Part shown: one piece after another, positions 1 to 64,000 of the stretch | Layout of the letters: each line of letters starts with the position of its first letter | Position numbering within the stretch: the first letter of the stretch is position 1 | Assembly: GCA_020725335.1 (NCBI GenBank) | Contig: DYFF01000007.1 | Span: 62,001 to 126,000, forward strand | Source of the DNA: Thermodesulfovibrio sp. | Lineage (GTDB): Bacteria; Nitrospirota; Thermodesulfovibrionia; Thermodesulfovibrionales; Thermodesulfovibrionaceae | Direction: 5' to 3' | Length of the DNA stretch: 64,000 nucleotides | Position numbers and translations under genes: made by a program | Notes under the pieces: generated by a model | The model's input: the letters and a program-made list of their open reading frames with translations, nothing else | Told to the model about the DNA's origin: nothing | Databases searched by the model: none

Positions 1-1242
1 ACGCAAGTAAAAACCCATACAATTCATTATGGTTTTATAGTGGATCCAGAAACAGATGAAAAAGTTGATGAGGTTCTTGTTTCTGTAATGAGAGCACCCA
101 ATACCTATACAAGAGAGGATGTGGTAGAGATAAATTGTCATGGTGGATATATTACTTTAAAGAGAATTCTTGATATAGTCATAAGCCAAGGTGCAAGGAT
201 TGCTGAACCAGGAGAGTTTACAAAAAGGGCTTTTTTGAGGGGTAGAATAGACCTTAGTCAGGCAGAATCAGTTATTGACATAATTAAGGCAAAAACCGAA
301 GAATCACAAAAAATAGCACTACAGCATCTGAGTGGCAAACTTTCTGAAAAGATAAATGAGTTAAGGAATGCATTAACAAGGGTTTGTGCACATGTGGAAG
401 CATACATTGATTTCCCTGAAGAAGATATTGATGGAATGACTGGAAAAGAGATTGAAGAAGAGATAATACAAATTAGCGAAGAAATAAGGAAGCTTATTGA
501 AGGATACGAAGAAGGAAAGATTTATAGAGAAGGTCTTAGAGCAGCAATAGTAGGAAAACCAAATGTGGGAAAATCATCTTTACTTAATGCTCTTTTGATG
601 AAAGACAGGGCAATAGTAACAGAAATACCAGGAACGACAAGAGATATAATTGAAGAGTATGTAAATATAAAAGGGATGCCATTAAGAATAGTAGATACGG
701 CTGGTATTAGAGAGTCTCATGACCTTGTAGAAGCAGAAGGGATAAGAAGAACTTTGAAGGCAGTAGATGAAGCAGAATTAGTGCTACTTTTACTTGATAT
801 GAGCAGAGAGATTGATAGGCTTGATATGGAAATAATTTATAAAGTAAAAGATAAAAAAGTAATAGTTGTTTTAAATAAAAAGGATATAAAAAATAAAGAT
901 TTTAACCTCCCCGATACAATTAAAGATAAGACAAAGATTGAGATTTCTGCATTGACTGGAGAAGGCATAGAAGAACTAAAAGAAGCGATATTTAATACGG
1001 CAATTTCTGGTAGATACAAACAAGAAGGTCTAATTATAACAAAACTAAGGCATAAGGTTGCCCTCGAAGGTTCCTATTTAGCACTTAAAAATGCTATTGA
1101 GAGTTTTAAAGGAGGTAAGCCCCTTGAGATTACTGCCATGTTTCTCAGAGAGGGGCTCAGTTATTTAGGTCAAATTGTAGGTGTTGTCACTACTGAAGAG
1201 ATATTAAATCTCATATTCAGTGAATTTTGTATCGGTAAATAA
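1..1242 (+). CDS. mnmE: MnmE (TrmE) tRNA-modification GTPase, 5' end missing
   Basis: Partial gene; the frame is open from base 1 and the visible part encodes 413 residues, so roughly the first 45 residues of the family length lie outside. MnmE works with MnmG to build the 5-aminomethyl-type group on the wobble uridine of certain tRNAs, using GTP and a folate-derived carbon. Visible are the end of the N-terminal folate-binding domain (HTIHYGFIV), the helical domain (PGEFTKRAFL), and the inserted G domain with G1 GKPNVGKSS, G2/G3 region EIPGTTRD and DTAGIRE, and G4 NKKD. The C-terminal FCIGK carries the invariant catalytic cysteine. The GTG at 40 is internal to the homologous region and is not the true start. 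The end faces the next gene convergently with only 4 bases between. Confidence 0.96.
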   Translation, partial: TQVKTHTIHYGFIVDPETDEKVDEVLVSVMRAPNTYTREDVVEINCHGGYITLKRILDIVISQGARIAEPGEFTKRAFLRGRIDLSQAESVIDIIKAKTEESQKIALQHLSGKLSEKINELRNALTRVCAHVEAYIDFPEEDIDGMTGKEIEEEIIQISEEIRKLIEGYEEGKIYREGLRAAIVGKPNVGKSSLLNALLMKDRAIVTEIPGTTRDIIEEYVNIKGMPLRIVDTAGIRESHDLVEAEGIRRTLKAVDEAELVLLLLDMSREIDRLDMEIIYKVKDKKVIVVLNKKDIKNKDFNLPDTIKDKTKIEISALTGEGIEELKEAIFNTAISGRYKQEGLIITKLRHKVALEGSYLALKNAIESFKGGKPLEITAMFLREGLSYLGQIVGVVTTEEILNLIFSEFCIGK

Positions 1243-1246
1243 GTAT

Positions 1247-2125
1247 TTATTTTGTGGAGTCACCAGTTTTATTACCTCCGATTAAAGCCTGACTTAACAT
1301 TTCCTGCAAAATCTTTTCATTTATTTCTACTTTATGTTTTTTCTTCAAATCTTCAATATAACTATTAAACCAGTCTTGCTGTTTTTTTGCTTTTAATTGT
1401 TCTATAAGTTGCTGTTTAATCTGTTCAAATTCAATAGGTGTGCCTTTAACGTCAGTAACTTTAAAAATGTAAAGCCCGTCTTTACGATTTACAGGCATGC
1501 TAACCTGTCCTTTTTTTAAACTAAAGGCTAAGTTTTCAATTTGGGATTCAAGCTGTCCTTTTTTAAAAAATCCCATGTCCCCACCACTTGCCTTTGTTTT
1601 ATCGTCCTTTGATAGTTCTTTTGCTATTTTTGCAAAATCTTCTCCTTTATCAACTCTTTCATATACTTTTTTTGCATCATCTTCGCTTTTTACAACAATT
1701 TGGCTAAGTCTAACCTCAGTTGGTTTGATAAATTGGTCTTTATTTTTTTCATAGTAATCCTTTGCATCTTTTTCCGTTACCTGCTGAATATTTTTTAGTT
1801 CCTGTTCAAGTAGCATATTGATGAGAGTTATTTTTTTGAATTCCTCCAATCTTCTTTTGAACTCTTCAGATTTAGCAAGTTCTTTCTTTTTTGCTTCTTC
1901 ATAGAGAACTTCTCTTTTTATTAGTTCATCCTTCAGTCTGTTAATGCCTTCAGGAGATGCAAGAAATGCTTTAGTTTGGGGTGGTAAAGTTTTAAGGTCT
2001 TCCTGCAAATCTTTTTTTGTAAGTGTTGAAGAACCTGCTTTTAGTATTACTTCATCTTTGCTCTGACTACAGGCAAAAATAAGTGTGATGGTGAATAGGA
2101 AAATAAAAAATTTGATGAATTTCAT
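1247..2125 (-). CDS. SurA/PrsA-like parvulin peptidyl-prolyl isomerase lipoprotein
   Basis: 292-residue predicted lipoprotein. The N-terminus has a hydrophobic signal with lipobox LIFAC, so Cys19 would be lipidated. A SurA_N-like helical region (about 25-130, LTKKDLQEDLKTLPPQ, INRLKDELIKREVLYEEAKK) precedes one PpiC rotamase domain (about 135-235, PTEVRLSQIVVKSEDDA, SGGDMGFFKKGQL, AFSLKKGQVS). Family knowledge: such proteins assist folding or delivery of exported and outer-membrane proteins in the periplasm. Start chosen at ATG 2125 because AGGAG lies just upstream on the minus strand. It appears monocistronic. PrsA-like versus SurA-like cannot be decided by eye; the single PpiC domain and lipobox resemble PrsA/PpiD types. 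Confidence 0.9.
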   Translation of the reverse strand: MKFIKFFIFLFTITLIFACSQSKDEVILKAGSSTLTKKDLQEDLKTLPPQTKAFLASPEGINRLKDELIKREVLYEEAKKKELAKSEEFKRRLEEFKKITLINMLLEQELKNIQQVTEKDAKDYYEKNKDQFIKPTEVRLSQIVVKSEDDAKKVYERVDKGEDFAKIAKELSKDDKTKASGGDMGFFKKGQLESQIENLAFSLKKGQVSMPVNRKDGLYIFKVTDVKGTPIEFEQIKQQLIEQLKAKKQQDWFNSYIEDLKKKHKVEINEKILQEMLSQALIGGNKTGDSTK

Positions 2126-2227
2126 TTAATATACTCCTTTCAATATAATTTTTCCTTTAATTTAACATTTAGGTAAGTATTTAGGCAAATTTAATTGAAG
2201 CTCTAAGCTCTGGTAAGGAGGTTAATA

Positions 2228-2243
2228 GGGGGCATTTGCCCCC
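2228..2243 (-). terminator. Hairpin after the small rhodanese gene
   Basis: GGGGGCA-TT-TGCCCCC, a 7-bp GC-rich hairpin starting 4 bases after the rhodanese stop codon on the minus strand. The tail on that strand is only moderately T-rich (TATTAACC), so it may be a weak intrinsic terminator or an mRNA 3'-end stabiliser. Confidence 0.55.
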
Positions 2244-2247
2244 AGAT

Positions 2248-2718
2248 TTATTCTTTTACAAACTCTGTAGCTAATCTTCCAACTTCTCTTGCAAACTCTG
2301 CTATGCCACCTTTGAATTGGAAAGCATTGGAGAACCCAATTGCTCTTAGGGCAATTGTCGCAGCAGCAGCTCTGTCACCAGTATGGCAGAGAACAGCTAT
2401 TTTTTTGTCCTTTGGAAGCTTGGCAAGATTTTCAGGTTTAAAAAGTTCATGCATAGGGATTATAAGTGAACCTTTCCAGACAGGAGCTATAAGTTTAGTT
2501 TCAGCAGGTGTTCTAATATCAAGAATCACGAAATCCTCTTTCTTCTTGATCATTTCAAGAATATCCTTAGTAGCTATTTGACATGGTCTTAGTGTAAGAA
2601 CTTCTGGTGTCATTTGAGAAAACATAGCATCAAATTTCTTTGCCATTTCTGCATCATATGCAAATGCTGAGGTCACAAATATAAATGAAGAGATTAAAAA
2701 TGAAATAAAAAGTTTCAT
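2248..2718 (-). CDS. Exported single-domain rhodanese
   Basis: 156-residue single rhodanese domain with a signal peptide (MKLFISFLISSFIFVTSAFA, cleavage expected near residue 20), so it should act in the periplasm. The catalytic cysteine is Cys111 in the loop CHTGDRA; the CH2A-like motif DIRTPAE (about 67-73) precedes it. Rhodaneses carry sulfane sulfur as a persulfide and transfer it from donors such as thiosulfate or polysulfide to an acceptor. The upstream in-frame ATG at 2790 was rejected: AGGAGG sits 8 bases before ATG 2718 and the signal peptide starts there. It is divergent from the three-domain rhodanese at 2895, with a shared control region. The physiological sulfur donor is unknown. 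Confidence 0.88.
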   Translation of the reverse strand: MKLFISFLISSFIFVTSAFAYDAEMAKKFDAMFSQMTPEVLTLRPCQIATKDILEMIKKKEDFVILDIRTPAETKLIAPVWKGSLIIPMHELFKPENLAKLPKDKKIAVLCHTGDRAAAATIALRAIGFSNAFQFKGGIAEFAREVGRLATEFVKE

Positions 2719-2770
2719 TTTAACATCCTCCTGCATAGAATATTTTCTGCAAAGCAGAATACTATATAGG

Positions 2771-2807
2771 AGTATATAAGATAATATCACCTTTCGTCAA
2801 GACGAAA
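2771..2807 (-). promoter_or_regulatory. Promoter of small rhodanese gene with overlapping palindrome
   Basis: On the minus strand, TTGACG (2800-2795) and TATACT (2776-2771) are separated by 18 bp. The -35 lies inside the dyad TTTCGTC-AA-GACGAAA (2792-2807, 7-bp arms), a plausible operator. The resulting leader carries a further hairpin, TTCTGC-AAA-GCAGAA (2745-2759). Confidence 0.55.
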
Positions 2808-2843
2808 TTATTATATATTTAGGGGCTAATGGGTATATACCTA

Positions 2844-2872
2844 TTGACAAAATCTATTAATAAGGGTACAAT
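2844..2872 (+). promoter_or_regulatory. Sigma-70-type promoter for the three-domain rhodanese
   Basis: Perfect -35 TTGACA (2844-2849) and -10 TACAAT (2867-2872) with 17-bp spacing. Transcription would start near 2879, followed by GGAGGTG and ATG 2895. This looks like one of the strongest promoters in the window. Confidence 0.75.
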
Positions 2873-2894
2873 TATAGAAAAAAGGAGGTGCTTT

Positions 2895-4250
2895 ATGAGT
2901 AAAAAGCGAAAAGGCTTAGCTTTAATTGTGTTTATTTCGATTTTAGCCCTTGCTCTTGTAGCCTCTCAGGGTATATCTCAACAAAAGCCTATCATAGCTA
3001 AAGGTTGTTCTCTTCCAGGTTGTCATACTGCTAAACAAGGAGAGTTATGGGGAAATGTTAAGACTGTATCTGGAAAGGCTGAAATGATTCAAATTGACAC
3101 AGGTGCTCTGTGGACAGTTAAGTTTGACGATAAGACCAAAGTTAAAAACTGGAATCAACCTCTTAACAAATTACCAAAAGAAAAAGAGATTTCTATTAAC
3201 TATGTTGAGAAGAACGGAGAATTTTATGCAACATTTATCAATGTAAAGCCTCCGGTTGCTGTTGATCCAGCTAAGGTAGTTAAAGTGGCTGAAATGAAGA
3301 AAATTTGGGATGAAAAGAAGGCACTCATTATTGACTGTAGACCAGCTGGAAGATACAACGAAGGGCACATACCTGGTTCAATTCACATATGGTTTGCAGA
3401 ATTTGACAAACATATTGATAAACTTCCACAGGATAAAAATCAACTTATAGTCTACTACTGTCAGGGACCTACTTGAGCTCTCACACCTTCATCTGCTCGT
3501 AGAGCAGAAGCACTTGGTTACACCAATGTAAAGCAGTTTGTTGATGGTCTTCCTGAATGGAAAAAACAGGGATATCCAGTAGCATCAACAGTTAAGTATT
3601 TACAGGAGCTTATTAGCAAAGACATACCTCATGTTTTAGTTGATGTAAGACCAAAAGATCAAGCAGAAAAGGAACATATCAAAGGCGCTGTTAATATACC
3701 CCTTGATGAACTTGCTAAAGCACAGAAACTTTTCCCAAAGCAGAAAAATGCACCAATAATAATTTATTGTACAAAAGATAATCTTTCTCTTAAAGCCTTT
3801 GATACTATTAGAAAATGGGGATATACTAATACTTCCTATCTCGTGGGTGGAATAGAATCATGGAAAAAAGCTGGTGGAGAAGTTCTTTCTGGACAACTTC
3901 AGAAGAAAATTGTTTATGTGCCAAAGCCCAAACCTGGAACAATTGGGGTGGAGGAATTCAAGAAAATTACTGGAAAGAAACTTCCACCAAACGTGATTAT
4001 TCTTGATGTAAGAGACCCTGAGGAAACGCAGATGGGAGTAATTAAGGGTTCTAAAAACATACCAGTAAATGAGCTTAAGGACAGACTCAATGAACTTCCA
4101 AAGGATAAAGAAATAGTTGTTCATTGTGCTACTGGAATGAGAGCAGAAATGGCTTATAATATTCTTAAAGAAGCCGGCTATAACGTAAAATTCCTTGATG
4201 CGAGCATCCAAATTAAAAAAGGCGGGAAATATACAATAACAGAGAATTAA
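2895..4250 (+). CDS. Exported three-domain rhodanese with in-frame UGA (candidate selenoprotein)
   Basis: Read through TGA 3474-3476 this gene encodes 451 residues; without readthrough it stops after residue 193. A signal/anchor segment (about 7-28) is followed by CSLPGCH (Cys38, Cys43, His44), a CX4CH motif that could bind haem c, and a beta-rich region to about 120. Rhodanese domain 1 (about 130-230) has Cys189 in YYCQGPT directly before UGA codon 194, giving CX4U if the UGA is selenocysteine. Domain 2 (about 235-330) has Cys292 (IIYCTKDN) and domain 3 (about 345-435) has Cys411 (VVHCATGMRAE). No other stop occurs in this frame to 4250, and domain-like protein sequence resumes directly after the UGA. 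Start ATG 2895 follows GGAGGTG; the earlier ATG 2829 lies upstream of the -35 box. Alternatives are a nonsense mutation or a base-call error. Confidence 0.72.
3492..3508 (+). promoter_or_regulatory. SECIS-like hairpin downstream of the in-frame UGA
   Basis: TCTGCTC-GTA-GAGCAGA forms a perfect 7-bp stem with loop GTA. Its loop starts 22 nt after the UGA at 3474-3476. A short hairpin inside the coding region, just downstream of the UGA, with a G at the start of the apical loop, is what bacterial SelB-dependent recoding signals look like. Functional recoding is inferred, not shown. Confidence 0.6.
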
Positions 4251-4257
4251 ATTCTAT

Positions 4258-4279
4258 AAGGGGGCTTTATGCCCCCTTT
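4258..4279 (+). terminator. Intrinsic terminator after the three-domain rhodanese
   Basis: AAGGGGGC-TTTAT-GCCCCCTT, an 8-bp stem starting 7 bases after the stop codon and followed by TTCTCTGTT. It separates the rhodanese transcript from the cytochrome gene, whose -10 box lies only 7 bases downstream. Confidence 0.75.
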
Positions 4280-4285
4280 CTCTGT

Positions 4286-4291
4286 TATAAT
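4286..4291 (+). promoter_or_regulatory. TATAAT box abutting the multiheme cytochrome start
   Basis: A consensus -10 TATAAT lies 5 bases before ATG 4297 and no ribosome binding site is present between them. Transcription from it would begin at or near the A of the ATG, suggesting a leaderless mRNA. No convincing -35 is seen; that position falls in the preceding terminator. Confidence 0.45.
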
Positions 4292-4296
4292 TTTTA

Positions 4297-6195
4297 ATGC
4301 CCTTCAAACTTGGCAAAATTAGTGACCTTGCAACACCTCTTACTATATTAATCTTTTCCATCCAGTTCTTTTTGGTATTAGGATACTTTGGTTACGGATA
4401 CTATATGGATTCTTCTGAAAGTTGTATAAATTGCCACGGCTCAAAGGAGAAGATGAATGAACTTGGCTATCCCCAATTTTACATTACCCTTGATGAAGTT
4501 AGAAAGGCTACAGGTCATAAAACAGTTCAGTGTAGAGACTGTCACTTGGGTAATGGTAGGACTTCTGATAAGGACAAGGCTCACAAAGGAATGTTAAAGG
4601 CTATTTTTGTAGATGAAAATGCTGAGCCAGTGGAGAGAAATAAAGTTTACAGCAAAGAAGACATAGAGTTAAACAGAATAAGACCGAGTGGGGAAAATTC
4701 TCTTTTTGAACTTCTTCCTAAGCAAAGAGAAAATGAGGGATTTTATTTACACACTCAAGTGAGAAATATACTTTGGCACGACAGAGACCCTTATACTTTT
4801 AACTTTGACCCTAAAATATCTGAGAAGACCTGTGGTAAAAGAGGGTGCCATTCTGAAGAGTTAAAACAGTTCAGAAGCACAATAATGGGAATTAACTATC
4901 GTCAAAGAACTATGAGAACTTGGCTTGAGCCATATGGACCTCATAATTGCGGACCTTCTTTTGCTGATTTGCCACCAGAAGAGATACTTAAGAGTGCTGG
5001 TTTCGATTTTACAAATACTGAAAAAATAAGAAAAGAGATAAATATACCTTTTACAAATCAGCAGGCAATTACAAAACAAAGACTCTGTAATGTATGCCAT
5101 GCAAGTTGTCTTGACTGTCATTATGCACCAAACAAAGAAAAGGGTACACACGCATTCATAAAAGTTCCAGATTCATACAGTTGCATGGGAAGAGGTAGAG
5201 GAAATTCAGTTTGTCACACAGGTTCTGGGCATTCAAGAAGGGGAGAAACATATATTGGAAAGTTTTATTCAATTCCTCAGGGAAGAAAGCCTGATATTCA
5301 CTTTACAAAGGGAATTCAATGTGTAGAATGCCATCCAACAGGAAAAAAAGGCATGGGAGATATGCAAAGGAAAGCAACATGTGGAGATTGCCATGTTGAA
5401 ATAGAGAAAGCTCATGCAAATTCAATTCATAAAAATCTTACCTGTGCAGCATGTCATGTTACAGAGGCAAGCGGATATCAGATTACCATCTGGGGTAAAG
5501 GATATATTGGAGAGAATCCAAATCCTTTTAAGAAATACTCCCTCTATTATGGAATTCAAAAACCTCTCATATTAATGAAGGATCAGAAAGGCATTTGGTT
5601 CCCTGTAAAAATTTTTCCTCATAGTGTAGGAAATTTTCAGAGAGACATACCACCGTCAGGATTAAAATTCAGATGGCTTAATGGAGAGACAAGAGATATG
5701 TATGCTATCTTGGGTACTTTTGATGGACTTCCTTCAAGCAATAAACATCTCCTATGGCTTCAGATTGAAGAGGTTGCCCATCCTTTTGGAAAAGTAAGAG
5801 GTTGTAAAAGTTGCCACAGTAGAAGACAAGTTTCCGTATCTACATGGAAGTATGAAGACATACAGGGTGCAGAACCATTTAAAGGTGGGTATAAAATAGT
5901 GGCTGATGAAAAGAGACTTCAGTTAAAAGACTTCTGGCACACTGAGATTAAGGTGCAGCAAGGATTTGAGATTTCTGATTTTGCTTCTTGGATTTATCTG
6001 ACTGATAAATGGACTGTTGAAGGTGATTTCAGTATAAAGGTTGATACAAAAAAATATAAAAAGTATGAGAAGCTTTATCGGGAGAATCTTGAAAGAATCA
6101 AGAAGCTTAAAAATAAACATAAGGATTCTCCTGAGTTATTGAAAAAAATAAGAGGTATTATCATCCATAATCCTGATCAAAAAATAAGTGGCTAA
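4297..6195 (+). CDS. Membrane-anchored multiheme cytochrome c
   Basis: 632 residues. One N-terminal membrane segment (about 12-36) anchors a large periplasmic domain. Eight canonical CXXCH haem sites are visible: CINCH, CRDCH, CNVCH, CLDCH, CVECH, CGDCH, CAACH, CKSCH. In addition there is a CX4CH (CGKRGCH) and a possible CX9CH (CMGRGRGNSVCH), so eight to ten haems are likely. It should move electrons between the quinone pool or cyt b complex and a periplasmic redox partner. I do not recognise a named enzyme family. It could be a reductase or a pure electron carrier. It lies convergent to the transporter at 6196 with no gap and close to the Rieske/cytochrome b operon, which has no cytochrome c1 or f of its own. 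The start is supported by the membrane anchor; the mRNA may be leaderless. Confidence 0.85.
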   Translation: MPFKLGKISDLATPLTILIFSIQFFLVLGYFGYGYYMDSSESCINCHGSKEKMNELGYPQFYITLDEVRKATGHKTVQCRDCHLGNGRTSDKDKAHKGMLKAIFVDENAEPVERNKVYSKEDIELNRIRPSGENSLFELLPKQRENEGFYLHTQVRNILWHDRDPYTFNFDPKISEKTCGKRGCHSEELKQFRSTIMGINYRQRTMRTWLEPYGPHNCGPSFADLPPEEILKSAGFDFTNTEKIRKEINIPFTNQQAITKQRLCNVCHASCLDCHYAPNKEKGTHAFIKVPDSYSCMGRGRGNSVCHTGSGHSRRGETYIGKFYSIPQGRKPDIHFTKGIQCVECHPTGKKGMGDMQRKATCGDCHVEIEKAHANSIHKNLTCAACHVTEASGYQITIWGKGYIGENPNPFKKYSLYYGIQKPLILMKDQKGIWFPVKIFPHSVGNFQRDIPPSGLKFRWLNGETRDMYAILGTFDGLPSSNKHLLWLQIEEVAHPFGKVRGCKSCHSRRQVSVSTWKYEDIQGAEPFKGGYKIVADEKRLQLKDFWHTEIKVQQGFEISDFASWIYLTDKWTVEGDFSIKVDTKKYKKYEKLYRENLERIKKLKNKHKDSPELLKKIRGIIIHNPDQKISG

Positions 6196-7143
6196 TTATT
6201 CTTCCACACATATCTGTCTTTTTGAGACTGCATGAATTGTTTTAAGCGTTACAATGCCTATTATAGTAGTGGTAATTGCCAAGGCAATTAATGTTAGGAG
6301 TTTATAAAATGCTAAACCAGTCATTTGATATCTCATAGCAATAGCTATGGTAATTGCATCAAGAGGGAAGGTATATGCCCACCAAGAGATATAAAATTTG
6401 AGATTGATAAATTTTTTTATCAGAGCAAATAGAACTATACATAAAAATAGAGCAAAATAAAAAAGTAAGTTACCCAAAGTGTCTATGGAACCAATAATTT
6501 TTGTGTAAGATATGAATCCAATTGCAGGTGGGGCAATAAGAATGAAAAAAGTTGGATAAAGTCTATCAGGCAAGGGGTTGTGAAATATAAATCTATAGAA
6601 GACGATTGTAAACAGGCATATCCAAAATATGATTCCAACGCTAAAGAAAAACCAAGATAAATCAACTGAGTAATTAATTCCCTGTATTGGTATTATTATT
6701 GTTCCTACTACAGGAATAAACCATGCAGGATTAATCATTTCAATCTTAAACTCTTTGTTTATCCAATAAATTAAAATTCTTACAAGGAATATAAAGTGTA
6801 GAATTGTGCCACAAAACCACATGAAAAATGATATTGATTGATTTATCGAGTCATAAGCAATGGAAAGCAATAAAAGAGATATCGATATTGTCGGAAAGAA
6901 ACTTGATTTAATAGGATGATGGAATTCTTCTTTTACTTGACTTGAGTATTTAATAATTTTTATTAAGTATAAAATTACAAAAAGCCAAAATATTACACTT
7001 GCAACATAGGTAAGTCCAACTCCTATTAACTTTAATGTTTCTCCTAAAAATGATGTCCTCATGTAAGCGATTGCAAGACCTGTTAAACCCATAATTACAG
7101 CAAAAAATGAAATCGGGAAATTTTTAATCCTGCTGTTTTCCAC
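6196..7143 (-). CDS. TDT-family (TehA/SLAC1-like) anion or dicarboxylate transporter
   Basis: 315 residues with about ten hydrophobic membrane helices. Motifs FPISFFAVIMGLTG, NPAWFIPVVGT, PLPDRLYPTFFILIAPPA and WWAYTFPLDA match the tellurite-resistance/C4-dicarboxylate transporter family that includes TehA, Mae1, the Ssu1 sulfite pump and plant SLAC1 channels. The substrate cannot be read from sequence. In a sulfur-respiring context with a Rieske/cytochrome b operon just upstream on the same strand, sulfite or another small anion is an attractive but unproven guess. A CCTCC (AGGAGG on the coding strand) lies just upstream of ATG 7143. It may be cotranscribed with the cytochrome b genes 51 bases upstream. 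Confidence 0.82.
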   Translation of the reverse strand: MENSRIKNFPISFFAVIMGLTGLAIAYMRTSFLGETLKLIGVGLTYVASVIFWLFVILYLIKIIKYSSQVKEEFHHPIKSSFFPTISISLLLLSIAYDSINQSISFFMWFCGTILHFIFLVRILIYWINKEFKIEMINPAWFIPVVGTIIIPIQGINYSVDLSWFFFSVGIIFWICLFTIVFYRFIFHNPLPDRLYPTFFILIAPPAIGFISYTKIIGSIDTLGNLLFYFALFLCIVLFALIKKFINLKFYISWWAYTFPLDAITIAIAMRYQMTGLAFYKLLTLIALAITTTIIGIVTLKTIHAVSKRQICVEE

Positions 7144-7194
7144 ATACCCCTCCTTTTTTCATTTTTTATGATTTTTTTATACCTCCTATGGCTA

Positions 7195-7554
7195 TTAAGA
7201 GATAGCTTCAATAATGGTAGCAATTAGAAATATTAAAAGAAATGTGAAGGCTATCAAAGCTGTAAATTTCCAGCCTATTTTTTTATCAATCCATGGAACT
7301 AAAATTAGAAAGGATACTATGCTTAATGGAACTAAAACTCCACCAATAAAAACTGTATCGGCAGAGAAATACCTTAATAACCAGAAAAGCCAGAGATAAT
7401 ACCACTCTGGTCTTGGCTGATAGGCAACAAGTAAATCAATTTCTCTACCAATGAGAGGTGGGAAAATAAAAGTTAGAATTAGTATCAACTCAAAAGTCAG
7501 AATAGCAAAAAATAAAATCTCAATCAAATAATCTGGATAAAATTTCTTTTTCAT
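7195..7554 (-). CDS. Cytochrome b subunit IV-like protein (C-terminal half of cyt b)
   Basis: 119 residues with three predicted membrane helices. It carries the PEWYYLWLFWLLRYF stretch, containing the PEWY motif of the quinol-oxidation site in cytochrome bc complexes. The protein corresponds to subunit IV of cytochrome b6f, that is, the C-terminal helices of mitochondrial-type cytochrome b. With the b6-like protein encoded immediately upstream (4-base overlap) it completes the quinol-oxidising membrane core. It is third in the operon Rieske - b6 - subunit IV. At 119 residues it is shorter than the roughly 160 of cyanobacterial subunit IV. Confidence 0.9.
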   Translation of the reverse strand: MKKKFYPDYLIEILFFAILTFELILILTFIFPPLIGREIDLLVAYQPRPEWYYLWLFWLLRYFSADTVFIGGVLVPLSIVSFLILVPWIDKKIGWKFTALIAFTFLLIFLIATIIEAIS

Positions 7555-8195
7555 AGAGGTTTCGATATCCCAAGTTTTTTAATCATGTGGAAATGTGCCC
7601 ATAGTAGAAGAATGATAATACTTGGAAACCACAATACATGAAAACTGTAAAATCTTGAAAGCGTAACCCCAGATACTTCATAGTTACCTCTTATAATTAG
7701 CAGTATGGTTTCTCCTACAAAAGGTATACTACCTGCTATGTTTGTTCCAACTACTGTAGCCCAATATGCCTTTTGATCCCAAGGAAGTAGATATCCTGTA
7801 AAACCCTCAAGCATTATTATTAAGAAGACTAAAACACCTACAACCCAATTAAGCTCTCTTGGTGGTCGATAACTTTTAGTTACAAAAACCCTGATTGAAT
7901 GAAAAATTATGCTCACAATTAATACATTAGCAGACCATTTATGTATACCCCTTATCAGTTTTCCTAAGGGTACTTCTTCTTGGATTCTCAATATGCTTTG
8001 ATATGCTTCTTTTTCAGAAGGTATATAATGCAATGATAGAAACAAACCTGATATGAAGCAAAAAAGAAAAGCTGAGAAAGCTATTCCACCAAAACAGTAA
8101 AAGTAACTAATACCTTCGGGAATATCTCTATCAAAAATTCCTCTATGAACAGTTTTAAGTCTAAACCTGTCAAGAAACCAATCAATAATATTCAT
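7551..8195 (-). CDS. Cytochrome b6-like dihaem cytochrome b
   Basis: 214 residues, four transmembrane helices. Haem-b ligands are visible as a HX13H pair (GIHKWSANVLIVSIIFH) and a HX14H pair ending AHFH in the fourth helix, the b6f-like spacing. The Qo-region stretch GFTGYLLPWDQKAYWA is conserved. It transfers quinol electrons across the membrane between the two b haems. It overlaps both neighbours by 4 bases (Rieske upstream, subunit IV downstream), so translation is probably coupled. No cytochrome c1, f or other c-type subunit is in the operon; the multiheme protein at 4297 is a candidate partner by proximity only. Confidence 0.93.
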   Translation of the reverse strand: MNIIDWFLDRFRLKTVHRGIFDRDIPEGISYFYCFGGIAFSAFLFCFISGLFLSLHYIPSEKEAYQSILRIQEEVPLGKLIRGIHKWSANVLIVSIIFHSIRVFVTKSYRPPRELNWVVGVLVFLIIMLEGFTGYLLPWDQKAYWATVVGTNIAGSIPFVGETILLIIRGNYEVSGVTLSRFYSFHVLWFPSIIILLLWAHFHMIKKLGISKPL

Positions 8196-8656
8196 ATAAT
8201 TAATCCTACATATATCTTATCATTTTCTATTTTAACAGGTAATCTTTGAAGATTTTCTTTCGGTGGTCCAGTAATTACTCGTCCTTCTATATCATATCTA
8301 CCACCATGACAGGGGCATATAAACTCATTATTATATCTATTAAAATTTACGAAACAGCCAAGATGAGTGCATACAGGAGATAAAGCTATAAGGGAATTAT
8401 CATTCCTGTTAACAAGAAAAATCTTAAAATATTTTTTCTCATCAATTTTTATATCAACCTTTTTTAATCCCTCCTTTGGATATTTATCTTTAGGGATTTC
8501 AAAAAATTTGAAATCCCTTCGTTTAGGGTTTTTGGGTTTGAGAATTGTTAACCATATAAATGGAAGGATGAGGGAAATAACTAAAAAAAAAGATTTAATA
8601 ACTTTTTTTAAAAAAACCCTCCTATTAATTTTTTCTAATTGTTTGTTAATTGACAT
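8192..8656 (-). CDS. Rieske iron-sulfur protein of a cytochrome bc/b6f-type complex
   Basis: 154 residues. The N-terminus carries NRRVFLKK then one hydrophobic helix, typical of a Tat-exported, membrane-anchored Rieske protein. The [2Fe-2S] ligands are Cys96-His98 in CTHLGC and Cys114/His117 in CPCHGG; the two additional cysteines (101 and 116) would form the usual disulfide. It accepts one electron from quinol and passes it to a c-type acceptor in the periplasm. It is the first gene of the leftward Rieske - b6 - subunit IV operon and divergent from the PhsA/PsrA-like gene at 8763. The tat genes needed for its export lie at 17464-18585. Confidence 0.93.
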   Translation of the reverse strand: MSINKQLEKINRRVFLKKVIKSFFLVISLILPFIWLTILKPKNPKRRDFKFFEIPKDKYPKEGLKKVDIKIDEKKYFKIFLVNRNDNSLIALSPVCTHLGCFVNFNRYNNEFICPCHGGRYDIEGRVITGPPKENLQRLPVKIENDKIYVGLII

Positions 8657-8696
8657 ACTTTAAAAGGATACCCCCTAATCCTATTTTAAAAATATA

Positions 8697-8725
8697 TTGA
8701 CAAAAAATTTTTTTTTATGTAGTAT
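8697..8725 (+). promoter_or_regulatory. Promoter of the PsrABC/PhsABC-like operon
   Basis: -35 TTGACA (8697-8702) and -10 TAGTAT (8720-8725) spaced by 17 bp. The predicted leader of about 30 nt carries the purine-rich binding site GGGGGTGAGGG just before ATG 8763. Confidence 0.6.
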
Positions 8726-8762
8726 TTAACTAATAGTATAACAAATATAAGGGGGTGAGGGT

Positions 8763-10952
8763 ATGAGTATTACCCGAAGAGATTTTCTGAAAATTGCAGC
8801 GGTTACAGGCGGCGCTGTGGCAGCAAGCACCCCTGTTGTAAAATCGGTTTTAGCTCTTGGTAAAAAACCTGTTTCATTACCGCAATATGTACCAACAACT
8901 TGTGAAATGTGTTTTTGGCGTTGTGGTGCTATCGCAAAGGTTTTAGATGGAAAGGTTGTAAAGCTGGATGGGAATCCAATTCATCCGAACTCTCGTGGGA
9001 AATTATGTGCAAGAGGACATGGAGGAATAGGGCTTCTTTATGACCCTGACAGACTAAAAACTCCACTAATTAACACAGGTGCGAGAGGGGAGGCAAAATT
9101 TAAAAAAGCCTCATGGGATGAAGCCTTAGGATTTGTAGCTGATAAAATGCAGAAAATCAAGGAAAAATACGGACCTGAATCAGTAGCATTACTTACTCAT
9201 GGAACCATATCAGCTTATTTTTTGCACCTTCTTCAGGCATATGGCTCCCCAAATTTTGCAATGCCTTCTTTTGCACTGTGTCGTGGTGCAAGAGGTGTTG
9301 CTTTTGAGGTTACTTTTGGTGAAGATGTGGGCAATCCAGAAAGGCTTGATTTACAAAATAGTAAGGTAATTGTTCTTATAGGAAGTCATCTTGGTGAGAA
9401 TGCTCACAATTCTCAATGTCAAGAGTTTGCTGAAGCTGTTGGAAAAGGTGCTACAGTTATTGTTCTTGACCCAAGATTTTCAACTGCTGCAGGTAAGGCA
9501 CAATACTGGTTACCTATAAAGCCTGCCACTGACCTTGCACTTTTACTTGCATGGATAAATGTGATAATCAACGAAGGACTTTATGATAAAGAATATGTTG
9601 CAAAGTATACTACTGGTTTCAATGAAGTAGCTAAGGCTGTAAAGGAATATACTCCTGAGTGGGCTGAAAAAGAGACAGATATTCCAGCAAGTCTTATTGT
9701 TGAGACCGCAAGGGTAATGGGTAAAAATAAACCTTCAGTATTGATCCATCCAGGAAGACACACTGCCTGGTATTCTGACAATGTGCAGAGACAGCGTGCA
9801 GTTGCAATTCTTACTGCAATCCTTGGAGCTTATGGAAGACCAGGTGGAGTATATCTCAATCCCAAGAAGAAACTTGAACCAGTCTTTCTATCAGAGAAAG
9901 ACTATCCTGATCATAAACAAGAATTAAATAAAGGCAAGTATCCATTTGCAGGTGAAGAAGGCATTACCCATGAAATTGTAAGAGCGACTCTCACAGACGA
10001 GCCTTATCCTATAAAAGCATGGTTTACTACTGGAACAAACATTATGAAAGCAATGCCAAACCAGAGAGCTACACTTAATGCTGTTCAAAAACTCGATCTT
10101 CTGGTAGCAGTAGACATGATGCCATATGATGGTGTGATGCTTGCTGATGTAGTACTTCCTGAGTGTACCTATCTTGAGCGTCATGATGATTTTTTCACCG
10201 TAAAAGAGAGAAGCTTTGGTATATCAATTCGTCAACCTGTTGTGCAACCCATGTATGATACAAAACCAGGATGGTGGATTGCTAAAGAACTTGGCAAACG
10301 GCTCGGACTTGAAGAATATTTCCCATGGAATACCTTTGAGGACTTTTTAAAAGCAAAAGCTCAGATATGGGGAATTGATTACGCTGAGCTTGCCAAAAAC
10401 GGATATATTGATTTTCCAGAGAGTGCAAAACCTTACATTTCATCAGGAGAGGATTTCAAATTTAAAACGCCCTCAGGCAAGATAGAGCTTTACAGTAAAG
10501 AACTTAAAGAACACGGTTTTGATGCTGTACCAAAATATACAAAACATGCACAACCTTCTGAAGGATGGTTTAGACTCATATATGGAAGAGCCCCAGTTCA
10601 TACATTCTCAAGAACAACAAATAATCCCTCTCTTTGGGAACTTATGGAAGAAAATGTAGCTTGGATAAATTCAAAAATTGCAAAAAGAATGGGACTCAAA
10701 AATAATGAATATATTGTTTTAGTTAATCAGGATGGTGTAAAGAGTAATAAAGTTAGAGCAAAAGTCACTGAGAGAATAAGGCCAGACTGTATTTATATTG
10801 TTCATGGCTTCGGTTCAACATCAAAGCTTCTAAAAAAAGCTTATTTAAGGGGCGCTGATGATCAGCAGTTAATAACGAGATATGTAATTGACCCCATTGG
10901 TGGAACTGTGGGTATGAGAGTGAACTTTGTTAAGATTGCCAAGGAGGTCTAA
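8763..10952 (+). CDS. Molybdopterin oxidoreductase, thiosulfate/polysulfide reductase type, catalytic subunit
   Basis: 729 residues with a Tat signal (TRRDFLK then a hydrophobic stretch), so the folded Mo enzyme is exported. The [4Fe-4S] site has Cys47, Cys50, Cys54 and Cys82 (CEMCFWRC, LCARG). The likely molybdenum ligand is Cys173 (FALCRGARG), as in the PhsA/PsrA branch; it is not selenocysteine. The C-terminal MGD-binding region runs from about 595. It heads an operon with a four-cluster Fe-S subunit and an NrfD-like anchor, the PsrABC/PhsABC plan. Thiosulfate or polysulfide are the likely substrates, but tetrathionate, arsenate or a reverse (oxidising) role cannot be excluded by sequence reading. 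Confidence 0.9.
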   Translation: MSITRRDFLKIAAVTGGAVAASTPVVKSVLALGKKPVSLPQYVPTTCEMCFWRCGAIAKVLDGKVVKLDGNPIHPNSRGKLCARGHGGIGLLYDPDRLKTPLINTGARGEAKFKKASWDEALGFVADKMQKIKEKYGPESVALLTHGTISAYFLHLLQAYGSPNFAMPSFALCRGARGVAFEVTFGEDVGNPERLDLQNSKVIVLIGSHLGENAHNSQCQEFAEAVGKGATVIVLDPRFSTAAGKAQYWLPIKPATDLALLLAWINVIINEGLYDKEYVAKYTTGFNEVAKAVKEYTPEWAEKETDIPASLIVETARVMGKNKPSVLIHPGRHTAWYSDNVQRQRAVAILTAILGAYGRPGGVYLNPKKKLEPVFLSEKDYPDHKQELNKGKYPFAGEEGITHEIVRATLTDEPYPIKAWFTTGTNIMKAMPNQRATLNAVQKLDLLVAVDMMPYDGVMLADVVLPECTYLERHDDFFTVKERSFGISIRQPVVQPMYDTKPGWWIAKELGKRLGLEEYFPWNTFEDFLKAKAQIWGIDYAELAKNGYIDFPESAKPYISSGEDFKFKTPSGKIELYSKELKEHGFDAVPKYTKHAQPSEGWFRLIYGRAPVHTFSRTTNNPSLWELMEENVAWINSKIAKRMGLKNNEYIVLVNQDGVKSNKVRAKVTERIRPDCIYIVHGFGSTSKLLKKAYLRGADDQQLITRYVIDPIGGTVGMRVNFVKIAKEV

Positions 10953-10954
10953 AA

Positions 10955-11512
10955 ATGCCCAAATATGTAATGGTAATAGATGTTGAAAAATGCATTGGAT
11001 GCATGGCTTGTGTAATAGCGTGTAAGAAGGAAAATAATGTTCCAGAAGAGCATTTTAGAACCCGAGTAGTAGAGGAAGTAAGAGGTGAATTTCCCAATCT
11101 CAGGATGGAGTTAAGAAGTGAACTTTGCAATCATTGTGAAAACGCACCTTGCATTGATGCCTGTCCAACAAGAGCATCCCATAGAGCAAAAGATGGAACA
11201 GTACAGATAGACAGTGTTAAATGCATTGGCTGTAAAGCCTGTATTTTAGCTTGTCCCTATGATGCAAGGTATTCCCATCCAAAGGGTTTTGCGGACAAAT
11301 GCACTTTTTGTGACCATAGACTTAAAGAGGGTAAAAAACCAGCCTGTGTTGAGACCTGTCTTGGAAAATCAAGAATATTTGGCGACCTTGAAGAAGCAAA
11401 TAGTGAAGTAGCAGAATTGCTAAGAAAACATGACTCATCTGTGAGGCTTGAATTTGCTGGAACAAGACCACGGGTTTTTTATATTAAAAAGAAATTTGCA
11501 GGAGGTCTATGA
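10955..11512 (+). CDS. PsrB/PhsB-like four-cluster ferredoxin subunit
   Basis: 185 residues with four [4Fe-4S] cysteine groups in order: CIGCMACVIAC, CNHCENAPCIDAC, CIGCKACILAC and CTFC...CVETC. It relays electrons between the NrfD-like membrane subunit and the exported molybdo-enzyme. It has no signal peptide of its own and is presumably exported with the Tat-tagged catalytic subunit, as known for this family. It starts 2 bases after the catalytic gene, with GGAGG overlapping that gene's end. Its stop overlaps the next start (TGATG), so coupling is likely. Confidence 0.93.
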   Translation: MPKYVMVIDVEKCIGCMACVIACKKENNVPEEHFRTRVVEEVRGEFPNLRMELRSELCNHCENAPCIDACPTRASHRAKDGTVQIDSVKCIGCKACILACPYDARYSHPKGFADKCTFCDHRLKEGKKPACVETCLGKSRIFGDLEEANSEVAELLRKHDSSVRLEFAGTRPRVFYIKKKFAGGL

Positions 11513-12498
11513 TGACTGAGATAACAATAACAGGCTTAAATGCTATAACTCATCCTTACTTAGAGGTTTGGGATTGGAGAATAGTAATATATCTTTTTCT
11601 TGGAGGACTATCTGCAGGAATGCTTGTCATGTGCTCAATAGCTAATTTAAGGATTACTAAACAACCCGTGGAGGAACTTGCTCAATGTGTTAGAGCACCA
11701 TTTATTGCTTTTATTATTCTTGCTATAGGTGCCTTATTTATAATTATTGACCTTGGAAAGCCTCAAAGCCTTCTCTGGGGTTATCTTACTTTTCAACCTT
11801 TGTCTCTTATGTCATGGGGTACCTGGGGAGTTCCAGCAGTTTTAGTTGCGAATGCACTTTATATTTTAGCAGTAATTCCTAAAGATCAGAGACATAAGCT
11901 TAAGTTTCCATTCCTCATAAAAATAGCAGAGAAATTAGCCCCTAAGATGAGACCGATAGCAAAATTAAATTTCGCTATGGGAATTTTTCTTGGAATTTAT
12001 ACAGGTGTGCTTTTAAGTTCCTTTGCTGCAATACCCCTTTGGAATAATGCAACTTTGCCTATACTGTTTTTGGTATCTGCTCTTTCCTCAGGAGCAGCTA
12101 TGATAGTTATAATTGCGAAGAAAAATGAAATAAAATTTTTGTTCACCAAAATAGATATTTGGCTTATTGTAGCAGAATTAGTAATTATACTTCTTTTTTT
12201 ATATGGATTGTATACCTCAACTGCTCCATATAAAAAAGCAATAGAGCCCTTTTTCTCTTTCACAAGTGAACAATTTATATTTGCTATAGCATTAATAGCT
12301 ATATTCTTACTTCTACCGCTGGCATTGAGAATTAAGTTAGGTGAATTGAAAGAATTTGAAGACGGATTTCATGGAGAGTTTACTAAGGCTCAGATTTTTA
12401 GAATGAATTTTGCAGCAGTGCTTGTTCTTACAGGAACTCTCATCCTTAGAGCAGCGATAGTTTATGCAGGACAGTTAACAAAGCTTTCACCATATTGA
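11512..12498 (+). CDS. NrfD/PsrC-like quinone-reactive membrane anchor
   Basis: About 328 residues, with eight to nine predicted membrane helices. The beginning (HPYLEVWDWRIVIYLFLGGLS) resembles the NrfD/PsrC family, which exchanges electrons with the quinone pool in complexes having a B-type Fe-S subunit. ATG 11512 was preferred to ATG 11509 because GGAGG (11501-11505) is then 6 bases away; the difference is one residue. It completes a three-subunit PsrABC/PhsABC-type complex. A promoter-like sequence sits across its 3' end and may serve the small gene that follows. Confidence 0.9.
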   Translation: MTEITITGLNAITHPYLEVWDWRIVIYLFLGGLSAGMLVMCSIANLRITKQPVEELAQCVRAPFIAFIILAIGALFIIIDLGKPQSLLWGYLTFQPLSLMSWGTWGVPAVLVANALYILAVIPKDQRHKLKFPFLIKIAEKLAPKMRPIAKLNFAMGIFLGIYTGVLLSSFAAIPLWNNATLPILFLVSALSSGAAMIVIIAKKNEIKFLFTKIDIWLIVAELVIILLFLYGLYTSTAPYKKAIEPFFSFTSEQFIFAIALIAIFLLLPLALRIKLGELKEFEDGFHGEFTKAQIFRMNFAAVLVLTGTLILRAAIVYAGQLTKLSPY

Positions 12499-12504
12499 TA
12501 TAAT
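12475..12504 (+). promoter_or_regulatory. Internal promoter before the small exported protein
   Basis: TTAACA (12475-12480) and TATAAT (12499-12504) with an 18-bp spacer, overlapping the end of the NrfD-like gene. It could transcribe the 84-residue gene independently of the reductase operon. Confidence 0.5.
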
Positions 12505-12540
12505 TTGAAATGAAATTCATAAAAGAAAGGAGGTGAGAAG

Positions 12541-12795
12541 ATGAAGAGAGTATTAGCAATAGCAATAATGCTTACATTTGTCTTAGGTTTTGTTTTTTCA
12601 GCTTATGCTGCCAATGTTAGCGGAACAATAACCAAAATTGAAGGTAACAAAGTAACAGTAAAGAAGGCTGATGGCAAGGAAGTTACTGTTGAGCTCAAAG
12701 TAGGTGACAAGATAACAATCAAGCCAGCAGGTGAAAAGGAAAAGGGCAAAGAAGGAGCACCAGCTAAGAAAAAGAAAGCAGTAGAGGGCTGCTAA
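12541..12795 (+). CDS. Small exported beta-rich protein of unknown function
   Basis: 84 residues: a signal peptide (about 1-23, ending AYA), a short beta-rich region (NVSGTITKIEGNKVTVK then EVTVELKVGDKITIK), then a lysine/glycine-rich tail ending EGC. The mature protein would be about 60 residues, periplasmic, with its only cysteine at the very C-terminus. The beta-rich part resembles small OB/SH3-like barrel domains; I do not recognise a named family. A strong AGGAGGTGAG precedes ATG 12541. Its position just after a PsrABC-like operon suggests an accessory role, and the C-terminal cysteine is a possible sulfur or metal site. Both are inferences. Confidence 0.7.
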   Translation: MKRVLAIAIMLTFVLGFVFSAYAANVSGTITKIEGNKVTVKKADGKEVTVELKVGDKITIKPAGEKEKGKEGAPAKKKKAVEGC

Positions 12796-12804
12796 TTTGT
12801 CTAA

Positions 12805-12826
12805 AAAGGGGGGATATCCCCCCTTT
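12805..12826. terminator. Bidirectional terminator
   Basis: AAAGGGGGG-ATAT-CCCCCCTTT, a 9-bp stem flanked by A- and T-rich sequence on both sides. It lies between the rightward small gene ending at 12795 and the leftward kinase gene ending at 12832, and can serve both. Confidence 0.85.
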
Positions 12827-12831
12827 ACCTT

Positions 12832-14994
12832 TTATTTGCTGTCTAAAACTTCTCTAATTTTTTCAGATAGCTCTTGAATGGTGAATGGTTTTTGAATAAA
12901 GTTAATTCCTTTATCAAGAATTCCATGATGGACAATTACATTATCTGTGTATCCAGACATATATAATACTTTAATTTTTGGTCTAAAATTTTTTATTCTA
13001 TTAAATAATTTCGGTCCGCTAATTCCAGGCATAACAACGTCTGCTAAGACGAGGTCAATATCTTCATGATAAAATTGTGTTAAAAATATCGCAGTATTGT
13101 AATCTTTAGCCTCCAAGGTTTTATATCCTAATTTTTTTAGCATTTCAAGTAAAACAATTCTCACCTTTTCATCATCATCAACAACAAGAACTGTCTCTGT
13201 TCCAGTTAAAAGATTTTTAGAAATTGTAAAATTTTCTTGTTCAATTTCTTTCTGAACTATTGGAAGATAGATTTTAAATGTTGTTCCTTGATGTAGTTCA
13301 CTATATACCCATATATTTCCTCCGTGTTGTTTCGCAATACCGTATACGGTTGAAAGCCCAAGTCCAGTGCCTGATTCTTTTTTAGTTGTAAAGAACGGTT
13401 CAAATATTTTATCTTTAATTTCTTCTGGAATGCCTACTCCTGTATCAGAAATTGCAAGCATAATATAATGTCCTTGTTTTGAACCATGATGTTTTCTCAC
13501 ATATTCTTCGTCAAGATAAACATTCTTAGTTTCTATAATAATTTTTCCACCCTGAGGCATTGCGTCTTTTGCATTAACTATAAGATTAATAATTAACTGC
13601 TCCATTTGAGGCAGATCTGCTTCAATATGACCAAGGTCTGAAGAGAGTTCTGTTACAAGCAGAATATCTTCACCAATTAATCTTTTTATCATATCTTCCA
13701 TACTTTTAATTAAATCATTAATATTAATAACCTTTGGTTGCAAAATCTGTTTCCTTGAAAAAGCAAGAAGACTTTTTACAAGCTTTTCAGCTCTTTCTGA
13801 GGCAGACTGAACATTATTAAGATAGGGCATTATTGGGTCATGCTCCATTATTTTCATCTGTGCAAGCTGTGTAAAACCTTTTATGGCTGTGAGCATATTG
13901 TTAAAGTCATGAGCAATGCCTGCTGCAAGTCTTCCAATTGATTCCATTCTCTGAGCAAAGAGAAATTGTTCTCTTAGTTTATTCATCTCCTCTTCTTTGA
14001 GCCAGTGTTCAGTGACATCAATAAAACAGATCTTAACGCATTCAAGATTCATATACTTTACAGGTGTCATGACTATTCTTAGACAGATTAAGTCATTATT
14101 TTTATTTTTAAATTTAATTCTCTGAAATGCCCTTTGTTTTTGACCGCTTAAAACGGAGTTATATTCTTCAATAAATAAATCTCTATCTTGTTCATAAATT
14201 TGATTTACTATGTCAAAATTTTTCATTTTAAATCCAAGGATTTCCTCAAATCCCTTATTTGCTAAAAGGAATTTTGGAGGATAGTCTGTAGTAATGGCAA
14301 AACCAATATGAGGTTGTTCTAATATTATCTTTATTAATTCATTGATTCTTTCATCCTTTTCTCTTTCAATAATAATTGATTTTATGATTTTATCGAGCCA
14401 TTTTTTCTTATCCTCTTCATTTATTAGGCTATCACCTTTTACAAAGAAAAAATTTTTTATAAGCTCACCTTCATATAAAATATAGGGATGAGTCTTAATT
14501 AAATCTAACATAATGTCTGAAGGAAATTTTTGCCAGTTATACTGACATATTCCAGTGCATCGGAATTTGTTAAAAAACTCTTTATTCAAAATTTCTTCAT
14601 ATTCTATAAGTTTATTTGAACCTTCTATACCCTTTAATGCCCAAGTAATTTCGCATGTTACAAAAAGTGAGGAAAAACCTTCAGATGCTGCTTTTTCAGT
14701 TTCTTCAATTAGTGATTTTATCATTGTGTTAGGGGCAAAATAATTTTCCTTTGTATAAATATCCGCTGGGCTAATAAAAGAAAGTTGCTCTTTCTGAATT
14801 TTTTCTTCGGGGAAGATATTAAATAGAAAATTCTTTATTTCTTCCGGTGAATGCTCATCGTATATGTATATTACCTTCTGATTGGATTCTAAGGCTTTTT
14901 TAATTAGAGGAATGATATTTCTCTGCCACTCTCCATCGGAGTGGTAGAAGAAAGCAATATGAGATAACCCTTTAATTCGTGGAAAATAATCCAT
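12832..14994 (-). CDS. MEDS-PAS hybrid sensor histidine kinase
   Basis: 720 residues, no membrane segment, so cytoplasmic. Residues about 1-190 look like a MEDS sensory domain (LSHIAFFYHSDGEWQRNIIP, VIYIYDEHS, CEITWALKG). A PAS domain follows (about 222-335). HisKA has the phosphoacceptor His362 in AAGIAHDFNN, then HATPase (NLIVNAKDAM, DTGVGIP, GTGLGLSTVYG). A C-terminal receiver starts near residue 600 (VLVVDDDEKV, LVLADVVMPGISG). Such hybrids act in phosphorelays; MEDS domains were first noted in methylotroph/methanogen regulators such as DcmR. The ligand and output partner are unknown. It is followed on the same strand by a REC-HD-GYP gene (starting upstream at 16573), and the two may work together. 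Confidence 0.88.
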   Translation of the reverse strand: MDYFPRIKGLSHIAFFYHSDGEWQRNIIPLIKKALESNQKVIYIYDEHSPEEIKNFLFNIFPEEKIQKEQLSFISPADIYTKENYFAPNTMIKSLIEETEKAASEGFSSLFVTCEITWALKGIEGSNKLIEYEEILNKEFFNKFRCTGICQYNWQKFPSDIMLDLIKTHPYILYEGELIKNFFFVKGDSLINEEDKKKWLDKIIKSIIIEREKDERINELIKIILEQPHIGFAITTDYPPKFLLANKGFEEILGFKMKNFDIVNQIYEQDRDLFIEEYNSVLSGQKQRAFQRIKFKNKNNDLICLRIVMTPVKYMNLECVKICFIDVTEHWLKEEEMNKLREQFLFAQRMESIGRLAAGIAHDFNNMLTAIKGFTQLAQMKIMEHDPIMPYLNNVQSASERAEKLVKSLLAFSRKQILQPKVININDLIKSMEDMIKRLIGEDILLVTELSSDLGHIEADLPQMEQLIINLIVNAKDAMPQGGKIIIETKNVYLDEEYVRKHHGSKQGHYIMLAISDTGVGIPEEIKDKIFEPFFTTKKESGTGLGLSTVYGIAKQHGGNIWVYSELHQGTTFKIYLPIVQKEIEQENFTISKNLLTGTETVLVVDDDEKVRIVLLEMLKKLGYKTLEAKDYNTAIFLTQFYHEDIDLVLADVVMPGISGPKLFNRIKNFRPKIKVLYMSGYTDNVIVHHGILDKGINFIQKPFTIQELSEKIREVLDSK

Positions 14995-15049
14995 GTGAAA
15001 AATATAATACTAAAAAATTGTCATTTTCGCAATAGAATATTAAAAGTTT

Positions 15050-16573
15050 TTAATTCTTCATCTTATCGAATATTTCCTCAAAATAATGCTCATTTTTTCT
15101 AAATATATCCAATATTTTAGGATCAAAATGAGAGGGCATTGTCCTTCCATCACCTTTTGTTATTATTTCTACTGCTGATTTATGATCAAAACCTTTTCTG
15201 TAGGGTCTATCAATTCTCAGAGTATCATATACATCAGCTAATGCAACAATTCTTCCCTCAATTGGTATTTCTTCTTTTAATAATCCTTTTGGATAACCTG
15301 TTCCGTCCCATCTTTCATGATGAGTAAGGGCTATATTTTTTGCAATTGAGAAAAGAGGGTGATTTCCAATTATCTGACCTCCATAAATTGGATGTTTTTT
15401 CACGATATTCCATTCCTCTTCGGTCAGGGGTGTTTGTTTCTTTAAAATGTGTGAGGGTATATATATTTTGCCTACATCATGAAGGGCTGATTGGGTTTTT
15501 ATTCTTCTTATAAATTTTTCATCTAATCCTAATTTTTTAGCAATGAATGCTGAATACTCACCAATTCGGAAAATATGTTTTTTAGGGTCTTCATCGTTTG
15601 CTTCAGATGCTCTTGCAAGGCAATAAATAGCATAGGAAGAGGTCTCTTCTAATCTTTGTGTCTGCTTGGCGATTGTTCTGAAAAAAAGACATTGATTAAC
15701 AAGGATATTTAATAGTTTAGCATCATATTCATTTACCTGTCTATTATAGTTCAATGCTAATAAACAAAGATGATGACTTAAAAATCCCACCATATTCCTA
15801 ACTAAGATTCTGAAAGAATTAAGCTTTTCTTCAATTTTTCTATATTCATCTTTTTCAAAATCTACCCTGTTAAGGAAAAATTTAGCTGTTTCACCTTCTT
15901 TTGGTAATTCGAAAAAAGAAGAGAAATCAAAATTTAACTTATATCTATTAAGTTCACCAAAGACATACTTATAATGGTAGCTTTCCCAATTTTTACCAGT
16001 ATCTGAAAAACCTACAATAGCCATTGCTGGTTTATCTTCAACTTCGCTTATATGTCTGACTAAATGACTTATAAGATTATCAATGTGTTTATAAAAATCA
16101 AACTGAAATGGATTAAATTTTTCTATTGCCTGTTCCGTATGTTCAATTATTGTCCCTATATTTTCCATATTGCTATAAAGTAGTTCATTATTTCTCTTTA
16201 TTTCCGCAAAATTTTCAATGATAGCGTTGACTTCCTTTTCATTGAATGGCTTAAAAATTACACCATCAGCTTTCATAGTAAAACTTTTTATTCTTTCCTC
16301 TGGTGATGTGAGATTTACAAGCATGAGCACGGGAATTTTTTTATATTTTGGATGTTCTTTTATTGTCTTACAGAAGGTATATCCATCAGAATCTCTAATT
16401 GTTATATCTACAATAATAATGTCTATATTACGTTTTTTAAGAATTTCCATTGCCTCTATTGCTTTATCAGTATTTATAACTTGGAATTTTTCATGGGAAA
16501 GAAGGGATGTTAATGAATGAATATTGGCAGATTTATCAGAAATTATAAGAATTCTATATTTTGTATTCGTCAT
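15050..16573 (-). CDS. REC-HD-GYP response regulator, putative cyclic-di-GMP phosphodiesterase
   Basis: 507 residues from ATG 16573. An N-terminal receiver (YRILIISDKSANIHSL, DIIIVDITIRDSDGY) is followed by a long helical middle part and a C-terminal HD-GYP domain with HDVGKIYIP, HPIYGGQIIG and HHERWDGTGYPKGL, the metal-binding and GYP signatures. Family members hydrolyse cyclic di-GMP and affect motility or biofilm. An upstream in-frame ATG at 16615 would add 14 residues that do not fit a receiver start. On the minus strand a TATAAT box overlaps an intermediate ATG (16588) and lies 13 bases before ATG 16573, so the leader would be very short. The middle region (about 120-300) was not recognised. 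Confidence 0.87.
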   Translation of the reverse strand: MTNTKYRILIISDKSANIHSLTSLLSHEKFQVINTDKAIEAMEILKKRNIDIIIVDITIRDSDGYTFCKTIKEHPKYKKIPVLMLVNLTSPEERIKSFTMKADGVIFKPFNEKEVNAIIENFAEIKRNNELLYSNMENIGTIIEHTEQAIEKFNPFQFDFYKHIDNLISHLVRHISEVEDKPAMAIVGFSDTGKNWESYHYKYVFGELNRYKLNFDFSSFFELPKEGETAKFFLNRVDFEKDEYRKIEEKLNSFRILVRNMVGFLSHHLCLLALNYNRQVNEYDAKLLNILVNQCLFFRTIAKQTQRLEETSSYAIYCLARASEANDEDPKKHIFRIGEYSAFIAKKLGLDEKFIRRIKTQSALHDVGKIYIPSHILKKQTPLTEEEWNIVKKHPIYGGQIIGNHPLFSIAKNIALTHHERWDGTGYPKGLLKEEIPIEGRIVALADVYDTLRIDRPYRKGFDHKSAVEIITKGDGRTMPSHFDPKILDIFRKNEHYFEEIFDKMKN

Positions 16574-16622
16574 AATATTTGAATACATTATATAAAAATA
16601 ATGAACGTAATGCAATAGAAAT

Positions 16623-16651
16623 TTGACAGATTTTTATTTTTTTGATATGCT
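16623..16651 (+). promoter_or_regulatory. Promoter giving a probably leaderless transcript
   Basis: TTGACA (16623-16628) and TATGCT (16646-16651), exactly 17 bp apart. ATG 16658 begins 6 bases after the -10 box and no ribosome binding site is present, so transcription should begin at about the start codon. Confidence 0.65.
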
Positions 16652-16657
16652 TTTTAA

Positions 16658-17448
16658 ATGATTACCCTGAGAATATTTATTCTCCTATTTATTGTCTTAT
16701 TGTCTCCCTGTTATGCTTTTGATAGAAAAGGATTTTCACCAACTTCACCTTTCTCTGTTTTTACAACTTTTTCATCAGAATCGCCAAAACAAAATCAAGT
16801 TGCCATCGACTTAGGCCTTGATATTTCAAGAGAACCAGATATAAAGAGAGTTAATCTTAATCTATCCTATGGACTTACAGATAAAATTGAGATAATAACT
16901 TCTATTCCTTATGTTTTTAAATACTCAAATTCCCTTGATGAAAAGGGTTTTGAAGATATTAATTTTGGATTCAAACACAGATTTATTGATGAAACTACTT
17001 ATTTACCCGCATTTGCTTACTTACTTTATGTATCTGGTGAGATAGGAAATGAAAAGTTTTCTTCAGAAGGAGGATGGGGCGGAGGAATAGTTGTATCAAA
17101 AAAATAGGTCCCCTTAAAACTCATGGTAATCTTGTGTATTTTAAACCTTACAAAGAAGGGCTAAAACAGACATGGAATCTGAATTTAGGAATAGAGCTAT
17201 TGATTTCATATAACTCAAAACTCCTCTTTGAAATAATTGGTAGAAAATCAATAGATAGAAATAAAATAGATCTGCTTGAATGGAGAGTTGGTTATAGGAT
17301 AAAGATAACCGATTTTTCTTATTCTACAGTTGGTATGGGGTTTGATATAAAAAATAGGAATCCCGATATGAGGTTTATGTTTAGTATGAGTTTTTTATTA
17401 CCAAAGGATAAAACAAAAATAAAAAAAATTGAGGAACAAGGGTATTAA
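16658..17448 (+). pseudogene. Exported outer-membrane-like protein gene, frameshifted at an A7 run
   Basis: Two frames join into one plausible protein of about 263 residues. Frame 1 (16658-17107) gives a signal peptide (ending SPCYA) and beta-rich sequence (INFGFKHRF, GGGIVVSKK) and then stops. A -1 shift within the seven A bases at 17098-17104 continues as KKIGPLKTHGNLVY to 17448. The amphipathic alternation and aromatic-rich C-terminal half suggest an outer-membrane beta-barrel; I do not recognise the family. Options are a true frameshift mutation, a homopolymer sequencing error, or programmed/transcriptional slippage at A-AAA-AAA. It is the first gene before tatA and has its own promoter. 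The ATG at 17074 in the second frame has no Shine-Dalgarno spacing that would argue for a separate gene. Confidence 0.6.
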
Positions 17449-17457
17449 TGTTATAAT
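17429..17457 (+). promoter_or_regulatory. Promoter immediately before tatA (leaderless)
   Basis: TTGAGG (17429-17434) and TATAAT (17452-17457) with 17-bp spacing. ATG 17464 follows the -10 by 6 bases, without a ribosome binding site. It overlaps the end of the frameshifted gene and would free the tat genes from it. Confidence 0.6.
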
Positions 17458-17463
17458 AAACCT

Positions 17464-17784
17464 ATGTTCGATTTAGGAATTCAAGAATTAATTGTAATTT
17501 TTATAGTCGCCCTTTTGGTATTTGGTCCTAAAAGACTTCCTGAACTTGGTTATACTTTAGGCAAGACAATGAACGAGATAAAAAAGGCTTTTCAGGGCGC
17601 AAAGGCTGAAATGGAAAAGGAAATGCAAGAAGTAAAGGAAACTGTTGAAGATGTGAAAAAGGATATAAAAAACCCTCTTGAATTAAAAAACGAGCTTTTT
17701 AAGGATATACCTTCCCTCGATGATTTAAGAATTGATAAGCATATTGAAAATATTGCAAGAAAAGAGATTGAAAAAAAGGAGTAG
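17464..17784 (+). CDS. tatA: TatA/TatB-type twin-arginine translocase subunit
   Basis: 106 residues. One N-terminal membrane helix (IQELIVIFIVALLVF) is followed by the FGPKRLPELG hinge, an amphipathic helix and a charged coiled tail rich in Lys/Glu, the TatA/TatB plan. It works with TatC to export folded Tat substrates. Candidate clients in this window are the Rieske protein (8192) and the Mo-enzyme at 8763. Only one TatA/B-like gene is adjacent to tatC, so it may serve both A and B roles or another copy may lie elsewhere. The Pro in FGPKRLPELG occurs in both types, so TatA and TatB cannot be separated by eye. The next gene, tatC, follows after 6 bases. Confidence 0.9.
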   Translation: MFDLGIQELIVIFIVALLVFGPKRLPELGYTLGKTMNEIKKAFQGAKAEMEKEMQEVKETVEDVKKDIKNPLELKNELFKDIPSLDDLRIDKHIENIARKEIEKKE

Positions 17785-17790
17785 TGATGG

Positions 17791-18585
17791 ATGGAAGAAC
17801 AAAAAATGCCATTGATGGAACATCTATCAGAACTGAGAAAGAGAATAATAATATGTCTTGTAGCTCTTCTATTAGCTTTTATATTAACCTTTAGTTATTC
17901 TGAATATATTTTCAAGCTTTTACTTTTTCCCTTAAATTATACTCCTCAATTTTCAATAAAAGAAGGAATTGTTTTTGTCTTAGACCAGAAACTTCAAAGT
18001 ACAAAGCTTGTTTTTTTAGGACCTGCTGAAGCTTTCTGGATGAATATGAAGATTGCTCTTGTTTGCGGCTTCATACTTACAATACCAGTAATTTTTTATC
18101 AGCTTTGGAAATTCATATCTCCAGGACTTTATTCTCATGAAAAAAAATACGTTCTTCCATTTGTTCTTACAGCAACCGGGCTTTTTCTCATGGGTGTAGC
18201 TTTTTGTTATTTGATTGTTCTGCCTTTTGCAATGAGCTTTCTACTCGGTTATAAAGTAGGAGATTTTCTCATGCCAATGCTTTCTGTTGGTCTTTATATT
18301 GATTTTCTATTAAAATTTTTACTTGCCTTTGGTTTTGTCTTTGAGTTACCAGTTCTTATAGTAGTTGCAACAAGACTGGGTTTAATTACCCCTCAGACAT
18401 TAAAGAAATATAGGCGACTTGCTATAATTCTTGCTTTTGTAGTTGCTGCAATCATTACTCCTACCCCAGATGCCTTTAATCAGACCCTTATGGCAATACC
18501 GATGATAATTTTATATGAAGTAGGAATATGGGTTTCAATAATCCTAAATAAGAAGAGGGAAAATAAAAATGGAGGGACGGAGTAA
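17791..18585 (+). CDS. tatC: Twin-arginine translocase subunit TatC
   Basis: 264 residues with six predicted membrane helices. Typical TatC features are the N-terminal MPLMEHLSELRKRI, the conserved FILTIPVIFYQLWKFISPGLYSHEKKY region and the late AFVVAAIITPTPDAFNQ motif. TatC recognises twin-arginine signal peptides and nucleates the export channel. The segment after helix 1 (about 55-85) forms a periplasmic loop of usual size. An alternative ATG 4 bases upstream is in a different frame and was not used. Its 3' end overlaps the next small gene by 17 bases. Confidence 0.95.
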   Translation: MEEQKMPLMEHLSELRKRIIICLVALLLAFILTFSYSEYIFKLLLFPLNYTPQFSIKEGIVFVLDQKLQSTKLVFLGPAEAFWMNMKIALVCGFILTIPVIFYQLWKFISPGLYSHEKKYVLPFVLTATGLFLMGVAFCYLIVLPFAMSFLLGYKVGDFLMPMLSVGLYIDFLLKFLLAFGFVFELPVLIVVATRLGLITPQTLKKYRRLAIILAFVVAAIITPTPDAFNQTLMAIPMIILYEVGIWVSIILNKKRENKNGGTE

Positions 18586-18832
18586 ATCATTAACAGCTAT
18601 TGCGACTGATATTGCAGAGGGTTTTGTAATTGTTAATCCTCTGTTTCTTAAGAAATTTAAAGATAAGGAACTTAAAGAACTTCATGAAGCATTAATAAAG
18701 AAAGAAAGACAGATAAGAGCAGAACCTTTTCCCTTTAACGATGCCTTAAAAATACGTCAGAGAAACATGAAACTTCAAAGGCTAACTCAAGCTATGGTTA
18801 TTATAAAAAACTTTATGGAAGGAAGAATATGA
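18569..18832 (+). CDS. Small conserved-looking cytoplasmic protein, unknown function
   Basis: 87 residues, overlapping tatC by 17 bases and the next GTPase gene by 4 (ATGA), so it is embedded in the operon and very likely translated. The sequence starts with SLTAIATDIAEGFVIVNP and is then strongly helical and charged (FKDKELKELHEALIKKERQ, KIRQRNMKLQRLTQAMVIIKNF). There is no signal peptide, cysteine or membrane helix. I do not recognise a family. The tight overlap with the YchF-like GTPase suggests a partner or regulator of that protein, but this is inference from position only. Confidence 0.65.
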   Translation: MEGRSKSLTAIATDIAEGFVIVNPLFLKKFKDKELKELHEALIKKERQIRAEPFPFNDALKIRQRNMKLQRLTQAMVIIKNFMEGRI

Positions 18833-19878
18833 TAATAGCCCTTGTAGGTTTTGCTAACGCAGGTAAAACAATGATTTTCAATGCTATGACTCATCAAAAA
18901 ATTGATACCTCTCCCTATATCACACCTCCTGATATAACTCACAAAGGAGTGCTTCATGTAGAAGATATGAGATTAAAAAGAATAAGTGAAATAATTAAGC
19001 CCAAAAAAACCACCTTTGCTACCGTGGAATGCATAGATGTAGCAGGATTTTTAAAAAATAATCCCGCACACAACTCTAAGGTTATAAGAGAAATAATTGA
19101 TGCTGATGCTATCATATATGTATTAAGAGGTTTTGATGACCCTTCCGTTATCTATCAATTTGAAACTATTGACCCATTTAGAGATTTTAATGAATTAGAA
19201 TATGAACTTTTAATGATTGATTTAGACTTGGTTACTAAACGAATTGAAAGAATAGACGAACAAAAAAAGAAAGGACAGAAAATTAATGAAAAGGAAAGAG
19301 AAGTATTAGAATTCTTGAGAGAACATCTTGAGGGTGGACATACTTTGAGAGAGGTAAACTTAGGGGATGACCAATTATTAGAGATAAGGCATTTAAATTT
19401 TATTACTATGAAACCTGCCTTTGCAGTCATTAATTTAGATGAAAAATCTTTTAATGAGGATAAATTCAAGGAAAATCAATTTATAAGAATATGTGGAATT
19501 TTAGAAAGTGAAATAGGTCAATTACCAGAAGAAGAGATTACAAGTTTTTTAGAAGCTATGAGCATAGATGAACCAGTAAACAAAAAAATAATTCGTAAAG
19601 CATATGAAATTCTTAATTACATATCTTTTTTCACAGCAGGACCACAAGAGGTGAGGGCATGGAGCATTAAAAAAGGGACAAAAGCTGTAGATGCTGCAGG
19701 AAAAATTCACTCGGATATTCAAAGAGGTTTTATAAGAGCAGAGGTTGTATCATATGATGATTTTATAATGGTCAATGGTGACATGAACCTGGCTAAACAA
19801 AAAGGTATATTTAGGCTTGAAGGTAAGGAATATGAAGTAAAAGATGGGGATGTAATAACATTCAGATTTAAAGTTTAA
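18829..19878 (+). CDS. Divergent YchF-like GTPase with C-terminal TGS domain
   Basis: 349 residues. The C-terminal part (about 265-349: [51 protein letters not shown]) matches the TGS domain of YchF/OLA1. The N-terminal G domain has GFANAGKT in place of the usual GLPNVGKST, DVAG at G3, and INLDEK in the region of the YchF NxxE-type motif. A charged helical hairpin (about 135-180) sits in the middle. YchF proteins bind ATP or GTP and associate with ribosomes. The altered P-loop and lower similarity suggest a paralogue rather than the canonical YchF. It is cotranscribed with the small unknown gene (overlap 4) and 10 bases before the chemoreceptor. Confidence 0.8.
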
Positions 19879-19888
19879 GGAGGGGATT

Positions 19889-21520
19889 ATGAGGTTTTTA
19901 CAGGAATGGGACAAAAAATTAAAGCTTCGCTGGAAGATGATTTTACCTCTTGCTGTGGCAATCGCTTTTGGAGTTATTGCTACTGTAATAGTTACGGGAT
20001 ATGGTGCTTACAAAATTGCCTATGACGCCTCAGTTCATTTTGGAGCAAAGGAAGTTCCTCAGGAAATAATGAAAGAGGTAAGAACTCTTCAGCTAATATT
20101 TGGAGTTCTTGGTTTTTTAGGTATAATCTCCGCTTCAGCAGTTGTATACATAACCTATATGATTACGCATAAACCACTAAATATTCTTGATAAAACTTTA
20201 CATCAAATTTCAGAAGGAGACCTTACAGTTAGCGTAGGGTTTAAAGATAGAGCTGATGTAATCGGAAGGCTTGCAAATAGTGTTGATACGGTTTTAAAGA
20301 CATTTATTAATCTTACTGACAAATCTCTTGAATATTCTCAAAAGCTTGCAACATCAGTTGATAAGTGTAATAGTGTAATAAATGACACTATTGAAGGAGC
20401 AAAAAAGCAGTCTCAACAGGCAAATCAGATAGCAACTGCTGCTGAAGAAATGACACAGACTATAACAGACATTGCAAATAATGCATCAAAAGCATCTGAA
20501 ACAGCTACAGAAGCTATGGATATAGCTCAAAAAGGACAAAATACTGCTCAGACAGCTGTAAAGAAAGTTAATGATGTTTATAAGACTACAAATGAACTTG
20601 GACAGATGATTGATAAGTTAAATAAAAGTGCTTCAGAGATTGGAGAGATAATTACAGTAATTAAAGACATAGCAGACCAAACTAATCTTCTTGCTCTTAA
20701 TGCAGCAATAGAGGCTGCAAGGGCTGGTGAGCAAGGAAGAGGTTTTGCTGTGGTTGCAGATGAGGTAAGAAAACTGGCAGAAAGAACAATTAAAGCAACA
20801 GAAGAAATTGCAAATAAAATAGGAGTAATTCAAAGAGAAACTTCTGAGACTTCTCATTCAATGAAAAAGGAACTTACAGAAGTTAGAGAAGTTACAGAAG
20901 CTGTTAATAGTATTGGAAATGCATTGGGAGAAATTGTATCATCAGTTGTAAAGGTTAAGGACCAGATTACTCAAATAGCAACAGCAGTTGAACAGCAGTC
21001 TGCTGCGAGCGAAGAGGTTACAAGAAATATTGAACAAAGCGCAAGAATCGCATCTGAAATAGAGACTTTCGCCGAGCAAATTGTAAGGGATTCATATGAT
21101 ATTCTTCGTATTTCATCAGACCTTAGACACACAGCTTCTGCTGTTAAGACAAAGAAAACACAAGAAATGCTTTTTGATATCTTTAAAGGAGACCATGAAC
21201 GAATGATGTTAAGAATACAAGCTCACATAAGAGGGATGGATAAACTTGATCCTGAAAAACTGTCTGATCATCGTTCCTGCGGTGCTGGGAAATGGTATTA
21301 CGGAGAAGAAGGGCAGAATTTCAAAGATTTAGCCGGATTTGCTGAGTTTGAAGATATTCATAAATTATGTCATACTATAGGAAGAGATATTGTAATAGCT
21401 CATAATTCAGGAGATCACGAAAAGGTAAAAAAACTATTAGAAGAAATGAAAAGAAACGGTGAAAGATTAAATAATATATTGGATAGATTAAAGAGTGGTT
21501 ACCTTGCAAGAATCAGGTAA
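19889..21520 (+). CDS. Methyl-accepting chemotaxis protein with C-terminal CZB domain
   Basis: 543 residues. Two membrane helices (about 18-42 and 68-92) flank a short external loop of about 25 residues, so there is no large periplasmic sensor. HAMP (about 93-147) is followed by the MCP signalling helices with the conserved hairpin [19 protein letters not shown] and [12 protein letters not shown]. The C-terminus (about 425-540) is a CZB zinc-binding sensor ([38 protein letters not shown]). CZB domains bind zinc through His and Cys and have been linked to zinc or hypochlorite sensing. This arrangement suggests that cytoplasmic sensing dominates. GGAGGGG lies before ATG 19889. Confidence 0.93.
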
Positions 21521-21533
21521 AGAATGGTATTAT
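21504..21533 (+). promoter_or_regulatory. Promoter of tRNA-Ser
   Basis: TTGCAA (21504-21509) and TATTAT (21528-21533) with 18-bp spacing, overlapping the end of the chemoreceptor gene. Transcription would start about 8 bases before the mature tRNA. Confidence 0.5.
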
Positions 21534-21547
21534 TAACCATTAAGCTT

Positions 21548-21638
21548 GGAGAGGTGGCCGAGTCGGTCGAAGGCAGCCGCCTGCTAAGCGGTTGTAGGGC
21601 CAAAAGCTCTACCCAGGGTTCGAATCCCTGCCTCTCCG
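21548..21638 (+). tRNA. tRNA-Ser (anticodon GCU)
   Basis: 91-nt tRNA gene with a 7-bp acceptor stem GGAGAGG/CCTCTCC, D arm, anticodon loop CTGCTAA with GCT at 21583-21585, a long class II variable arm, the T arm with GGTTCGAATCC, and discriminator G. The 3' CCA is not encoded. It reads AGC/AGU serine codons. It is not the selenocysteine tRNA, which would need a UCA anticodon and a longer acceptor arm. Confidence 0.96.
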
Positions 21639-21650
21639 TTTTATTCTAAA

Positions 21651-22265
21651 ATGGATCCATATTCAATAATAGTTAAATTTTCTTACATTGGTTTATTTAT
21701 TCTATTGATACTTGGTGGACTTGGTGTTCCTTTTTTCCCTGAAGATTTAATATTAATTGCCTGCGGAATGTTGATATCTTTTGAGATTATTGAACCAATT
21801 CCTGCAATACCTATAGCATATTTAGGACTTGTAATTTCTGACTCATTGCTTTACTATGGCGGCAGAAAATATGGTAGAAGAATAATTACAAACAAAAGAT
21901 TTTCAAAAATTATTTCACCATCTAAATTTTTGTTACTTGAGAGAAAATTTGTAAAGCACAGCACTCTCATAATGCTTTTAGGAAGACTTCTTGTAGGCTT
22001 TAGAACTCAGGTTTTTCTTTTGGCAGGTATAACAAAAGTTTCTTATATTAAATTTTTAATTATTGACACATTAGGTTCTGCAGTTGTTTTAACTTTAATG
22101 GTTTCTGCAGGATACATAGGTGGAAGTTTCTTAGAGAATGTTAAAAAAGGTATTCTCTATATGGAATATGCAGTAGGCTTTTTAGTAATAGTCGCTATAA
22201 TTTTAATAATGATTTATTTATCGTTTAAGTACTTTCCAAAAAATAATTTCAAGAATCAATCTTAA
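21651..22265 (+). CDS. DedA-family (SNARE-associated/VTT) membrane protein
   Basis: 204 residues with about five hydrophobic segments. Family-typical stretches are GVPFFPEDLILIACGML, a YYGGRKYGRR loop and GRLLVGFRTQVFLLAGITK. DedA proteins act at the inner membrane; several have been linked to lipid-carrier or phospholipid flipping and to membrane-potential homeostasis. There is no visible ribosome binding site before ATG 21651, which lies 13 bases after the tRNA. It may be cotranscribed with tRNA-Ser. No terminator is seen after it; instead a regulatory region begins immediately. Confidence 0.88.
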   Translation: MDPYSIIVKFSYIGLFILLILGGLGVPFFPEDLILIACGMLISFEIIEPIPAIPIAYLGLVISDSLLYYGGRKYGRRIITNKRFSKIISPSKFLLLERKFVKHSTLIMLLGRLLVGFRTQVFLLAGITKVSYIKFLIIDTLGSAVVLTLMVSAGYIGGSFLENVKKGILYMEYAVGFLVIVAIILIMIYLSFKYFPKNNFKNQS

Positions 22266-22314
22266 TTGTCCCAAATGGGACAACACAATTAATTGTATGT
22301 CCATAAAGGGACAT
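22266..22314 (+). promoter_or_regulatory. Array of three abutting palindromes (putative enhancer for a sigma-54 activator)
   Basis: TTGTCCCAAATGGGACAA (22266-22283, arms of 8), ACAATTAATTGT (22285-22296, perfect) and ATGTCCATAAAGGGACAT (22297-22314, arms of 6). The two GTCC/GGAC dyads are related in sequence and their centres are 31 bp apart, about three helical turns. They lie about 110 to 78 bp upstream of the start predicted from the -24/-12 box at 22358, the usual distance for NtrC-type activators. Confidence 0.65.
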
Positions 22315-22357
22315 CTAAATTTAGCTATTTCCCCTTGTTTTTCAATAGGTTAACATC

Positions 22358-22373
22358 TGGCAAATCTTTTGCT
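22358..22373 (+). promoter_or_regulatory. Sigma-54 (-24/-12) promoter
   Basis: TGGCAAATCTTTTGCT has GG (22359-22360) and GC (22371-22372) separated by exactly 10 bases with TTTGCT at -12, as in the RpoN consensus. Predicted transcription start is about 22384, 24 bases before ATG 22408. No sigma-70 promoter of similar quality was seen in the same gap. Confidence 0.68.
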
Positions 22374-22407
22374 TTCCTAATTTTAAGATTTGTTCCGGAG
22401 GATATAG

Positions 22408-22827
22408 ATGGAAAAATTTTCATCATGCGTTTACGGTTTAGAATGGTCAATAAAAACTTTGAATGAACCTATTAAGATTGCTAAAAATCTCCATTCTCAA
22501 GTAACAGTTTTCTCTTTTGTCCCAAAGTATTGTTTTTTAGAAAACTGGCTCAATAGTGCTATAGGAGAGGAGATTTTTAGAGCTAAATTTAAGGAAAGTC
22601 TCAGTGAGACTCAGCAAATTTTTGATGAAAAGGGGGTGAGAGAAGAGACATTAATTTTTGCATGTATTTCAGTGGATGTAATTGTAGAGAATGCAAAAAT
22701 CAATGGAGTTGATTTACTTCTTATTGTCTCAAAAAGCAGAGATGTAAAAGAAAAAACACTCTTTAGGAGTGTAACTCAAAAGGTTGCAGCTAATTTAGGC
22801 TGCTTAGTTTTAACATCAAATAATTAA
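22408..22827 (+). CDS. Universal-stress-protein-like protein
   Basis: 139 residues. The alternating beta/alpha layout (SSCVYGLEWSIKTLNEPIKIAKNL, VTVFSFVPK, GVDLLLIVSKSR, SVTQKVAANLGCLVLT) resembles a single UspA domain. The usual ATP-binding GXXG motif is not obvious, so it may be a nucleotide-free Usp variant. Usp proteins are cytoplasmic, induced under stress, and often regulate neighbours. As first gene after the sigma-54 promoter it could be a regulator of the transport or redox genes that follow; this is positional inference. GGAG lies 9 bases before ATG 22408. Confidence 0.65.
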   Translation: MEKFSSCVYGLEWSIKTLNEPIKIAKNLHSQVTVFSFVPKYCFLENWLNSAIGEEIFRAKFKESLSETQQIFDEKGVREETLIFACISVDVIVENAKINGVDLLLIVSKSRDVKEKTLFRSVTQKVAANLGCLVLTSNN

Positions 22828-22840
22828 AGGAGGAGAAGTT

Positions 22841-23680
22841 ATGAAGAAGTTATTATTGTTAGTTTTAGCTGTATTTTGTATTTCAATCATGCCTCTCACA
22901 GCATTGTCAGCGGAATTAAAATTAGGATTACTTCCAAGGCTTACTGAAAAAGAAATGATCGAAGGATTTACACCTTTTGCCCAGTATCTCGAAAAAGAAT
23001 TAGGTGTTAAGGTAAAACTTATAGTGCCAAAAGATTTTGACACATGGACAAATGAAGCAAAGGCAGGCGCTTATGACATTGCTTACACTAATCCATATCT
23101 TTATGTAGTAGTTAAAAAGGCAGTAAAAGACGCTCAGCCTATTGCAATTGCATCAGAACCAGAAATCGGAACTAAACTCTATGGAACTATAATCGTGAAG
23201 AAAGATAGCCCAATAAAGTCAATAGCAGACCTCAAAGGAAAAACCATAGCAGCCACAGACCCAGGTTCAGCAGGAGCATACCTTGTTCAGATGTTAATGC
23301 TTCAGAAGGCAAAGCTTAAAAAAGAAGATGTAAAGATTATATTTGAAAAAAAGCGTGACCCAGTAGCAGAGGCTGTGCTTTCAGGAAAGGCTGATGCAGG
23401 ATTTATAAGAGATGATGATGTTGAAAAATTAAAAGTAGGTGGAGACAAGTTTAGAAGACTTGGAAAAAGCGAACCAATTCCAAACTGGGTTGTATTTATA
23501 GGGAAAAAAATGGATCCAGCTATGGCAACAAAGGTAAAGAATGCAGTTCTTAAATTAAAACCAGGAGACCTTCAGTCAGTTAAAGTGCTTGCACCAGCCA
23601 GAACTGACGGTTTTGTTCCTGCCACTGATAAAGATTTCAAAATTATGATTGATGCTGCTAAGGCAGCAGGTGCATATTAA
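22841..23680 (+). CDS. PhnD-like periplasmic solute-binding protein
   Basis: 279 residues with a signal peptide (about 1-24, ending ALSA). The fold matches PhnD-type binding proteins: LKLGLLPRLTEKEMIEGFTP at the start, AYDIAYTNPYLYVV, IKSIADLKGKTIAATDPGSAGAYL, and LSGKADAGFIRDDDVE. Family members bind phosphonate, phosphite, phosphate or other anions. No ABC permease or ATPase is encoded nearby; the next genes encode TauE/SafE-type permease halves instead. The protein may thus be a sensor or a scavenger for a sulfur-containing anion, which is inference. AGGAGG lies before ATG 22841. A second PhnD-like protein with two such domains (45064) sits beside a histidine kinase. Confidence 0.85.
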   Translation: MKKLLLLVLAVFCISIMPLTALSAELKLGLLPRLTEKEMIEGFTPFAQYLEKELGVKVKLIVPKDFDTWTNEAKAGAYDIAYTNPYLYVVVKKAVKDAQPIAIASEPEIGTKLYGTIIVKKDSPIKSIADLKGKTIAATDPGSAGAYLVQMLMLQKAKLKKEDVKIIFEKKRDPVAEAVLSGKADAGFIRDDDVEKLKVGGDKFRRLGKSEPIPNWVVFIGKKMDPAMATKVKNAVLKLKPGDLQSVKVLAPARTDGFVPATDKDFKIMIDAAKAAGAY

Positions 23681-23691
23681 TCGATAATGAA

Positions 23692-23716
23692 GAGGGTATG
23701 CTTAATGCATACCCTC
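23692..23716 (+). other. Intercistronic hairpin after the binding-protein gene
   Basis: GAGGGTATGC-TTAAT-GCATACCCTC, a perfect 10-bp stem 11 bases after the stop at 23680. It has no U-run, so it is more likely an mRNA-stabilising or partial read-through element than a full terminator. Such hairpins often raise binding-protein levels over those of the downstream membrane proteins. Confidence 0.65.
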
Positions 23717-23737
23717 ACATAAAAGGAGGAGTGGAAT

Positions 23738-24982
23738 ATGAATAAGAAATTTTTGGTTATTCTATTTGCGAGCATACTATATTTATTGACAATAACCCCA
23801 AGTATTACAATGGGACAACCTTCACAACCACAAGAGGCACAAAGTGACTCTGCTGGAAAATCTGAGGTTGCCATCCAGATTGACAAGAAAACATTAAATA
23901 ATGGCGGTAAAGTTATTGTTTCAGGTAAAGCTCCAGAAGGAAAGCCTGTCTACATAGAGGTTTGGACAGAAGAAAAGGTAAGAGCAGCAAGGCTTGATGC
24001 AGAAGTTGACAAAGAGACCGGCAAAAGACCCTATATCTTTTACATGACTGATGAGATGCCAGCCTTCTATAATCTTCTATTCCCCAAAGAATTCGCTGAT
24101 ACCTTAGAGGCAGAAAAGAAACTTGGAAGAAAATGGAGCGTTTCAGCTCTTCTGAGAAACACCGGTGCAACTGCGGTTTTTGAAGCACCTGCTCAGGCAA
24201 AGATTGATAGATATCAGACCACACTCTGGGCAAGCATTATCGGTTCAAGAGGAGAACTTCTTCCACCTATGGACAAGTCTGAAAACAAGCGAAGGGCAAT
24301 GCAGCTTGTGAAGGCAAAATTCAGAGATCTACCGGTGGTTTTTAAGGCAAATGTGGAGATAAATCCTGATGGAACCTTTAAAGCTCCCATTGAACTTCCC
24401 AGCAATGCGCCTCCAGGCAAATATTATGTGGTGGCAAAAGTTGATAAAGACACTAAAAGTGAGACAGTTTTTTTTGAAAACAATATAACCTTCCCGAGTG
24501 TCTATTTGGATAATGCAGGAAGAACAGTTAATTTATTCGTTCCTTTCTTGCTTACTGCAGCAGTAACGACTTTTGGCGTTTTGATGGGTGCAGGTGGTGG
24601 ATTTATTCTCAATCCATTACTTGTTATGCTTGGACTGCCTCATACAGTTGTAGCAGGAACAGTTATGCCAACTGTTCTTTTCTCTCAGGGTACAGGAATA
24701 TACAACTATTCAAGAATTAAGTTTATAAGCTGGAAATTAGGTATAACACTTGGTCTTGCTATGCTTGCAGGAGGTTTTATTGGTCCCAAACTCACCGAGC
24801 TTATTACTCTTGACCAATATAAATTTCTATTTGGATGGGTTCTAATAATACTTTCTGCACTGATGTTCTGGCAGACAACTCCAAAATACCTTGAAAGGAA
24901 CAAGAAAGAACAAGCAATTCTTAAAGAGTATCAGAGAAGAGCTCAGGAAGCAGCAAAGAAAAAGGAAGAAGGAGGTAAATAA
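23738..24982 (+). CDS. TauE/SafE-type permease half with large N-terminal exported domain
   Basis: 414 residues. A signal peptide (about 1-26) and a periplasmic region of about 230 residues with Ig-like beta features (IQIDKKTLNNGGKVIVSGKA, VFKANVEINPDGTFKAPIEL) precede about four membrane helices from residue 262. Those carry the half-repeat FGVLMGAGGGFILNPLLVMLG and GGFIGPKLTELI of the TauE/SafE (DUF81) family. The C-terminal tail is charged and cytoplasmic. The complementary half is encoded 2 bases downstream. TauE/SafE proteins export or import sulfite, sulfoacetate, taurine-related or other sulfur anions. The exported domain may bind the substrate or the PhnD-like protein; this is inference. 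Confidence 0.82.
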   Translation: MNKKFLVILFASILYLLTITPSITMGQPSQPQEAQSDSAGKSEVAIQIDKKTLNNGGKVIVSGKAPEGKPVYIEVWTEEKVRAARLDAEVDKETGKRPYIFYMTDEMPAFYNLLFPKEFADTLEAEKKLGRKWSVSALLRNTGATAVFEAPAQAKIDRYQTTLWASIIGSRGELLPPMDKSENKRRAMQLVKAKFRDLPVVFKANVEINPDGTFKAPIELPSNAPPGKYYVVAKVDKDTKSETVFFENNITFPSVYLDNAGRTVNLFVPFLLTAAVTTFGVLMGAGGGFILNPLLVMLGLPHTVVAGTVMPTVLFSQGTGIYNYSRIKFISWKLGITLGLAMLAGGFIGPKLTELITLDQYKFLFGWVLIILSALMFWQTTPKYLERNKKEQAILKEYQRRAQEAAKKKEEGGK

Positions 24983-24984
24983 AA

Positions 24985-25374
24985 ATGAAAGTAGAATTCT
25001 GGGGACAGGAATTTAAAGTTAATCTATTCATAGGAATACCAGGTGCCTTTCTCATAGCAATTGCATCTTCAATGTTTGGCTTTGGTGGAGGACCATTCAT
25101 GGTGCCACTCATGGCAGTGGGATTGAGACTTCCCATGTATGTTATTGTGGGAAGTTCTCTCCTTGCAATCTTCTTTAATACTCTTATGGGTTCCTTCAGA
25201 CACTATGGGTTTGGAAATTTTGACCTAATATTTTTCTTAATAATGTTTCCAGCTGCAATTCTTGGTGGATATATAGGACCTAAGATTGCTAAAAGACTGA
25301 ATCCTGTTATTGTAAAAAGAGTTGCCTGCGTTGGACTTCTGATACTGGCTTTTCAATTGCTTGGTGTATTCTAA
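24985..25374 (+). CDS. TauE/SafE-type permease, second half
   Basis: 129 residues with about four membrane helices and the second TauE/SafE half-repeat (ASSMFGFGGGPFMVPLMAVG, GGYIGPKIAKRLNPVIVKR). It is preceded by AGGAGG and begins 2 bases after the stop of the first half. Together the two products give the roughly eight helices of a normal full-length TauE/SafE protein, so they probably form a heteromeric permease. The reading frames differ and both genes have proper starts, so this looks like a true gene split rather than a sequencing error. Residues 1-15 are a soluble leader without signal-peptide character. Confidence 0.82.
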   Translation: MKVEFWGQEFKVNLFIGIPGAFLIAIASSMFGFGGGPFMVPLMAVGLRLPMYVIVGSSLLAIFFNTLMGSFRHYGFGNFDLIFFLIMFPAAILGGYIGPKIAKRLNPVIVKRVACVGLLILAFQLLGVF

Positions 25375-25386
25375 AAGGAGTTGAAT

Positions 25387-27474
25387 ATGAAAACCTCCAT
25401 ATTCAGCAACTGTGGAATGTGTTCAGTGAGATGCCCGATCAGGGTAGAAGTTTTAGATGGCAGAGTTACATGGATTGAGGGTAATCCATATGTACCTGGC
25501 ATGGAGGGTAGCCTCTGTGCCAGGGGGTCTGCCGGCACAGCACTTCTTTATGACTTTGAAAGGCTTCAGTATCCCATGATCAGAACTGGACCGAGGGGCT
25601 CAGGTCAGTTCAGGCGTGCAAGCTGGCAGGAGGCATTTACATATGTGGCTGAGGCTGTTAAGAACATACAGGCTAAATATGGCAACAGAACAGTAGCATT
25701 ACTTGACAGAGGAGCTGGCCTTTTTGGTGAGATTCAAAGACTTATAGTACGGGGAATGGGCTCACCCAATTACTTCAGTCACGATGATTTCTGCAGAAAA
25801 AATGTTGACCTTGCCTATCAGACCTTGCTTGGATATGGAAGACCTGAGGTTGGCTATGACTTTGCCAACACTAAACACATGGTATTTTATGGAAGAAATG
25901 CTGTGGAGGCTCTGGGAGTAAGAGAGGTCAATAATATTGTAAAGGGTCTTGAAAATGGAGCTGAACTTACATATATTGATGTGAGAGCATCAAAGACAGC
26001 AACAAAGGCAACGAGATATTTTCAGATAAGACCGGGCACTGATTATGCCTTAAATCTTGCATTGATTCATGTAATTTTAAGAGAAAATCTTTTTGACAGA
26101 GATTTTGTTGATAGATTTATAATTGGAATGACAGAGCTTGAAAACTTTGTAAAGGACTGCACACCTCAATGGGCTGAGAAGGAGACAGGTATTCCTGCCT
26201 ATGAAATAGTAAATCTTGCAAGAGCTCTCAGTGCAGCTAAACCGAGGGTGATTCTATATCCGGGCTGGTTTTCTGCAAGATATATGGATGCTTTTTATTT
26301 TGCCCGCTCAGTTATAATTCTCAATGCATTGCTTGGAAGTATTGAGCAGAAGGGTGGTTTGATACTTGCAAAGACACCAAAGGAAGTAGGAGCAAAAGGA
26401 TTAAATAGTCTACTTGAGAGAATTCCTGCACCTCAGGAAAAAAGGATTGAGGCTGAGGAAGGTAAAGGTTTTCTCTACGATGGTGCCGGACACATTCTCC
26501 ATCTATTTAGAGCAATAAAAAAAGGCGAGCCTTATCCAATAAAGGCTCTCTTTATAGTTCGCTATGATCCTTTTGCAGGAATTACCTTAAAAGATATTAA
26601 GGAAATACTTGATGGTCTTGACTTATTAGTGGCAATAGATACTAACTATTCAGCTACTGCTTGGTATGCAGATGTAATATTGCCTGAATCTACATATCTT
26701 GAAAGAGATGATGTTATAGGGCTTCAGAGGGGGGCTAAGCCTGCTTTAATAATGAGAAGACAGGCAATTAAGCCAATTTATGATACAAAAGGTAAGTGGG
26801 AGATTACTAAGGGACTTCTTCATGCCTATGGTGCTGGAGAGTACATGCAGTTTGATACTGTACAGGATCTTTGGAATTATCAACTTGACGGAACTGGAAT
26901 TAAGATTGAGGATTTCGATAAATCTGGACAGGTTGCTCTTTGCAAGGATGCAAAAATGTATTCAAGAGAGGAGTTAAAATTCAAGACTCCTTCAGGTAAA
27001 GTAGAGATACTATCAAATAAAATGGCTGAAAGAGAAGTACCGTTTTTCTATGACCATCAAACTCCAGCAAAACCTAAAGTTGAGGAAGGCGAGTTCAGAC
27101 TTGTCTTTGGAAGAATGGCAGTTCATACTCACATTCAGACTCATAATAATAAATATCTTAATGAAATTGTTCCTGAAAACGAACTTTGGATTAATTCTGA
27201 AGTAGCAGCAAATCTTGGCATAAAACATGGTGATTTGGTAGAGGTCTCATCAGGTGATTTCTCTGGTAAGATTAGAGCAAAGGTAACCCCATATATTCAT
27301 CCAGAGTCTGTGTTTATGTATAGAGGATTTGAAAATGAAGTACCTTGGAAAACTCGCTCTTATGGCAAAGGACTCAACGAAGGGAGGCTTCTTAAGGATG
27401 CTTTTGAGAGAATGGCACACGGCAGTCACACAGGTGCAATTTTTGAGAATTTTGTAAAAGTGAAAAAGGCTTAA
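25387..27474 (+). CDS. Cytoplasmic molybdopterin oxidoreductase, PhsA/PsrA-like
   Basis: 695 residues from ATG 25387 (AGGAG 6 bases upstream; the TTG at 25381 was rejected). There is no Tat signal, so unlike the 8763 enzyme it should stay in the cytoplasm. [4Fe-4S] ligands are Cys9, Cys12, Cys16 and Cys44 (CGMCSVRC, LCARG); the likely molybdenum ligand is Cys136 (HDDFCRKN). The rest follows the DMSO-reductase-superfamily plan, closest by eye to PhsA/PsrA-like members (GSPNYFSHDDFC, GRMAVHTHIQTHNN). The next gene encodes its four-cluster partner, which overlaps nuoB. No NrfD-type anchor is present here. Substrate unknown: a sulfur oxyanion, formate or an organic reductant are possible. Confidence 0.87.
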   Translation: MKTSIFSNCGMCSVRCPIRVEVLDGRVTWIEGNPYVPGMEGSLCARGSAGTALLYDFERLQYPMIRTGPRGSGQFRRASWQEAFTYVAEAVKNIQAKYGNRTVALLDRGAGLFGEIQRLIVRGMGSPNYFSHDDFCRKNVDLAYQTLLGYGRPEVGYDFANTKHMVFYGRNAVEALGVREVNNIVKGLENGAELTYIDVRASKTATKATRYFQIRPGTDYALNLALIHVILRENLFDRDFVDRFIIGMTELENFVKDCTPQWAEKETGIPAYEIVNLARALSAAKPRVILYPGWFSARYMDAFYFARSVIILNALLGSIEQKGGLILAKTPKEVGAKGLNSLLERIPAPQEKRIEAEEGKGFLYDGAGHILHLFRAIKKGEPYPIKALFIVRYDPFAGITLKDIKEILDGLDLLVAIDTNYSATAWYADVILPESTYLERDDVIGLQRGAKPALIMRRQAIKPIYDTKGKWEITKGLLHAYGAGEYMQFDTVQDLWNYQLDGTGIKIEDFDKSGQVALCKDAKMYSREELKFKTPSGKVEILSNKMAEREVPFFYDHQTPAKPKVEEGEFRLVFGRMAVHTHIQTHNNKYLNEIVPENELWINSEVAANLGIKHGDLVEVSSGDFSGKIRAKVTPYIHPESVFMYRGFENEVPWKTRSYGKGLNEGRLLKDAFERMAHGSHTGAIFENFVKVKKA

Positions 27475-27486
27475 GGGAGGAATAAA

Positions 27487-27993
27487 ATGAGCATCTACTA
27501 TATATATCAAGATCACGACCGTTGCATAGGATGTTATGCATGTGAGGTACACTGTAAAACAAAAAACGAGCTTCCAGTAGGTCCAAGACTCTGTAGAATA
27601 ATTGAAACAGATATAAAGCTCATTGGAGGACTCCCGAGACAGAGATTTGTCTTTATGCCCTGTTTTCACTGTGAAGAACCATGGTGTGTAAAAGCTTGTC
27701 CTACAGGAGCTATGCAGAAACGCTCAAAAGATGGAATAGTTTCTGTTGAACAGTCTCTCTGTGTAGGATGCAAATCTTGTATTACTGCTTGTCCGTGGGG
27801 AGTTCCTCAGTGGAATCCAGAAACTGGTAAAGTAGCAAAGTGTGATTACTGTAAGGACAGAATTGATCAAGGACTTAAACCTGCTTGTGTAACTAAGTGT
27901 ACAACAAAGGCATTGAAGTTTGTCTCAGCAGATGAAGCTTCAAGACTCAAGAGAGAAAGGTTTGTAAAGGATACATATGCTTCCTTATACTGA
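27487..27993 (+). CDS. Four-cluster ferredoxin-like Fe-S subunit
   Basis: 168 residues, four [4Fe-4S] cysteine groups: [35 protein letters not shown] and CDYC...CVTKC. It is a typical electron-transfer subunit of a DMSO-reductase-superfamily enzyme and follows the cytoplasmic Mo-enzyme by 12 bases with GGGAGG before ATG 27487. The 3' end overlaps nuoB by 17 bases. The overlap makes cotranslation with complex I likely and is the main reason to propose that it hands electrons to or from NuoB/NuoI. No membrane helix is present. Confidence 0.92.
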
Positions 27994-28501
27994 TAAAGAT
28001 CAACTCATTGAAGTAGAGGAAGGAACAAAGATAATCAAGGGTAGTAACGTCATAATTACTACCCTTGATAAAGTAGTAAACTGGGGAAGGTCAAACTCTC
28101 TTTGGCCTCTTACATTTGGTCTTGCCTGCTGTGCTATTGAGATGATGGCAGCAGGTGCTTCTCATTTAGATCTTGACCGTTTTGGTGTACTTTTTAGAGC
28201 CTCACCTCGTCAGGCAGATGTAATAATTATAGCAGGCACTGTTACATACAAGATGGCTCCGATTGTAAAAAGAGTTTATGACCAGATGCCTGAGCCAAAA
28301 TATGTTATAGCCATGGGAAGTTGTGCTTGCACAGGTGGAATTTTTAATACCTATAGCACAGTGCAGGGGGCAGATCAGTTTTTGCCAGTAGATGTCTATG
28401 TGCCTGGTTGTCCACCAAGACCCGAGGCATTAATGTATGGACTGCTTAAATTGAAAGAAAAAATCATGAAGGAACAGGGAAGATGGGGCAGCTGGAAATA
28501 G
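27977..28501 (+). CDS. nuoB: Complex I subunit NuoB
   Basis: 174 residues. The N2 cluster ligands are visible in the paired cysteines LACCAIEMM and in GSCACTGG and GCPPRPEAL. NuoB holds the terminal [4Fe-4S] cluster that reduces quinone with NuoD. It is the first gene of the complex I cluster and starts inside the preceding Fe-S gene. Gene order here is B-D-I-A-C-H-J-K-L-like-small-L-like-M-N, unlike the usual A-to-N order. Start ATG 27977 follows AAAGGA. The 3' end overlaps nuoD by 19 bases. Confidence 0.97.
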
Positions 28502-29688
28502 AGAAGATAGATGACACAACATTTGTTCTTCAGATGGGACCTCATCATCCTGCAACTCACGGCGTGTTAAAACTTTTATGTGAGTTTGAGGGCGAAAGGG
28601 TAATAAAGATAAAACCAGATGTAGGTTATTTACATCGAGGAGTAGAAAAACTCTCTGAGAGTAAAACTTATCCAGGTGCTATGACTCTTACAGACAGGCT
28701 TGACTACATCTCAAGTATGACTAACAACATTGGTTATTGCCTTGCTGTTGAAAGACTCATGGGAATTGAACCACCAAGAAGAGCTAAATTCATAAGAACA
28801 ATGGTTGCCGAAATGACCAGATTAAGCAGTCATCTACTTTGGCTTGCCACACATGCTCTTGATATAGGTGCGATGACAGTCTTTCTCTATGCATTTAGAG
28901 AAAGAGAACAAATCTTACAGTTTTTTGAAAAAATATGTGGTGCCAGACTTACAGTTAGCTATCCAAGAATTGGAGGAGTAAGGGTTGATGTAAAAAAGCA
29001 TGTTCTTGATGAAATATATACATTCATTGAGTTAATGATTAAAAGAGTTGATGAATATGAAACACTTCTCACAGAAAACCGTATATGGATTGCAAGAACC
29101 CGCGGGGTTGGAGTTATCTCACCACAGGATGCAGTCTTATTAGGACTTACAGGTCCTGTTTTGAGAGGCTCTGGAGTTTACTATGACATTAGAAAACACA
29201 TGCCCTATGATGCATACAGCGAAGTTGATTTTGAAGTACCTCTTGGAGAAAATGGGGATACTTATGATAGGTATTTATGCAGAATAAGGGAGATGAGACA
29301 GTCTGCACTTATTGTAAAGCAATGTATTGAAAAGATGCCTGAAGGAGATATTATATCAGATAAATCACCTGATATTGATTTACCCTATCAGTCAAAAAGA
29401 AAGATTGAACCCGGAGACTCTCTTTGGAGTGGTTTTATCGCCTTTTCAGAGGAAAAACAGGAAATAATGCCAAAAGGAGAAATATATTCAGCCATTGAAG
29501 CTCCAAAAGGTGAGCTTGGCTTTTATATAGTAAGCGATGGCTCAGGGAAACCTTACAGAATGAGAGTAAGAGCACCGTCATTCATTCATATCTCAGCAAT
29601 ACCGAAGCTTTGTGAAGGACATCTTCTTGCCGATGTTATAGCAATAATAGGAACACTTGATATTGTAATGGGAGAGGCAGACAGATGA
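28483..29688 (+). CDS. nuoD: Complex I subunit NuoD (49-kDa type)
   Basis: 401 residues. Conserved [20 protein letters not shown] and [10 protein letters not shown] near the N-terminus form the quinone site with NuoB; IGGVRVDV and the C-terminal [11 protein letters not shown] and DIVMGEADR are typical. It is related to the large subunit of NiFe hydrogenases but lacks the paired CxxC motifs for the NiFe site, so it is a true NuoD and not a hydrogenase. It is separate from NuoC, unlike the NuoCD fusion of some bacteria. It overlaps nuoB by 19 bases and nuoI by 4. Confidence 0.97.
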
Positions 29689-30254
29689 GTAAATTACTGA
29701 GAAAACTACTTTTCATAGATTTACTAAAAGGAATGCTTATCACTTTTAAGACTATATTTACTCAGCCTGTTACAATTAGATATCCCAAGCAGAAAAGACC
29801 TCTTGAGGAAGGATTTAGAGGTAGACATGCCTTTGTACGTAATCCTGAAACAGGAAGAGAACGTTGTGTTGCCTGCACAAAATGTGCTCAAGTATGTCCT
29901 TCTCAATGCATATACATTGATTATTCCGTTAATACCGAGAGCGGTGCGAGAGTGCTTACAAAATATGAGGTAGATGCTTTTAGATGTATTTTTTGTGGAT
30001 ACTGCGAAGAGGTATGTCCTGTTAATGCAATTGTCCTTACAGAGTTTTACGAATATGCTTCTTACAATAGAGAGAGTAATTACTTCAATAAAGAAAGGTT
30101 GCTTAAAAACTGGGATGAATTCATGGAGCATTATAAAAGAACAGATTATCTTAACAAATTCTGGTATTTACCTGGAATTAAAAGAGATAGACTTCCAGTC
30201 GGTAAGAGACAACCGAGAGTTGTCTATAAAAATATAAACAGCGAGGGAAGATAG
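29685..30254 (+). CDS. nuoI: Complex I subunit NuoI
   Basis: 189 residues with two [4Fe-4S] ferredoxin motifs: [15 protein letters not shown] and [15 protein letters not shown]. NuoI passes electrons to NuoB. Its placement between nuoD and nuoA instead of after nuoH is unusual. In complexes without NuoEFG this subunit is the natural entry point for an alternative donor such as ferredoxin or another Fe-S protein. It overlaps nuoD by 4 bases. The C-terminal 60 residues are basic and helical. Confidence 0.95.
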
Positions 30255-30256
30255 AT

Positions 30257-30637
30257 ATGGAACCAGGTTCCTATATTCCTTACAAGTATCTTCCAGTTTT
30301 AATAGCAATAGCATTTGCTACGGTTTTTGGTATTGGTGGTTTATTAATAAACAAGTTAGTAGCACCAAGAAAGTTTAATCCAGTTAAATTTATTGCCTAT
30401 GAGTGTGGCAATCCACCAAGCGGAGATACAAAGGATAGATTTTTTATAGGATTTTTTCTCCTTGCCATACTTTTTGTGGTCTTTGACGTGGAAGTCATCT
30501 TTCTCTATCCCTGGGCAGTTTCCTTTAACGCCATATCACTTGAGGGATTCTGGATGATGATTGTATTTATAGCTCTGATTTTTATTGGATACATTTATGA
30601 GATATTCATGGGAGCACTCACATGGCACAGGAAATAG
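30257..30637 (+). CDS. nuoA: Complex I subunit NuoA
   Basis: 126 residues, three membrane helices. The loop after helix 1 carries KFIAYECGNPPSGD with the conserved cysteine of this subunit, and helix 2 carries FVVFDVEVIFLYPWAV, the acidic stretch characteristic of NuoA. It helps form the quinone-entry and proton-path region with NuoH and NuoJ. It lies 2 bases after nuoI and overlaps nuoC by 16. It is not at the front of the cluster as in the standard operon. Confidence 0.95.
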   Translation: MEPGSYIPYKYLPVLIAIAFATVFGIGGLLINKLVAPRKFNPVKFIAYECGNPPSGDTKDRFFIGFFLLAILFVVFDVEVIFLYPWAVSFNAISLEGFWMMIVFIALIFIGYIYEIFMGALTWHRK

Positions 30638-31359
30638 AGAGATTTTTAGATAACGAACAATTTTCAATTTTTCAACAAAATAACATTCTTGACTCTCATG
30701 CTGATAGAGAGAAACAGACCAATGAATCCTTTAAGATAGCTTTGAAATTAAGAGATTTATTCCCTGAAGAAGTCATTGAAATAAATCGATTTGGTGGTCA
30801 GGTTTCAGCAACAGTTAGAAAAGAAAAAATTAAAGAGATTTTACAATACCTTAAAGAACATGAGGGATTCAATCATCTACAAGACCTTTGTGGAGTAGAT
30901 TACTATCCTGAGAAACCAAGATTTGAGGTTGTATACAATCTTTACAGCATATGGAGAAGGTTACATATAAGGATAAAGGCTAAAATATCTGAAGAAGAAT
31001 CTGAGATTGACTCGGTAACTGAGCTCTGGTCTGGAGCAAATTGGCATGAAAGAGAATGCTTTGATATGTTTGGAATAAGATTTCTCGGTCATCCAGACCT
31101 TAGAAGAATACTTATGCCTGAGGACTGGAATGGACATCCATTAAAAAAGGATTATCCCTTAAGGGGTAAGGAACTGTGGAGAGGATTTAGAGAGATTATT
31201 GATCTATTATTTCATAATCCTGAGAGACAAAATTCCGAAGAAGCTACTTTTTCAAAAAATCAGAGAGATTCCTCAGTCCATCGAGCCCTTAGGAATGACG
31301 AGGAGGTAAATCAAAAAGACGATGAATTTGCTCGGAATGACAAGGGAGAAGAGATATGA
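30622..31359 (+). CDS. nuoC: Complex I subunit NuoC with unusual C-terminal tail
   Basis: 245 residues. The conserved 30-kDa-subunit core runs from about 40 to 185 (LQDLCGVDYYP, YNLYSIWRRLHIRIKA, GANWHERECFDMFGIRFLGHPDLRR, HPLKKDYPLRGKE). NuoC normally ends soon after KDYPL; here about 60 residues follow. The last 30 (214-243) are polar, without predicted structure, and are encoded by a repeat-like DNA stretch. An N-terminal extension of about 35 polar residues is also present, with no better start seen. NuoC links the peripheral arm's NuoD to its electron-input end, so a changed tail is notable in a complex lacking NuoEFG. It overlaps nuoA by 16 and nuoH by 4. Confidence 0.93.
   Translation: MAQEIERFLDNEQFSIFQQNNILDSHADREKQTNESFKIALKLRDLFPEEVIEINRFGGQVSATVRKEKIKEILQYLKEHEGFNHLQDLCGVDYYPEKPRFEVVYNLYSIWRRLHIRIKAKISEEESEIDSVTELWSGANWHERECFDMFGIRFLGHPDLRRILMPEDWNGHPLKKDYPLRGKELWRGFREIIDLLFHNPERQNSEEATFSKNQRDSSVHRALRNDEEVNQKDDEFARNDKGEEI
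31261..31345 (+). repeat. Repeat-like insertion in the 3' end of nuoC
   Basis: The segment has the look of small dispersed palindromic repeats: GATTCCTC near its start is opposed by an AGGAATGACGAGG at 31291-31303, and a second, related GGAATGACAAGG follows at 31334-31345. It stays in the nuoC frame. No second copy was found elsewhere in this window, so the repeat nature rests on its internal structure. Confidence 0.4.
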
Positions 31360-32351
31360 TAGAGTTTCTAATAATGCTAATTAAAACAACAGTAGTCTTC
31401 GGAATAGTTCTTACCCATGTTGCCTATACAACTTATGCAGAGAGAAAGATAATTGGTAGAGCACAGGCAAGAATGGGACCTATGGAAGTTGGTCCTCACG
31501 GACTGCTTCAGCCAATTGCAGATTTTATAAAGATATTTTTCAAAGAAGACATTATACCAGTTAAGGCAGAAAAGCTTCTTTTTCAGATAGCGCCTTTGAT
31601 AGTTTTGGTTTTTACCATGATAAATCTTACTGTGATTCCCTTTGATAAAAATTTTATTCTTGCTGACATTAATGTTGGACTTCTCTTTATTTTGGCTTCT
31701 GCCTCCATCTCAGTCTATGGAATCATACTTGCTGGCTGGGCATCAAACAGTAAATATTCTTTCTTGGGTGGTCTTCGTTCTGCCAGTCAGGTGCTAAGTT
31801 ATGAAATTGCCCTTGGACTCAGTCTTGCAGGAGTTGTTCTAATGGCTGGCTCCCTTAATTTGAGAGATATAGTAATTGCTCAGCATAATACTGCATTGGG
31901 AGTTTATGCAATACCTCAAATAATTGGTTTTGTTGTATTTGTAATTTCTGCCTTTGCAGAGACAAATCGTGCACCCTTTGACCTGCCTGAGGCTGAGACA
32001 GAGCTTGTTGCTGGCTATCTCACTGAATATAGTGCTTTTAGATACGCTCTCTTTTTCCTTGCAGAGTATGTTGCCATGTATATTATGGCATTTCTATGTG
32101 CTTTATGTTTTCTTGGTGGCTGGACAATTCCTAAGTTTGTTACTGATATTTTACCTTTCTTAGAAAAAGTTCCAGGAATAATCTGGTTTGCCATAAAGGT
32201 TTATGCATTCATATTTCTTTACATATGGGTTAGGGCAACGCTTCCGAGATATAGATTTGATCAATTACTAAATATTGGCTGGAAAGTGCTTATTCCTGCA
32301 GGAATTTTGAATATTATAATAATCGCTATATTCAAGAGGTTTACATCATGA
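31356..32351 (+). CDS. nuoH: Complex I subunit NuoH
   Basis: 331 residues, eight membrane helices. Typical signatures are ERKIIGRAQARMGPMEVGPHGLLQPIADFIKIFFKE split over residues 28-64, ILAGWASNSKYSFLGGLRSASQVLSYEIALG, and AFAETNRAPFDLPEAETELVAGY (shown here only as landmarks in shorter blocks: ERKIIGRAQARMGP, LLQPIADFIK, ETNRAPFDLPEAETELV). NuoH forms the quinone chamber and the first proton-path segment between the peripheral and membrane arms. It overlaps nuoC and nuoJ by 4 bases each. A full-length, intact copy. Confidence 0.97.
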   Translation: MIEFLIMLIKTTVVFGIVLTHVAYTTYAERKIIGRAQARMGPMEVGPHGLLQPIADFIKIFFKEDIIPVKAEKLLFQIAPLIVLVFTMINLTVIPFDKNFILADINVGLLFILASASISVYGIILAGWASNSKYSFLGGLRSASQVLSYEIALGLSLAGVVLMAGSLNLRDIVIAQHNTALGVYAIPQIIGFVVFVISAFAETNRAPFDLPEAETELVAGYLTEYSAFRYALFFLAEYVAMYIMAFLCALCFLGGWTIPKFVTDILPFLEKVPGIIWFAIKVYAFIFLYIWVRATLPRYRFDQLLNIGWKVLIPAGILNIIIIAIFKRFTS

Positions 32352-32863
32352 TATATCTTATATTTGCATATTTTTGTCTTTCTACTCTTGGAATTTCTAT
32401 AATGGCTCTTACAAGAAAAAATCCTGTGCATGCAGTACTTTGGTTATTGCTGCTTTTTCTTCATGTAGCAGTTATATATCTTTTTCTTAATGCTGAATTT
32501 TTAGCCATGGTTCAGGTTATCGTCTATGCAGGTGCTATATTGGTAATGTTTCTTTTTACTCTCTTTTTACTTGGCGCAAGAGAACTTCCAAAAAAGAAAA
32601 GATATACTTCAATGATTGAGGGTAGATTACTTATTGGACTTTCTATAACTGCTACGATATTAGCTGTTTTTTCATCCATTAAAGCTAAATACACTGGGAA
32701 ATACACAATAAAATACATTCAAGAGGTAGGCAATACAAAAGCAATTGGTGTAATGCTTTTTAATGAATACTCTCTGGCTGTACTTATTCTTGGAGTAATT
32801 TTACTTATCCCGATGATTGCAGTTTCAGTATTAGCATGGAGGAGAAGAGATGATACCTCTTGA
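32348..32863 (+). CDS. nuoJ: Complex I subunit NuoJ
   Basis: 171 residues, five membrane helices. The stretch NPVHAVLWLLLLFLHVAV followed by LAMVQVIVYAGAILVMFLF is the NuoJ signature, including the helix with a pi-bulge involved in gating. The short soluble loop (about 80-90) and last helix LAVLILGVILLIPMIA are ordinary. It overlaps nuoH by 4 and nuoK by 14 bases. No fusion with NuoI or truncation is seen. Confidence 0.95.
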   Translation: MIYLIFAYFCLSTLGISIMALTRKNPVHAVLWLLLLFLHVAVIYLFLNAEFLAMVQVIVYAGAILVMFLFTLFLLGARELPKKKRYTSMIEGRLLIGLSITATILAVFSSIKAKYTGKYTIKYIQEVGNTKAIGVMLFNEYSLAVLILGVILLIPMIAVSVLAWRRRDDTS

Positions 32864-33155
32864 AGCTTATCTTATACTTGCTGGATTAATCTTCAGCATA
32901 GGATTAGTAAATCTTTTTATAAATAGAAATTTAATAATTGTTTTTATATCGCTTGAAGTGATGCTTGCAGGAGTTAATCTCGCATTGGTTGCACTCTCTC
33001 ACTACATGAATGACATTAGAGGTCAGGTTTTAGCAATTTTTACAATAGCTGTTGCTGCGGGTTCAGTTGCAGTTGGTCTGTCTCTTTTGATAGCTCACTT
33101 TAATTTGAAAAAAAGTGTAGACACAGAAGAATTATGCGAACTTAAAGAGGAGTAA
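32850..33155 (+). CDS. nuoK: Complex I subunit NuoK
   Basis: 101 residues, three membrane helices, with the two buried glutamates expected for NuoK in FISLEVMLAGVNLALVA and the preceding/following helices (AIFTIAVAAGSVAVGLSLL). It is homologous to MrpC. It is part of the conserved E-channel/proton-path chain linking NuoH and NuoJ to the antiporter-like subunits. It overlaps nuoJ by 14 bases and is 3 bases before the first antiporter-like gene. Confidence 0.95.
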   Translation: MIPLEAYLILAGLIFSIGLVNLFINRNLIIVFISLEVMLAGVNLALVALSHYMNDIRGQVLAIFTIAVAAGSVAVGLSLLIAHFNLKKSVDTEELCELKEE

Positions 33156-33158
33156 AGG

Positions 33159-34625
33159 ATGATTGAGTTACTACCACTTTTAGCTATATTAGTATCTGCT
33201 ACAGGAGCAATATTAATCGTTCTGATTGGAGATAGGAATCCGAATCTGAGAGAGGCTGTGTCTGTAATAGCTGGAATTTTAAAGTTTTCCTTCGTATGCA
33301 TGCTTATTCCACCATTTTTAAAAGGTGAAAGTATAAGTTTAAAAATTGCTACAATTTTACCAGGAATAGAGCTTTCATTTAAGGTAGATGGATTGGGTTT
33401 ACTTTTTGCCTTTGGTGCTTCATTCCTGTGGATTTTAACAACCTTTTACTCAATTGGTTACATGCGAGGGCTTAGAGAACATGCTCAAACAAGATATTTT
33501 GCCTGTTTTGCTCTTTCACTCAGTTCTGCAATAGGTATTGCCTTTGCAGCAAATCTCTTTACAATGTTTATTTTTTATGAAGCATTAACTGTTGTTACTT
33601 ATCCTCTTGTTGCTCATCATGAAGATAAAGAAGGTCTTGAAGGTGGAAGACAGTATATAGTATATCTGTTAGGAACCGCAAAAATTTTACTCTTTGCTGC
33701 CATAGTGATTACCTATATTCTTACTGGAACGCTTGATTTCAAGAAGGGTGGAATTTTCACGGCTGAGGTTGTTGAAAACAATAAATTTATTCTGCAGATA
33801 ATGCTTATACTTTTTATATATGGATTTAACAAGTCTGCTGTTATGCCTTTCCATAGTTGGCTACCTGCTGCAATGGTAGCACCTACTCCTGTGAGTGCAT
33901 TGCTTCACGCTGTTGCAGTTGTTAAAGCTGGTGTGTTCACTGTGTCAAGGGTTTTGCTTAATGTCTACGGAGAAAACACAATAAGGGCAATCGGAATGCA
34001 GGATTTAATATTTTTCCTTACAGGATTTACCATAATAGTGGGTTCACTTATTGCTCTTACAAGAGATGATTTCAAAGCAAGGCTTGCATTTTCAACGGTA
34101 GCAAATCTTTCATACATAATTATTGGTGTTGCTATGTTTTCACCCTTAGGAATAATGGGAGGCCTTATTCATATAAGTATGCATGCATTTTCTAAGATTA
34201 CTATGTTCTTTGTAGCAGGTTCTGTTTATGTATCAACTCATGTAAAAAGAATAAGCCAATTTGACGGAGTAGGTAAGGTTATGCCCATTACTATGTTTTC
34301 CTTTTTTCTTGCTACTTTGAGCATGATAGGCATACCTCTTTTTGCAGGCTTTATAAGCAAGTATAATCTTGCCTTAGGAGCCCTTCAAATTGGAAGACCT
34401 GAGCTTTTGGGCGTTTTTATTGCAAGCTCTTTTCTTAATGCTGCATATTTTCTTCCTATTCCTTACAGAGCATTTTTTAGAAAGCCTGCTGAAGCTGAAA
34501 GATGGAGTGGTGTTAAAGAAAATTACTTCTGTGCAATTCCTCTTTTGATAACCTCTCTGTTTACTATTGTTTTGGGATTATATCCTGATTTTCTAATGGA
34601 ACTTATAAGGAGAGTGACAGGATGA
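33159..34625 (+). CDS. MrpD/NuoL-like antiporter-type subunit (first copy)
   Basis: 488 residues with about 14 membrane helices. Antiporter-fold hallmarks: acidic helix TMFIFYEALTVVTYPLVA, NKSAVMPFHSWLPAAMVAPTP and VVKAG lysine helix, and the broken helix near LARLAFS-like TRDDFKARLAFSTVANLSY. By eye it is closer to MrpD-type proteins than to NuoL, and it lacks the long lateral C-terminal helix of NuoL. It is the first of four antiporter-like subunits in this cluster, where canonical complex I has three. It probably pumps one proton (or Na+) equivalent. It overlaps the following 71-residue gene by 4 bases. Confidence 0.88.
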   Translation: MIELLPLLAILVSATGAILIVLIGDRNPNLREAVSVIAGILKFSFVCMLIPPFLKGESISLKIATILPGIELSFKVDGLGLLFAFGASFLWILTTFYSIGYMRGLREHAQTRYFACFALSLSSAIGIAFAANLFTMFIFYEALTVVTYPLVAHHEDKEGLEGGRQYIVYLLGTAKILLFAAIVITYILTGTLDFKKGGIFTAEVVENNKFILQIMLILFIYGFNKSAVMPFHSWLPAAMVAPTPVSALLHAVAVVKAGVFTVSRVLLNVYGENTIRAIGMQDLIFFLTGFTIIVGSLIALTRDDFKARLAFSTVANLSYIIIGVAMFSPLGIMGGLIHISMHAFSKITMFFVAGSVYVSTHVKRISQFDGVGKVMPITMFSFFLATLSMIGIPLFAGFISKYNLALGALQIGRPELLGVFIASSFLNAAYFLPIPYRAFFRKPAEAERWSGVKENYFCAIPLLITSLFTIVLGLYPDFLMELIRRVTG

Positions 34626-34837
34626 GCTTTAAAAAAATCCTTTATATCACATGCTTAATAGTAGTAATTCTTGAAATAGTCTTTTTGAAATTGATGCACC
34701 TCGGACATGGCTATTTTGAGTTTGAAGAATTGCCAGCTTTCGGTGCTTTAGTAGGTTTTTGGGGAACGCTCTTTATTATTATTGTTGCTAAGTCCTTAAG
34801 TAAGGTAGTAACAAAGAGGGAGGACTACTATGACTGA
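34622..34837 (+). CDS. Small two-helix membrane protein inside the nuo cluster
   Basis: 71 residues with two hydrophobic segments (about 5-22 and 39-58) joined by a loop LMHLGHGYFEFEELPAFGA, then a short charged tail. It overlaps both neighbours (4 and 8 bases), so it is almost certainly translated with them. I do not recognise a standard Nuo subunit. Its position between two MrpD/NuoL-like genes suggests an accessory subunit that bridges the extra antiporter module, perhaps comparable to small Mrp-type subunits. That is inference from position. Confidence 0.72.
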   Translation: MSFKKILYITCLIVVILEIVFLKLMHLGHGYFEFEELPAFGALVGFWGTLFIIIVAKSLSKVVTKREDYYD

Positions 34838-36599
34838 TTTTATTCATCCAGGAATTGTCCTGATATTGGGAGCTTTTTTGTTGCCAGCATTACCTAAGAA
34901 TTTCAGAGGTCCATACAGTGTTCTATTAGCTACAGTTGGCTTTTTCTTTACTTTAGTAGCTGAGCAAGGGACTTATGGTTATATGAGTTTGTTTGGGGTG
35001 GAGATATCTCCTCTGGTCAGGGTAGACAAACTTAGTCTAATTTTTGCCTATATATTTAGTTTTATTGGTTTAATTGGAATAATATATTGCTATCACATAG
35101 ATGACTGGATTCAACAGTTGGCTGGCCTTCTTTATACAGGGGCATCAGTAGGTGTCAGCTTTGCTGCTGATATTTTAAGCTTTTATCTTTTCTGGGAAAT
35201 GCTTTCTTTCTGTGCTGTTTTGCTTATCTGGTCTCAGAGAACAAAAGAGGCCACTGAGGCAGGCTATAGATATATTCTTGTTCATATAGTTGGCGGACTT
35301 TCACTTTTTGCAGGAGTGATGATTTACATATATCAAACAGGAAATCTCCAGTTTGACTCCTTTATGAATTACTCTGGTGAGCTTTTCTGGTGGCTTACTT
35401 TGATAGGCTTTGTCCTTTGTGCTGCTGTGCCACCACTACATGCATGGCTACCTGACGCCTATCCATCTGCGACAATTTATGGAAGCGTTTTTCTTAATCC
35501 GTTCACAACTAAGGCAGCAGTTTATGCACTCATAAGAGGATTTCCCGGTGCAGAGGTTTTAATTTATCTCGGTTCAGTTATGGCAGTTTACGGAGTCATA
35601 TATGCTCTCCTTGAGAACAATCTAAGAAGACTGCTTTCCTATCACATTGTAAGTCAGGTTGGATACATGGTTGCTGGAGTCGGACTTGGAGTAATTACTC
35701 TTGGGCTAAATGGCTCTGCTTCTCATGCATTCAATCATATACTTTATAAATGTCTTCTCTTTATGTCTGCAGGAGCAGTAATCTATGCAACAGGAAAGGA
35801 AAAGATGACAGAACTTGGTGATTTTGGAAGATATGCACCGATTACTGCTTTAAGCTTTTTTGTAGGTGCTTTCTCAATTGCAGGATTCCCTCTTACAAAT
35901 GGTTTCATTGGAAAATCACCAATTATTTCGGCAGCAGGTGAACTAAAAAATGCGTTTGCATACATTATGCTTAATGTAGCAACCTGCGGAACAATCATAA
36001 GCATAATATGCAAAATGGGATACTATACTTTCTTTTCAAGTAGGAAATCAGACTATCAGGTCAGACAAACTCCCTTAAATATGAGAATTGCTATGCTTAT
36101 AACCTCATCACTATGCATATTAATTGGAATTTTCCCACAGTTTTTTTACTATTTCTTGCCATATCCGATGAATTATGAACCCTATACAGCACAGCATATT
36201 CTTGATACCCTGGGAATATTCAGTTTTACAGGGCTTGTTTTCGCTATCTTCCTAAAAATACTAAAACCAAAACCATACCTCAATCTTGATATAGATTGGT
36301 TTTATAGGGTAGGAGCAAAATATTCAATTAAATCCCTAAACAAAACTGTTGCTCCTGCAGAGTATGAATTTATAAACAAAATCTGGAGATGGCTAATAGA
36401 CGGAGTTATAATTCCAGTGTCAGGTAGAATTACAGCTTATGAAGACAGAAAAATGAATACATTACCAGCTTTCTTGTCAAGCTTAGCAAAAACAATAAGT
36501 GACGGATTAGCGTGTTTTCATACTGGGAAAGTTCAGGATTATGCTTTTTATATGCTAAGTTTTATAGGACTTGTGCTGCTACTATATCTTTTATTTTAG
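34830..36599 (+). CDS. NuoL/MrpD-like antiporter-type subunit (second copy, with C-terminal arm)
   Basis: 589 residues. The antiporter core shows the acidic helix FYLFWEMLSFCAVLLIWS, VPPLHAWLPDAYPSATIYGS, the lysine helix NPFTTKAAVYALIRG, and LLSYHIVSQVGYMVAGVG. The extra 110 C-terminal residues (LDIDWFYRVGAKYSIKSL, HTGKVQDYAFYMLSF) form an amphipathic stretch and a last helix, the feature of NuoL that runs along the membrane arm. It is therefore the better candidate for the distal, NuoL-position subunit, although DWFYR is also common in Mrp-type proteins. It starts 8 bases inside the small gene upstream. Confidence 0.88.
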   Translation: MTDFIHPGIVLILGAFLLPALPKNFRGPYSVLLATVGFFFTLVAEQGTYGYMSLFGVEISPLVRVDKLSLIFAYIFSFIGLIGIIYCYHIDDWIQQLAGLLYTGASVGVSFAADILSFYLFWEMLSFCAVLLIWSQRTKEATEAGYRYILVHIVGGLSLFAGVMIYIYQTGNLQFDSFMNYSGELFWWLTLIGFVLCAAVPPLHAWLPDAYPSATIYGSVFLNPFTTKAAVYALIRGFPGAEVLIYLGSVMAVYGVIYALLENNLRRLLSYHIVSQVGYMVAGVGLGVITLGLNGSASHAFNHILYKCLLFMSAGAVIYATGKEKMTELGDFGRYAPITALSFFVGAFSIAGFPLTNGFIGKSPIISAAGELKNAFAYIMLNVATCGTIISIICKMGYYTFFSSRKSDYQVRQTPLNMRIAMLITSSLCILIGIFPQFFYYFLPYPMNYEPYTAQHILDTLGIFSFTGLVFAIFLKILKPKPYLNLDIDWFYRVGAKYSIKSLNKTVAPAEYEFINKIWRWLIDGVIIPVSGRITAYEDRKMNTLPAFLSSLAKTISDGLACFHTGKVQDYAFYMLSFIGLVLLLYLLF

Positions 36600-36608
36600 G
36601 AGATAAAG

Positions 36609-38048
36609 ATGATGGGAATTGAATTAATACTGTTATTTCCATTGCTTGGGATATTTTTGATCTGGATAACAAAAAATAGTAAAGTTGTTAGCTTGATTGC
36701 TTTACTTTCTTCGTTATTGTCTTTCCTAATAGCTCTAAGTTATTATCTTAATTTTGATAGAACAAAGCAAGATTTTCAGTTTTTAAGTTCTTATGAATGG
36801 ATATCTGCATGGAAACTTAATTTTACCTTAGGTTTCGACCACATAAATGCCCCTTTTGTTTTACTTACAACATTTATAACCGTAGTAGTTATATTGTTAG
36901 CAATTAAGACTGTAAGGGATAAGATTGCATCCTTTATGGCTTTTTTACTTTTACTTTCTTTATCGGTTAATGCTTTTTTCATGTCAACCAATTTCTTGCA
37001 ATTCTTTTTCTTCTATGAAGCCATGCTAATACCCTCAGTATTACTTATTCAGCGATGGGGTGGAGATAATTCTTCACAGGCAGCAATGAAATTTTTAATT
37101 TATACTTTTGGTTTTAGCATTTTTCTATTTATTGCTATTATAGCTGTTTATTACTATGGAGGCGGATTTTCCTTTAGCTATCTTGAAAGTTTAAAAATGA
37201 ACAAACCTACAAAATTGTTGCTTCTTTTTGGTTTTATTCTTGCCTTTTTTGTAAAGATTCCTGTGGTACCTTTTCACGGATGGTTAAAAGATGCTTATTA
37301 TGAGTCACCTATGCCAGTTACCATATTTCTCTCTGCTGTACTTGGTAAAATGGGAATTTACGGGATTCTGAGAGTGATTACTTATTTTAATGATGTTTTA
37401 TCATCAGTAAATTTTTGGATAATGCTGCTTTGCCTTATTTCCTTTATCTACTCTGCTTTTCTTGCTCTAAAAGCTAAAGACATTAAAGTTATCTTTGCAT
37501 ATATGAGTCTCAGTCATGTGGGAATCATTACAGCAGGAGCATTTACTGGGAATCTACATGGATATCAAGGAGTGCTTCTTCAGAGTATAAATCATGGAAT
37601 CCTTGCAGCAGGACTATTTTATATCGCTGAACTTTTAAATAGAGATACAAAAAGCTTTGATTCTGAAAAATTTGGAGCTTTATCAAAAAGAACTCCAGCC
37701 CTGACCTTTTTTACCTTTTCATTAATTATGGCAATGGGTGGTTTTCCCGGACTAAATTATTTCAATGGAGAGTTACTACTTCTCAGTGGAATATTTAAAG
37801 AAAATGCTGTGCTTGGTTTTTTAGGTGTATTTGGTGTTGCCCTTGGAGTGGTTTATCTTGCTTGGGTTTTCTACAGGGTTTTTCTAAGAAAGCCTGCTTG
37901 TGAACTATCTCAGTTTGTCAAAGATATAGTCTCTTGGGAGGCTTTAATCTTGTGCCTGTTTTTCTTGCTTTCAATTTATCTTGGACTTAATCCTGACTTT
38001 ATACTCTCTGGAGTGAGGGAGATTGTGAGCTTAGGAGGTAAAGGATGA
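36609..38048 (+). CDS. nuoM: Complex I subunit NuoM
   Basis: 479 residues, about 14 helices. NuoM signatures are FFFYEAMLIPSVLLIQRWGG (acidic helix 5), VKIPVVPFHGWLKDAYYESPMPVT, VLGKMGIYGILR and FAYMSLSHVGIITAGAF. It is one of the three canonical proton-pumping antiporter-like subunits. An AGGAG lies 5 bases before ATG 36609. The overlap with nuoN is 4 bases. With the two MrpD/NuoL-like proteins upstream, the membrane arm would hold four antiporter-like units instead of three. Confidence 0.94.
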   Translation: MMGIELILLFPLLGIFLIWITKNSKVVSLIALLSSLLSFLIALSYYLNFDRTKQDFQFLSSYEWISAWKLNFTLGFDHINAPFVLLTTFITVVVILLAIKTVRDKIASFMAFLLLLSLSVNAFFMSTNFLQFFFFYEAMLIPSVLLIQRWGGDNSSQAAMKFLIYTFGFSIFLFIAIIAVYYYGGGFSFSYLESLKMNKPTKLLLLFGFILAFFVKIPVVPFHGWLKDAYYESPMPVTIFLSAVLGKMGIYGILRVITYFNDVLSSVNFWIMLLCLISFIYSAFLALKAKDIKVIFAYMSLSHVGIITAGAFTGNLHGYQGVLLQSINHGILAAGLFYIAELLNRDTKSFDSEKFGALSKRTPALTFFTFSLIMAMGGFPGLNYFNGELLLLSGIFKENAVLGFLGVFGVALGVVYLAWVFYRVFLRKPACELSQFVKDIVSWEALILCLFFLLSIYLGLNPDFILSGVREIVSLGGKG

Positions 38049-39400
38049 GTCAATACCACTATCTAATACCTGAGATAACTCTTCTTACACTTGGAATTTT
38101 ATCTTTTTGCTATGGTTTCATGAGGAGAGAAAGCAAAACAGTCTGGATTTTTAGTTTTTTAAGTATTTTAATTCCCATTATACTTTCACTCTTTTATTTC
38201 ACTGAAAATGAATTCTCATCAGGCTTGATAAAAATAGACCCATACAGGCAGTTCCTTAAGGTTTTGATTTATCTTTCAGGTTTATTTGTCCTTATTCTTT
38301 CCTATGAAAGTTTTAGAAAAAGCAGTAAATCAGTAGAATATATTTTTCTTCTTATTTTAGCTCTGTGTGGTATGGCCATTATGATATTTGCCAATGATCT
38401 TCTTATACTTTATCTTTCCCTTGAGACCTTTTCTTTATCTCTCTATATACTTGCTGCCTTTTACAGAAATGAGAGATTTAGTATAGAGGCAGGTTTAAAA
38501 TATTTTATTCTTGGAACTTTATCTTCTATTCTCTTACTTGCCTCAATAGTTTACTTTTATGCTCTTACAGGTAGCTCTTCCTATGATGCTTTCAGGCTCA
38601 TTAACAGAGGAGAATTTTCCATGCTTATTGGTTTTATTTTTCTCATTGCCTCTTTTGCCTTCAAACTCTCTCTTTCACCTTTTCATGCATGGGCTCCAGA
38701 TGTTTATCAGGGAGCTCCAACTCCTGTGACTGCCTTTTTATCTACGGCACCGAAGGTTGCTGTTTTTGCAGCATTGCTAAATATCTTTTTAGAAATTCAC
38801 TCAGGAATAAAACTTAACGAATTTATTACTGTCATCTCAATCCTATCAATGTTTGTGGGAAACTTACTTGCTTTAAGACAGAAAGACCTAAAGAGAATGT
38901 TTGCCTACTCATCAATTGCCCATGCAGGCTACATGTTTATGGCATTTCTTCTGCCAAATCATGCTCTTTTGTCATCTCTTATTCCCTATTTAGTAGTCTA
39001 TGTTTTTATGAACATTGGTGCTTTTGCTTTTATTTTAGGCATAAAAGAGGGTGAAAAAATCAGCAGTTACTTTGGAATAGGAAAAAATGCTCCATTATTT
39101 GCCTTTTCTATTGTAGCCATTCTTTTTTCACTTACAGGCATTCCTCCAACAGCTGGATTTATGGTCAAGTTTAATTTATTTAAGAATGTTTTAGCTTCCG
39201 GTTATGGAGAGCTCGTATTCTTTGCCTTATTTATGAGTATCCTTTCAGCCTTTTACTATTTAAGGATAGTTTTTTACATATATAGAGATACACCGTTGTT
39301 TCAAACTCAACAAAATGGACGACTCAATTACACCATTGCTTTTTTTTCAGCTTTGTTTTTATTGACTTTAGGAGTCTTTCCAAATTTGATATTAATATAA
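38045..39400 (+). CDS. nuoN: Complex I subunit NuoN
   Basis: 451 residues, about 13-14 helices. NuoN features: ILYLSLETFSLSLYILAAF, FKLSLSPFHAWAPDVYQGAPTPVTAFL, STAPKVAVFAALL and KRMFAYSSIAHAGYMFMAF. It sits nearest the NuoK/J/A end of the membrane arm in known structures. It is the last gene of the cluster and is followed by a strong hairpin terminator at 39429. No nuoE, nuoF or nuoG was found upstream or downstream in the window. Confidence 0.95.
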   Translation: MSQYHYLIPEITLLTLGILSFCYGFMRRESKTVWIFSFLSILIPIILSLFYFTENEFSSGLIKIDPYRQFLKVLIYLSGLFVLILSYESFRKSSKSVEYIFLLILALCGMAIMIFANDLLILYLSLETFSLSLYILAAFYRNERFSIEAGLKYFILGTLSSILLLASIVYFYALTGSSSYDAFRLINRGEFSMLIGFIFLIASFAFKLSLSPFHAWAPDVYQGAPTPVTAFLSTAPKVAVFAALLNIFLEIHSGIKLNEFITVISILSMFVGNLLALRQKDLKRMFAYSSIAHAGYMFMAFLLPNHALLSSLIPYLVVYVFMNIGAFAFILGIKEGEKISSYFGIGKNAPLFAFSIVAILFSLTGIPPTAGFMVKFNLFKNVLASGYGELVFFALFMSILSAFYYLRIVFYIYRDTPLFQTQQNGRLNYTIAFFSALFLLTLGVFPNLILI

Positions 39401-39428
39401 AATTTTGAGGGAGCATAACCTTAAATCC

Positions 39429-39470
39429 AAAAGTAGGGCTTGGGAATTTAAACTCCCAAGCCCTACTTTT
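39429..39470. terminator. Strong bidirectional terminator between nuoN and katG
   Basis: AAAAGTAGGGCTTGGGA (39429-39445) pairs perfectly with the complementary 17-base arm at 39454-39470, loop of 8. T/A runs flank both sides, so it can end the rightward nuo run and the leftward katG transcript. Confidence 0.92.
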
Positions 39471-39475
39471 ATTCC

Positions 39476-41700
<2,225 letters not shown>

Positions 41701-41714
41701 AGGAATGTAACACA

Positions 41715-42191
41715 ATGATTAAAAGGAAGTCAATAAGAAAAATTGTATTTGATAATTTTATCAAAAAATTTAAAGAATCAAATTTAAAGATTACTCCTCA
41801 GAGGATTGCTATATTAGAACAGGTTTTAAGCTCCCAGGGACACCCCTCTGCAGAGGAAATATATAATAAAATCAAAAAGTCCTATCCGAATATCTCTTTT
41901 GATACTGTTAATAGAACTCTTCTTACTTTTGCAGATATTGGAATCTTAGATATTGTAGAAGGCACTGGTGATGTAAGAAGATTTGATCCAAATGATAAAT
42001 CACATCATCACTTCAGATGTAAAAAATGTGAGAGAATTGAAGATTTTTATTATGAAGATTATGATAAACTTGAAATTCCAGAGAACATAAAAGAAAAATT
42101 TAATATTAAAAAAATTAGAGTCATATTGGAGGGGATTTGTGATAAATGTATTAGCTCCTATTCATCTTCTGAGACTGATAGCAATCCATGA
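41715..42191 (+). CDS. Fur/PerR-family peroxide-type regulator
   Basis: 158 residues. The winged-helix N-terminal domain (LKITPQRIAILEQVLSSQGHPSAEEIYNKIK, given by position 26-56) and dimerisation domain with HHHFRCKKCERIEDF and the second CxxC (CDKC) are typical of Fur-family metalloregulators with a structural zinc site of two CxxC pairs. Divergent arrangement with katG and the shared dyad favour a PerR-type role, repressing katG until peroxide oxidises the regulatory metal site. True Fur or Zur function cannot be ruled out by sequence. Its last 34 bases overlap the 3' end of the opposing sigma-54 activator gene. Confidence 0.85.
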   Translation: MIKRKSIRKIVFDNFIKKFKESNLKITPQRIAILEQVLSSQGHPSAEEIYNKIKKSYPNISFDTVNRTLLTFADIGILDIVEGTGDVRRFDPNDKSHHHFRCKKCERIEDFYYEDYDKLEIPENIKEKFNIKKIRVILEGICDKCISSYSSSETDSNP

Positions 42192-43498
42192 TGTTTCATC
42201 TTTGTACGGAGCTGTTTTCTTGAAATGCCCAGTATTTCTGCAGCCTTTGTTTGATTCCATCCTGTGGAATTTAGTGCCCTCACAATCAAGGCTCTTTCAA
42301 CTTCAAAAAGATTAAAAGTATTTTCCTTAATTGTTGTCCAACCAGTTTTTTCTTGTATCTTCTTAGGAAGATATTTCATAGATATTAACCCAGAAGGGGA
42401 TAATACTGTTGCCCTTTCCACCACGTTTGCAAGTTCCCTTATATTTCCTGGCCAATCATAGTTAATTAGAGCATCCATGACTTCTGGTTCAAGTTGGGGT
42501 ATGGGTTTATTATTCTGCTTTGAAAATTTATCAAGAAAGTAATTAACAAGTAAAGGTATATCCTCTTTTCTCTCCCTTAAAGAGGGTAAATTTATTCTCA
42601 CCACATTTAATCTCCAATAGAGGTCTTCTCTAAAAAGACCCTTTGCTATAGCGCTTTCAAGGTCGCGATTGGTAGCAGATATCACTCTAACATCTACTTT
42701 TATTCTATGTGTACTACCAACTCTCTGGATCTCCTTTTCTTGGAGAAACCTGAGAAACTTTTTTTGAAGAGACATCGGCAATTCACCTATCTCGTCAAGG
42801 AAAACTGTGCCTTCATTGGCAATTTCAATAAGTCCTGTTTTTCTATCTACTGCTCCTGTGAAAGCTCCCTTTTCATGTCCAAACAATTCGCTTTCAAGAA
42901 GATTTTCTGGAATTGTTGTACAATCAACTATTACAAAGGGTTTGTTTTTTCTGTGGGATTTATTATGAATTGCCCGTGCAACCAATTCCTTACCCGTGCC
43001 CGATTCCCCTGTAATAAGAACATTAGCATTGCTCTCAGCAACCATTTGCATAATATAGAAAACTTCTTGCATTGCTTTGCTTTTCCCAATTATCTCTGGA
43101 AATGGACTTGCACCGTTTTCCAGTCTTACAATACCCTTTGATTTTTCTATAGCTTCTTTAATTACATCAACAAGCAGCTGTGTATCCACTGGCTTTATTA
43201 GATAATGATATGCTCCAAGTTTCATAGCCTCTACTGCCTTTTCAATAGTTCCATAGGCTGTAAGCATTATTACAGGTATTGAGATTTCACTGAGCCTTAA
43301 CCATCTTAATAAATCTATCCCGTCCATACCCGGCAATATGTAATCAAGAAGAATGCAATCAATATGTTCATTCTTTAGAATTTCCATTCCCTCTTCAGCA
43401 GTAGTTGCTGTGAAAACATTGTATCCTTCCTTTTTTAATATTGCTGAAATTGCCTTGAGTGCGCTTATCTCATCATCTATATACAGAATATTTGACAT
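42158..43498 (-). CDS. NtrC-family sigma-54-dependent response regulator
   Basis: 446 residues: receiver (phosphoacceptor Asp52 in LLDYILPGMDG), AAA+ domain with Walker A GESGTGKE (164-171), the sigma-54-contacting GAFTGA loop (211-216) and LFREDLYWRLNVVRINLPSLR, then a C-terminal Fis-type helix-turn-helix (about 400-440, WNQTKAAEILGISRKQLRTK). It activates RpoN promoters after phosphorylation. It lies 1 base after its cognate kinase, which itself overlaps a PhnD-like lipoprotein gene. The only -24/-12 promoter I found in the window (22358) drives another PhnD-like gene, making that run a candidate target. Confidence 0.95.
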   Translation of the reverse strand: MSNILYIDDEISALKAISAILKKEGYNVFTATTAEEGMEILKNEHIDCILLDYILPGMDGIDLLRWLRLSEISIPVIMLTAYGTIEKAVEAMKLGAYHYLIKPVDTQLLVDVIKEAIEKSKGIVRLENGASPFPEIIGKSKAMQEVFYIMQMVAESNANVLITGESGTGKELVARAIHNKSHRKNKPFVIVDCTTIPENLLESELFGHEKGAFTGAVDRKTGLIEIANEGTVFLDEIGELPMSLQKKFLRFLQEKEIQRVGSTHRIKVDVRVISATNRDLESAIAKGLFREDLYWRLNVVRINLPSLRERKEDIPLLVNYFLDKFSKQNNKPIPQLEPEVMDALINYDWPGNIRELANVVERATVLSPSGLISMKYLPKKIQEKTGWTTIKENTFNLFEVERALIVRALNSTGWNQTKAAEILGISRKQLRTKMKHHGLLSVSEDE

Positions 43499-43499
43499 T

Positions 43500-45101
43500 C
43501 TAACCCTCTTTGATAGGTAATTCTATTATAAATTCTGTTCCTTCACCAACCTTACTTTTTACATTAATTTTACCTTCATGGTCTTTTATAATTCTCTCTA
43601 CACAGGCAAGTCCAAGTCCTGAGCCAGTTGTTTTCGTAGTGAAAAAGGGTTCAAATATTTTACCCATAATTTCCATTGGTATTCCAGTCCCTGAATCTTT
43701 TATTATGATTTTTACCTTTCCATTAATTTTTTCAGTTTTTATTTTGATTGTTTCCCCCTCTTTTGTTGCATCAATTGCATTTACTAATAGATTAAGCACA
43801 GCTTGTTTTAGTTGATGTTGGTCGAAATAGAATTCAGGGATAGAAGCGTCAAAATCAATATTAAGAATCTTTTTTTCTTCTTCAATTTCTCTTTCAACGA
43901 GTTTTATGACATCTTTTAACGCATTATTTATATTTCCCTTTTCGTATTTAAGAGGAATAGGTCTTGCATAGGATAGAAAACTTGTTATTAGTTCATTTAA
44001 TCTCTCTGTCTCTCTGTCTATAATTGAGAGAAACTCTCTTAGAACTTCGCCCTGAAAATTTGCCTTCAAATAGGAAGTGGAAGCTTTTATTGCATTTAGG
44101 GGGTTTTTAATCTCGTGGGCAACTGTCATTGCCATTTCTGCCATAGCAGAGGATTTTTCAAGTCTAAGTTTTTCCTTTGTTGCTTTATCAAGCTCTTGGA
44201 GGGAGTTTTTCAGTTTTAATATCATCTCATTAAAAGTTTCAATGAGATAGCCTATTTCATCTCCACAGGAGATCTTATAGACCTCACAGTCTTTGCAGTC
44301 CATGTTGTAACACCTTCTACAATTTTCCTTAGCATCAATTATTAACCAACATCTTTCTTTACCATAGGCAGGACAGTCAGTTTTTTCGCATTTAAAGATA
44401 TCTTTACAAAGTATATTGGTTGGATTTTCGCATAATTCAAGTTTATCAGTTCCTATGTTTGCCATTTTGTTTTTAAGACTTTGAAGAGGCTTTATAAGAG
44501 TTTTTGAGAGCATGAAAGACAAGAAAACTGTGAGAATAAAGGAGAACGAACTAAGTATGTAAATATAATTTTTTAGATTTTTTGTTGATTCTTCAATGTA
44601 AACATCAACCTTGTTTTCAGAAATACCTGCTCTTAAAATTCCAAAATAGCTATCTCCTGAGACTACTGGTAAATTAATATGAAGTATTCTATCTTTGTCT
44701 GTTCTCTGCCATTTTGTATAATCTAAAGTTATATACTTACCCATTTGACTCTTATCATTGTGTCCAACAATCCTACCATTTTTATCAACAATCATTATAT
44801 ATTCCATACCTGGATTATTGATAGATAAAGAAATCTTCTCATCAATTGCTAAAGGATCAAAGAAAATCAGATTGTCTATAACATCCTTTGATAAATTTTC
44901 CAGGATTATTGAAATATTATTGTCTATTTGTTCTCTTAAGGAGTTTTTCTGATAATTAAGAATTAAAATATTAATGGAAAGCATTATCATTAGAAATACC
45001 AAAAGAAAAGAGAAGAAAATTTTACGTCCTATGCTAATTCTTTGAATGTTATTTATAATTTTTTTAATGACTGAGTTTTTTAAGTAGTGCCATATCTGCA
45101 T
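43500..45101 (-). CDS. Membrane histidine kinase with ten-cysteine insertion in the HAMP region
   Basis: 533 residues. Membrane helices at about 28-50 and 178-200 enclose a periplasmic domain of about 125 residues (YIMIVDKNGRIVGHN, cache-like). Between residues 224 and 279, in the HAMP region, ten cysteines occur (224, 232, 238, 243, 251, 261, 264, 269, 272, 279), including CRRCYNMDCKDC. HisKA follows with His329 in TVAHEIKNPLNAIK, then HATPase (NLLVNAIDAT, DSGTGIP, GSGLGLACVER). The cysteine block may bind metal, Fe-S or respond to redox or sulfur species. It overlaps the upstream lipoprotein gene by 38 bases and is 1 base before its regulator gene. Confidence 0.92.
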   Translation of the reverse strand: MQIWHYLKNSVIKKIINNIQRISIGRKIFFSFLLVFLMIMLSINILILNYQKNSLREQIDNNISIILENLSKDVIDNLIFFDPLAIDEKISLSINNPGMEYIMIVDKNGRIVGHNDKSQMGKYITLDYTKWQRTDKDRILHINLPVVSGDSYFGILRAGISENKVDVYIEESTKNLKNYIYILSSFSFILTVFLSFMLSKTLIKPLQSLKNKMANIGTDKLELCENPTNILCKDIFKCEKTDCPAYGKERCWLIIDAKENCRRCYNMDCKDCEVYKISCGDEIGYLIETFNEMILKLKNSLQELDKATKEKLRLEKSSAMAEMAMTVAHEIKNPLNAIKASTSYLKANFQGEVLREFLSIIDRETERLNELITSFLSYARPIPLKYEKGNINNALKDVIKLVEREIEEEKKILNIDFDASIPEFYFDQHQLKQAVLNLLVNAIDATKEGETIKIKTEKINGKVKIIIKDSGTGIPMEIMGKIFEPFFTTKTTGSGLGLACVERIIKDHEGKINVKSKVGEGTEFIIELPIKEG

Positions 45102-46710
45102 CTGTTGCCTCTTTGAAACCTTTTATCTTGGCATTATTTAATATTGTCTGATCATTTAATTCTGTAATAAGTCTTTTAACCTTATCTGTTAATTCAGAAT
45201 TCTTATTATTTACCACCGCAAAGGGCCAGTTAGGAAGATATTCCCCATAGTCAAGAATCTTTAGCTTAGATATGTCCACCTCATTAGCCCATACACTTAG
45301 GGCAGCTTCTCTTACAAATCCTGCATCAGCCTCGCCTTTATAGACACCAATAATAACTTTTTCCTGTCTTTTGGCGTCTATTAGTCTGAAATCCTTTTGA
45401 AGATTGAATCCTTTTTTCTCAAGATAAAATTTTTGAGAAAGATAGCCACCTGCTGAAGTGGGCGATACAATCATTATCCTTTTTCCTTTTAAATCTTCAA
45501 CTTTACTGATATTACTATCTTTTCTTGTTATTATGATACCTCTGAATTTTTCACTACCACATATCCTCTCATCAGTTGTACAATCCTCTCCAACAGTAAT
45601 GGCAAGAGGTCTTATAGGAAACTTCTTTAAAATCAACGAAAAAACATAAGGATTCTGGTAAGAGAAATTCACTTTTCCATCACTCACTATTTGAAGAAAC
45701 TCTTCAAAATTTTTTGGTATTACCAGTTTAAATTCATATCCTGTTTTTTCTGAAAGATATCTCATAAGAGGGTCATATCTCTTATAGATTGTTAGTGGAC
45801 TGTAAAGAGGTAGAATGGCTACCTTAACTGTTTTTGGTCCATATTCAATATAGTCAATTCCTCTTAGATTTCTAATAAGTACCCGAATATAGTCAAAATC
45901 TCTGTCTTCTGCTTTGGTAAAACTTTTAACACCCATTGATTTACGAAGAGTATCATCTGATTTATTGATAATATTATCTTTAATTTTTTCTATTTCTTCA
46001 TTTCTCATTATATTTACATAGGCAATTAAGAATAGGGGAGTTGGCTCTGAATATCTGATTATTTTAAGTCCATCTTTAATATATTTGTTTGCTGTTATTT
46101 CACTCATTGCACCTATGTCATGATCACCAATCAGTATAGACAGTGCAATTCTTTGCTCCTTTTGTAACATATCTACAGATTTGAAATCTTTTATTGAAAT
46201 ATCAACATCTCTAAGCATTGATAAGGGGATGAGATAACTAAATGAAGACTTTTCCTCCCCAAGTGCGAGTTTTTTTCCGAGAGAGTCAAATATTTTTTCA
46301 ATATTTCTACCTTCTTTTGTCACAAATACACTTCTTGTCTCTGCTATTCCACCTTCAGGTTTTATTAAGGGAAATATTTTATTTTTCATTTTCCATTTAA
46401 GTTCGCAATAAGTTGCAGGATCAATAAAAAGAAGATGAATTTTGTCTTCCTTGATTTTGTTTTCTAAGTCATTAAAATCTTTGGCTATTTCTATATTTAC
46501 AGTTTTTTGGAGTATACGAGAAATGAAACTTCTTAGGTAATATAATTTTTCGTATATTACTTTTGGAGATTCTTCAGGCAGGACTCCAATAACTATTGGT
46601 GGACCTTTTGATTCATTAAAAGAATTTCTGGATTTTTCATCAGTTGATGATTTACTACAAGCTAAAGTAAGCAGGAGAATAAATGGCAATAAAATCCTAA
46701 ATAATCTCAT
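45064..46710 (-). CDS. Tandem PhnD-like binding lipoprotein, probable sensor partner of the kinase
   Basis: 548 residues: signal and lipobox LTLAC (lipidated Cys18), then two PhnD-like binding modules (about 38-285, IVIGVLPEESPKVIYEKLYYLRS by position; and about 295-545, VKVAILPLYSPLTIYKRYDP, FSYQNPYVFSLIL, DLKGKRIMIVSPTSAGGYL, GEADAGFVREAALSV). No transport genes are adjacent; instead the gene overlaps a histidine kinase by 38 bases. Binding-protein/kinase/regulator sets are known three-component systems in which the ligand-loaded protein signals through the kinase. It overlaps the MBL-fold gene upstream by 14 bases. Ligand unknown: an anion such as phosphonate, phosphite or a sulfur oxyanion. 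Confidence 0.85.
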   Translation of the reverse strand: MRLFRILLPFILLLTLACSKSSTDEKSRNSFNESKGPPIVIGVLPEESPKVIYEKLYYLRSFISRILQKTVNIEIAKDFNDLENKIKEDKIHLLFIDPATYCELKWKMKNKIFPLIKPEGGIAETRSVFVTKEGRNIEKIFDSLGKKLALGEEKSSFSYLIPLSMLRDVDISIKDFKSVDMLQKEQRIALSILIGDHDIGAMSEITANKYIKDGLKIIRYSEPTPLFLIAYVNIMRNEEIEKIKDNIINKSDDTLRKSMGVKSFTKAEDRDFDYIRVLIRNLRGIDYIEYGPKTVKVAILPLYSPLTIYKRYDPLMRYLSEKTGYEFKLVIPKNFEEFLQIVSDGKVNFSYQNPYVFSLILKKFPIRPLAITVGEDCTTDERICGSEKFRGIIITRKDSNISKVEDLKGKRIMIVSPTSAGGYLSQKFYLEKKGFNLQKDFRLIDAKRQEKVIIGVYKGEADAGFVREAALSVWANEVDISKLKILDYGEYLPNWPFAVVNNKNSELTDKVKRLITELNDQTILNNAKIKGFKEATDADMALLKKLSH

Positions 46711-47326
46711 GATAGAAAGGATTAGATTTTATTTCAATGCCTAATTTGGTTTTTGGACCATGACCTGGAAAAATTAATGTATCAGACGGAAGATTGGCAA
46801 TTTTCTTTAGTGATATGAGTAGCTTTTGCATATCACCACCGAAAAGGTCAGTTCTTCCCACAGAACCTGCAAAAAGAGTGTCTCCGGTAAAAAGACATCC
46901 CTCAATATAAATAGATACACTTCCAGGAGAATGGCCAGGTGTATATATGAATTTTAATTCTCTGTTAACTATCATAAAAGTATCTCCATCTTCAATTAGC
47001 GTATCTGGTTCGGGCTGTGGTTCAATTTCAATTCCAAAAAACTGCATTGCCACCTGCGGTGAGTTTCTATAGATTTCCAGATCTTCTCTGTGAAGAATGA
47101 TTTTTGCACCTGTTTCATCTTTTATTTCTTTAACTGCTCCTATGTGGTCAAAGTGACCATGAGTGCATATTATATATTGGATAATAAGTTCTTCTTCCTT
47201 TATAAAATCAAGTATTAAATCAGGCTCATCTCCCGGGTCTATCACAAAGCCATCCTTTGTATTTTCATCATATACTATATAACAATTCACCAACAATGGA
47301 CCTACTTCAAACTTCTTTATTTTCAT
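46697..47326 (-). CDS. MBL-fold metallo-hydrolase (glyoxalase II/persulfide dioxygenase-like family)
   Basis: 209 residues. Metal ligands are in THGHFDHIGA (HxHxDH), in TPGHSPGSVSIY, in FTGDTLFAGSVGRTDL and in FPGHGPKT. This is the short MBL form related to glyoxalase II but lacking its C-terminal glutathione-binding domain, so thioester hydrolysis of another substrate is likely. Many strict anaerobes carry such a gene. It follows murJ with a 4-base overlap and overlaps the PhnD-like lipoprotein gene by 14, so it may be cotranscribed with the sensor system. Function beyond hydrolase is not predictable. Confidence 0.87.
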   Translation of the reverse strand: MKIKKFEVGPLLVNCYIVYDENTKDGFVIDPGDEPDLILDFIKEEELIIQYIICTHGHFDHIGAVKEIKDETGAKIILHREDLEIYRNSPQVAMQFFGIEIEPQPEPDTLIEDGDTFMIVNRELKFIYTPGHSPGSVSIYIEGCLFTGDTLFAGSVGRTDLFGGDMQKLLISLKKIANLPSDTLIFPGHGPKTKLGIEIKSNPFYHEII

Positions 47327-48879
47327 AATCTCCTCCTAAGCTTTTTTAAAATATAACCCAGTTCTTCATGTTTCAGCAAATAGCAGATTAGAAAATAAAA
47401 TAAAATAGCTATTACAATTGATGTTCCAAGCCATAGAAATTTTAAAAGCATTTTTTCACTATGTAGCCATAAAGAAGAATCAATATCACATATTAATTTT
47501 GCTATCCCTACACTAACTATAGCAGCAACAGTACTTTTCATAAGGGAAGGAATAATAGCAAAGAAAGAAATTTCAGTTATTTTTCCCTTTATGAATATTG
47601 ATAACATTAAAAACTGCACTGTAGCTGCTACAGAATAGGCAAGAGCTAATCCATTGTGTTTCATGGTATGCATTAGAAGAATAGATATGGCAATATTTGT
47701 AAGCATCCCAACAGTTGCGCATATTACAGGAGTTTTAGTGTCATGGAGAGAATAGAATGTTGCAGTTATTGTTCTTGAACCTACAGTTCCGAGTATTCCC
47801 AAGCTATAAAAAAGTAATGCCTGTGCTGTATTAATCGTAGCGGTAATATCAAAAGCACCACGTTGAAATAACGTATTTACAATGGGTTCTTTAAGCATAA
47901 TTAAACCAATAGTTGAGGGAATCGTAAGAAAAAACAGAAATTTAAGAGAAAAAGTAAAATCCTTTGTAAGTTGGGTTTTATTTCCTTCAGCTACATGCTG
48001 TGCAAGAGTAGGTAAAACAGCCATTCCTACTGCTACACCGAATACTCCGATTGGAAGTTGAATGAGCCTCATTGAATAATATAAATAAGTAACACTTCCA
48101 TCAGGCAAAAAGCTTGCAATGATGGTGCTTACGAATATATTTATTTGGTTTACAGCCATTGCAACTGTTGTGGGAATCACAAGAATAATTATTTTTTTAA
48201 GGGCTGGATGAAAGGCTGTAAATCCGAAAGAAAATCCATTTTTATAAAACTGAGGAGCTTGCACAAGCCACTGGAGTAATCCTCCTAAGGTAACGCCAAC
48301 TGCAACAGATACAATGGGATTAAAAAAAAAGCTGCTAAGTCCAGTAACTAATATAATTATTGCAATATTTAAAAAACAGGGAGCAAGAGCTGGAACAAAA
48401 AATATATTATTTGTATTAAGCGTTCCCATTGTAAGCGCAGCAAGGCTAATAAATAGTAGGAAAGGAAACATTATTCTGGTAAGAAGTACCGTTAGATCAA
48501 ATTTTTCAGGATTCTGAATAAATCCAGGAGCTATTAATTTAACTATAAGAGGGCTAAATATTATTCCTAAAAGGGTTATTATGCCGACAATTACTATTAT
48601 GAAAGTAAAGAGACTTTTTACAATTTTTTTTGTTTCTTCCTGTCCTTGTTTTACTTGAGCTTCTTTAAGTACAGGAACAACTGCGGAGGACATGGAACCT
48701 TCGGCAAAAAGTTCTCTGAGTAAATTGGGTATTCGGAATGCTACAAAGAAAACATCACTAAGCCCCGTAGCACCAAAATATTTTGCAAGAATCATGTCTT
48801 TTATATATCCTAAGATTCTGCTGAATGTGGTTGCTAAGGAGATAGCTCCAGCAGCTTTGACAATTTTACCTTTTGCCAT
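47323..48879 (-). CDS. murJ: Lipid II flippase MurJ
   Basis: 518 residues with about 14 membrane helices. MurJ family hallmarks are the N-terminal AISLATTFSRILGYIKDMILAKYFG region (by position 12-36), FRIPNLLRELFAEGSMSSAVVPVL, and LPTLAQHVAEG. It flips the peptidoglycan precursor lipid II across the inner membrane. The gene ends on a 4-base overlap with the MBL-fold gene and starts 1 base after the TPR lipoprotein gene's end, so it is part of the leftward run from mfd. Confidence 0.94.
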   Translation of the reverse strand: MAKGKIVKAAGAISLATTFSRILGYIKDMILAKYFGATGLSDVFFVAFRIPNLLRELFAEGSMSSAVVPVLKEAQVKQGQEETKKIVKSLFTFIIVIVGIITLLGIIFSPLIVKLIAPGFIQNPEKFDLTVLLTRIMFPFLLFISLAALTMGTLNTNNIFFVPALAPCFLNIAIIILVTGLSSFFFNPIVSVAVGVTLGGLLQWLVQAPQFYKNGFSFGFTAFHPALKKIIILVIPTTVAMAVNQINIFVSTIIASFLPDGSVTYLYYSMRLIQLPIGVFGVAVGMAVLPTLAQHVAEGNKTQLTKDFTFSLKFLFFLTIPSTIGLIMLKEPIVNTLFQRGAFDITATINTAQALLFYSLGILGTVGSRTITATFYSLHDTKTPVICATVGMLTNIAISILLMHTMKHNGLALAYSVAATVQFLMLSIFIKGKITEISFFAIIPSLMKSTVAAIVSVGIAKLICDIDSSLWLHSEKMLLKFLWLGTSIVIAILFYFLICYLLKHEELGYILKKLRRRL

Positions 48880-48880
48880 T

Positions 48881-49609
48881 TTAGTATTTTAAAATTTCAA
48901 GAAGGTCAAGAATATCATCTTTTGGGAGGCTTCCCTGCCCTGTTTTAGCTGAATCTATCAGGTCTTTTTTAAATTTTTCTAAATCTCCTTTATAAGTCAG
49001 ATCGAATTTAAGTGAATTTTTTAAGGTTTTTGATGCTTCCGAATAGACTCCTAATTTTTGATAAGTTAGTGCCATGTAAAGATGAGCTTGGATAAGCATT
49101 ATATTTCTTTTTATCGCTTTATCAAAGGAATTTTTTGCTTCTTCATATTTGCCAATTTTGTAATAAGATAAACCCTGAGCAAAATGGGCTTTATCTTGGG
49201 TGACAAAGAGAGGATTGCTTAGAGCTTTACTAAAAGCATTAATTGCTTCGTTGTGCATATTTAGTTTCTGATAACAAAGTCCAAGATTAAACCAGGCATC
49301 AGCGTAATTAGAATCAATTGAAAGAGCCCTTAAGAATAGGTCTCTTGCCATCTCATATTCTTGAAATTCCATGTGAACTAAGGCTAATCCGTGAAGAGCA
49401 TCCTTATTATGAGGGTCAATCTGTAATGCTTTATGGAATTCTGTATAGGCGAGTTGATAATTTTTTTCTATGTAATAAGCGAACCCAATCTCTTTATGAA
49501 AATCCGATTCATTAGTTCGCCTCACTATCTCTTCAGATGCACAAGCTGTTATAACTATGGTAATTAACAAAATTAATATTCTCCATTTCATAATGATATA
49601 GTATATCAT
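48881..49609 (-). CDS. TPR-repeat lipoprotein
   Basis: 242 residues. A hydrophobic leader with lipobox VITAC places the lipidated Cys at residue 23 from ATG 49609 (an internal ATG at 49591 would shorten the leader by 6). Four to five TPR units follow (AYTEFHKALQIDPHNKDALHG, DLFLRALSIDSNYADAWFNLG, NSFDKAIKRN). The stop/start ATGA overlap with mfd argues for coupled translation from 49609. PilF/PilW-like and other assembly lipoproteins have this layout; the function here is unknown. A weak binding site (AGAGAGAA) precedes 49609. Confidence 0.85.
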   Translation of the reverse strand: MIYYIIMKWRILILLITIVITACASEEIVRRTNESDFHKEIGFAYYIEKNYQLAYTEFHKALQIDPHNKDALHGLALVHMEFQEYEMARDLFLRALSIDSNYADAWFNLGLCYQKLNMHNEAINAFSKALSNPLFVTQDKAHFAQGLSYYKIGKYEEAKNSFDKAIKRNIMLIQAHLYMALTYQKLGVYSEASKTLKNSLKFDLTYKGDLEKFKKDLIDSAKTGQGSLPKDDILDLLEILKY

Positions 49610-52600
49610 TTTTCTCTCTCTAATTCTAAAATCAATCTTTTAAGAAAAGAAACTAAACTGTTTAAATTTTTAATTACAATTTCAAATCCTTCAGGATAGA
49701 ATTTTAGATCTTTTATTATCTCTTTTTTTCTGAAACGATTTAAAATGGAAATTAATCTATATGTAAATTTTTCTTCAAGACCTTCTTGCATTATAAATTT
49801 AAAGCCTGTTTTTCGTTGTTGAATTTTTGCAATTCTTAATTTTGAAGAGAGAATTCTTATCTGAGCTACTTTAAATAAGTTCTCGACCTCTGCAGGTAGT
49901 TTTCCAAATCTATCGAAAATTTCTTCTTGTAATCTGTCAACCTCAGAGATTTCAAAAATTTGACTAAGTTTTCTATATACTCTTATTCTCATAGATGTCT
50001 CTTCTATGTAATCTTCTGGAATATATGCTGCAATATTAAGCTTAATATCAGGAAGTTTAATTTCTGTTACAAACTCTCCTTTCATTTCCTTTATGGCTTC
50101 ATTTAACATCTCAATATATAGATCAAAACCGAGTCTATTTACACCAGATTGTTGAATTCCTAATAGCTCCCCAGCTCCTCTTATCTCAAGGTCTTTCAGA
50201 GCAATATGAAAACCTGCACCAAGATAGCTCATTTCCTGAATTGCTTTTATTCTTTTTTTTGCATTTTCTGTAAGCATATCTAAAGGAGGCAATACAAAAT
50301 AAGCATATGCTTGTTTGTCAGCTCTTCCTACTCTTCCTCTTATCTGATAAAGGTCGCTTAAACCAAAAAGGTCAGCTCTGTTTATTATGATAGTGTTTAC
50401 ATTTGGTATATCTATTCCTGAAGCAATGATTGAAGTACATAATAAAATATCAATCTCTCTATCAAGGAATTTAAACATTATTCTGTTTAATTGATTTTCG
50501 CTCATTTTACCATGAGCAACAGCAATTCTTGCAGAGGGAACAAGCATTTTAAGTTTACTTTCATATAGGTTTATGTCTTGAATTCTATTATGAAGAAAAT
50601 ATACTTGCCCATTTCTTTTAAGTTCTCTTTCTATAGCTTCCTTTATTATCTTATAATCTTCGGATATGATAAAACTTTTTATAGCTAATCTTTCTTTAGG
50701 AGGGGTTTGAATTATAAATATATCCCAAAGTCCGCTTAGTCCAATTTGAAGCGTTCTCGGGATAGGGGTAGCAGTTATTGTAATTAAATCAACCTTAGGA
50801 AATTTTTCCTTTAATTTTTCTTTTTGAACTACGCCAAATTTTTGTTCTTCATCAATTATTAAAAGTCCAAGGTCAAAGAAATCTACTTCTTTCATAATCA
50901 TCATATGCGTTCCTATTAAGATATCAATCCTTCCCTCATGTGTATCTTCAATCGCTTTTTTTATCTCTTTTTTTGAACGGAATCTACTTAAATATTCAAT
51001 CTTAACTGGAAAGGCTTCAAATCTTTTTTTAAAAGTTCTGAAATGTTGTTCACACAAAAGAGTTGTTGGAACTAAGACTGCTACCTGTTTTTTATCATAA
51101 ACTGCTCTAAAGGCAGCTCGCATTGCAACTTCAGTTTTGCCGTAGCCTGCATCCCCACATAATAGAATTTCTATAGGATAGGGTTGCCTCATTTTAGTCA
51201 ATATAGAATTAATAGCCTTTTGTTGATCCTCTGTTTCTTCGTAAGGGAAAAAATCATCAAAATTTTTATGTATTTCAGTGTCTTCACTATATATAAAACC
51301 TCTCTCTGTTTTTCTTTGAGCATAAAGCTTTAAAAGTTTCTCAGCAATGTCATGAATTTTCTTCCTTTCCCTTTCTTTTAATTTTTGCCATTTATTTGTG
51401 CCTAATTTATCAATATGTGGGAGGTAGCCCTCTTTAGCTGAATATCTATAAACTTTTTCTATGCTCCATGTAGGTAGATAAAGAATATCGCCATCAGCGT
51501 ATTCAAGTACTAAAACATCTTCTTCATAATCCTCATATAGTTGTCTTTTTATACCTTTAAAAATTCCAATTCCATGTTCTTTATGAACTACGAAATCTCC
51601 TTCCTTTATCTCCAATCCATCTAAAGGTATTTTTTGTAAGATAGCTTTTTTCTTTTTATGAATTTTTTCGTCAAAAATTTCATTATCAGTGAGGATTAAA
51701 ATGTTATCTCTAAATAAACCTTCATTGAGTTCACCAACTGTAATAGCATATTTGCCTGAATATTTAATAACATCTTTTCTGTTGATAATTGGAGCAATGA
51801 TGTCATGATTAAATAGAATTTCCTTTATAGTTTCAGCCTTACCTAAGGAATTAAGAACTATGAGAATGGGAATACCAATTTGTTTTAAGTTTCTTGGGAA
51901 TTCAAAAAGACTTTCTCTCTCATTTTTTAGGATGCCTAATCCAGCTATTGATTTATCTTTACTATTAATCCAGTTATTTGAAAATTGGAGAGGAATATGT
52001 GATATCTTCAGGATTTTATAATTTTCAAAGTCTTCATTTTTAACCTCAGGGCTTGCTGAGATTAAAATTTCCGGTTTTATAATCTCAACCATGCTTTTGT
52101 TACGAGTGAATTCCTGTGTCGGAAATATAAAGACTTCGGATAAACTTTTAAAAGATTTTTGTGTATCTGGATAGAAGTATTTTATTTCTTCTATTATATC
52201 GCCAAAGAATTCTATTCGATAAGGATACTCCTCTCCCATATTCCATATATCAAAAACCCATCCGTGATGGGAAAATTCACCTTCTTGTACAACAATTTCT
52301 ACTTGAGAATAACCTGCTTGAATTAATTTTTTACCTAAGTCCTCTCTTATAATTTCTGATTCTTTTTGAATTTTAAAGGTTAAATTTATTATTTCTGGGT
52401 CGAACATTAGGGCATCTTTAGTTGTGATTAATTTATTATCCTGAGAATTGAGAATTTTGATTATAGCATTTGGCCGTTCCTCTCCTTCATTTGGTAAGTA
52501 CATTATTGGAGATTCAATATTGAAAAAATCTGAAAATATTTTTACGGCAGTGAAGATTTTTTGAGCAGAATCTTCATTTTCCTCAATTAAAATAAAAGAT

Positions 52601-52746
52601 TTTTCATAAAATAAAATCCCTAACGCAAGAGACGAAATAGAAATATTATAAATTTTATCATTTTCTTGAATTATTTTAAGTAAGCGGTTTTTTTCTTCGA
52701 TTAAAGCTTGCGACAAACTGAGATTATTTTTTCCATCGTAATTCAT
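49606..52746 (-). CDS. mfd: Transcription-repair coupling factor Mfd
   Basis: 1046 residues, slightly shorter than typical (about 1150). N-terminal UvrB-like region is followed by the RNA-polymerase-interacting domain (LEIKEGDFVVHKEHGIGIF), the RecG-like ATPase with Walker A CGDAGYGKTEVA and Walker B LLIIDEEQKFGV, motif TATPIPRTLQIGLSG, QIRGRVGRADK, and a C-terminal TRCF domain. It removes stalled RNA polymerase at lesions and recruits UvrA. It is the longest gene of the window. The 3' end overlaps the TPR gene and the 5' start shares one base with the UbiA gene's stop. Confidence 0.97.
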   Translation of the reverse strand: MNYDGKNNLSLSQALIEEKNRLLKIIQENDKIYNISISSLALGILFYEKSFILIEENEDSAQKIFTAVKIFSDFFNIESPIMYLPNEGEERPNAIIKILNSQDNKLITTKDALMFDPEIINLTFKIQKESEIIREDLGKKLIQAGYSQVEIVVQEGEFSHHGWVFDIWNMGEEYPYRIEFFGDIIEEIKYFYPDTQKSFKSLSEVFIFPTQEFTRNKSMVEIIKPEILISASPEVKNEDFENYKILKISHIPLQFSNNWINSKDKSIAGLGILKNERESLFEFPRNLKQIGIPILIVLNSLGKAETIKEILFNHDIIAPIINRKDVIKYSGKYAITVGELNEGLFRDNILILTDNEIFDEKIHKKKKAILQKIPLDGLEIKEGDFVVHKEHGIGIFKGIKRQLYEDYEEDVLVLEYADGDILYLPTWSIEKVYRYSAKEGYLPHIDKLGTNKWQKLKERERKKIHDIAEKLLKLYAQRKTERGFIYSEDTEIHKNFDDFFPYEETEDQQKAINSILTKMRQPYPIEILLCGDAGYGKTEVAMRAAFRAVYDKKQVAVLVPTTLLCEQHFRTFKKRFEAFPVKIEYLSRFRSKKEIKKAIEDTHEGRIDILIGTHMMIMKEVDFFDLGLLIIDEEQKFGVVQKEKLKEKFPKVDLITITATPIPRTLQIGLSGLWDIFIIQTPPKERLAIKSFIISEDYKIIKEAIERELKRNGQVYFLHNRIQDINLYESKLKMLVPSARIAVAHGKMSENQLNRIMFKFLDREIDILLCTSIIASGIDIPNVNTIIINRADLFGLSDLYQIRGRVGRADKQAYAYFVLPPLDMLTENAKKRIKAIQEMSYLGAGFHIALKDLEIRGAGELLGIQQSGVNRLGFDLYIEMLNEAIKEMKGEFVTEIKLPDIKLNIAAYIPEDYIEETSMRIRVYRKLSQIFEISEVDRLQEEIFDRFGKLPAEVENLFKVAQIRILSSKLRIAKIQQRKTGFKFIMQEGLEEKFTYRLISILNRFRKKEIIKDLKFYPEGFEIVIKNLNSLVSFLKRLILELEREK

Positions 52747-53609
52747 TAAATCTTAATCAGTAATGATAAGGAGACAAAAAGGAAAACTGTTAAGCTAATA
52801 TATCCATTCATATTAAAGAAGGCAATGTTAAGTTTTGAAAGATCATCAGTTTTTACAAGGGAATGTTCTCTTAAGAAGAGAAATGCAACAAATAGCATTC
52901 CTATCCAGTATAGTAAGTTAAGTTTAAATAACCACCCTGTAAATAATAAAAATATGAAAGCTATAAAGTGGAAAATTCTTGCAAAATAAATGGCCTTTTT
53001 TATTCCAAAAACTTTAGGGATTGAGTATATTCCAAATTTTTTATCAAATTCCACATCCCACAATGCATAAAGAGTATCGAAGCCTGCAAGCCAGAAAATA
53101 ACTGTTATTACCATTGGAATAATTTCCCAATTAAAAGTTCCTTTTATTGCAATCCATGCTCCAAGTGGTGCGAGAGCTAAGGCTAATCCAAGAAAGAAAT
53201 GGCATGTCCAAGTAAATCTTTTCGTATATGAATATATGAAAAGTATTAATATTGCTAAGGGAGAAAGTTTGAAGCAGAGAGGATTAAGCATCCAAGCAGA
53301 GTATACAAAAAATACAATACATATTAATGTAAATAAGATAGCTTCCCAAAGTTTTATTTTCCCAGATGGAATTTCTCTATTTGCTGTCCGAGGATTCAAG
53401 GCATCAATTTTCCTATCTATTATTCTGTTAAAACCAAAAGCAGAGGCTCTTGCAGTTACCATAGCAACAGTTATCCAAAAAATTTGTTTTATCTCGGGAA
53501 TACTACCTGCGGCAAGCATAGCAGCTGCAAAAGCAAAAGGTAAGGCAAAAACACTATGCTCAATCTTTATCATCTTAAGATATAATAATGCTTTGTTAAG
53601 TATTGCCAT
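52746..53609 (-). CDS. UbiA-family prenyltransferase (MqnP/UbiA-like)
   Basis: 287 residues, about eight membrane helices. The first prenyl-diphosphate motif reads NRIIDRKIDALNPRTANREIP, the second DTLYALWDVEFDKKFG (NDxxDxxxD-type positions). Such proteins attach a polyprenyl chain to an aromatic ring. In an anaerobe with respiratory chains the likely product is menaquinone, either by the MqnP step of the futalosine route or MenA/UbiA-like chemistry. No other quinone genes are nearby. On the minus strand a TATAAT box ends 8 bases before ATG 53609, with no ribosome binding site, so the mRNA may be nearly leaderless. Confidence 0.88.
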   Translation of the reverse strand: MAILNKALLYLKMIKIEHSVFALPFAFAAAMLAAGSIPEIKQIFWITVAMVTARASAFGFNRIIDRKIDALNPRTANREIPSGKIKLWEAILFTLICIVFFVYSAWMLNPLCFKLSPLAILILFIYSYTKRFTWTCHFFLGLALALAPLGAWIAIKGTFNWEIIPMVITVIFWLAGFDTLYALWDVEFDKKFGIYSIPKVFGIKKAIYFARIFHFIAFIFLLFTGWLFKLNLLYWIGMLFVAFLFLREHSLVKTDDLSKLNIAFFNMNGYISLTVFLFVSLSLLIKI

Positions 53610-53617
53610 AACAAAAT

Positions 53618-53681
53618 ATTATAACATCTTCTATTAATCAAAATTTGAATCTCATTTACTTTGCCTGACAAATGATATAAT
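53618..53681. promoter_or_regulatory. Back-to-back -10 boxes for the UbiA-like and MFS genes
   Basis: Minus strand TATAAT (53623-53618) lies 8 bases before ATG 53609; plus strand TATAAT (53676-53681) lies 6 bases before ATG 53688. Neither gene has a ribosome binding site. -35 elements are weak, so each call rests on the -10 box. Confidence 0.45.
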
Positions 53682-53687
53682 TATAGA

Positions 53688-54881
53688 ATGTCTCATCCCC
53701 TGAAAATTAAAGAATTTAGAGCTTATTGGATAGGTCAAATAATTTCTCTTAGTGGAACCTGGATGCAACATATAGCCCAGAATTGGCTTGTTTATATTCT
53801 AACAAAGTCTGCTCTATATCTCGGTTTAATATCCTTTTTATCATCTTTTCCTATGTTGATTTTTACTCTTTTTGCTGGAGTTTTTGCAGATAGATATTCA
53901 AGGAAAAAGATTTTAATTTTTACCCAGATTTTTTCACTATTCCCCGCGTTATTCCTTGGCATTATAATAAACATGAATATGGTTACCCTATGGCATGTTG
54001 CTGTAGCTTCCTTTGTTCTTGGTATAGCCTCAGCCTTTGATATGCCTGCAAGACAGGCATTTATCTCAGAACTTGTTCCAAAAGATATGATTACAAAAGC
54101 AATAGCAATGCAATCTATATCTTTCAATATTGCAAGGATTATCGGACCTTTCTTAGCTGGAATAGTTGTCACTAATTTAAACTTTCAAATGTGTTTTTAT
54201 TTAAATGCATTAAGTTTTATCCCTTTAATATTGATCTTGATAGCATTGTGTACAAAAAGTTGCTCAACTTCTGAAGTAAATGAATCTTTTAAAGATTTTT
54301 TTAAAGAAGGGTTTAATTTTCTATTGAATAATAAAAAAATTTTATATATCATTTTTGCTGTAGGAAGTTTCACAATTTTTGGAATTTCATTCATTCCTAT
54401 TTTGCCCATCATAGTAGATTCTATACTGCATTCTGGCATTGAGGGATTAGGAATGATTGTTTCGTCAGTAGGCTTTGGTTCTCTTGTAGCAGCAGGAATT
54501 ATTACTTTAAGAAAGGATATAGATGATAAGGAAGGGCATATATTTAAAGCTTCTATGATTATACCAATAGGAATTTTAGGAATAGCTTTCTCAAAAAACA
54601 TTTATATAACTATGGGGTTTGCTTTTCTTTTAGGATTTGGTTTTGTTAATTTTTTTGCTGTAAGTAACAGTTTCATTCAACATCAAACAGAGCAAAGACT
54701 TAGAGGAAGAATAATGAGTTTCTTTTCCTTTGTGTTTCTCGGTTTTACACCAATAGGTAATATTTTAGTTGGACTATTAGTAGAAGCTTTTGGAGTAAAA
54801 AACGTATTAATTGCTTATACTTTAATATGTTTTTTATCAGGATTATTTTTCCTTAAAATTTTATTTAAGCGGATTAGTTGA
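53688..54881 (+). CDS. MFS transporter (EntS-like exporter family)
   Basis: 397 residues, 12 membrane helices. The first helices carry FRAYWIGQIISLSGTWMQHIAQNWLVY by position 9-35, the FAGVFADRYSRKK motif A and the RQAFISELVPKDMITKAIAM stretch typical of the EntS/YbdA-like MFS subgroup. Substrates of these exporters include siderophores or drugs, but none can be assigned here. A monocistronic gene, divergent from the UbiA-like gene, with a TATAAT 6 bases before the ATG suggesting a leaderless mRNA. Confidence 0.88.
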   Translation: MSHPLKIKEFRAYWIGQIISLSGTWMQHIAQNWLVYILTKSALYLGLISFLSSFPMLIFTLFAGVFADRYSRKKILIFTQIFSLFPALFLGIIINMNMVTLWHVAVASFVLGIASAFDMPARQAFISELVPKDMITKAIAMQSISFNIARIIGPFLAGIVVTNLNFQMCFYLNALSFIPLILILIALCTKSCSTSEVNESFKDFFKEGFNFLLNNKKILYIIFAVGSFTIFGISFIPILPIIVDSILHSGIEGLGMIVSSVGFGSLVAAGIITLRKDIDDKEGHIFKASMIIPIGILGIAFSKNIYITMGFAFLLGFGFVNFFAVSNSFIQHQTEQRLRGRIMSFFSFVFLGFTPIGNILVGLLVEAFGVKNVLIAYTLICFLSGLFFLKILFKRIS

Positions 54882-54943
54882 TATTTAGTAATTATCAATG
54901 ATAAGCTAAAACTTTATGGGGCAAACAAAATAGTTTTTTATTC

Positions 54944-54973
54944 TTGACAAATTTTATGTTATCAAAGTAAATA
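54944..54973 (+). promoter_or_regulatory. Promoter before gcvH
   Basis: TTGACA (54944-54949) with a TAAATA (54968-54973) 18 bp away. AGGT is close to ATG 55004. A second TATAAT (54984-54989) has no -35 partner and is less likely. Confidence 0.5.
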
Positions 54974-55003
54974 TTGAGAATACTATAATTAAATGGAGGT
55001 AAG

Positions 55004-55393
55004 ATGAGTTTAGAAAATTACAGATTTCATAAGGAACATACTTGGGTAAAATTATCAGGTAAAAGTAAAAAGGTCAAGGTTGGAATTACAGATTACGCAC
55101 AGGAAGCCTTAGGTGACATAATTTATATTGAACTTCCAGAGGTTGAATCCCACATAGATGCAGACACTGAAATGGCTGAAATTGAGTCAACAAAAACTTC
55201 ATCACCTGTTATTGCACCTGTAACCGGTGTAATAGTTCAAATTAATGAGGAATTAATTGACCATCCAGAAATCATAAATGAAGACCCCTATGGTAAAGGT
55301 TGGATTGCAGTAATTGAAATGGACAACCCAGATGAGATTGATGATTTAATGGAACATGAAGAATATGAAAGTTATCTTGAAGAAGAGAGATAA
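55004..55393 (+). CDS. gcvH: Glycine cleavage system H protein
   Basis: 129 residues, normal GcvH length. The lipoyl-lysine hairpin reads EMAEIESTKTSSPVIAPVTG, with Lys as the modification site; GDIIYIELPEV and NEDPYGKGWIAVIEM are family-typical. It carries the aminomethyl arm between glycine decarboxylase, GcvT and dihydrolipoamide dehydrogenase, the last encoded by the next gene (1-base overlap). No gcvP or gcvT is adjacent. GcvH-like lipoyl proteins can also serve sulfur metabolism (sHdr systems); nothing here decides this. GGAGG precedes ATG 55004. Confidence 0.93.
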   Translation: MSLENYRFHKEHTWVKLSGKSKKVKVGITDYAQEALGDIIYIELPEVESHIDADTEMAEIESTKTSSPVIAPVTGVIVQINEELIDHPEIINEDPYGKGWIAVIEMDNPDEIDDLMEHEEYESYLEEER

Positions 55394-56763
55394 TGAAAGT
55401 TACTGTCATTGGAGGGGGTCCTGCAGGATATGTAGCTGCTCTTACAGCAAAGAGAGGCGGTGCAGAAGTAACTTTAATTGAAAAAGACGAACTTGGAGGA
55501 ACTTGCCTAAATAGAGGCTGTATTCCTACTAAAACAATTATCTATTCCCTTGAACTTTTAGACAAAATAAGACTTCAAAAATATAATAATCATGAAAATA
55601 TCTTTAATGTTATTATTGATTTGCCTACCCTCATGGAGCGAAAAGACAAGGTTGTAGAGACTCAACGTAAAGGGCTCAGTACGCTTTTAAAAGAGTCAGG
55701 AATTAAAATCATTAATGATGAAGCAGAATTATTAAATCCGAAGACGTTAATATTAAAAAAAACTAAAGAAAAAATTCAGTCAGATAAAATAATTATTGCT
55801 ACAGGTTCAAGACCTGCAGAACTTCCTATGCTAAGATTTGATGGTAAATTCATTTTATCAAGTGATGATCTTTGGAACATGAAGGAAATCCCTAAATCAA
55901 TAACAATAATTGGGGCAGGAGCGATAGGATGTGAGTTTGCTTGGATTTTTAGTCTTTTGGGAAGCAAAGTAACCCTAATAGAATTAATGTCAAGAGTTTT
56001 GCCAATGGAAGATGAGGAAATTTCAAAGGCATTGGAAAGATTGTTTAAGAAAAGAAAAATAGACTTTTATACAGATGTCAAAATAGATGAGTTAAAGAAA
56101 TCTGAAGATATGATAGAGATAACTCTTTCTAATGGAAAGAAGATTAGCTCAAATATAGTCCTTGTATCTGTTGGTAGATCTTTTAATACAGATTTCCTAA
56201 AAAATAATGAATTTAGGCTTGGTAGTAAAGGAGAAATTATAGTAGATGAGAAGCTGCAAACAAATATTGAAGATGTTTATGCGGTAGGAGATGTAAATGG
56301 AAAGTGGCTTCTTGCTCATGTGGCATATAAAGAAGGAGAAATTGCAGCTAAAAATGCTTTGGGTGAAAACTTAGAAATGGATTATAGCGTAATTCCTTCC
56401 ACAATTTTTACTGTCTCAGAAGTTGCCTCAGTAGGCCTTAAAGAGAATGAGGTTCGACAAAGAGAAATAAAATTTAAAAAAGGGATATTCCCTTTCAGAG
56501 CAATTGGTAAAGCTCATGCAATAGGAGAGATTGACGGATTTGTTAAGGTTATTACCGATGCTGATACAGATGTACTGCTTGGCGCACACATAATTGGACC
56601 TAAGGCTTCTGAGATAATTCATGAGCTTGCACTTGCGGTAAAATTAAAAGCAAAAGCGAAGGAAGTAAAAGAGCTTATTCATTCTCATCCAACTCTTTCT
56701 GAATGCATTGCAGAAGCGGTAGCTGATATTCATGACGAGGCAATTCATAAGATAGCAAAATAA
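55393..56763 (+). CDS. lpdA: Dihydrolipoamide dehydrogenase
   Basis: 456 residues. FAD-binding GGGPAGYVAALTAKRGG, redox-active disulfide GGTCLNRGCIPTK, NAD-binding GAGAIGCEFAW, and C-terminal His-Glu pair in ELIHSHPTLSE. It reoxidises dihydrolipoamide on the H protein, using NAD. It shares one base with gcvH and is followed by a DUF401 gene 3 bases on. The cluster gcvH-lpd without GcvP/T suggests these are elsewhere in the genome. The enzyme family also includes mercuric and CoA-disulfide reductases, but the disulfide motif and the HxxxxE end favour Lpd. Confidence 0.95.
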   Translation: MKVTVIGGGPAGYVAALTAKRGGAEVTLIEKDELGGTCLNRGCIPTKTIIYSLELLDKIRLQKYNNHENIFNVIIDLPTLMERKDKVVETQRKGLSTLLKESGIKIINDEAELLNPKTLILKKTKEKIQSDKIIIATGSRPAELPMLRFDGKFILSSDDLWNMKEIPKSITIIGAGAIGCEFAWIFSLLGSKVTLIELMSRVLPMEDEEISKALERLFKKRKIDFYTDVKIDELKKSEDMIEITLSNGKKISSNIVLVSVGRSFNTDFLKNNEFRLGSKGEIIVDEKLQTNIEDVYAVGDVNGKWLLAHVAYKEGEIAAKNALGENLEMDYSVIPSTIFTVSEVASVGLKENEVRQREIKFKKGIFPFRAIGKAHAIGEIDGFVKVITDADTDVLLGAHIIGPKASEIIHELALAVKLKAKAKEVKELIHSHPTLSECIAEAVADIHDEAIHKIAK

Positions 56764-56766
56764 AAG

Positions 56767-57966
56767 ATGGTTGATATTATTAAAGTTATCTCAATATTCA
56801 TTTTTATTCTTTTTTTACTCCGCAAAAAAATAAACATTGGATATGCACTTCTTGCTGGTTCTTTGCCTTTTCTTATATTGTATCCAGTAGACTTTAATAA
56901 AATTCCATTAACAATATTTAAAGGGTTGACTGCTCATGCTTCTTTAAATTTACTTCTTTCTCTTACTTTAATTAAGTCATTTGAGTATTCATTAAGACAA
57001 ACAGGACTTATGCAGAAAATGACAGATGTTTCACAAAGATTTGTAAGTAATAAAAAATTATCTATCATATCAATGCCACTCATAATTGGAATGTTACCAT
57101 CCTTAGGAGGTGCCTATCTTTCCGCACCCATGGTTGATTCAGCAACAAAGAATACGACCATTTCAAAAGAAGAAAAGGCTTTCATAAACTATTGGTATAG
57201 ACATCCTTGGGAGCTTATTTTACCTCTTTATCCAGGAATTGTTCTTGCTTCAGCGTTGTCCGGGATTTCTATCAGGGATTTAATTATTCTTAATCTCCCT
57301 GTAGCTCTTGTCTTTTTTATAGTAGGCTTTTTTCTTAGTATGAAAAATCTAAGGGGAGAAAATGGTAAAGTTTTAAAGAAGGATATTTCTAAGAAAATTT
57401 ATAGTTTTATTCCTATTTTATTCGTTCTTTTACCAGTTATATTATTTCATATAGACCTATCTATTTCCTTGTTCGTGAACATTTTATTTTTATGTCTATG
57501 GCATAGGATGAGCATTAAAAAGTCTTTTGAAATAATCAAATACGGATTTACCCTTGATGTAATAGTTCTTGTTTTTGGAGTTATTATTTTTAAAGAGATG
57601 CTTCAGTTTTCTGGAGCTGTTGAAGGTGTTGCTAAAGCAATAACTAATTCAGAAATTCCCTATCTCTTTGTATTTATATTGCTTCCATTTTTTATTGGAC
57701 TTATTACAGGTATAAGCGTTGGTTTTGTAGGAAGCACTTTTCCTCTTCTTATTTATCTTAAGGCTCCTATTCCTTATGAGATATCTCTTGCCTTTGTATC
57801 CGGGTATGTAGGAGTCCTTCTGTCTCCGCTACATCTGTGTTTGATTTTAACAAAGGATTATTTTAAAGCTGATATGATGGGTATATATCGAAAAATTATA
57901 CCAGCCACTTTGATTATTTTTCTTTTTACATTGATAGAATTTGTTGTTTTAAGATATTATATTTAA
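56767..57966 (+). CDS. DUF401-family membrane protein
   Basis: 399 residues with about ten membrane helices. Recognisable conserved blocks are MPLIIGMLPSLGGAYLSAPM, INYWYRHPWELILPLYPG and SPLHLCLILTKDYFKAD. These fit the DUF401 family of integral membrane proteins, which are related to permease superfamilies of uncertain substrate. The function is not established. It is 3 bases after lpd and 27 before enolase, all on one strand, so it may be cotranscribed with either. An AAGATGG start context has no clear ribosome binding site, so coupling to lpd is likely. Confidence 0.75.
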   Translation: MVDIIKVISIFIFILFLLRKKINIGYALLAGSLPFLILYPVDFNKIPLTIFKGLTAHASLNLLLSLTLIKSFEYSLRQTGLMQKMTDVSQRFVSNKKLSIISMPLIIGMLPSLGGAYLSAPMVDSATKNTTISKEEKAFINYWYRHPWELILPLYPGIVLASALSGISIRDLIILNLPVALVFFIVGFFLSMKNLRGENGKVLKKDISKKIYSFIPILFVLLPVILFHIDLSISLFVNILFLCLWHRMSIKKSFEIIKYGFTLDVIVLVFGVIIFKEMLQFSGAVEGVAKAITNSEIPYLFVFILLPFFIGLITGISVGFVGSTFPLLIYLKAPIPYEISLAFVSGYVGVLLSPLHLCLILTKDYFKADMMGIYRKIIPATLIIFLFTLIEFVVLRYYI

Positions 57967-57993
57967 ATTTTAATTAAAAGGGGGTTTTTAGCA

Positions 57994-59274
57994 ATGGGAG
58001 AAATTATTGATATAATTGCAAGAGAAGTGCTTGATTCCCGTGGTAATCCAACAATTCAGGTTGAGGTTATCCTTGACTCTGGCGTTATAGGAATGGCAAC
58101 AGTTCCTTCAGGTGCATCTACTGGGACTAAAGAGGCATTGGAGTTAAGAGATGGAGACAGGAAGCGATATATGGGGAAAGGCGTCCTTAAAGCTGTAGAA
58201 AATGTAATGAATGAGATAGCTCCTAATATTGTAGGCATGGAGTCAAGCGATCAGGAAGGTATAGATAAATTTATGATAGAACTTGACGGAACTGAAAACA
58301 AGAGTAAACTTGGTGCTAATGCGATACTTGCTGTTTCTATGGCTATATGTAAAGCTTCTGCTGAAGATTGTGGACTTCCTCTTTACAGATATATAGGTGG
58401 AACTCATGCAAAAGTTTTACCAGTTCCTATGATGAATATAATTAATGGCGGTGTTCATGCAGACAATAATCTTGATATACAGGAATTTATGATTGTTCCT
58501 GCTGGATTTAGTTGCTTTTCCGAAGCCTTAAGAGCATCAGTTGAGGTTTTTCATAACTTAAAAGGTTTATTAAAGAAAAAGGGTCTTAATACTTCTGTAG
58601 GTGATGAAGGCGGTTTTGCGCCACTCCTTGAAAACAATGAAGAAGCAATAAAGCTTATCTTAGACGCAATAAAGAAAGCAGGATATAAAGCGGGTAAAGA
58701 TATTTATATTGCTCTTGATGCAGCAGCATCTGAATTTTACAATGAAGGAGTTTATTCTATAGACGGCAAAAAATTAAGCTCTAAAGAGATAGTTAAATAC
58801 TATGAATCTCTTGTTGAAAAATATCCAGTTATATCCATTGAAGATGGCATGAGCGAAGCAGACTGGAAAGGCTGGGAGTTGATTACTGAAAAATTAGGTA
58901 AAAAAATTCAACTTGTTGCAGATGATCTTGTTGTGACTAATCCAAAAATAATTAAAGAAGCAATGAATCGCTCAATTGCTAATTCCGTATTGATAAAATT
59001 AAATCAGATTGGCACTGTTTCAGAGACGCTTGAAGCTATAGAGCTTGCCAAAAACAATAAATACACTGCAGTAATATCTCATCGCTCAGGAGAGACAGAA
59101 GACACAATGATAGCAGACCTTGCTGTAGCTTGTAATACAGGCTTTATTAAAACTGGTTCGCTTTCAAGAGGTGAGAGAGTTGCAAAATATAATAGACTTC
59201 TTCATATTGAGGAAGAACTTGACGATGTAGCTACATACAAAGGAATATCAGCCTTTTATAATATTGGCATGTAA
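57994..59274 (+). CDS. eno: Enolase
   Basis: 426 residues, full length. Catalyses 2-phosphoglycerate to phosphoenolpyruvate in the cytoplasm. Motifs: [43 protein letters not shown], metal ligands within [10 protein letters not shown] and [32 protein letters not shown] and [18 protein letters not shown] lies before ATG 57994 with a short spacing. Followed 2 bases later by an FtsB-like gene, a pairing (eno-ftsB) seen in many bacteria. Confidence 0.98.
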
Positions 59275-59276
59275 TT

Positions 59277-59606
59277 ATGGTTAGATATGCTTTAAAAGAG
59301 CAGCTGCGAAAAGAACAAAGTAAAAGAATAAAAATATTTATTCTTTTGCTTGTTTCAACATTAATAGCTTTACTGTACAGTTTTTTATTTGGCAATATGG
59401 GCTACGTTAAATACAGAGAACTTAAAAGAAATGAAGAAAGACTTTTAACAGAGATAAATCAAATAGCACAGAATAATAATTCTTTAAAACAAGAAATCGA
59501 TTTATTAAAAAAAGATCAAGTATATTTGGAAAAATATGCCAGAGAAAAATTTGGGCTTGTAAAGCCAGGAGAAATGATTTTTCAATTTAAAAATGACGAG
59601 AAATGA
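59277..59606 (+). CDS. FtsB/DivIC-family septum formation initiator
   Basis: 109 residues. One membrane helix (about 20-40) is followed by a coiled coil (ERLLTEINQIAQNNNSLKQEIDLLKKDQ by position 58-85) and the conserved end YLEKYAREKFGLVKPGEMIF. FtsB/DivIC proteins link early and late cell division proteins in the divisome. Its position after eno is commonly conserved. It overlaps the GH57 gene by 4 bases. FtsB and DivIC are not distinguished here; the length and single coiled coil fit FtsB. Confidence 0.88.
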   Translation: MVRYALKEQLRKEQSKRIKIFILLLVSTLIALLYSFLFGNMGYVKYRELKRNEERLLTEINQIAQNNNSLKQEIDLLKKDQVYLEKYAREKFGLVKPGEMIFQFKNDEK

Positions 59607-61735
59607 GTATTAAAATAGCAATTCTCTGGCATATGCATCAGCCTTATTATTACGATCCTTTAAGAAAGAAGTTCATGCTTCCATGGGTTCGTCTTCATGC
59701 TACAAAAGACTATCTTGACATGCTTTTGATATTAAAAAAATTTCCTGAAGTGAAAGTTACTTTCAATGTTGTTCCATCCCTTTTAAAACAAATAATTGAA
59801 TATGAGAGAGGTGCCACAGACATTTTTTTTGAATACAGCCTTATCCCTGCAGAGGATTTAAATTTAGAGCAGATAACTTTTATTATTGAAAATTTTTTTC
59901 TTGCAAACTGGGATACTATGGTCACACAATTTCCAAGATATATAGAGTTACTTGAAAAGAGAGGCAGAAGCTATGGCGATTTAGAGAAAATATTAAAGAA
60001 ATTTAATCATCAGGACATAAGAGACCTTCAAGTACTTTTCAATCTTGTATGGATAGACCCCCTTCATAGAAAAGAGGATAAGTTTTTAAATGAAATTCAA
60101 AAAAAAGGAAGAAATTTTACAGAAGAAGAAAAAAATTTTGTTCTTGATAAGCATTTGGAAATTTTAAGAAAGATAATACCTACCTACAGAGAAATGGCAA
60201 AATCAGGGCAGATAGAATTATCAGTAACACCCTTTTATCATCCAATCCTGCCCTTAATCTACGATAATTATAAAGCAAAGGAATGCATGCCTTGGGTTAT
60301 TCTTCCTGAAAATAATTTCAGAGCTCCAGAGGATGCAGAAACTCAAATTATAAAAGCAATAAAATTTTTTGAAGAAACTTTTGGATTTAAACCAAAAGGC
60401 ATGTGGCCATCTGAAGGCTCTGTGAGTGAGGAGATTTTAAGATTAATTAAAGCAAACGAAATAAATTGGATTGCAACAGATGAGGAAATATTAGGTAAAT
60501 CTCTGGGTATTAATCTAAGACAAGGTGATAAGCTTATCTCTTCTGAAATTTTATATCAACCTTATAATTTTGAGGGATTAAATATCTTTTTTAGAGATAG
60601 AATATTGTCAGATTTAATAGGTTTTGTTTATTCAAGCTGGAGTAGTGAAAAAGCTGTAGACGACTTCATTAATCGGATTAAAAATTTTCCTGATAACTCA
60701 TTAATTTCTGTGATTCTTGATGGCGAAAATGCATGGGAGTATTATAAAAACGATGGTTTCGATTTTTTAAATAATCTTTATCAAAGATTACAGTTAGAAA
60801 AACAAATAGAAACAGTTACTTTTTCAGAGTATCTTTTATTAAAACCTGAGACTAATTCATTAAAGAAGATTTTTCCAGGCTCATGGATAAATGCTAATTT
60901 TTCAATATGGATAGGACATGAAGAGGATAATCTTTCATGGGATTACTTATACAAAGTTAGACAGGATTTACTCAATTTTCAAAGAGAAAATCCTAATTTA
61001 GACCTATCTGAAGCTTGGGAAGAAATATATATTTCAGAAGGAAGCGATTGGAACTGGTGGTATGGAGATGAACATTATACAGAAACCAAAGATGTATTTG
61101 ACGAAATATATCGTCATCATCTTATAAATGTTTACAACAAAATTAACAAAGAACCTCCGGCCTTTTTGTATGTTCCTATTAGTAAAAAAATGAAACAGAT
61201 TAAGCCAGATATTGAACCTAAGGGATTTATTTATCCCAAAATAGACGGAAGAGTAACTGGATATTTTGAATGGTTGGAAGCTGGTAAGTTTGTGCTTAAA
61301 CGAATAGGTGGTAGCATGCATAAATCTGAGGGAGTTTTATCTGAACTCTATTTTGGTTTTAATAAAAAGTATCTATATATTAGGCTTGACCCTTCATGTT
61401 CGTTAAAGGATTTTAGAGAATTAAAATTTCATATTCATATTATCGAGCCTAAGAAAATAAAAATAACCTGGAATGCAAGCGATCAAGAATTAGCATACAT
61501 ATATAAAGAAGAGGATAATCTGTGGATAAAATCAGGAGAGATTGAAAATATCGCTGTAGATTTAATTTTCGAAATAGAAATACCTTTAGAAATGATAGAG
61601 GTTAAGCAAGAACAAGAGGTTTGTTTTTTCATTGAGGTTTTGAAGAATAATCATTCTATAGATAGAGCACCTTCTGTGGGCTTTGTAAAAATAAATATAC
61701 CTAATCCTGAATTTGATAAACTAATGTGGCTGTAA
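59603..61735 (+). CDS. Glycoside hydrolase family 57 protein
   Basis: 710 residues. The N-terminal catalytic domain (about 1-430) begins with AILWHMHQPYYYD, the HQP motif of GH57 conserved region 1; the nucleophile region is GMWPSEGSVSEEI and the acid/base region ILDGENAWEYY. The C-terminal part (about 480-710) is beta-rich and likely carbohydrate-binding. GH57 enzymes act on alpha-glucans (amylase, branching or pullulan-type), often in thermophiles. No signal peptide is visible, so it is probably intracellular and involved in glycogen turnover. Exact specificity cannot be read off. Confidence 0.93.
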   Translation: MSIKIAILWHMHQPYYYDPLRKKFMLPWVRLHATKDYLDMLLILKKFPEVKVTFNVVPSLLKQIIEYERGATDIFFEYSLIPAEDLNLEQITFIIENFFLANWDTMVTQFPRYIELLEKRGRSYGDLEKILKKFNHQDIRDLQVLFNLVWIDPLHRKEDKFLNEIQKKGRNFTEEEKNFVLDKHLEILRKIIPTYREMAKSGQIELSVTPFYHPILPLIYDNYKAKECMPWVILPENNFRAPEDAETQIIKAIKFFEETFGFKPKGMWPSEGSVSEEILRLIKANEINWIATDEEILGKSLGINLRQGDKLISSEILYQPYNFEGLNIFFRDRILSDLIGFVYSSWSSEKAVDDFINRIKNFPDNSLISVILDGENAWEYYKNDGFDFLNNLYQRLQLEKQIETVTFSEYLLLKPETNSLKKIFPGSWINANFSIWIGHEEDNLSWDYLYKVRQDLLNFQRENPNLDLSEAWEEIYISEGSDWNWWYGDEHYTETKDVFDEIYRHHLINVYNKINKEPPAFLYVPISKKMKQIKPDIEPKGFIYPKIDGRVTGYFEWLEAGKFVLKRIGGSMHKSEGVLSELYFGFNKKYLYIRLDPSCSLKDFRELKFHIHIIEPKKIKITWNASDQELAYIYKEEDNLWIKSGEIENIAVDLIFEIEIPLEMIEVKQEQEVCFFIEVLKNNHSIDRAPSVGFVKINIPNPEFDKLMWL

Positions 61736-61753
61736 GCCTTATAAGTATTAATT

Positions 61754-62404
61754 TTATTTTTTCACTCTTAATTCAAAATTTTTCTCAAAAATAACGTTTG
61801 AAATAGTGGTGTTAGTGAAGTCTGTAGCAATAAGATAGCAATGGATGAATTCTACATTTATAAGATTTGCTTCTATAAATTTAGCTCCTGATAATTCAGA
61901 TTTGAAAAAACTTCCTTCTTCTATATAGGCTTTGGAAAAGTCTGTTCCTGTAAAAGTTGCCTGTTTAAGATTTACCTTTTTCATCTTTGTATTTTTGAAA
62001 TTCGCAAGAGATGATTCAGACATTTGAAGATTTACATCTTCCATTAAAGCATATTGAAAATTACATGCCGTAAGTTTTGCATTAAGAAGATTTACATTAT
62101 TCATTTTTGCATTACTAAGGTCTGCACCTGGAAGAAAAGAAAAATTAAAATCTGTGTCTGTAAGAATAGCACTTTTGAATGAAGCTCCTGTAAGATTAGC
62201 ACTGTCTATTTTACATCCTGTAAGATCTGCTTCATCAAATATACATAAAGCTAAGTTAGACTTACTAAGATCAGCATTTTTTAATATGCATCTACTAAAA
62301 TTTACTCCAACAAGGTCAAGCTCAGAAAGCCTTATACCTGTTAAGTCTAAACCTGATAAATCTGGATTTTTTTCAATTCTTATTAATAACTCATTTTTTG
62401 TCAC
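61754..62404 (-). CDS. Pentapeptide-repeat protein
   Basis: 216 residues. From about residue 18 to 205 the sequence is a run of A(D/N)LXX-type pentapeptides (ADLSKSNLALC, ADLTGCKIDSANLTGASFKS by position), forming a right-handed four-sided beta helix. The first 20 residues (RIEKNPDLSGLDLTG) cap it. There is no signal peptide or membrane helix. Function unknown; some relatives mimic DNA and protect gyrase, others are scaffolds. Its 5' end overlaps the fdhD 3' end by 14 bases, so it is probably cotranscribed. Cysteines are scattered, not in a motif. Confidence 0.88.
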   Translation of the reverse strand: MTKNELLIRIEKNPDLSGLDLTGIRLSELDLVGVNFSRCILKNADLSKSNLALCIFDEADLTGCKIDSANLTGASFKSAILTDTDFNFSFLPGADLSNAKMNNVNLLNAKLTACNFQYALMEDVNLQMSESSLANFKNTKMKKVNLKQATFTGTDFSKAYIEEGSFFKSELSGAKFIEANLINVEFIHCYLIATDFTNTTISNVIFEKNFELRVKK

Positions 62405-63158
62405 TTATTCTCTCTCCATGACAATATATGTTACATCTATTGCCTCTTAAAAAACCAATTATTGTTAATCCAACTTCTTCTCCGATATCAATGGCAAGAG
62501 AAGTTGGTGCTGTTCTACTCACAATAATTGGAATTCTCCACTTAGCGGTTTTTAGAACCATTTCTGAAGAAATTCTTCCACTTACAAACATTATTTTACC
62601 CTGGAATGGAATTTTATTCATTAATGCCCAACCAATAACTTTATCAACTGCATTATGTCTGCCTATATCTTCACCTATAAACAATATTTTTTTCTCATCT
62701 GCTATAGCTGCAGCATGGATACAACCAGTTATTTTATATAAGTTAGATTTTAATTGAAACTCTTTAAAAAGATTAAATAAAGTATTCATATCCAACGATA
62801 TATCATCTTTAATTTTCGTTTTTAAATCTTTTATAAAACTAAAAGAAGCCATACAACCAGAGGTAATTGTTTTCCCTTCAAGAGACACAAAACCTTCAAG
62901 TATAACTTTAGCATTTATTTCTTTCTCATTGTCATATATAAATATTTTTTCAGGACACCATTCACCCTTTAAAATGCCTTCTGTCATTAAAAATCCAACT
63001 ATGAGTTCTTTAATATATATGGGAGATGCAGATAGTGACACAATTTCTTCATTATTTACATAAATTTTAATTTTTTTCTCTATGGCGATTACATCTTCGA
63101 TCTGTTCGAATATGTCAGATTGGTATTTAATTATTTTTTTATTTATAAGAGGATTCAT
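62391..63158 (-). CDS. fdhD: FdhD sulfurtransferase for molybdo-formate dehydrogenase
   Basis: 255 residues. Conserved FdhD stretches include IKELIVGFLMTEGIL, EDIGRHNAVDKVIGWAL, FVSGRISSEMVLKTA and VSRTAPTSLAIDIGEEVGLTIIGFLRG. FdhD transfers sulfur from IscS to the bis-MGD cofactor before insertion into formate dehydrogenase. The usual CxxC loop is here TSGCMASFSF, with one cysteine only. No formate dehydrogenase gene is in this window; the Mo-oxidoreductases at 8763 and 25387 are the nearest Mo enzymes. It could serve one of them or an enzyme elsewhere. The downstream pentapeptide gene overlaps by 14 bases. Confidence 0.92.
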   Translation of the reverse strand: MNPLINKKIIKYQSDIFEQIEDVIAIEKKIKIYVNNEEIVSLSASPIYIKELIVGFLMTEGILKGEWCPEKIFIYDNEKEINAKVILEGFVSLEGKTITSGCMASFSFIKDLKTKIKDDISLDMNTLFNLFKEFQLKSNLYKITGCIHAAAIADEKKILFIGEDIGRHNAVDKVIGWALMNKIPFQGKIMFVSGRISSEMVLKTAKWRIPIIVSRTAPTSLAIDIGEEVGLTIIGFLRGNRCNIYCHGERISDKK

Positions 63159-63190
63159 TAGGATGTATTTTAATCTTTATAATTTTTTTC

Positions 63191-63220
63191 TTGCAAATTA
63201 TTTTAAAAAACTGCTATTCT
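63191..63220 (+). promoter_or_regulatory. Promoter before the IscA/HesB-like gene
   Basis: TTGCAA (63191-63196) and TATTCT (63215-63220) with 18-bp spacing; AGGAGG (63241-63245 region) then lies 6 to 8 bases before GTG 63251. It would drive the IscA-like gene and hemB. Confidence 0.45.
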
Positions 63221-63250
63221 GAAAGTAGAATAAATTTTTAGGAGGTAGAT

Positions 63251-63571
63251 GTGTTTAGTGTTAGTGAAAAGGCAGCCGAGAAGGCAAAATTAATCCTCAA
63301 GAACGAGGGGAAAGAAGGGTGGGGCTTGAGAATATTCTCAGCAGAAGGATATTGCAGTCCCTCTTTTGGTCTTGATATTGATGAAAATCCACAGGAAGGC
63401 GATGAGGTTATTGAAAAGGATGGATTAAGAGTCTTTTTAGATAAACAAACCTTTGACCTTCTAAATGAAATCGAACTTGACTATTATGAAGATGAAGAAC
63501 AAGAAGGGTTCATCCTTAAAGGACCAATGCCCTCTTGCGGACCTGGTTGTGGGGGTTCCTGCGGCGTATAA
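63251..63571 (+). CDS. IscA/HesB-family Fe-S carrier-like protein
   Basis: 106 residues, GTG start preceded by AGGAGGTAG. The HesB fold elements are SEKAAEKAKLILKNEG, GWGLRIFSAEGYCSPSFGLDI and the C-terminal cysteine cluster PMPSCGPGCGGSCGV. A-type proteins carry iron or [Fe-S] clusters through three conserved cysteines; here Cys in GYCSPSF and the two or three in CGPGCGGSC are the candidates. It has one more Cys than standard IscA. It stops 3 bases before hemB, with which it forms an operon. Confidence 0.88.
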   Translation: MFSVSEKAAEKAKLILKNEGKEGWGLRIFSAEGYCSPSFGLDIDENPQEGDEVIEKDGLRVFLDKQTFDLLNEIELDYYEDEEQEGFILKGPMPSCGPGCGGSCGV

Positions 63572-63574
63572 GCG

Positions 63575-64000
63575 ATGTTTCCAGTTCATCGCCCAAGAAG
63601 ATTAAGAAAAACAGAAATCCTGAGGAAAATGGTGAGAGAGACAATCCTCACTCCTCAGGATTTTATTTATCCTATGTTTGTTGTGCCTGGAAAGAAAGTC
63701 AAAAATCCCATATCATCCATGCCAGATTGTTTTCAAGAAAGCGTAGATGAAGCTGTAAAAACAGCAAAACAAGCATTTTCACTTGGAATACCTGCAATAA
63801 TTCTCTTTGGAATCCCTGAGCATAAAGATGAAAAAGCCTCTTCTGCCCATGATGAAAAAGGCGTTGTTCAACGAGCTGTAAAAGCAATAAAAGATGTTTT
63901 ACCAGATTTGATTGTTATAACGGATGTATGTCTCTGTGAATATACTTCCCACGGTCACTGCGGAATTATTAAAAACGGCAAAGTAGACAATGATTCAACT
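63575..64000 (+). CDS. hemB: Porphobilinogen synthase (delta-aminolevulinate dehydratase), 3' end missing
   Basis: First 142 residues only; the gene runs off the window. Starts at ATG 63575, 3 bases after the IscA-like stop. [37 protein letters not shown] and [16 protein letters not shown] are HemB-typical, and [13 protein letters not shown] carries the Zn-type cysteine ligands. It condenses two aminolevulinate molecules to porphobilinogen for haem, which this cytochrome-rich organism needs in quantity. No reading-frame problem is visible up to the edge. Confidence 0.96.

Follow-up and report, generated by a model that had tools for sequence, protein, structure and literature searches.

A predicted selenocysteine-containing exported rhodanese with three rhodanese domains in Thermodesulfovibrio

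To our knowledge, rhodanese selenoproteins have been listed for some twenty years without a function being attached to them. They have been catalogued in five forms (PMC13188914), of which form 1, the rhodanese-like selenoprotein, is characterized by a PF00581 domain and a UxxS motif and is represented by WP_010941598.1 (PMC13188914, Table 1). A rhodanese lipoprotein, ExtH, is encoded by the Geobacter ext cluster extHIJKLMNOPQS (PMC5877670, PMC6148476). The published selenoprotein of that cluster is, however, ExtKL and not ExtH. Sud, the periplasmic polysulfide-sulfide transferase, is a small single-domain protein not known to have selenocysteine (Sec) or a CxxCH motif.

Here we describe a gene (2895-4250) found in a 64-kb stretch of Thermodesulfovibrio DNA, hereafter called the window. 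Judged from its sequence, it very likely encodes an exported rhodanese that contains selenocysteine.

Gene, reading frame and protein layout

The read-through product comprises 451 residues including Sec194 and begins with the ATG at 2895, located just 3' of AAGGAGGTG (Table 1). The frame is interrupted by TGA 3474-3476 (codon 194) and ended by TAA 4248-4250, with no other stop codon present, and the 451-residue translation contains three Rhodanese stretches above the gathering score of PF00581 (Pfam, 192.9 bits, 1.3e-57). A sequence-only reading of this DNA had described a single frame crossing the TGA into three rhodanese domains, which ORF reading and Pfam bear out. It had also placed the UGA at codon 194, five residues past the likely catalytic Cys189 (YYCQGPT-U), which agrees with the translation, and was right in calling the active site CX4U, Cys189 being the catalytic cysteine of rhodanese 1 and Sec standing at +5 in a YCxGxT-U motif. 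In a six-frame scan, which required at least 60 codons on either side of the TGA and no better overlapping gene, this was the sole TGA read-through in the 64 kb. Fold comparison matched the protein mostly to rhodanese structures, and in the AlphaFold model the rhodanese domains are good and the N-terminus is unreliable (pLDDT 32-41).

The conserved N-terminal CxxCH motif was absent from the earlier description. It has the form CX4CH in the window protein and CxxCH in most homologues, with Cys43-His44 kept in 78 of 80. A C-x2/4-CH motif of this kind would suit a c-type heme, making it a possible attachment site, putative on sequence grounds; no cytochrome domain was matched by Pfam at this motif of the window protein, where the N-terminal model is poor.

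Table 1. Features of the predicted selenoprotein gene and its neighbours (window coordinates)
Feature	Position	Strand
Divergent single-domain rhodanese, kept within the genus	2248..2790	-
Ribosome-binding site AAGGAGGTG, read from the sequence	2882..2890	+
Predicted selenoprotein gene: signal peptide, CX4CH motif, beta-rich segment, three rhodanese domains	2895..4250	+
CSLPGCH, residues 38-44, CX4CH; possible c-type heme site	3006..3026	+
Cys189 codon, catalytic Cys of rhodanese 1 (80/80 homologues)	3459..3461	+
TGA codon 194, predicted selenocysteine, +5 of Cys189	3474..3476	+
Putative bacterial SECIS hairpin, 7 bp, loop GUA	3492..3508	+
Cys292 codon, rhodanese 2 (Cys in only 11/80 homologues)	3768..3770	+
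Cys411 codon, catalytic Cys of rhodanese 3 (Cys in 78/80)	4125..4127	+
Multiheme c-type cytochrome, next downstream gene, kept within the genus	4297..6195	+
TehA/SLAC1-like transporter, flanked by the multiheme cytochrome gene and those for cytochrome b and Rieske protein	6196-7143	-
Rieske protein and cytochrome b (ExtP-like, below cut-off), with a short C-terminal subunit of cytochrome b	7195..8656	-
Molybdopterin oxidoreductase (PhsA-like, below cut-off), Fe-S subunit, NrfD/PsrC-type membrane subunit	8763..12498	+

Decoding of the in-frame UGA

Strong matches to the protein were detected in 49 of the 296 genomes of the phylum sample, and matches at E <= 1e-20 in 91 of the 141 genomes sampled from Geobacterales, close matches being found in Thermodesulfovibrio and its kin. 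In the tree set of 80 family members, Sec occupies the codon-194 column in 48 and Cys in 24, the two states that the sequence-only reading had led one to look for, and eight have neither. A TGA is present at the same site in 19 further copies (17, and two that are partial), so that one column is shared as TGA by 67 gene copies of Nitrospirota and Geobacterales from independent assemblies. Two genomes of the window's own genus (G008, G005) have TGT (Cys) at this column, and the tree requires 6-7 changes among the labels Sec, Cys and none. The catalytic Cys189 is invariant (80/80). It is kept also in the ExtH-like clade, where +5 is neither Cys nor Sec, which indicates that the residue at +5 is dispensable for some family members.

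Some relatives deserve separate mention. Genome G297 harbours two sister copies, one with Sec and one with Cys (L064 and L099), possibly a selenium-responsive isozyme pair. A divergent Geobacterales branch (L153-L157; genomes G428, G437, G431, G432 and G441) has the active site FWCGGPT-U-PFS, and its alignment to the window protein begins only past the CxxCH part. In L170 (G217:C102:4200-6900), UGA occupies both the catalytic and the +5 positions (FYUGGYHUAFAP); a perfect hairpin follows the second UGA and selB is present in G217, but the frame is broken past rhodanese 1, and hence this copy may be an error of the metagenome-assembled genome (MAG) or a decaying gene.

The hairpin TCTGCTC-GTA-GAGCAGA starts 15 nt 3' of the UGA and its apical loop 22 nt 3' of it, exactly matching the perfect 7-bp stem with loop GTA that had been reported at 3492-3508. 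The published rules for bacterial SECIS elements concern loop size, the presence of G within the first two positions of the loop and a spacing of 16-37 nt (PMC13188914), and the hairpin agrees with them in all three respects, in keeping with the bacterial SECIS fit that had been proposed as a check. By itself, the window hairpin is unremarkable, its z being -0.31 under dinucleotide shuffling and -0.99 under synonymous-codon shuffling; since the folding energy of the window sequence alone is not significant, the case for it is a comparative one. When 36 distinct UGA sequences are compared, pairing holds in 98.1% of the cells of the six-pair stem and compensatory changes on both sides are seen at four pairs (15 cells), while none of 500 shuffles gave covariation as high, except in the count of pair types (3/500). 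All six core pairs are kept in 38 of 42 UGA genes versus none of four Cys genes (Fisher p 4e-4), and the mean energy z under synonymous shuffling is -2.2 for UGA genes versus +0.5 for Cys genes. As far as these alignments allow the putative element to be read, it is a hairpin that covaries among UGA genes and decays in Cys homologues.

Values of dN/dS are 0.030-0.055 upstream of the UGA and 0.033-0.060 downstream. The possibility that UGA 3474 reflects genuine termination or an error in sequencing, leaving either a pseudogene or a 193-residue protein followed by a remnant, draws on the use of UGA as the normal stop of 16 of the 51 window genes and on a window hairpin that alone does no better than chance. 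It is nevertheless very improbable, given an identical TGA column in independently assembled copies, a dN/dS of 0.03-0.06 beyond the UGA and a covarying hairpin.

The genome from which the window was taken (1.80 Mb, 99.9% complete) encodes all four components of the selenocysteine machinery whose presence had been named as a check, namely SelA, SelB (above the curated cut-off), tRNA-Sec with the anticodon UCA, and SelD. The selD frame has an in-frame TGA of its own in the expected N-terminal loop (AAGUASKIGPG), and is thus a second gene of this genome requiring Sec decoding. Moreover, selB was found in 62 of 65 TGA genomes (G115 being counted without inspection of its TGA position) versus 6 of 11 Cys-only genomes (Fisher p 0.001, with related genomes not independent). 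The three TGA genomes in which selB was not detected are drafts (G190 and G227, 95-96% complete; G131, 74%), and the five Cys-only genomes without selB include the two that belong to the window's genus. That UGA is translated as some other amino acid without selenium, be it by reassignment, a suppressor tRNA or near-cognate Trp read-through, is even less probable than termination: the Sec system of the genome is complete, the alternative residue in relatives is Cys and not Trp, and UGA terminates 16 other genes of the window. True termination, sequencing error and code reassignment were all rejected on the strength of the shared TGA column, the low downstream dN/dS and the role of UGA as a stop elsewhere. 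We consider the insertion of Sec at codon 194 nearly certain. SelB, recruited by the hairpin, would decode the UGA as selenocysteine, a step that is strongly supported.

Active site, gene neighbourhood and proposed function

In the active-site loop C-Q-G-P-T-U, Sec is the sixth residue, and its position, counting from the catalytic Cys, corresponds to Thr252 of bovine rhodanese, a backbone NH donor that helps to hold the persulfide on Cys247 (PMC3276061). A selenolate at +5 would be in a good position for attack on the Cys189 persulfide, setting sulfide free, or for taking the sulfur over itself, and the occurrence of Cys in place of Sec in relatives fits the expectation for a redox pair. The loading of a persulfide onto the catalytic Cys is general rhodanese chemistry; in the mature protein, sulfane sulfur from polysulfide or thiosulfate would be loaded in this way onto Cys189 of rhodanese 1. 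Sec194, lying in the same cradle, would then attack the persulfide, releasing sulfide and leaving a Cys-S-Se-Sec bond that a periplasmic donor might re-reduce, possibly via a heme on the N-terminal CxxCH, while rhodanese 3 (Cys411) probably hands sulfur onward. The resolution of the Cys189 persulfide by Sec194 is what we infer tentatively, holding it somewhat short of an even chance. As a whole, the protein would act as a periplasmic sulfane-sulfur carrier or reductase, and could serve the polysulfide/thiosulfate-reductase-like complex whose genes lie close by. The predicted signal peptide, the CxxCH motif and the thiosulfate/polysulfide-reductase-like neighbours make periplasmic sulfur transfer plausible, and a role in periplasmic sulfane-sulfur metabolism seems moderately probable.

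Sec194 might alternatively serve as the sulfur carrier itself (Sec-Se-S-), passing its load to a partner or to rhodanese 3 without resolving any persulfide. The tandem arrangement of three domains, of which the first and third have Cys, would suit such a relay, as would the relative in G217, where UGA stands at the catalytic position as well as at +5. On the other hand, the retention of Cys189 throughout the tree set suggests that this residue remains the acceptor, and we regard the carrier role as unlikely.

Slightly better placed, yet still rather doubtful, is the proposal that Sec is real and the protein acts mainly on periplasmic selenium or tellurium oxyanions, as proposed for the Geobacter ext cluster, and not on sulfane sulfur. 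The Geobacter relatives resemble ExtH of that cluster, in which the reduction of selenite and tellurite suffers when extI is lost (PMC5877670; PMC6148476), and an ExtP-like cytochrome b, a Rieske protein and a TehA-like transporter are encoded near the window gene. However, the ExtH-like clade lacks Cys or Sec at +5, the scores of the neighbours fall under the Ext cut-offs, and the ExtH orthology of L024-L027 is presumptive. Among the ten neighbours scanned (1250-12495), only sub-cut-off matches to ExtN, ExtO and ExtP were obtained; ExtI and ExtKL were not found among them, nor was a cluster of the extHIJKL type.

In the genus, the gene is accompanied by a multiheme cytochrome, a cytochrome b/Rieske pair and a thiosulfate/polysulfide-reductase-like operon. 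The gene order is conserved in the genus only, the gene being solitary elsewhere; hence its link to the neighbouring reductase is weak, and the neighbourhood carries little weight as a guide to function. The TehA/SLAC1-like transporter has the same placement in several members of the genus. Farther along the window, phosphonate-type periplasmic binding proteins, PhnD-like by eye, are encoded at 22841-25374 and 45064-46710, with a pair of TSUP-type permeases and a two-component system close by.

Returning to the sulfane-sulfur role, the family offers a natural comparison, in which Sec and Cys versions of one enzyme have been swapped several times, one genome (G297) has both versions, and Sec stands where the persulfide is held. 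Because of these exchanges, the pair in G297 and the location of Sec at the persulfide site, the contribution of selenium to sulfur transfer is directly testable. It is conceivable, if rather less than an even prospect and more tentative than persulfide resolution in the window protein itself, that a widespread and unmodelled class of periplasmic CxxCH triple-rhodanese selenoproteins exists, in which a resolving Sec at +5 would make a heme-linked sulfane-sulfur reductase of a single protein, with at least one relative perhaps having Sec at both positions.

Comparison with known selenoproteins and rhodaneses

No NCBIfam model scored above its cut-off for the window protein or for the six relatives tested, and because the gene lacks a curated model, automatic annotation probably ends it at residue 193. 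With form 1 the protein shares the rhodanese domain and one predicted Sec, and the UxLS of many family members is compatible with UxxS, whereas the window protein itself reads UALT. Form 1 may include the family of the window protein, which has been set beside it by motif description only.

TsoB (NF045694), a rhodanese/DsbD fusion-like protein, has a U-x4-U spacing equal to that of C189-x4-U194, and its UxxxxU motif provides a precedent for Sec at +5. Residues 127-237 of the window protein match the rhodanese part of TsoB, but the score against the model (84.1 bits, cut-off 805 bits) shows that it is not a member; it has no DsbD part, has a catalytic Cys, and combines CxxCH with three rhodanese domains. 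NF041203 (rhodanese_LYCAU, form 3) is likewise a rhodanese in which Sec lies near the catalytic Cys. It differs in having a CxU spacing and a single domain, and the window protein, with its Cx4U motif, is not a member of this family either (94.9 bits, cut-off 115 bits).

ExtH is a rhodanese-family protein of ~49 kDa. The ExtH-like Geobacterales relatives have the same CxxCH and three-domain layout as the window protein at 42% identity, and one of them (L024) is encoded near cytochrome b and Rieske genes; their active site reads YCVGGCSSP, however, without Cys or Sec at +5. These relatives are putative, though probable, ExtH proteins, and the Geobacter ExtH-like proteins appear to be a branch of the window protein's family that has neither Sec nor Cys at this position. 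The resemblance to the Sud-type transferase lies in the rhodanese fold (1qxn against rhodanese 3, E 6e-4) and in the setting, Sud being associated with polysulfide reductase and the window gene lying near genes for a polysulfide/thiosulfate-reductase-like complex.

Among the papers searched, none joined Nitrospirota, rhodanese and selenocysteine. Rhodanese selenoproteins as such are already known, and the CxxCH triple-rhodanese selenoprotein predicted here is a variant of them that lies outside the curated NCBIfam models.

Follow-up and report, generated by a model that had tools for sequence, protein, structure and literature searches.

A conserved paired-dyad enhancer at a sigma-54 promoter in Thermodesulfovibrio, its probable activator and a possible link to sulfur metabolism

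In the window, the whole stretch of 64,000 nucleotides of Thermodesulfovibrio sp. DNA analysed here, the segment 22266-22407 raises the question of which protein acts through the palindromes ahead of an apparent sigma-54 promoter and which genes are controlled by it. The segment had been read in an initial annotation as a sigma-54 promoter with an NtrC-type upstream enhancer made of three palindromes. All letters and coordinates of that reading were correct when the sequence was re-read, including the exact GG-N10-GC spacing of the -24/-12 element and the position of two dyads some 78-110 bp upstream of the predicted start (Table 1). The dyad centres, 22274.5 and 22305.5, are 31 bp apart and lie at about -78 and -110 relative to this start. 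A genome-wide pattern search found the exact pattern TGTCCN6GGACA twice in the 1,804,241-base assembly, and as both copies lie at this one locus (22266-22314), the dyads are not a chance occurrence. The pattern TGGCAN6TTGCW has one exact match within the 64 kb window, at 22358. A genome without rpoN had been named as one finding that would speak against a sigma-54 promoter; rpoN is encoded at C6:44297-44767 (E 6e-59). The locus therefore combines a GG-N10-GC element and conserved upstream activator sites with a genome that encodes both rpoN and a sigma-54 AAA+ activator. Judged by sequence and conservation, 22266-22373 is an enhancer plus a sigma-54 promoter and a real, conserved switch.

Table 1. 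Coordinates of the promoter region, the proposed target operon and the regulator cassette in the window.
Feature	Position	Strand	Remarks
Enhancer dyad 1, TTGTCCCAAATGGGACAA	22266-22283	.	conserved 16-bp core 22267-22282; genus alignment and cross-phylum
Central palindrome, ACAATTAATTGT	22285-22296	.	present, not conserved; judged outside the enhancer
Enhancer dyad 2, ATGTCCATAAAGGGACAT	22297-22314	.	core 22298-22313; genus alignment
TTTCAATAGGTTA element	22340-22352	+	conserved; ends 5 bp before -24
-24/-12 sigma-54 promoter, TGGCAAATCTTTTGCT	22358-22373	+	GG-N10-GC, near-consensus; predicted start near 22384
Usp-like protein	22408-22827	+	first gene of the proposed target operon
PhnD-like periplasmic substrate-binding protein	22841-23680	+	not in the operon of several genus members
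TauEa	23738-24982	+	extra N-terminal region and first half of TauE/SafE permease
TauEb	24985-25374	+	second half of TauE/SafE permease
Molybdopterin oxidoreductase	25381-27474	+	PhsA/PsrA-like
DmsB-type 4Fe-4S electron-transfer subunit (ferredoxin)	27487-27993	+	
Complex I (nuo) genes	27977-39400	+	co-directional with the operon, mostly closely spaced
Proposed activator	42158-43498	-	receiver, sigma-54 AAA+ and Fis-type HTH
Sensor histidine kinase	43500-45101	-	weak sCache match
Tandem PhnD-like sensor protein	45064-46710	-	putative lipoprotein (LLTLAC motif)

Conservation within the genus separates the functional elements from the incidental ones. An orthologue of the Usp-like gene is present in 13 of the 16 genus members, counting the genome of the window, and the regions upstream of these orthologues have in common a -24/-12 element and two dyads, the second of which is frequently degenerate. 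G012 is an exception in appearance only, with its dyads and promoter about 400 bp further upstream, while G002, which we take to be T. yellowstonii, carries the same promoter. The invariant blocks of the genus alignment are dyad 1 (TGT.CCA..TGG.ACA), dyad 2, a TTTCAA-type element and TGGCA...TTG. This bears out the sigma-54 promoter and both outer dyads of the initial reading. The third palindrome exists between them, but its columns are not conserved while the flanking dyads and the -24/-12 element are; it therefore looks incidental and was rejected as part of the enhancer.

Built from 59 distinct sites, a weight matrix yields the motif TGTnCC-N4-GGnACA, and the palindromy does not extend consistently past 16 bp. 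Most of the scored sites had also served to train the matrix; its scores are accordingly a description of the motif, and independent proof comes instead from gene-blind searches for dyad pairs. The two dyads are spaced by 30, 31, 32 and 33 bp in 6, 23, 14 and 2 cases, respectively, and the distance from dyad 2 to the GG of the -24 element clusters near 52, 61-62, 71-73, 81-86, 93-96 and 106-108 bp and beyond. This distance is periodic at 10-11 bp, above random placement (0 of 20,000 nulls for the collapsed set; p 2e-4 with distinct values only), the fit being best near 11 bp with the promoter picked as the best downstream match. On this evidence, the conserved enhancer is a pair of TGTnCC-N4-GGnACA sites, 30-33 bp apart and at roughly helical-turn multiples from -24.

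The same geometry bears on whether the dyads might act in RNA, as terminators or hairpins of the upstream DedA gene. Dyad 1 begins right after the DedA stop codon, has a folding energy of -10.2 kcal/mol and has arms that are 3-6 bp longer in several genus members, all of which would suit a hairpin. This reading was rejected as extremely unlikely because the dyads have no T-tract, and because the upstream gene varies between genomes and the flanking genes are even divergent in G323. Terminator prediction also made no call at the dyads, the conserved palindrome is generally 16 bp long, and the spacing of the pair, both internally and to the promoter, is constrained.

Further features of the locus and its surroundings are less easily assigned. 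Immediately upstream of -24 lies a conserved TTTCAATA-N2-TTA element, which had been overlooked in the initial annotation. It resembles an IHF site, with 8 of 9 positions of WATCAANNNNTTR, and the genome has three genes of the IHF/HU-type family. The single-sequence p values are weak (~0.07-0.2), and nifH of the same genome is likewise preceded by such an element, so it counts as no more than an IHF-like candidate. At both promoters TTCAA-N4-TTA stands about 5 bp ahead of -24 and may be common to the sigma-54 promoters of this genus. The palindrome TGTTCCACGTGGAACA occurs in perfect form outside the window, at C5:27288-27303, with a one-base variant about 1.1 kb off (C5:28379-28394), and is doubled in G070; these are probably another regulator's site or a repeat.

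The candidate that had been put forward as the regulator, the protein encoded at 42158, is strongly supported by the co-conservation of the dyads with its orthologues. Its gene is the last of an operon that also encodes a tandem-PhnD lipoprotein, the C-terminal half of which matches PtxB, ArrX, HtxB and AioX, and a sensor kinase. A PhnD-fold sensor, a kinase and a sigma-54 response regulator are thus encoded together, which is the layout of AioXSR-type systems. Neither this sensor operon nor the target operon with its sulfur link, nor the wide co-conservation of site and regulator, had been recognised in the initial annotation. On its 3' side the regulator gene is convergent with a Fur-like gene (41715-42191), the two 3' ends overlapping by 34 bp, and katG adjoins the Fur-like gene.

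A pair-only search that ignored genes found the dyad pair in 11 of 295 genomes of the phylum, and none with a reversed control pattern. The sensor gene is present in nine of these 11 genomes, compared to 30 carriers among all 295 (p 2e-8 without phylogenetic correction), and a tenth (G053) has a fragment of the regulator. In six outgroup genomes, G025 among them, the cassette lies upstream of TauE-molybdoenzyme genes with the dyads in between, and in G217 a dyad pair and a -24/-12 element follow the regulator near a contig end. Sensor and TauEa occur together in 30 of 176 genomes, the carriers of each being 40 and 35. A pair-only scan of a collection of 84,980 species returned 66 stretches, in which dyad pairs stand beside regulator orthologues in Desulfobulbaceae (two stretches), Desulfohalobiaceae and Persephonella, and beside a YTD-type cluster in a deltaproteobacterium.

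The dyad-linked regulators form a single clade in the tree (support 98/82), with the nine paralogues used from the genome of the window, the G041 protein and an acidobacterial sequence falling outside. Within this clade the recognition helix LGI(S/T)RKQLRTKM is near-invariant, with a few members varying. One of these is G025, in which RRQ replaces RKQ and the dyads read TGTACC/GGTACA (L094 5188-5234), with A or T and not C at position 4. This is suggestive of covariation of protein and site, in a single case. Correspondingly, three genomes that keep TauEa (G305, G307 and G361) have no regulator orthologue, their best matches being at the paralogue level (43-45% identity), and neither dyads nor a good -24/-12 element were found at their TauEa; G305 and G361 are 81-83% complete, which makes the absence less certain there. 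The association is not perfect: G224 has the regulator orthologue and no dyads were found within 600 bp of TauEa, and a normal dyad pair was not found in G302 and G296. Separately, G240 is assigned to a different family of the order and has proteins about 76-83% identical to those of the window, like genus members, a possible instance of transfer or misplacement.

Other proteins could in principle bind the dyads, as the genome encodes about 11 strong enhancer-binding proteins. The most plausible of them is NifA: NifA-like and NifH proteins are encoded in the genome, and both dyad cores fit the NifA consensus, TGT-N10-ACA. However, this consensus was not found in the 701 bp upstream of nifH, the one nif promoter considered, and NifA was rejected as the binder on these grounds. 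Unlike the NifA consensus, the dyads moreover require an inner CC and GG, and they track the orthologue of the 42158 protein across phyla and are missing in the three genomes without it. Binding by NifA or another of these activators is thus very unlikely, and the regulator at 42158 very probably acts through these dyads, as far as can be told from sequence comparison.

Alternatively, the dyads might serve as operators for a repressor or some other regulator independent of sigma-54, with the -24/-12 match being coincidental or used independently. Palindromes of this size are common operators, and similar TGTCCC pairs occur without the regulator in unrelated genomes such as those of Rhodobacterales and Tannerella. 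Many of the 66 stretches have another core, such as TGTCCCCGCGGGGACA, and no regulator orthologue was found near them; the TGTCCCCGCGGGGACA pairs of Rhodobacterales and an ACGTGG pair of G070 were set aside as unrelated for this reason. In nearly every regulator-linked case, by contrast, a -24/-12 element with a score of 12 or more out of 14 follows downstream at the periodic distances, and the linked regulator has a sigma-54 activation domain. This makes an operator for a repressor exceedingly improbable, and activation by the 42158 regulator remains the preferred reading.

As for the genes that it would control, the promoter likely heads an operon comprising Usp, the PhnD-like protein, a split TauE permease, a PhsA/PsrA-like molybdoenzyme, a ferredoxin and a complex I without NuoEFG. 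The two adjacent TauE genes match the first and the second half of the Pfam profile, and several relatives have one stop codon within the TauEa match. The best solved match of the molybdoenzyme is the Thermus thiosulfate/polysulfide reductase 2vpw, and its best NCBIfam match is PhsA, below the cut-off of that family. The enzyme looks cytoplasmic, as no Tat signal was seen by eye. No NuoE, NuoF or NuoG was recognised among the open reading frames of 27977-39400, where nuo gene names other than B, D, I and M were assigned by eye. The molybdoenzyme and ferredoxin may replace the NADH module of the NuoEFG-less complex (25381-39400). Near the end of the Usp gene, a terminator-like hairpin with a T-rich tail (22786-22803) lies inside the proposed operon and could be an attenuator or a chance feature.

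The link to sulfur rests on the PhsA/PsrA-like enzyme and on YTD-type genes that stand behind the same dyads elsewhere. In seven relatives, dyads and a -24/-12 element are found at YedE, DsrE-like, TusA or Usp-type genes, some of these YTD-associated sites having a single good dyad only. The window promoter is itself not part of a YTD cluster, since its adjacent genes are TauE, PhsA-like and nuo genes and YTD-type genes follow the dyads only in relatives. YTD genes have been proposed as a marker of disproportionation, while the newest survey does not regard them as a marker on their own (PMC12998232). Thiosulfate disproportionation by Desulfolithobacter dissulfuricans GF1 was accompanied by a higher abundance of all five YTD proteins and a slightly higher one of PhsA-1, and two Nuo subunits whose locus tags are adjacent were detected only under this condition (PMC9751629). 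PhsA-1, PhsB-1 and these two Nuo subunits have consecutive locus tags (PMC9751629), the orthology with the genes of the window being deduced from names and locus-tag order. The dyad-linked YedE-, TusA- and DsrE-like genes of the relatives resemble the YTD and PhsAB-Nuo genes of disproportionating bacteria, for which the literature searched makes no mention of a regulator. It is a tentative idea, possible and somewhat short of probable, that dyad and activator form a dedicated cross-phylum switch for the disproportionation or use of sulfur intermediates (YTD, PhsAB-TauE-Nuo) that responds to periplasmic sulfur oxyanions via the tandem-PhnD sensor.

These observations suggest a mechanism in which a periplasmic oxyanion would be bound by the tandem-PhnD lipoprotein and the signal passed by phosphorelay to the sensor kinase and on to the regulator. 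The regulator would then bind the two 16-bp dyads, probably as paired dimers, which three helical turns would place on nearly the same face of the DNA. A DNA loop or bend, perhaps aided by an IHF/HU-type protein at the element ahead of -24, would bring the bound regulator into contact with sigma-54 RNA polymerase at -24/-12, where its AAA+ domain would open the promoter. The output would be an operon through which sulfur intermediates are taken up and reduced or disproportionated, with coupling to complex I. The cassette is most likely an AioXSR-like three-component system that senses a sulfur oxyanion or another oxyanion. Arsenite, arsenate and phosphite are further ligands of PhnD-like sensors, and the sulfur-sensing part of the explanation is only slightly favoured. 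The ligand itself, thiosulfate, sulfite or a related sulfur species, is a guess and the least certain part of the model. The sensing input may also vary and the same regulator may serve different sensors, since in some relatives such as G323 the kinase near the regulator looks different and no tandem-PhnD gene scores above the cut-off. In G323 and G053 (L170, L184) the kinase N-terminus is of a membrane type (...YHIGEE...) and a tandem-PhnD gene was not found adjacent.

A DNA site and probable targets can now be proposed for an uncharacterised activator and sensor. Across Nitrospirota, Desulfobacterota and Aquificota, the pairing of site and activator is linked to genes that have been put forward as markers of sulfur disproportionation. 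Given a predicted site that is both short and specific, and the same promoter in G002, inducer identity and regulon membership can be tested directly in culture. The site, the regulator and the regulon linked to sulfur merit experiments.

Compared to known systems, the locus resembles the enhancers of the NtrC/NifA type (TGT-N10-ACA and relatives) in having paired palindromes about 80-110 bp upstream of -24/-12, possibly with a bending site in between, but differs in site specificity, in the linked regulator and in a nifH gene without such a site. GlrR (QseF) sites read TGTC-N10-GACA, and GlrR thus shares the TGTC...GACA half-sites and the NtrC-family regulator class with the system in the window; here, however, the half-sites are separated by N8 and the protein reaches 394 bits where the GlrR cut-off is 763. 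The motif string does not appear in the main text of surveys of Desulfovibrio sigma-54 and response regulators, and a literature search for the half-sites returned nothing relevant by title. As in the initial annotation, no published activator could be matched to the dyad. The closest parallel is AioX-AioS-AioR and ArxXSR of arsenite metabolism, which likewise combine a periplasmic PhnD-fold sensor, a histidine kinase and an AtoC-type sigma-54 activator with a palindromic site ahead of the RpoN promoter of a molybdoenzyme operon (PMC5908839, PMC5335332). The AioXSR regulator acts at an RpoN promoter (PMC5908839) and AioR binds GTT-N10-AAC, for example GTTCGGATTTCCGAAC (PMC5335332), whereas the window has paired TGTnCC-N4-GGnACA sites. 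The sensor in the window furthermore has two PhnD-like domains, and the targets are a PhsA-like enzyme, TauE and nuo genes (YTD in relatives) and not an arsenite oxidase. Because of the different site, the two-domain sensor and the other targets, the system is not classified as AioXSR. Its mechanism belongs to a known kind, and the novelty lies in the site, the regulator and the sulfur-linked regulon now assigned.
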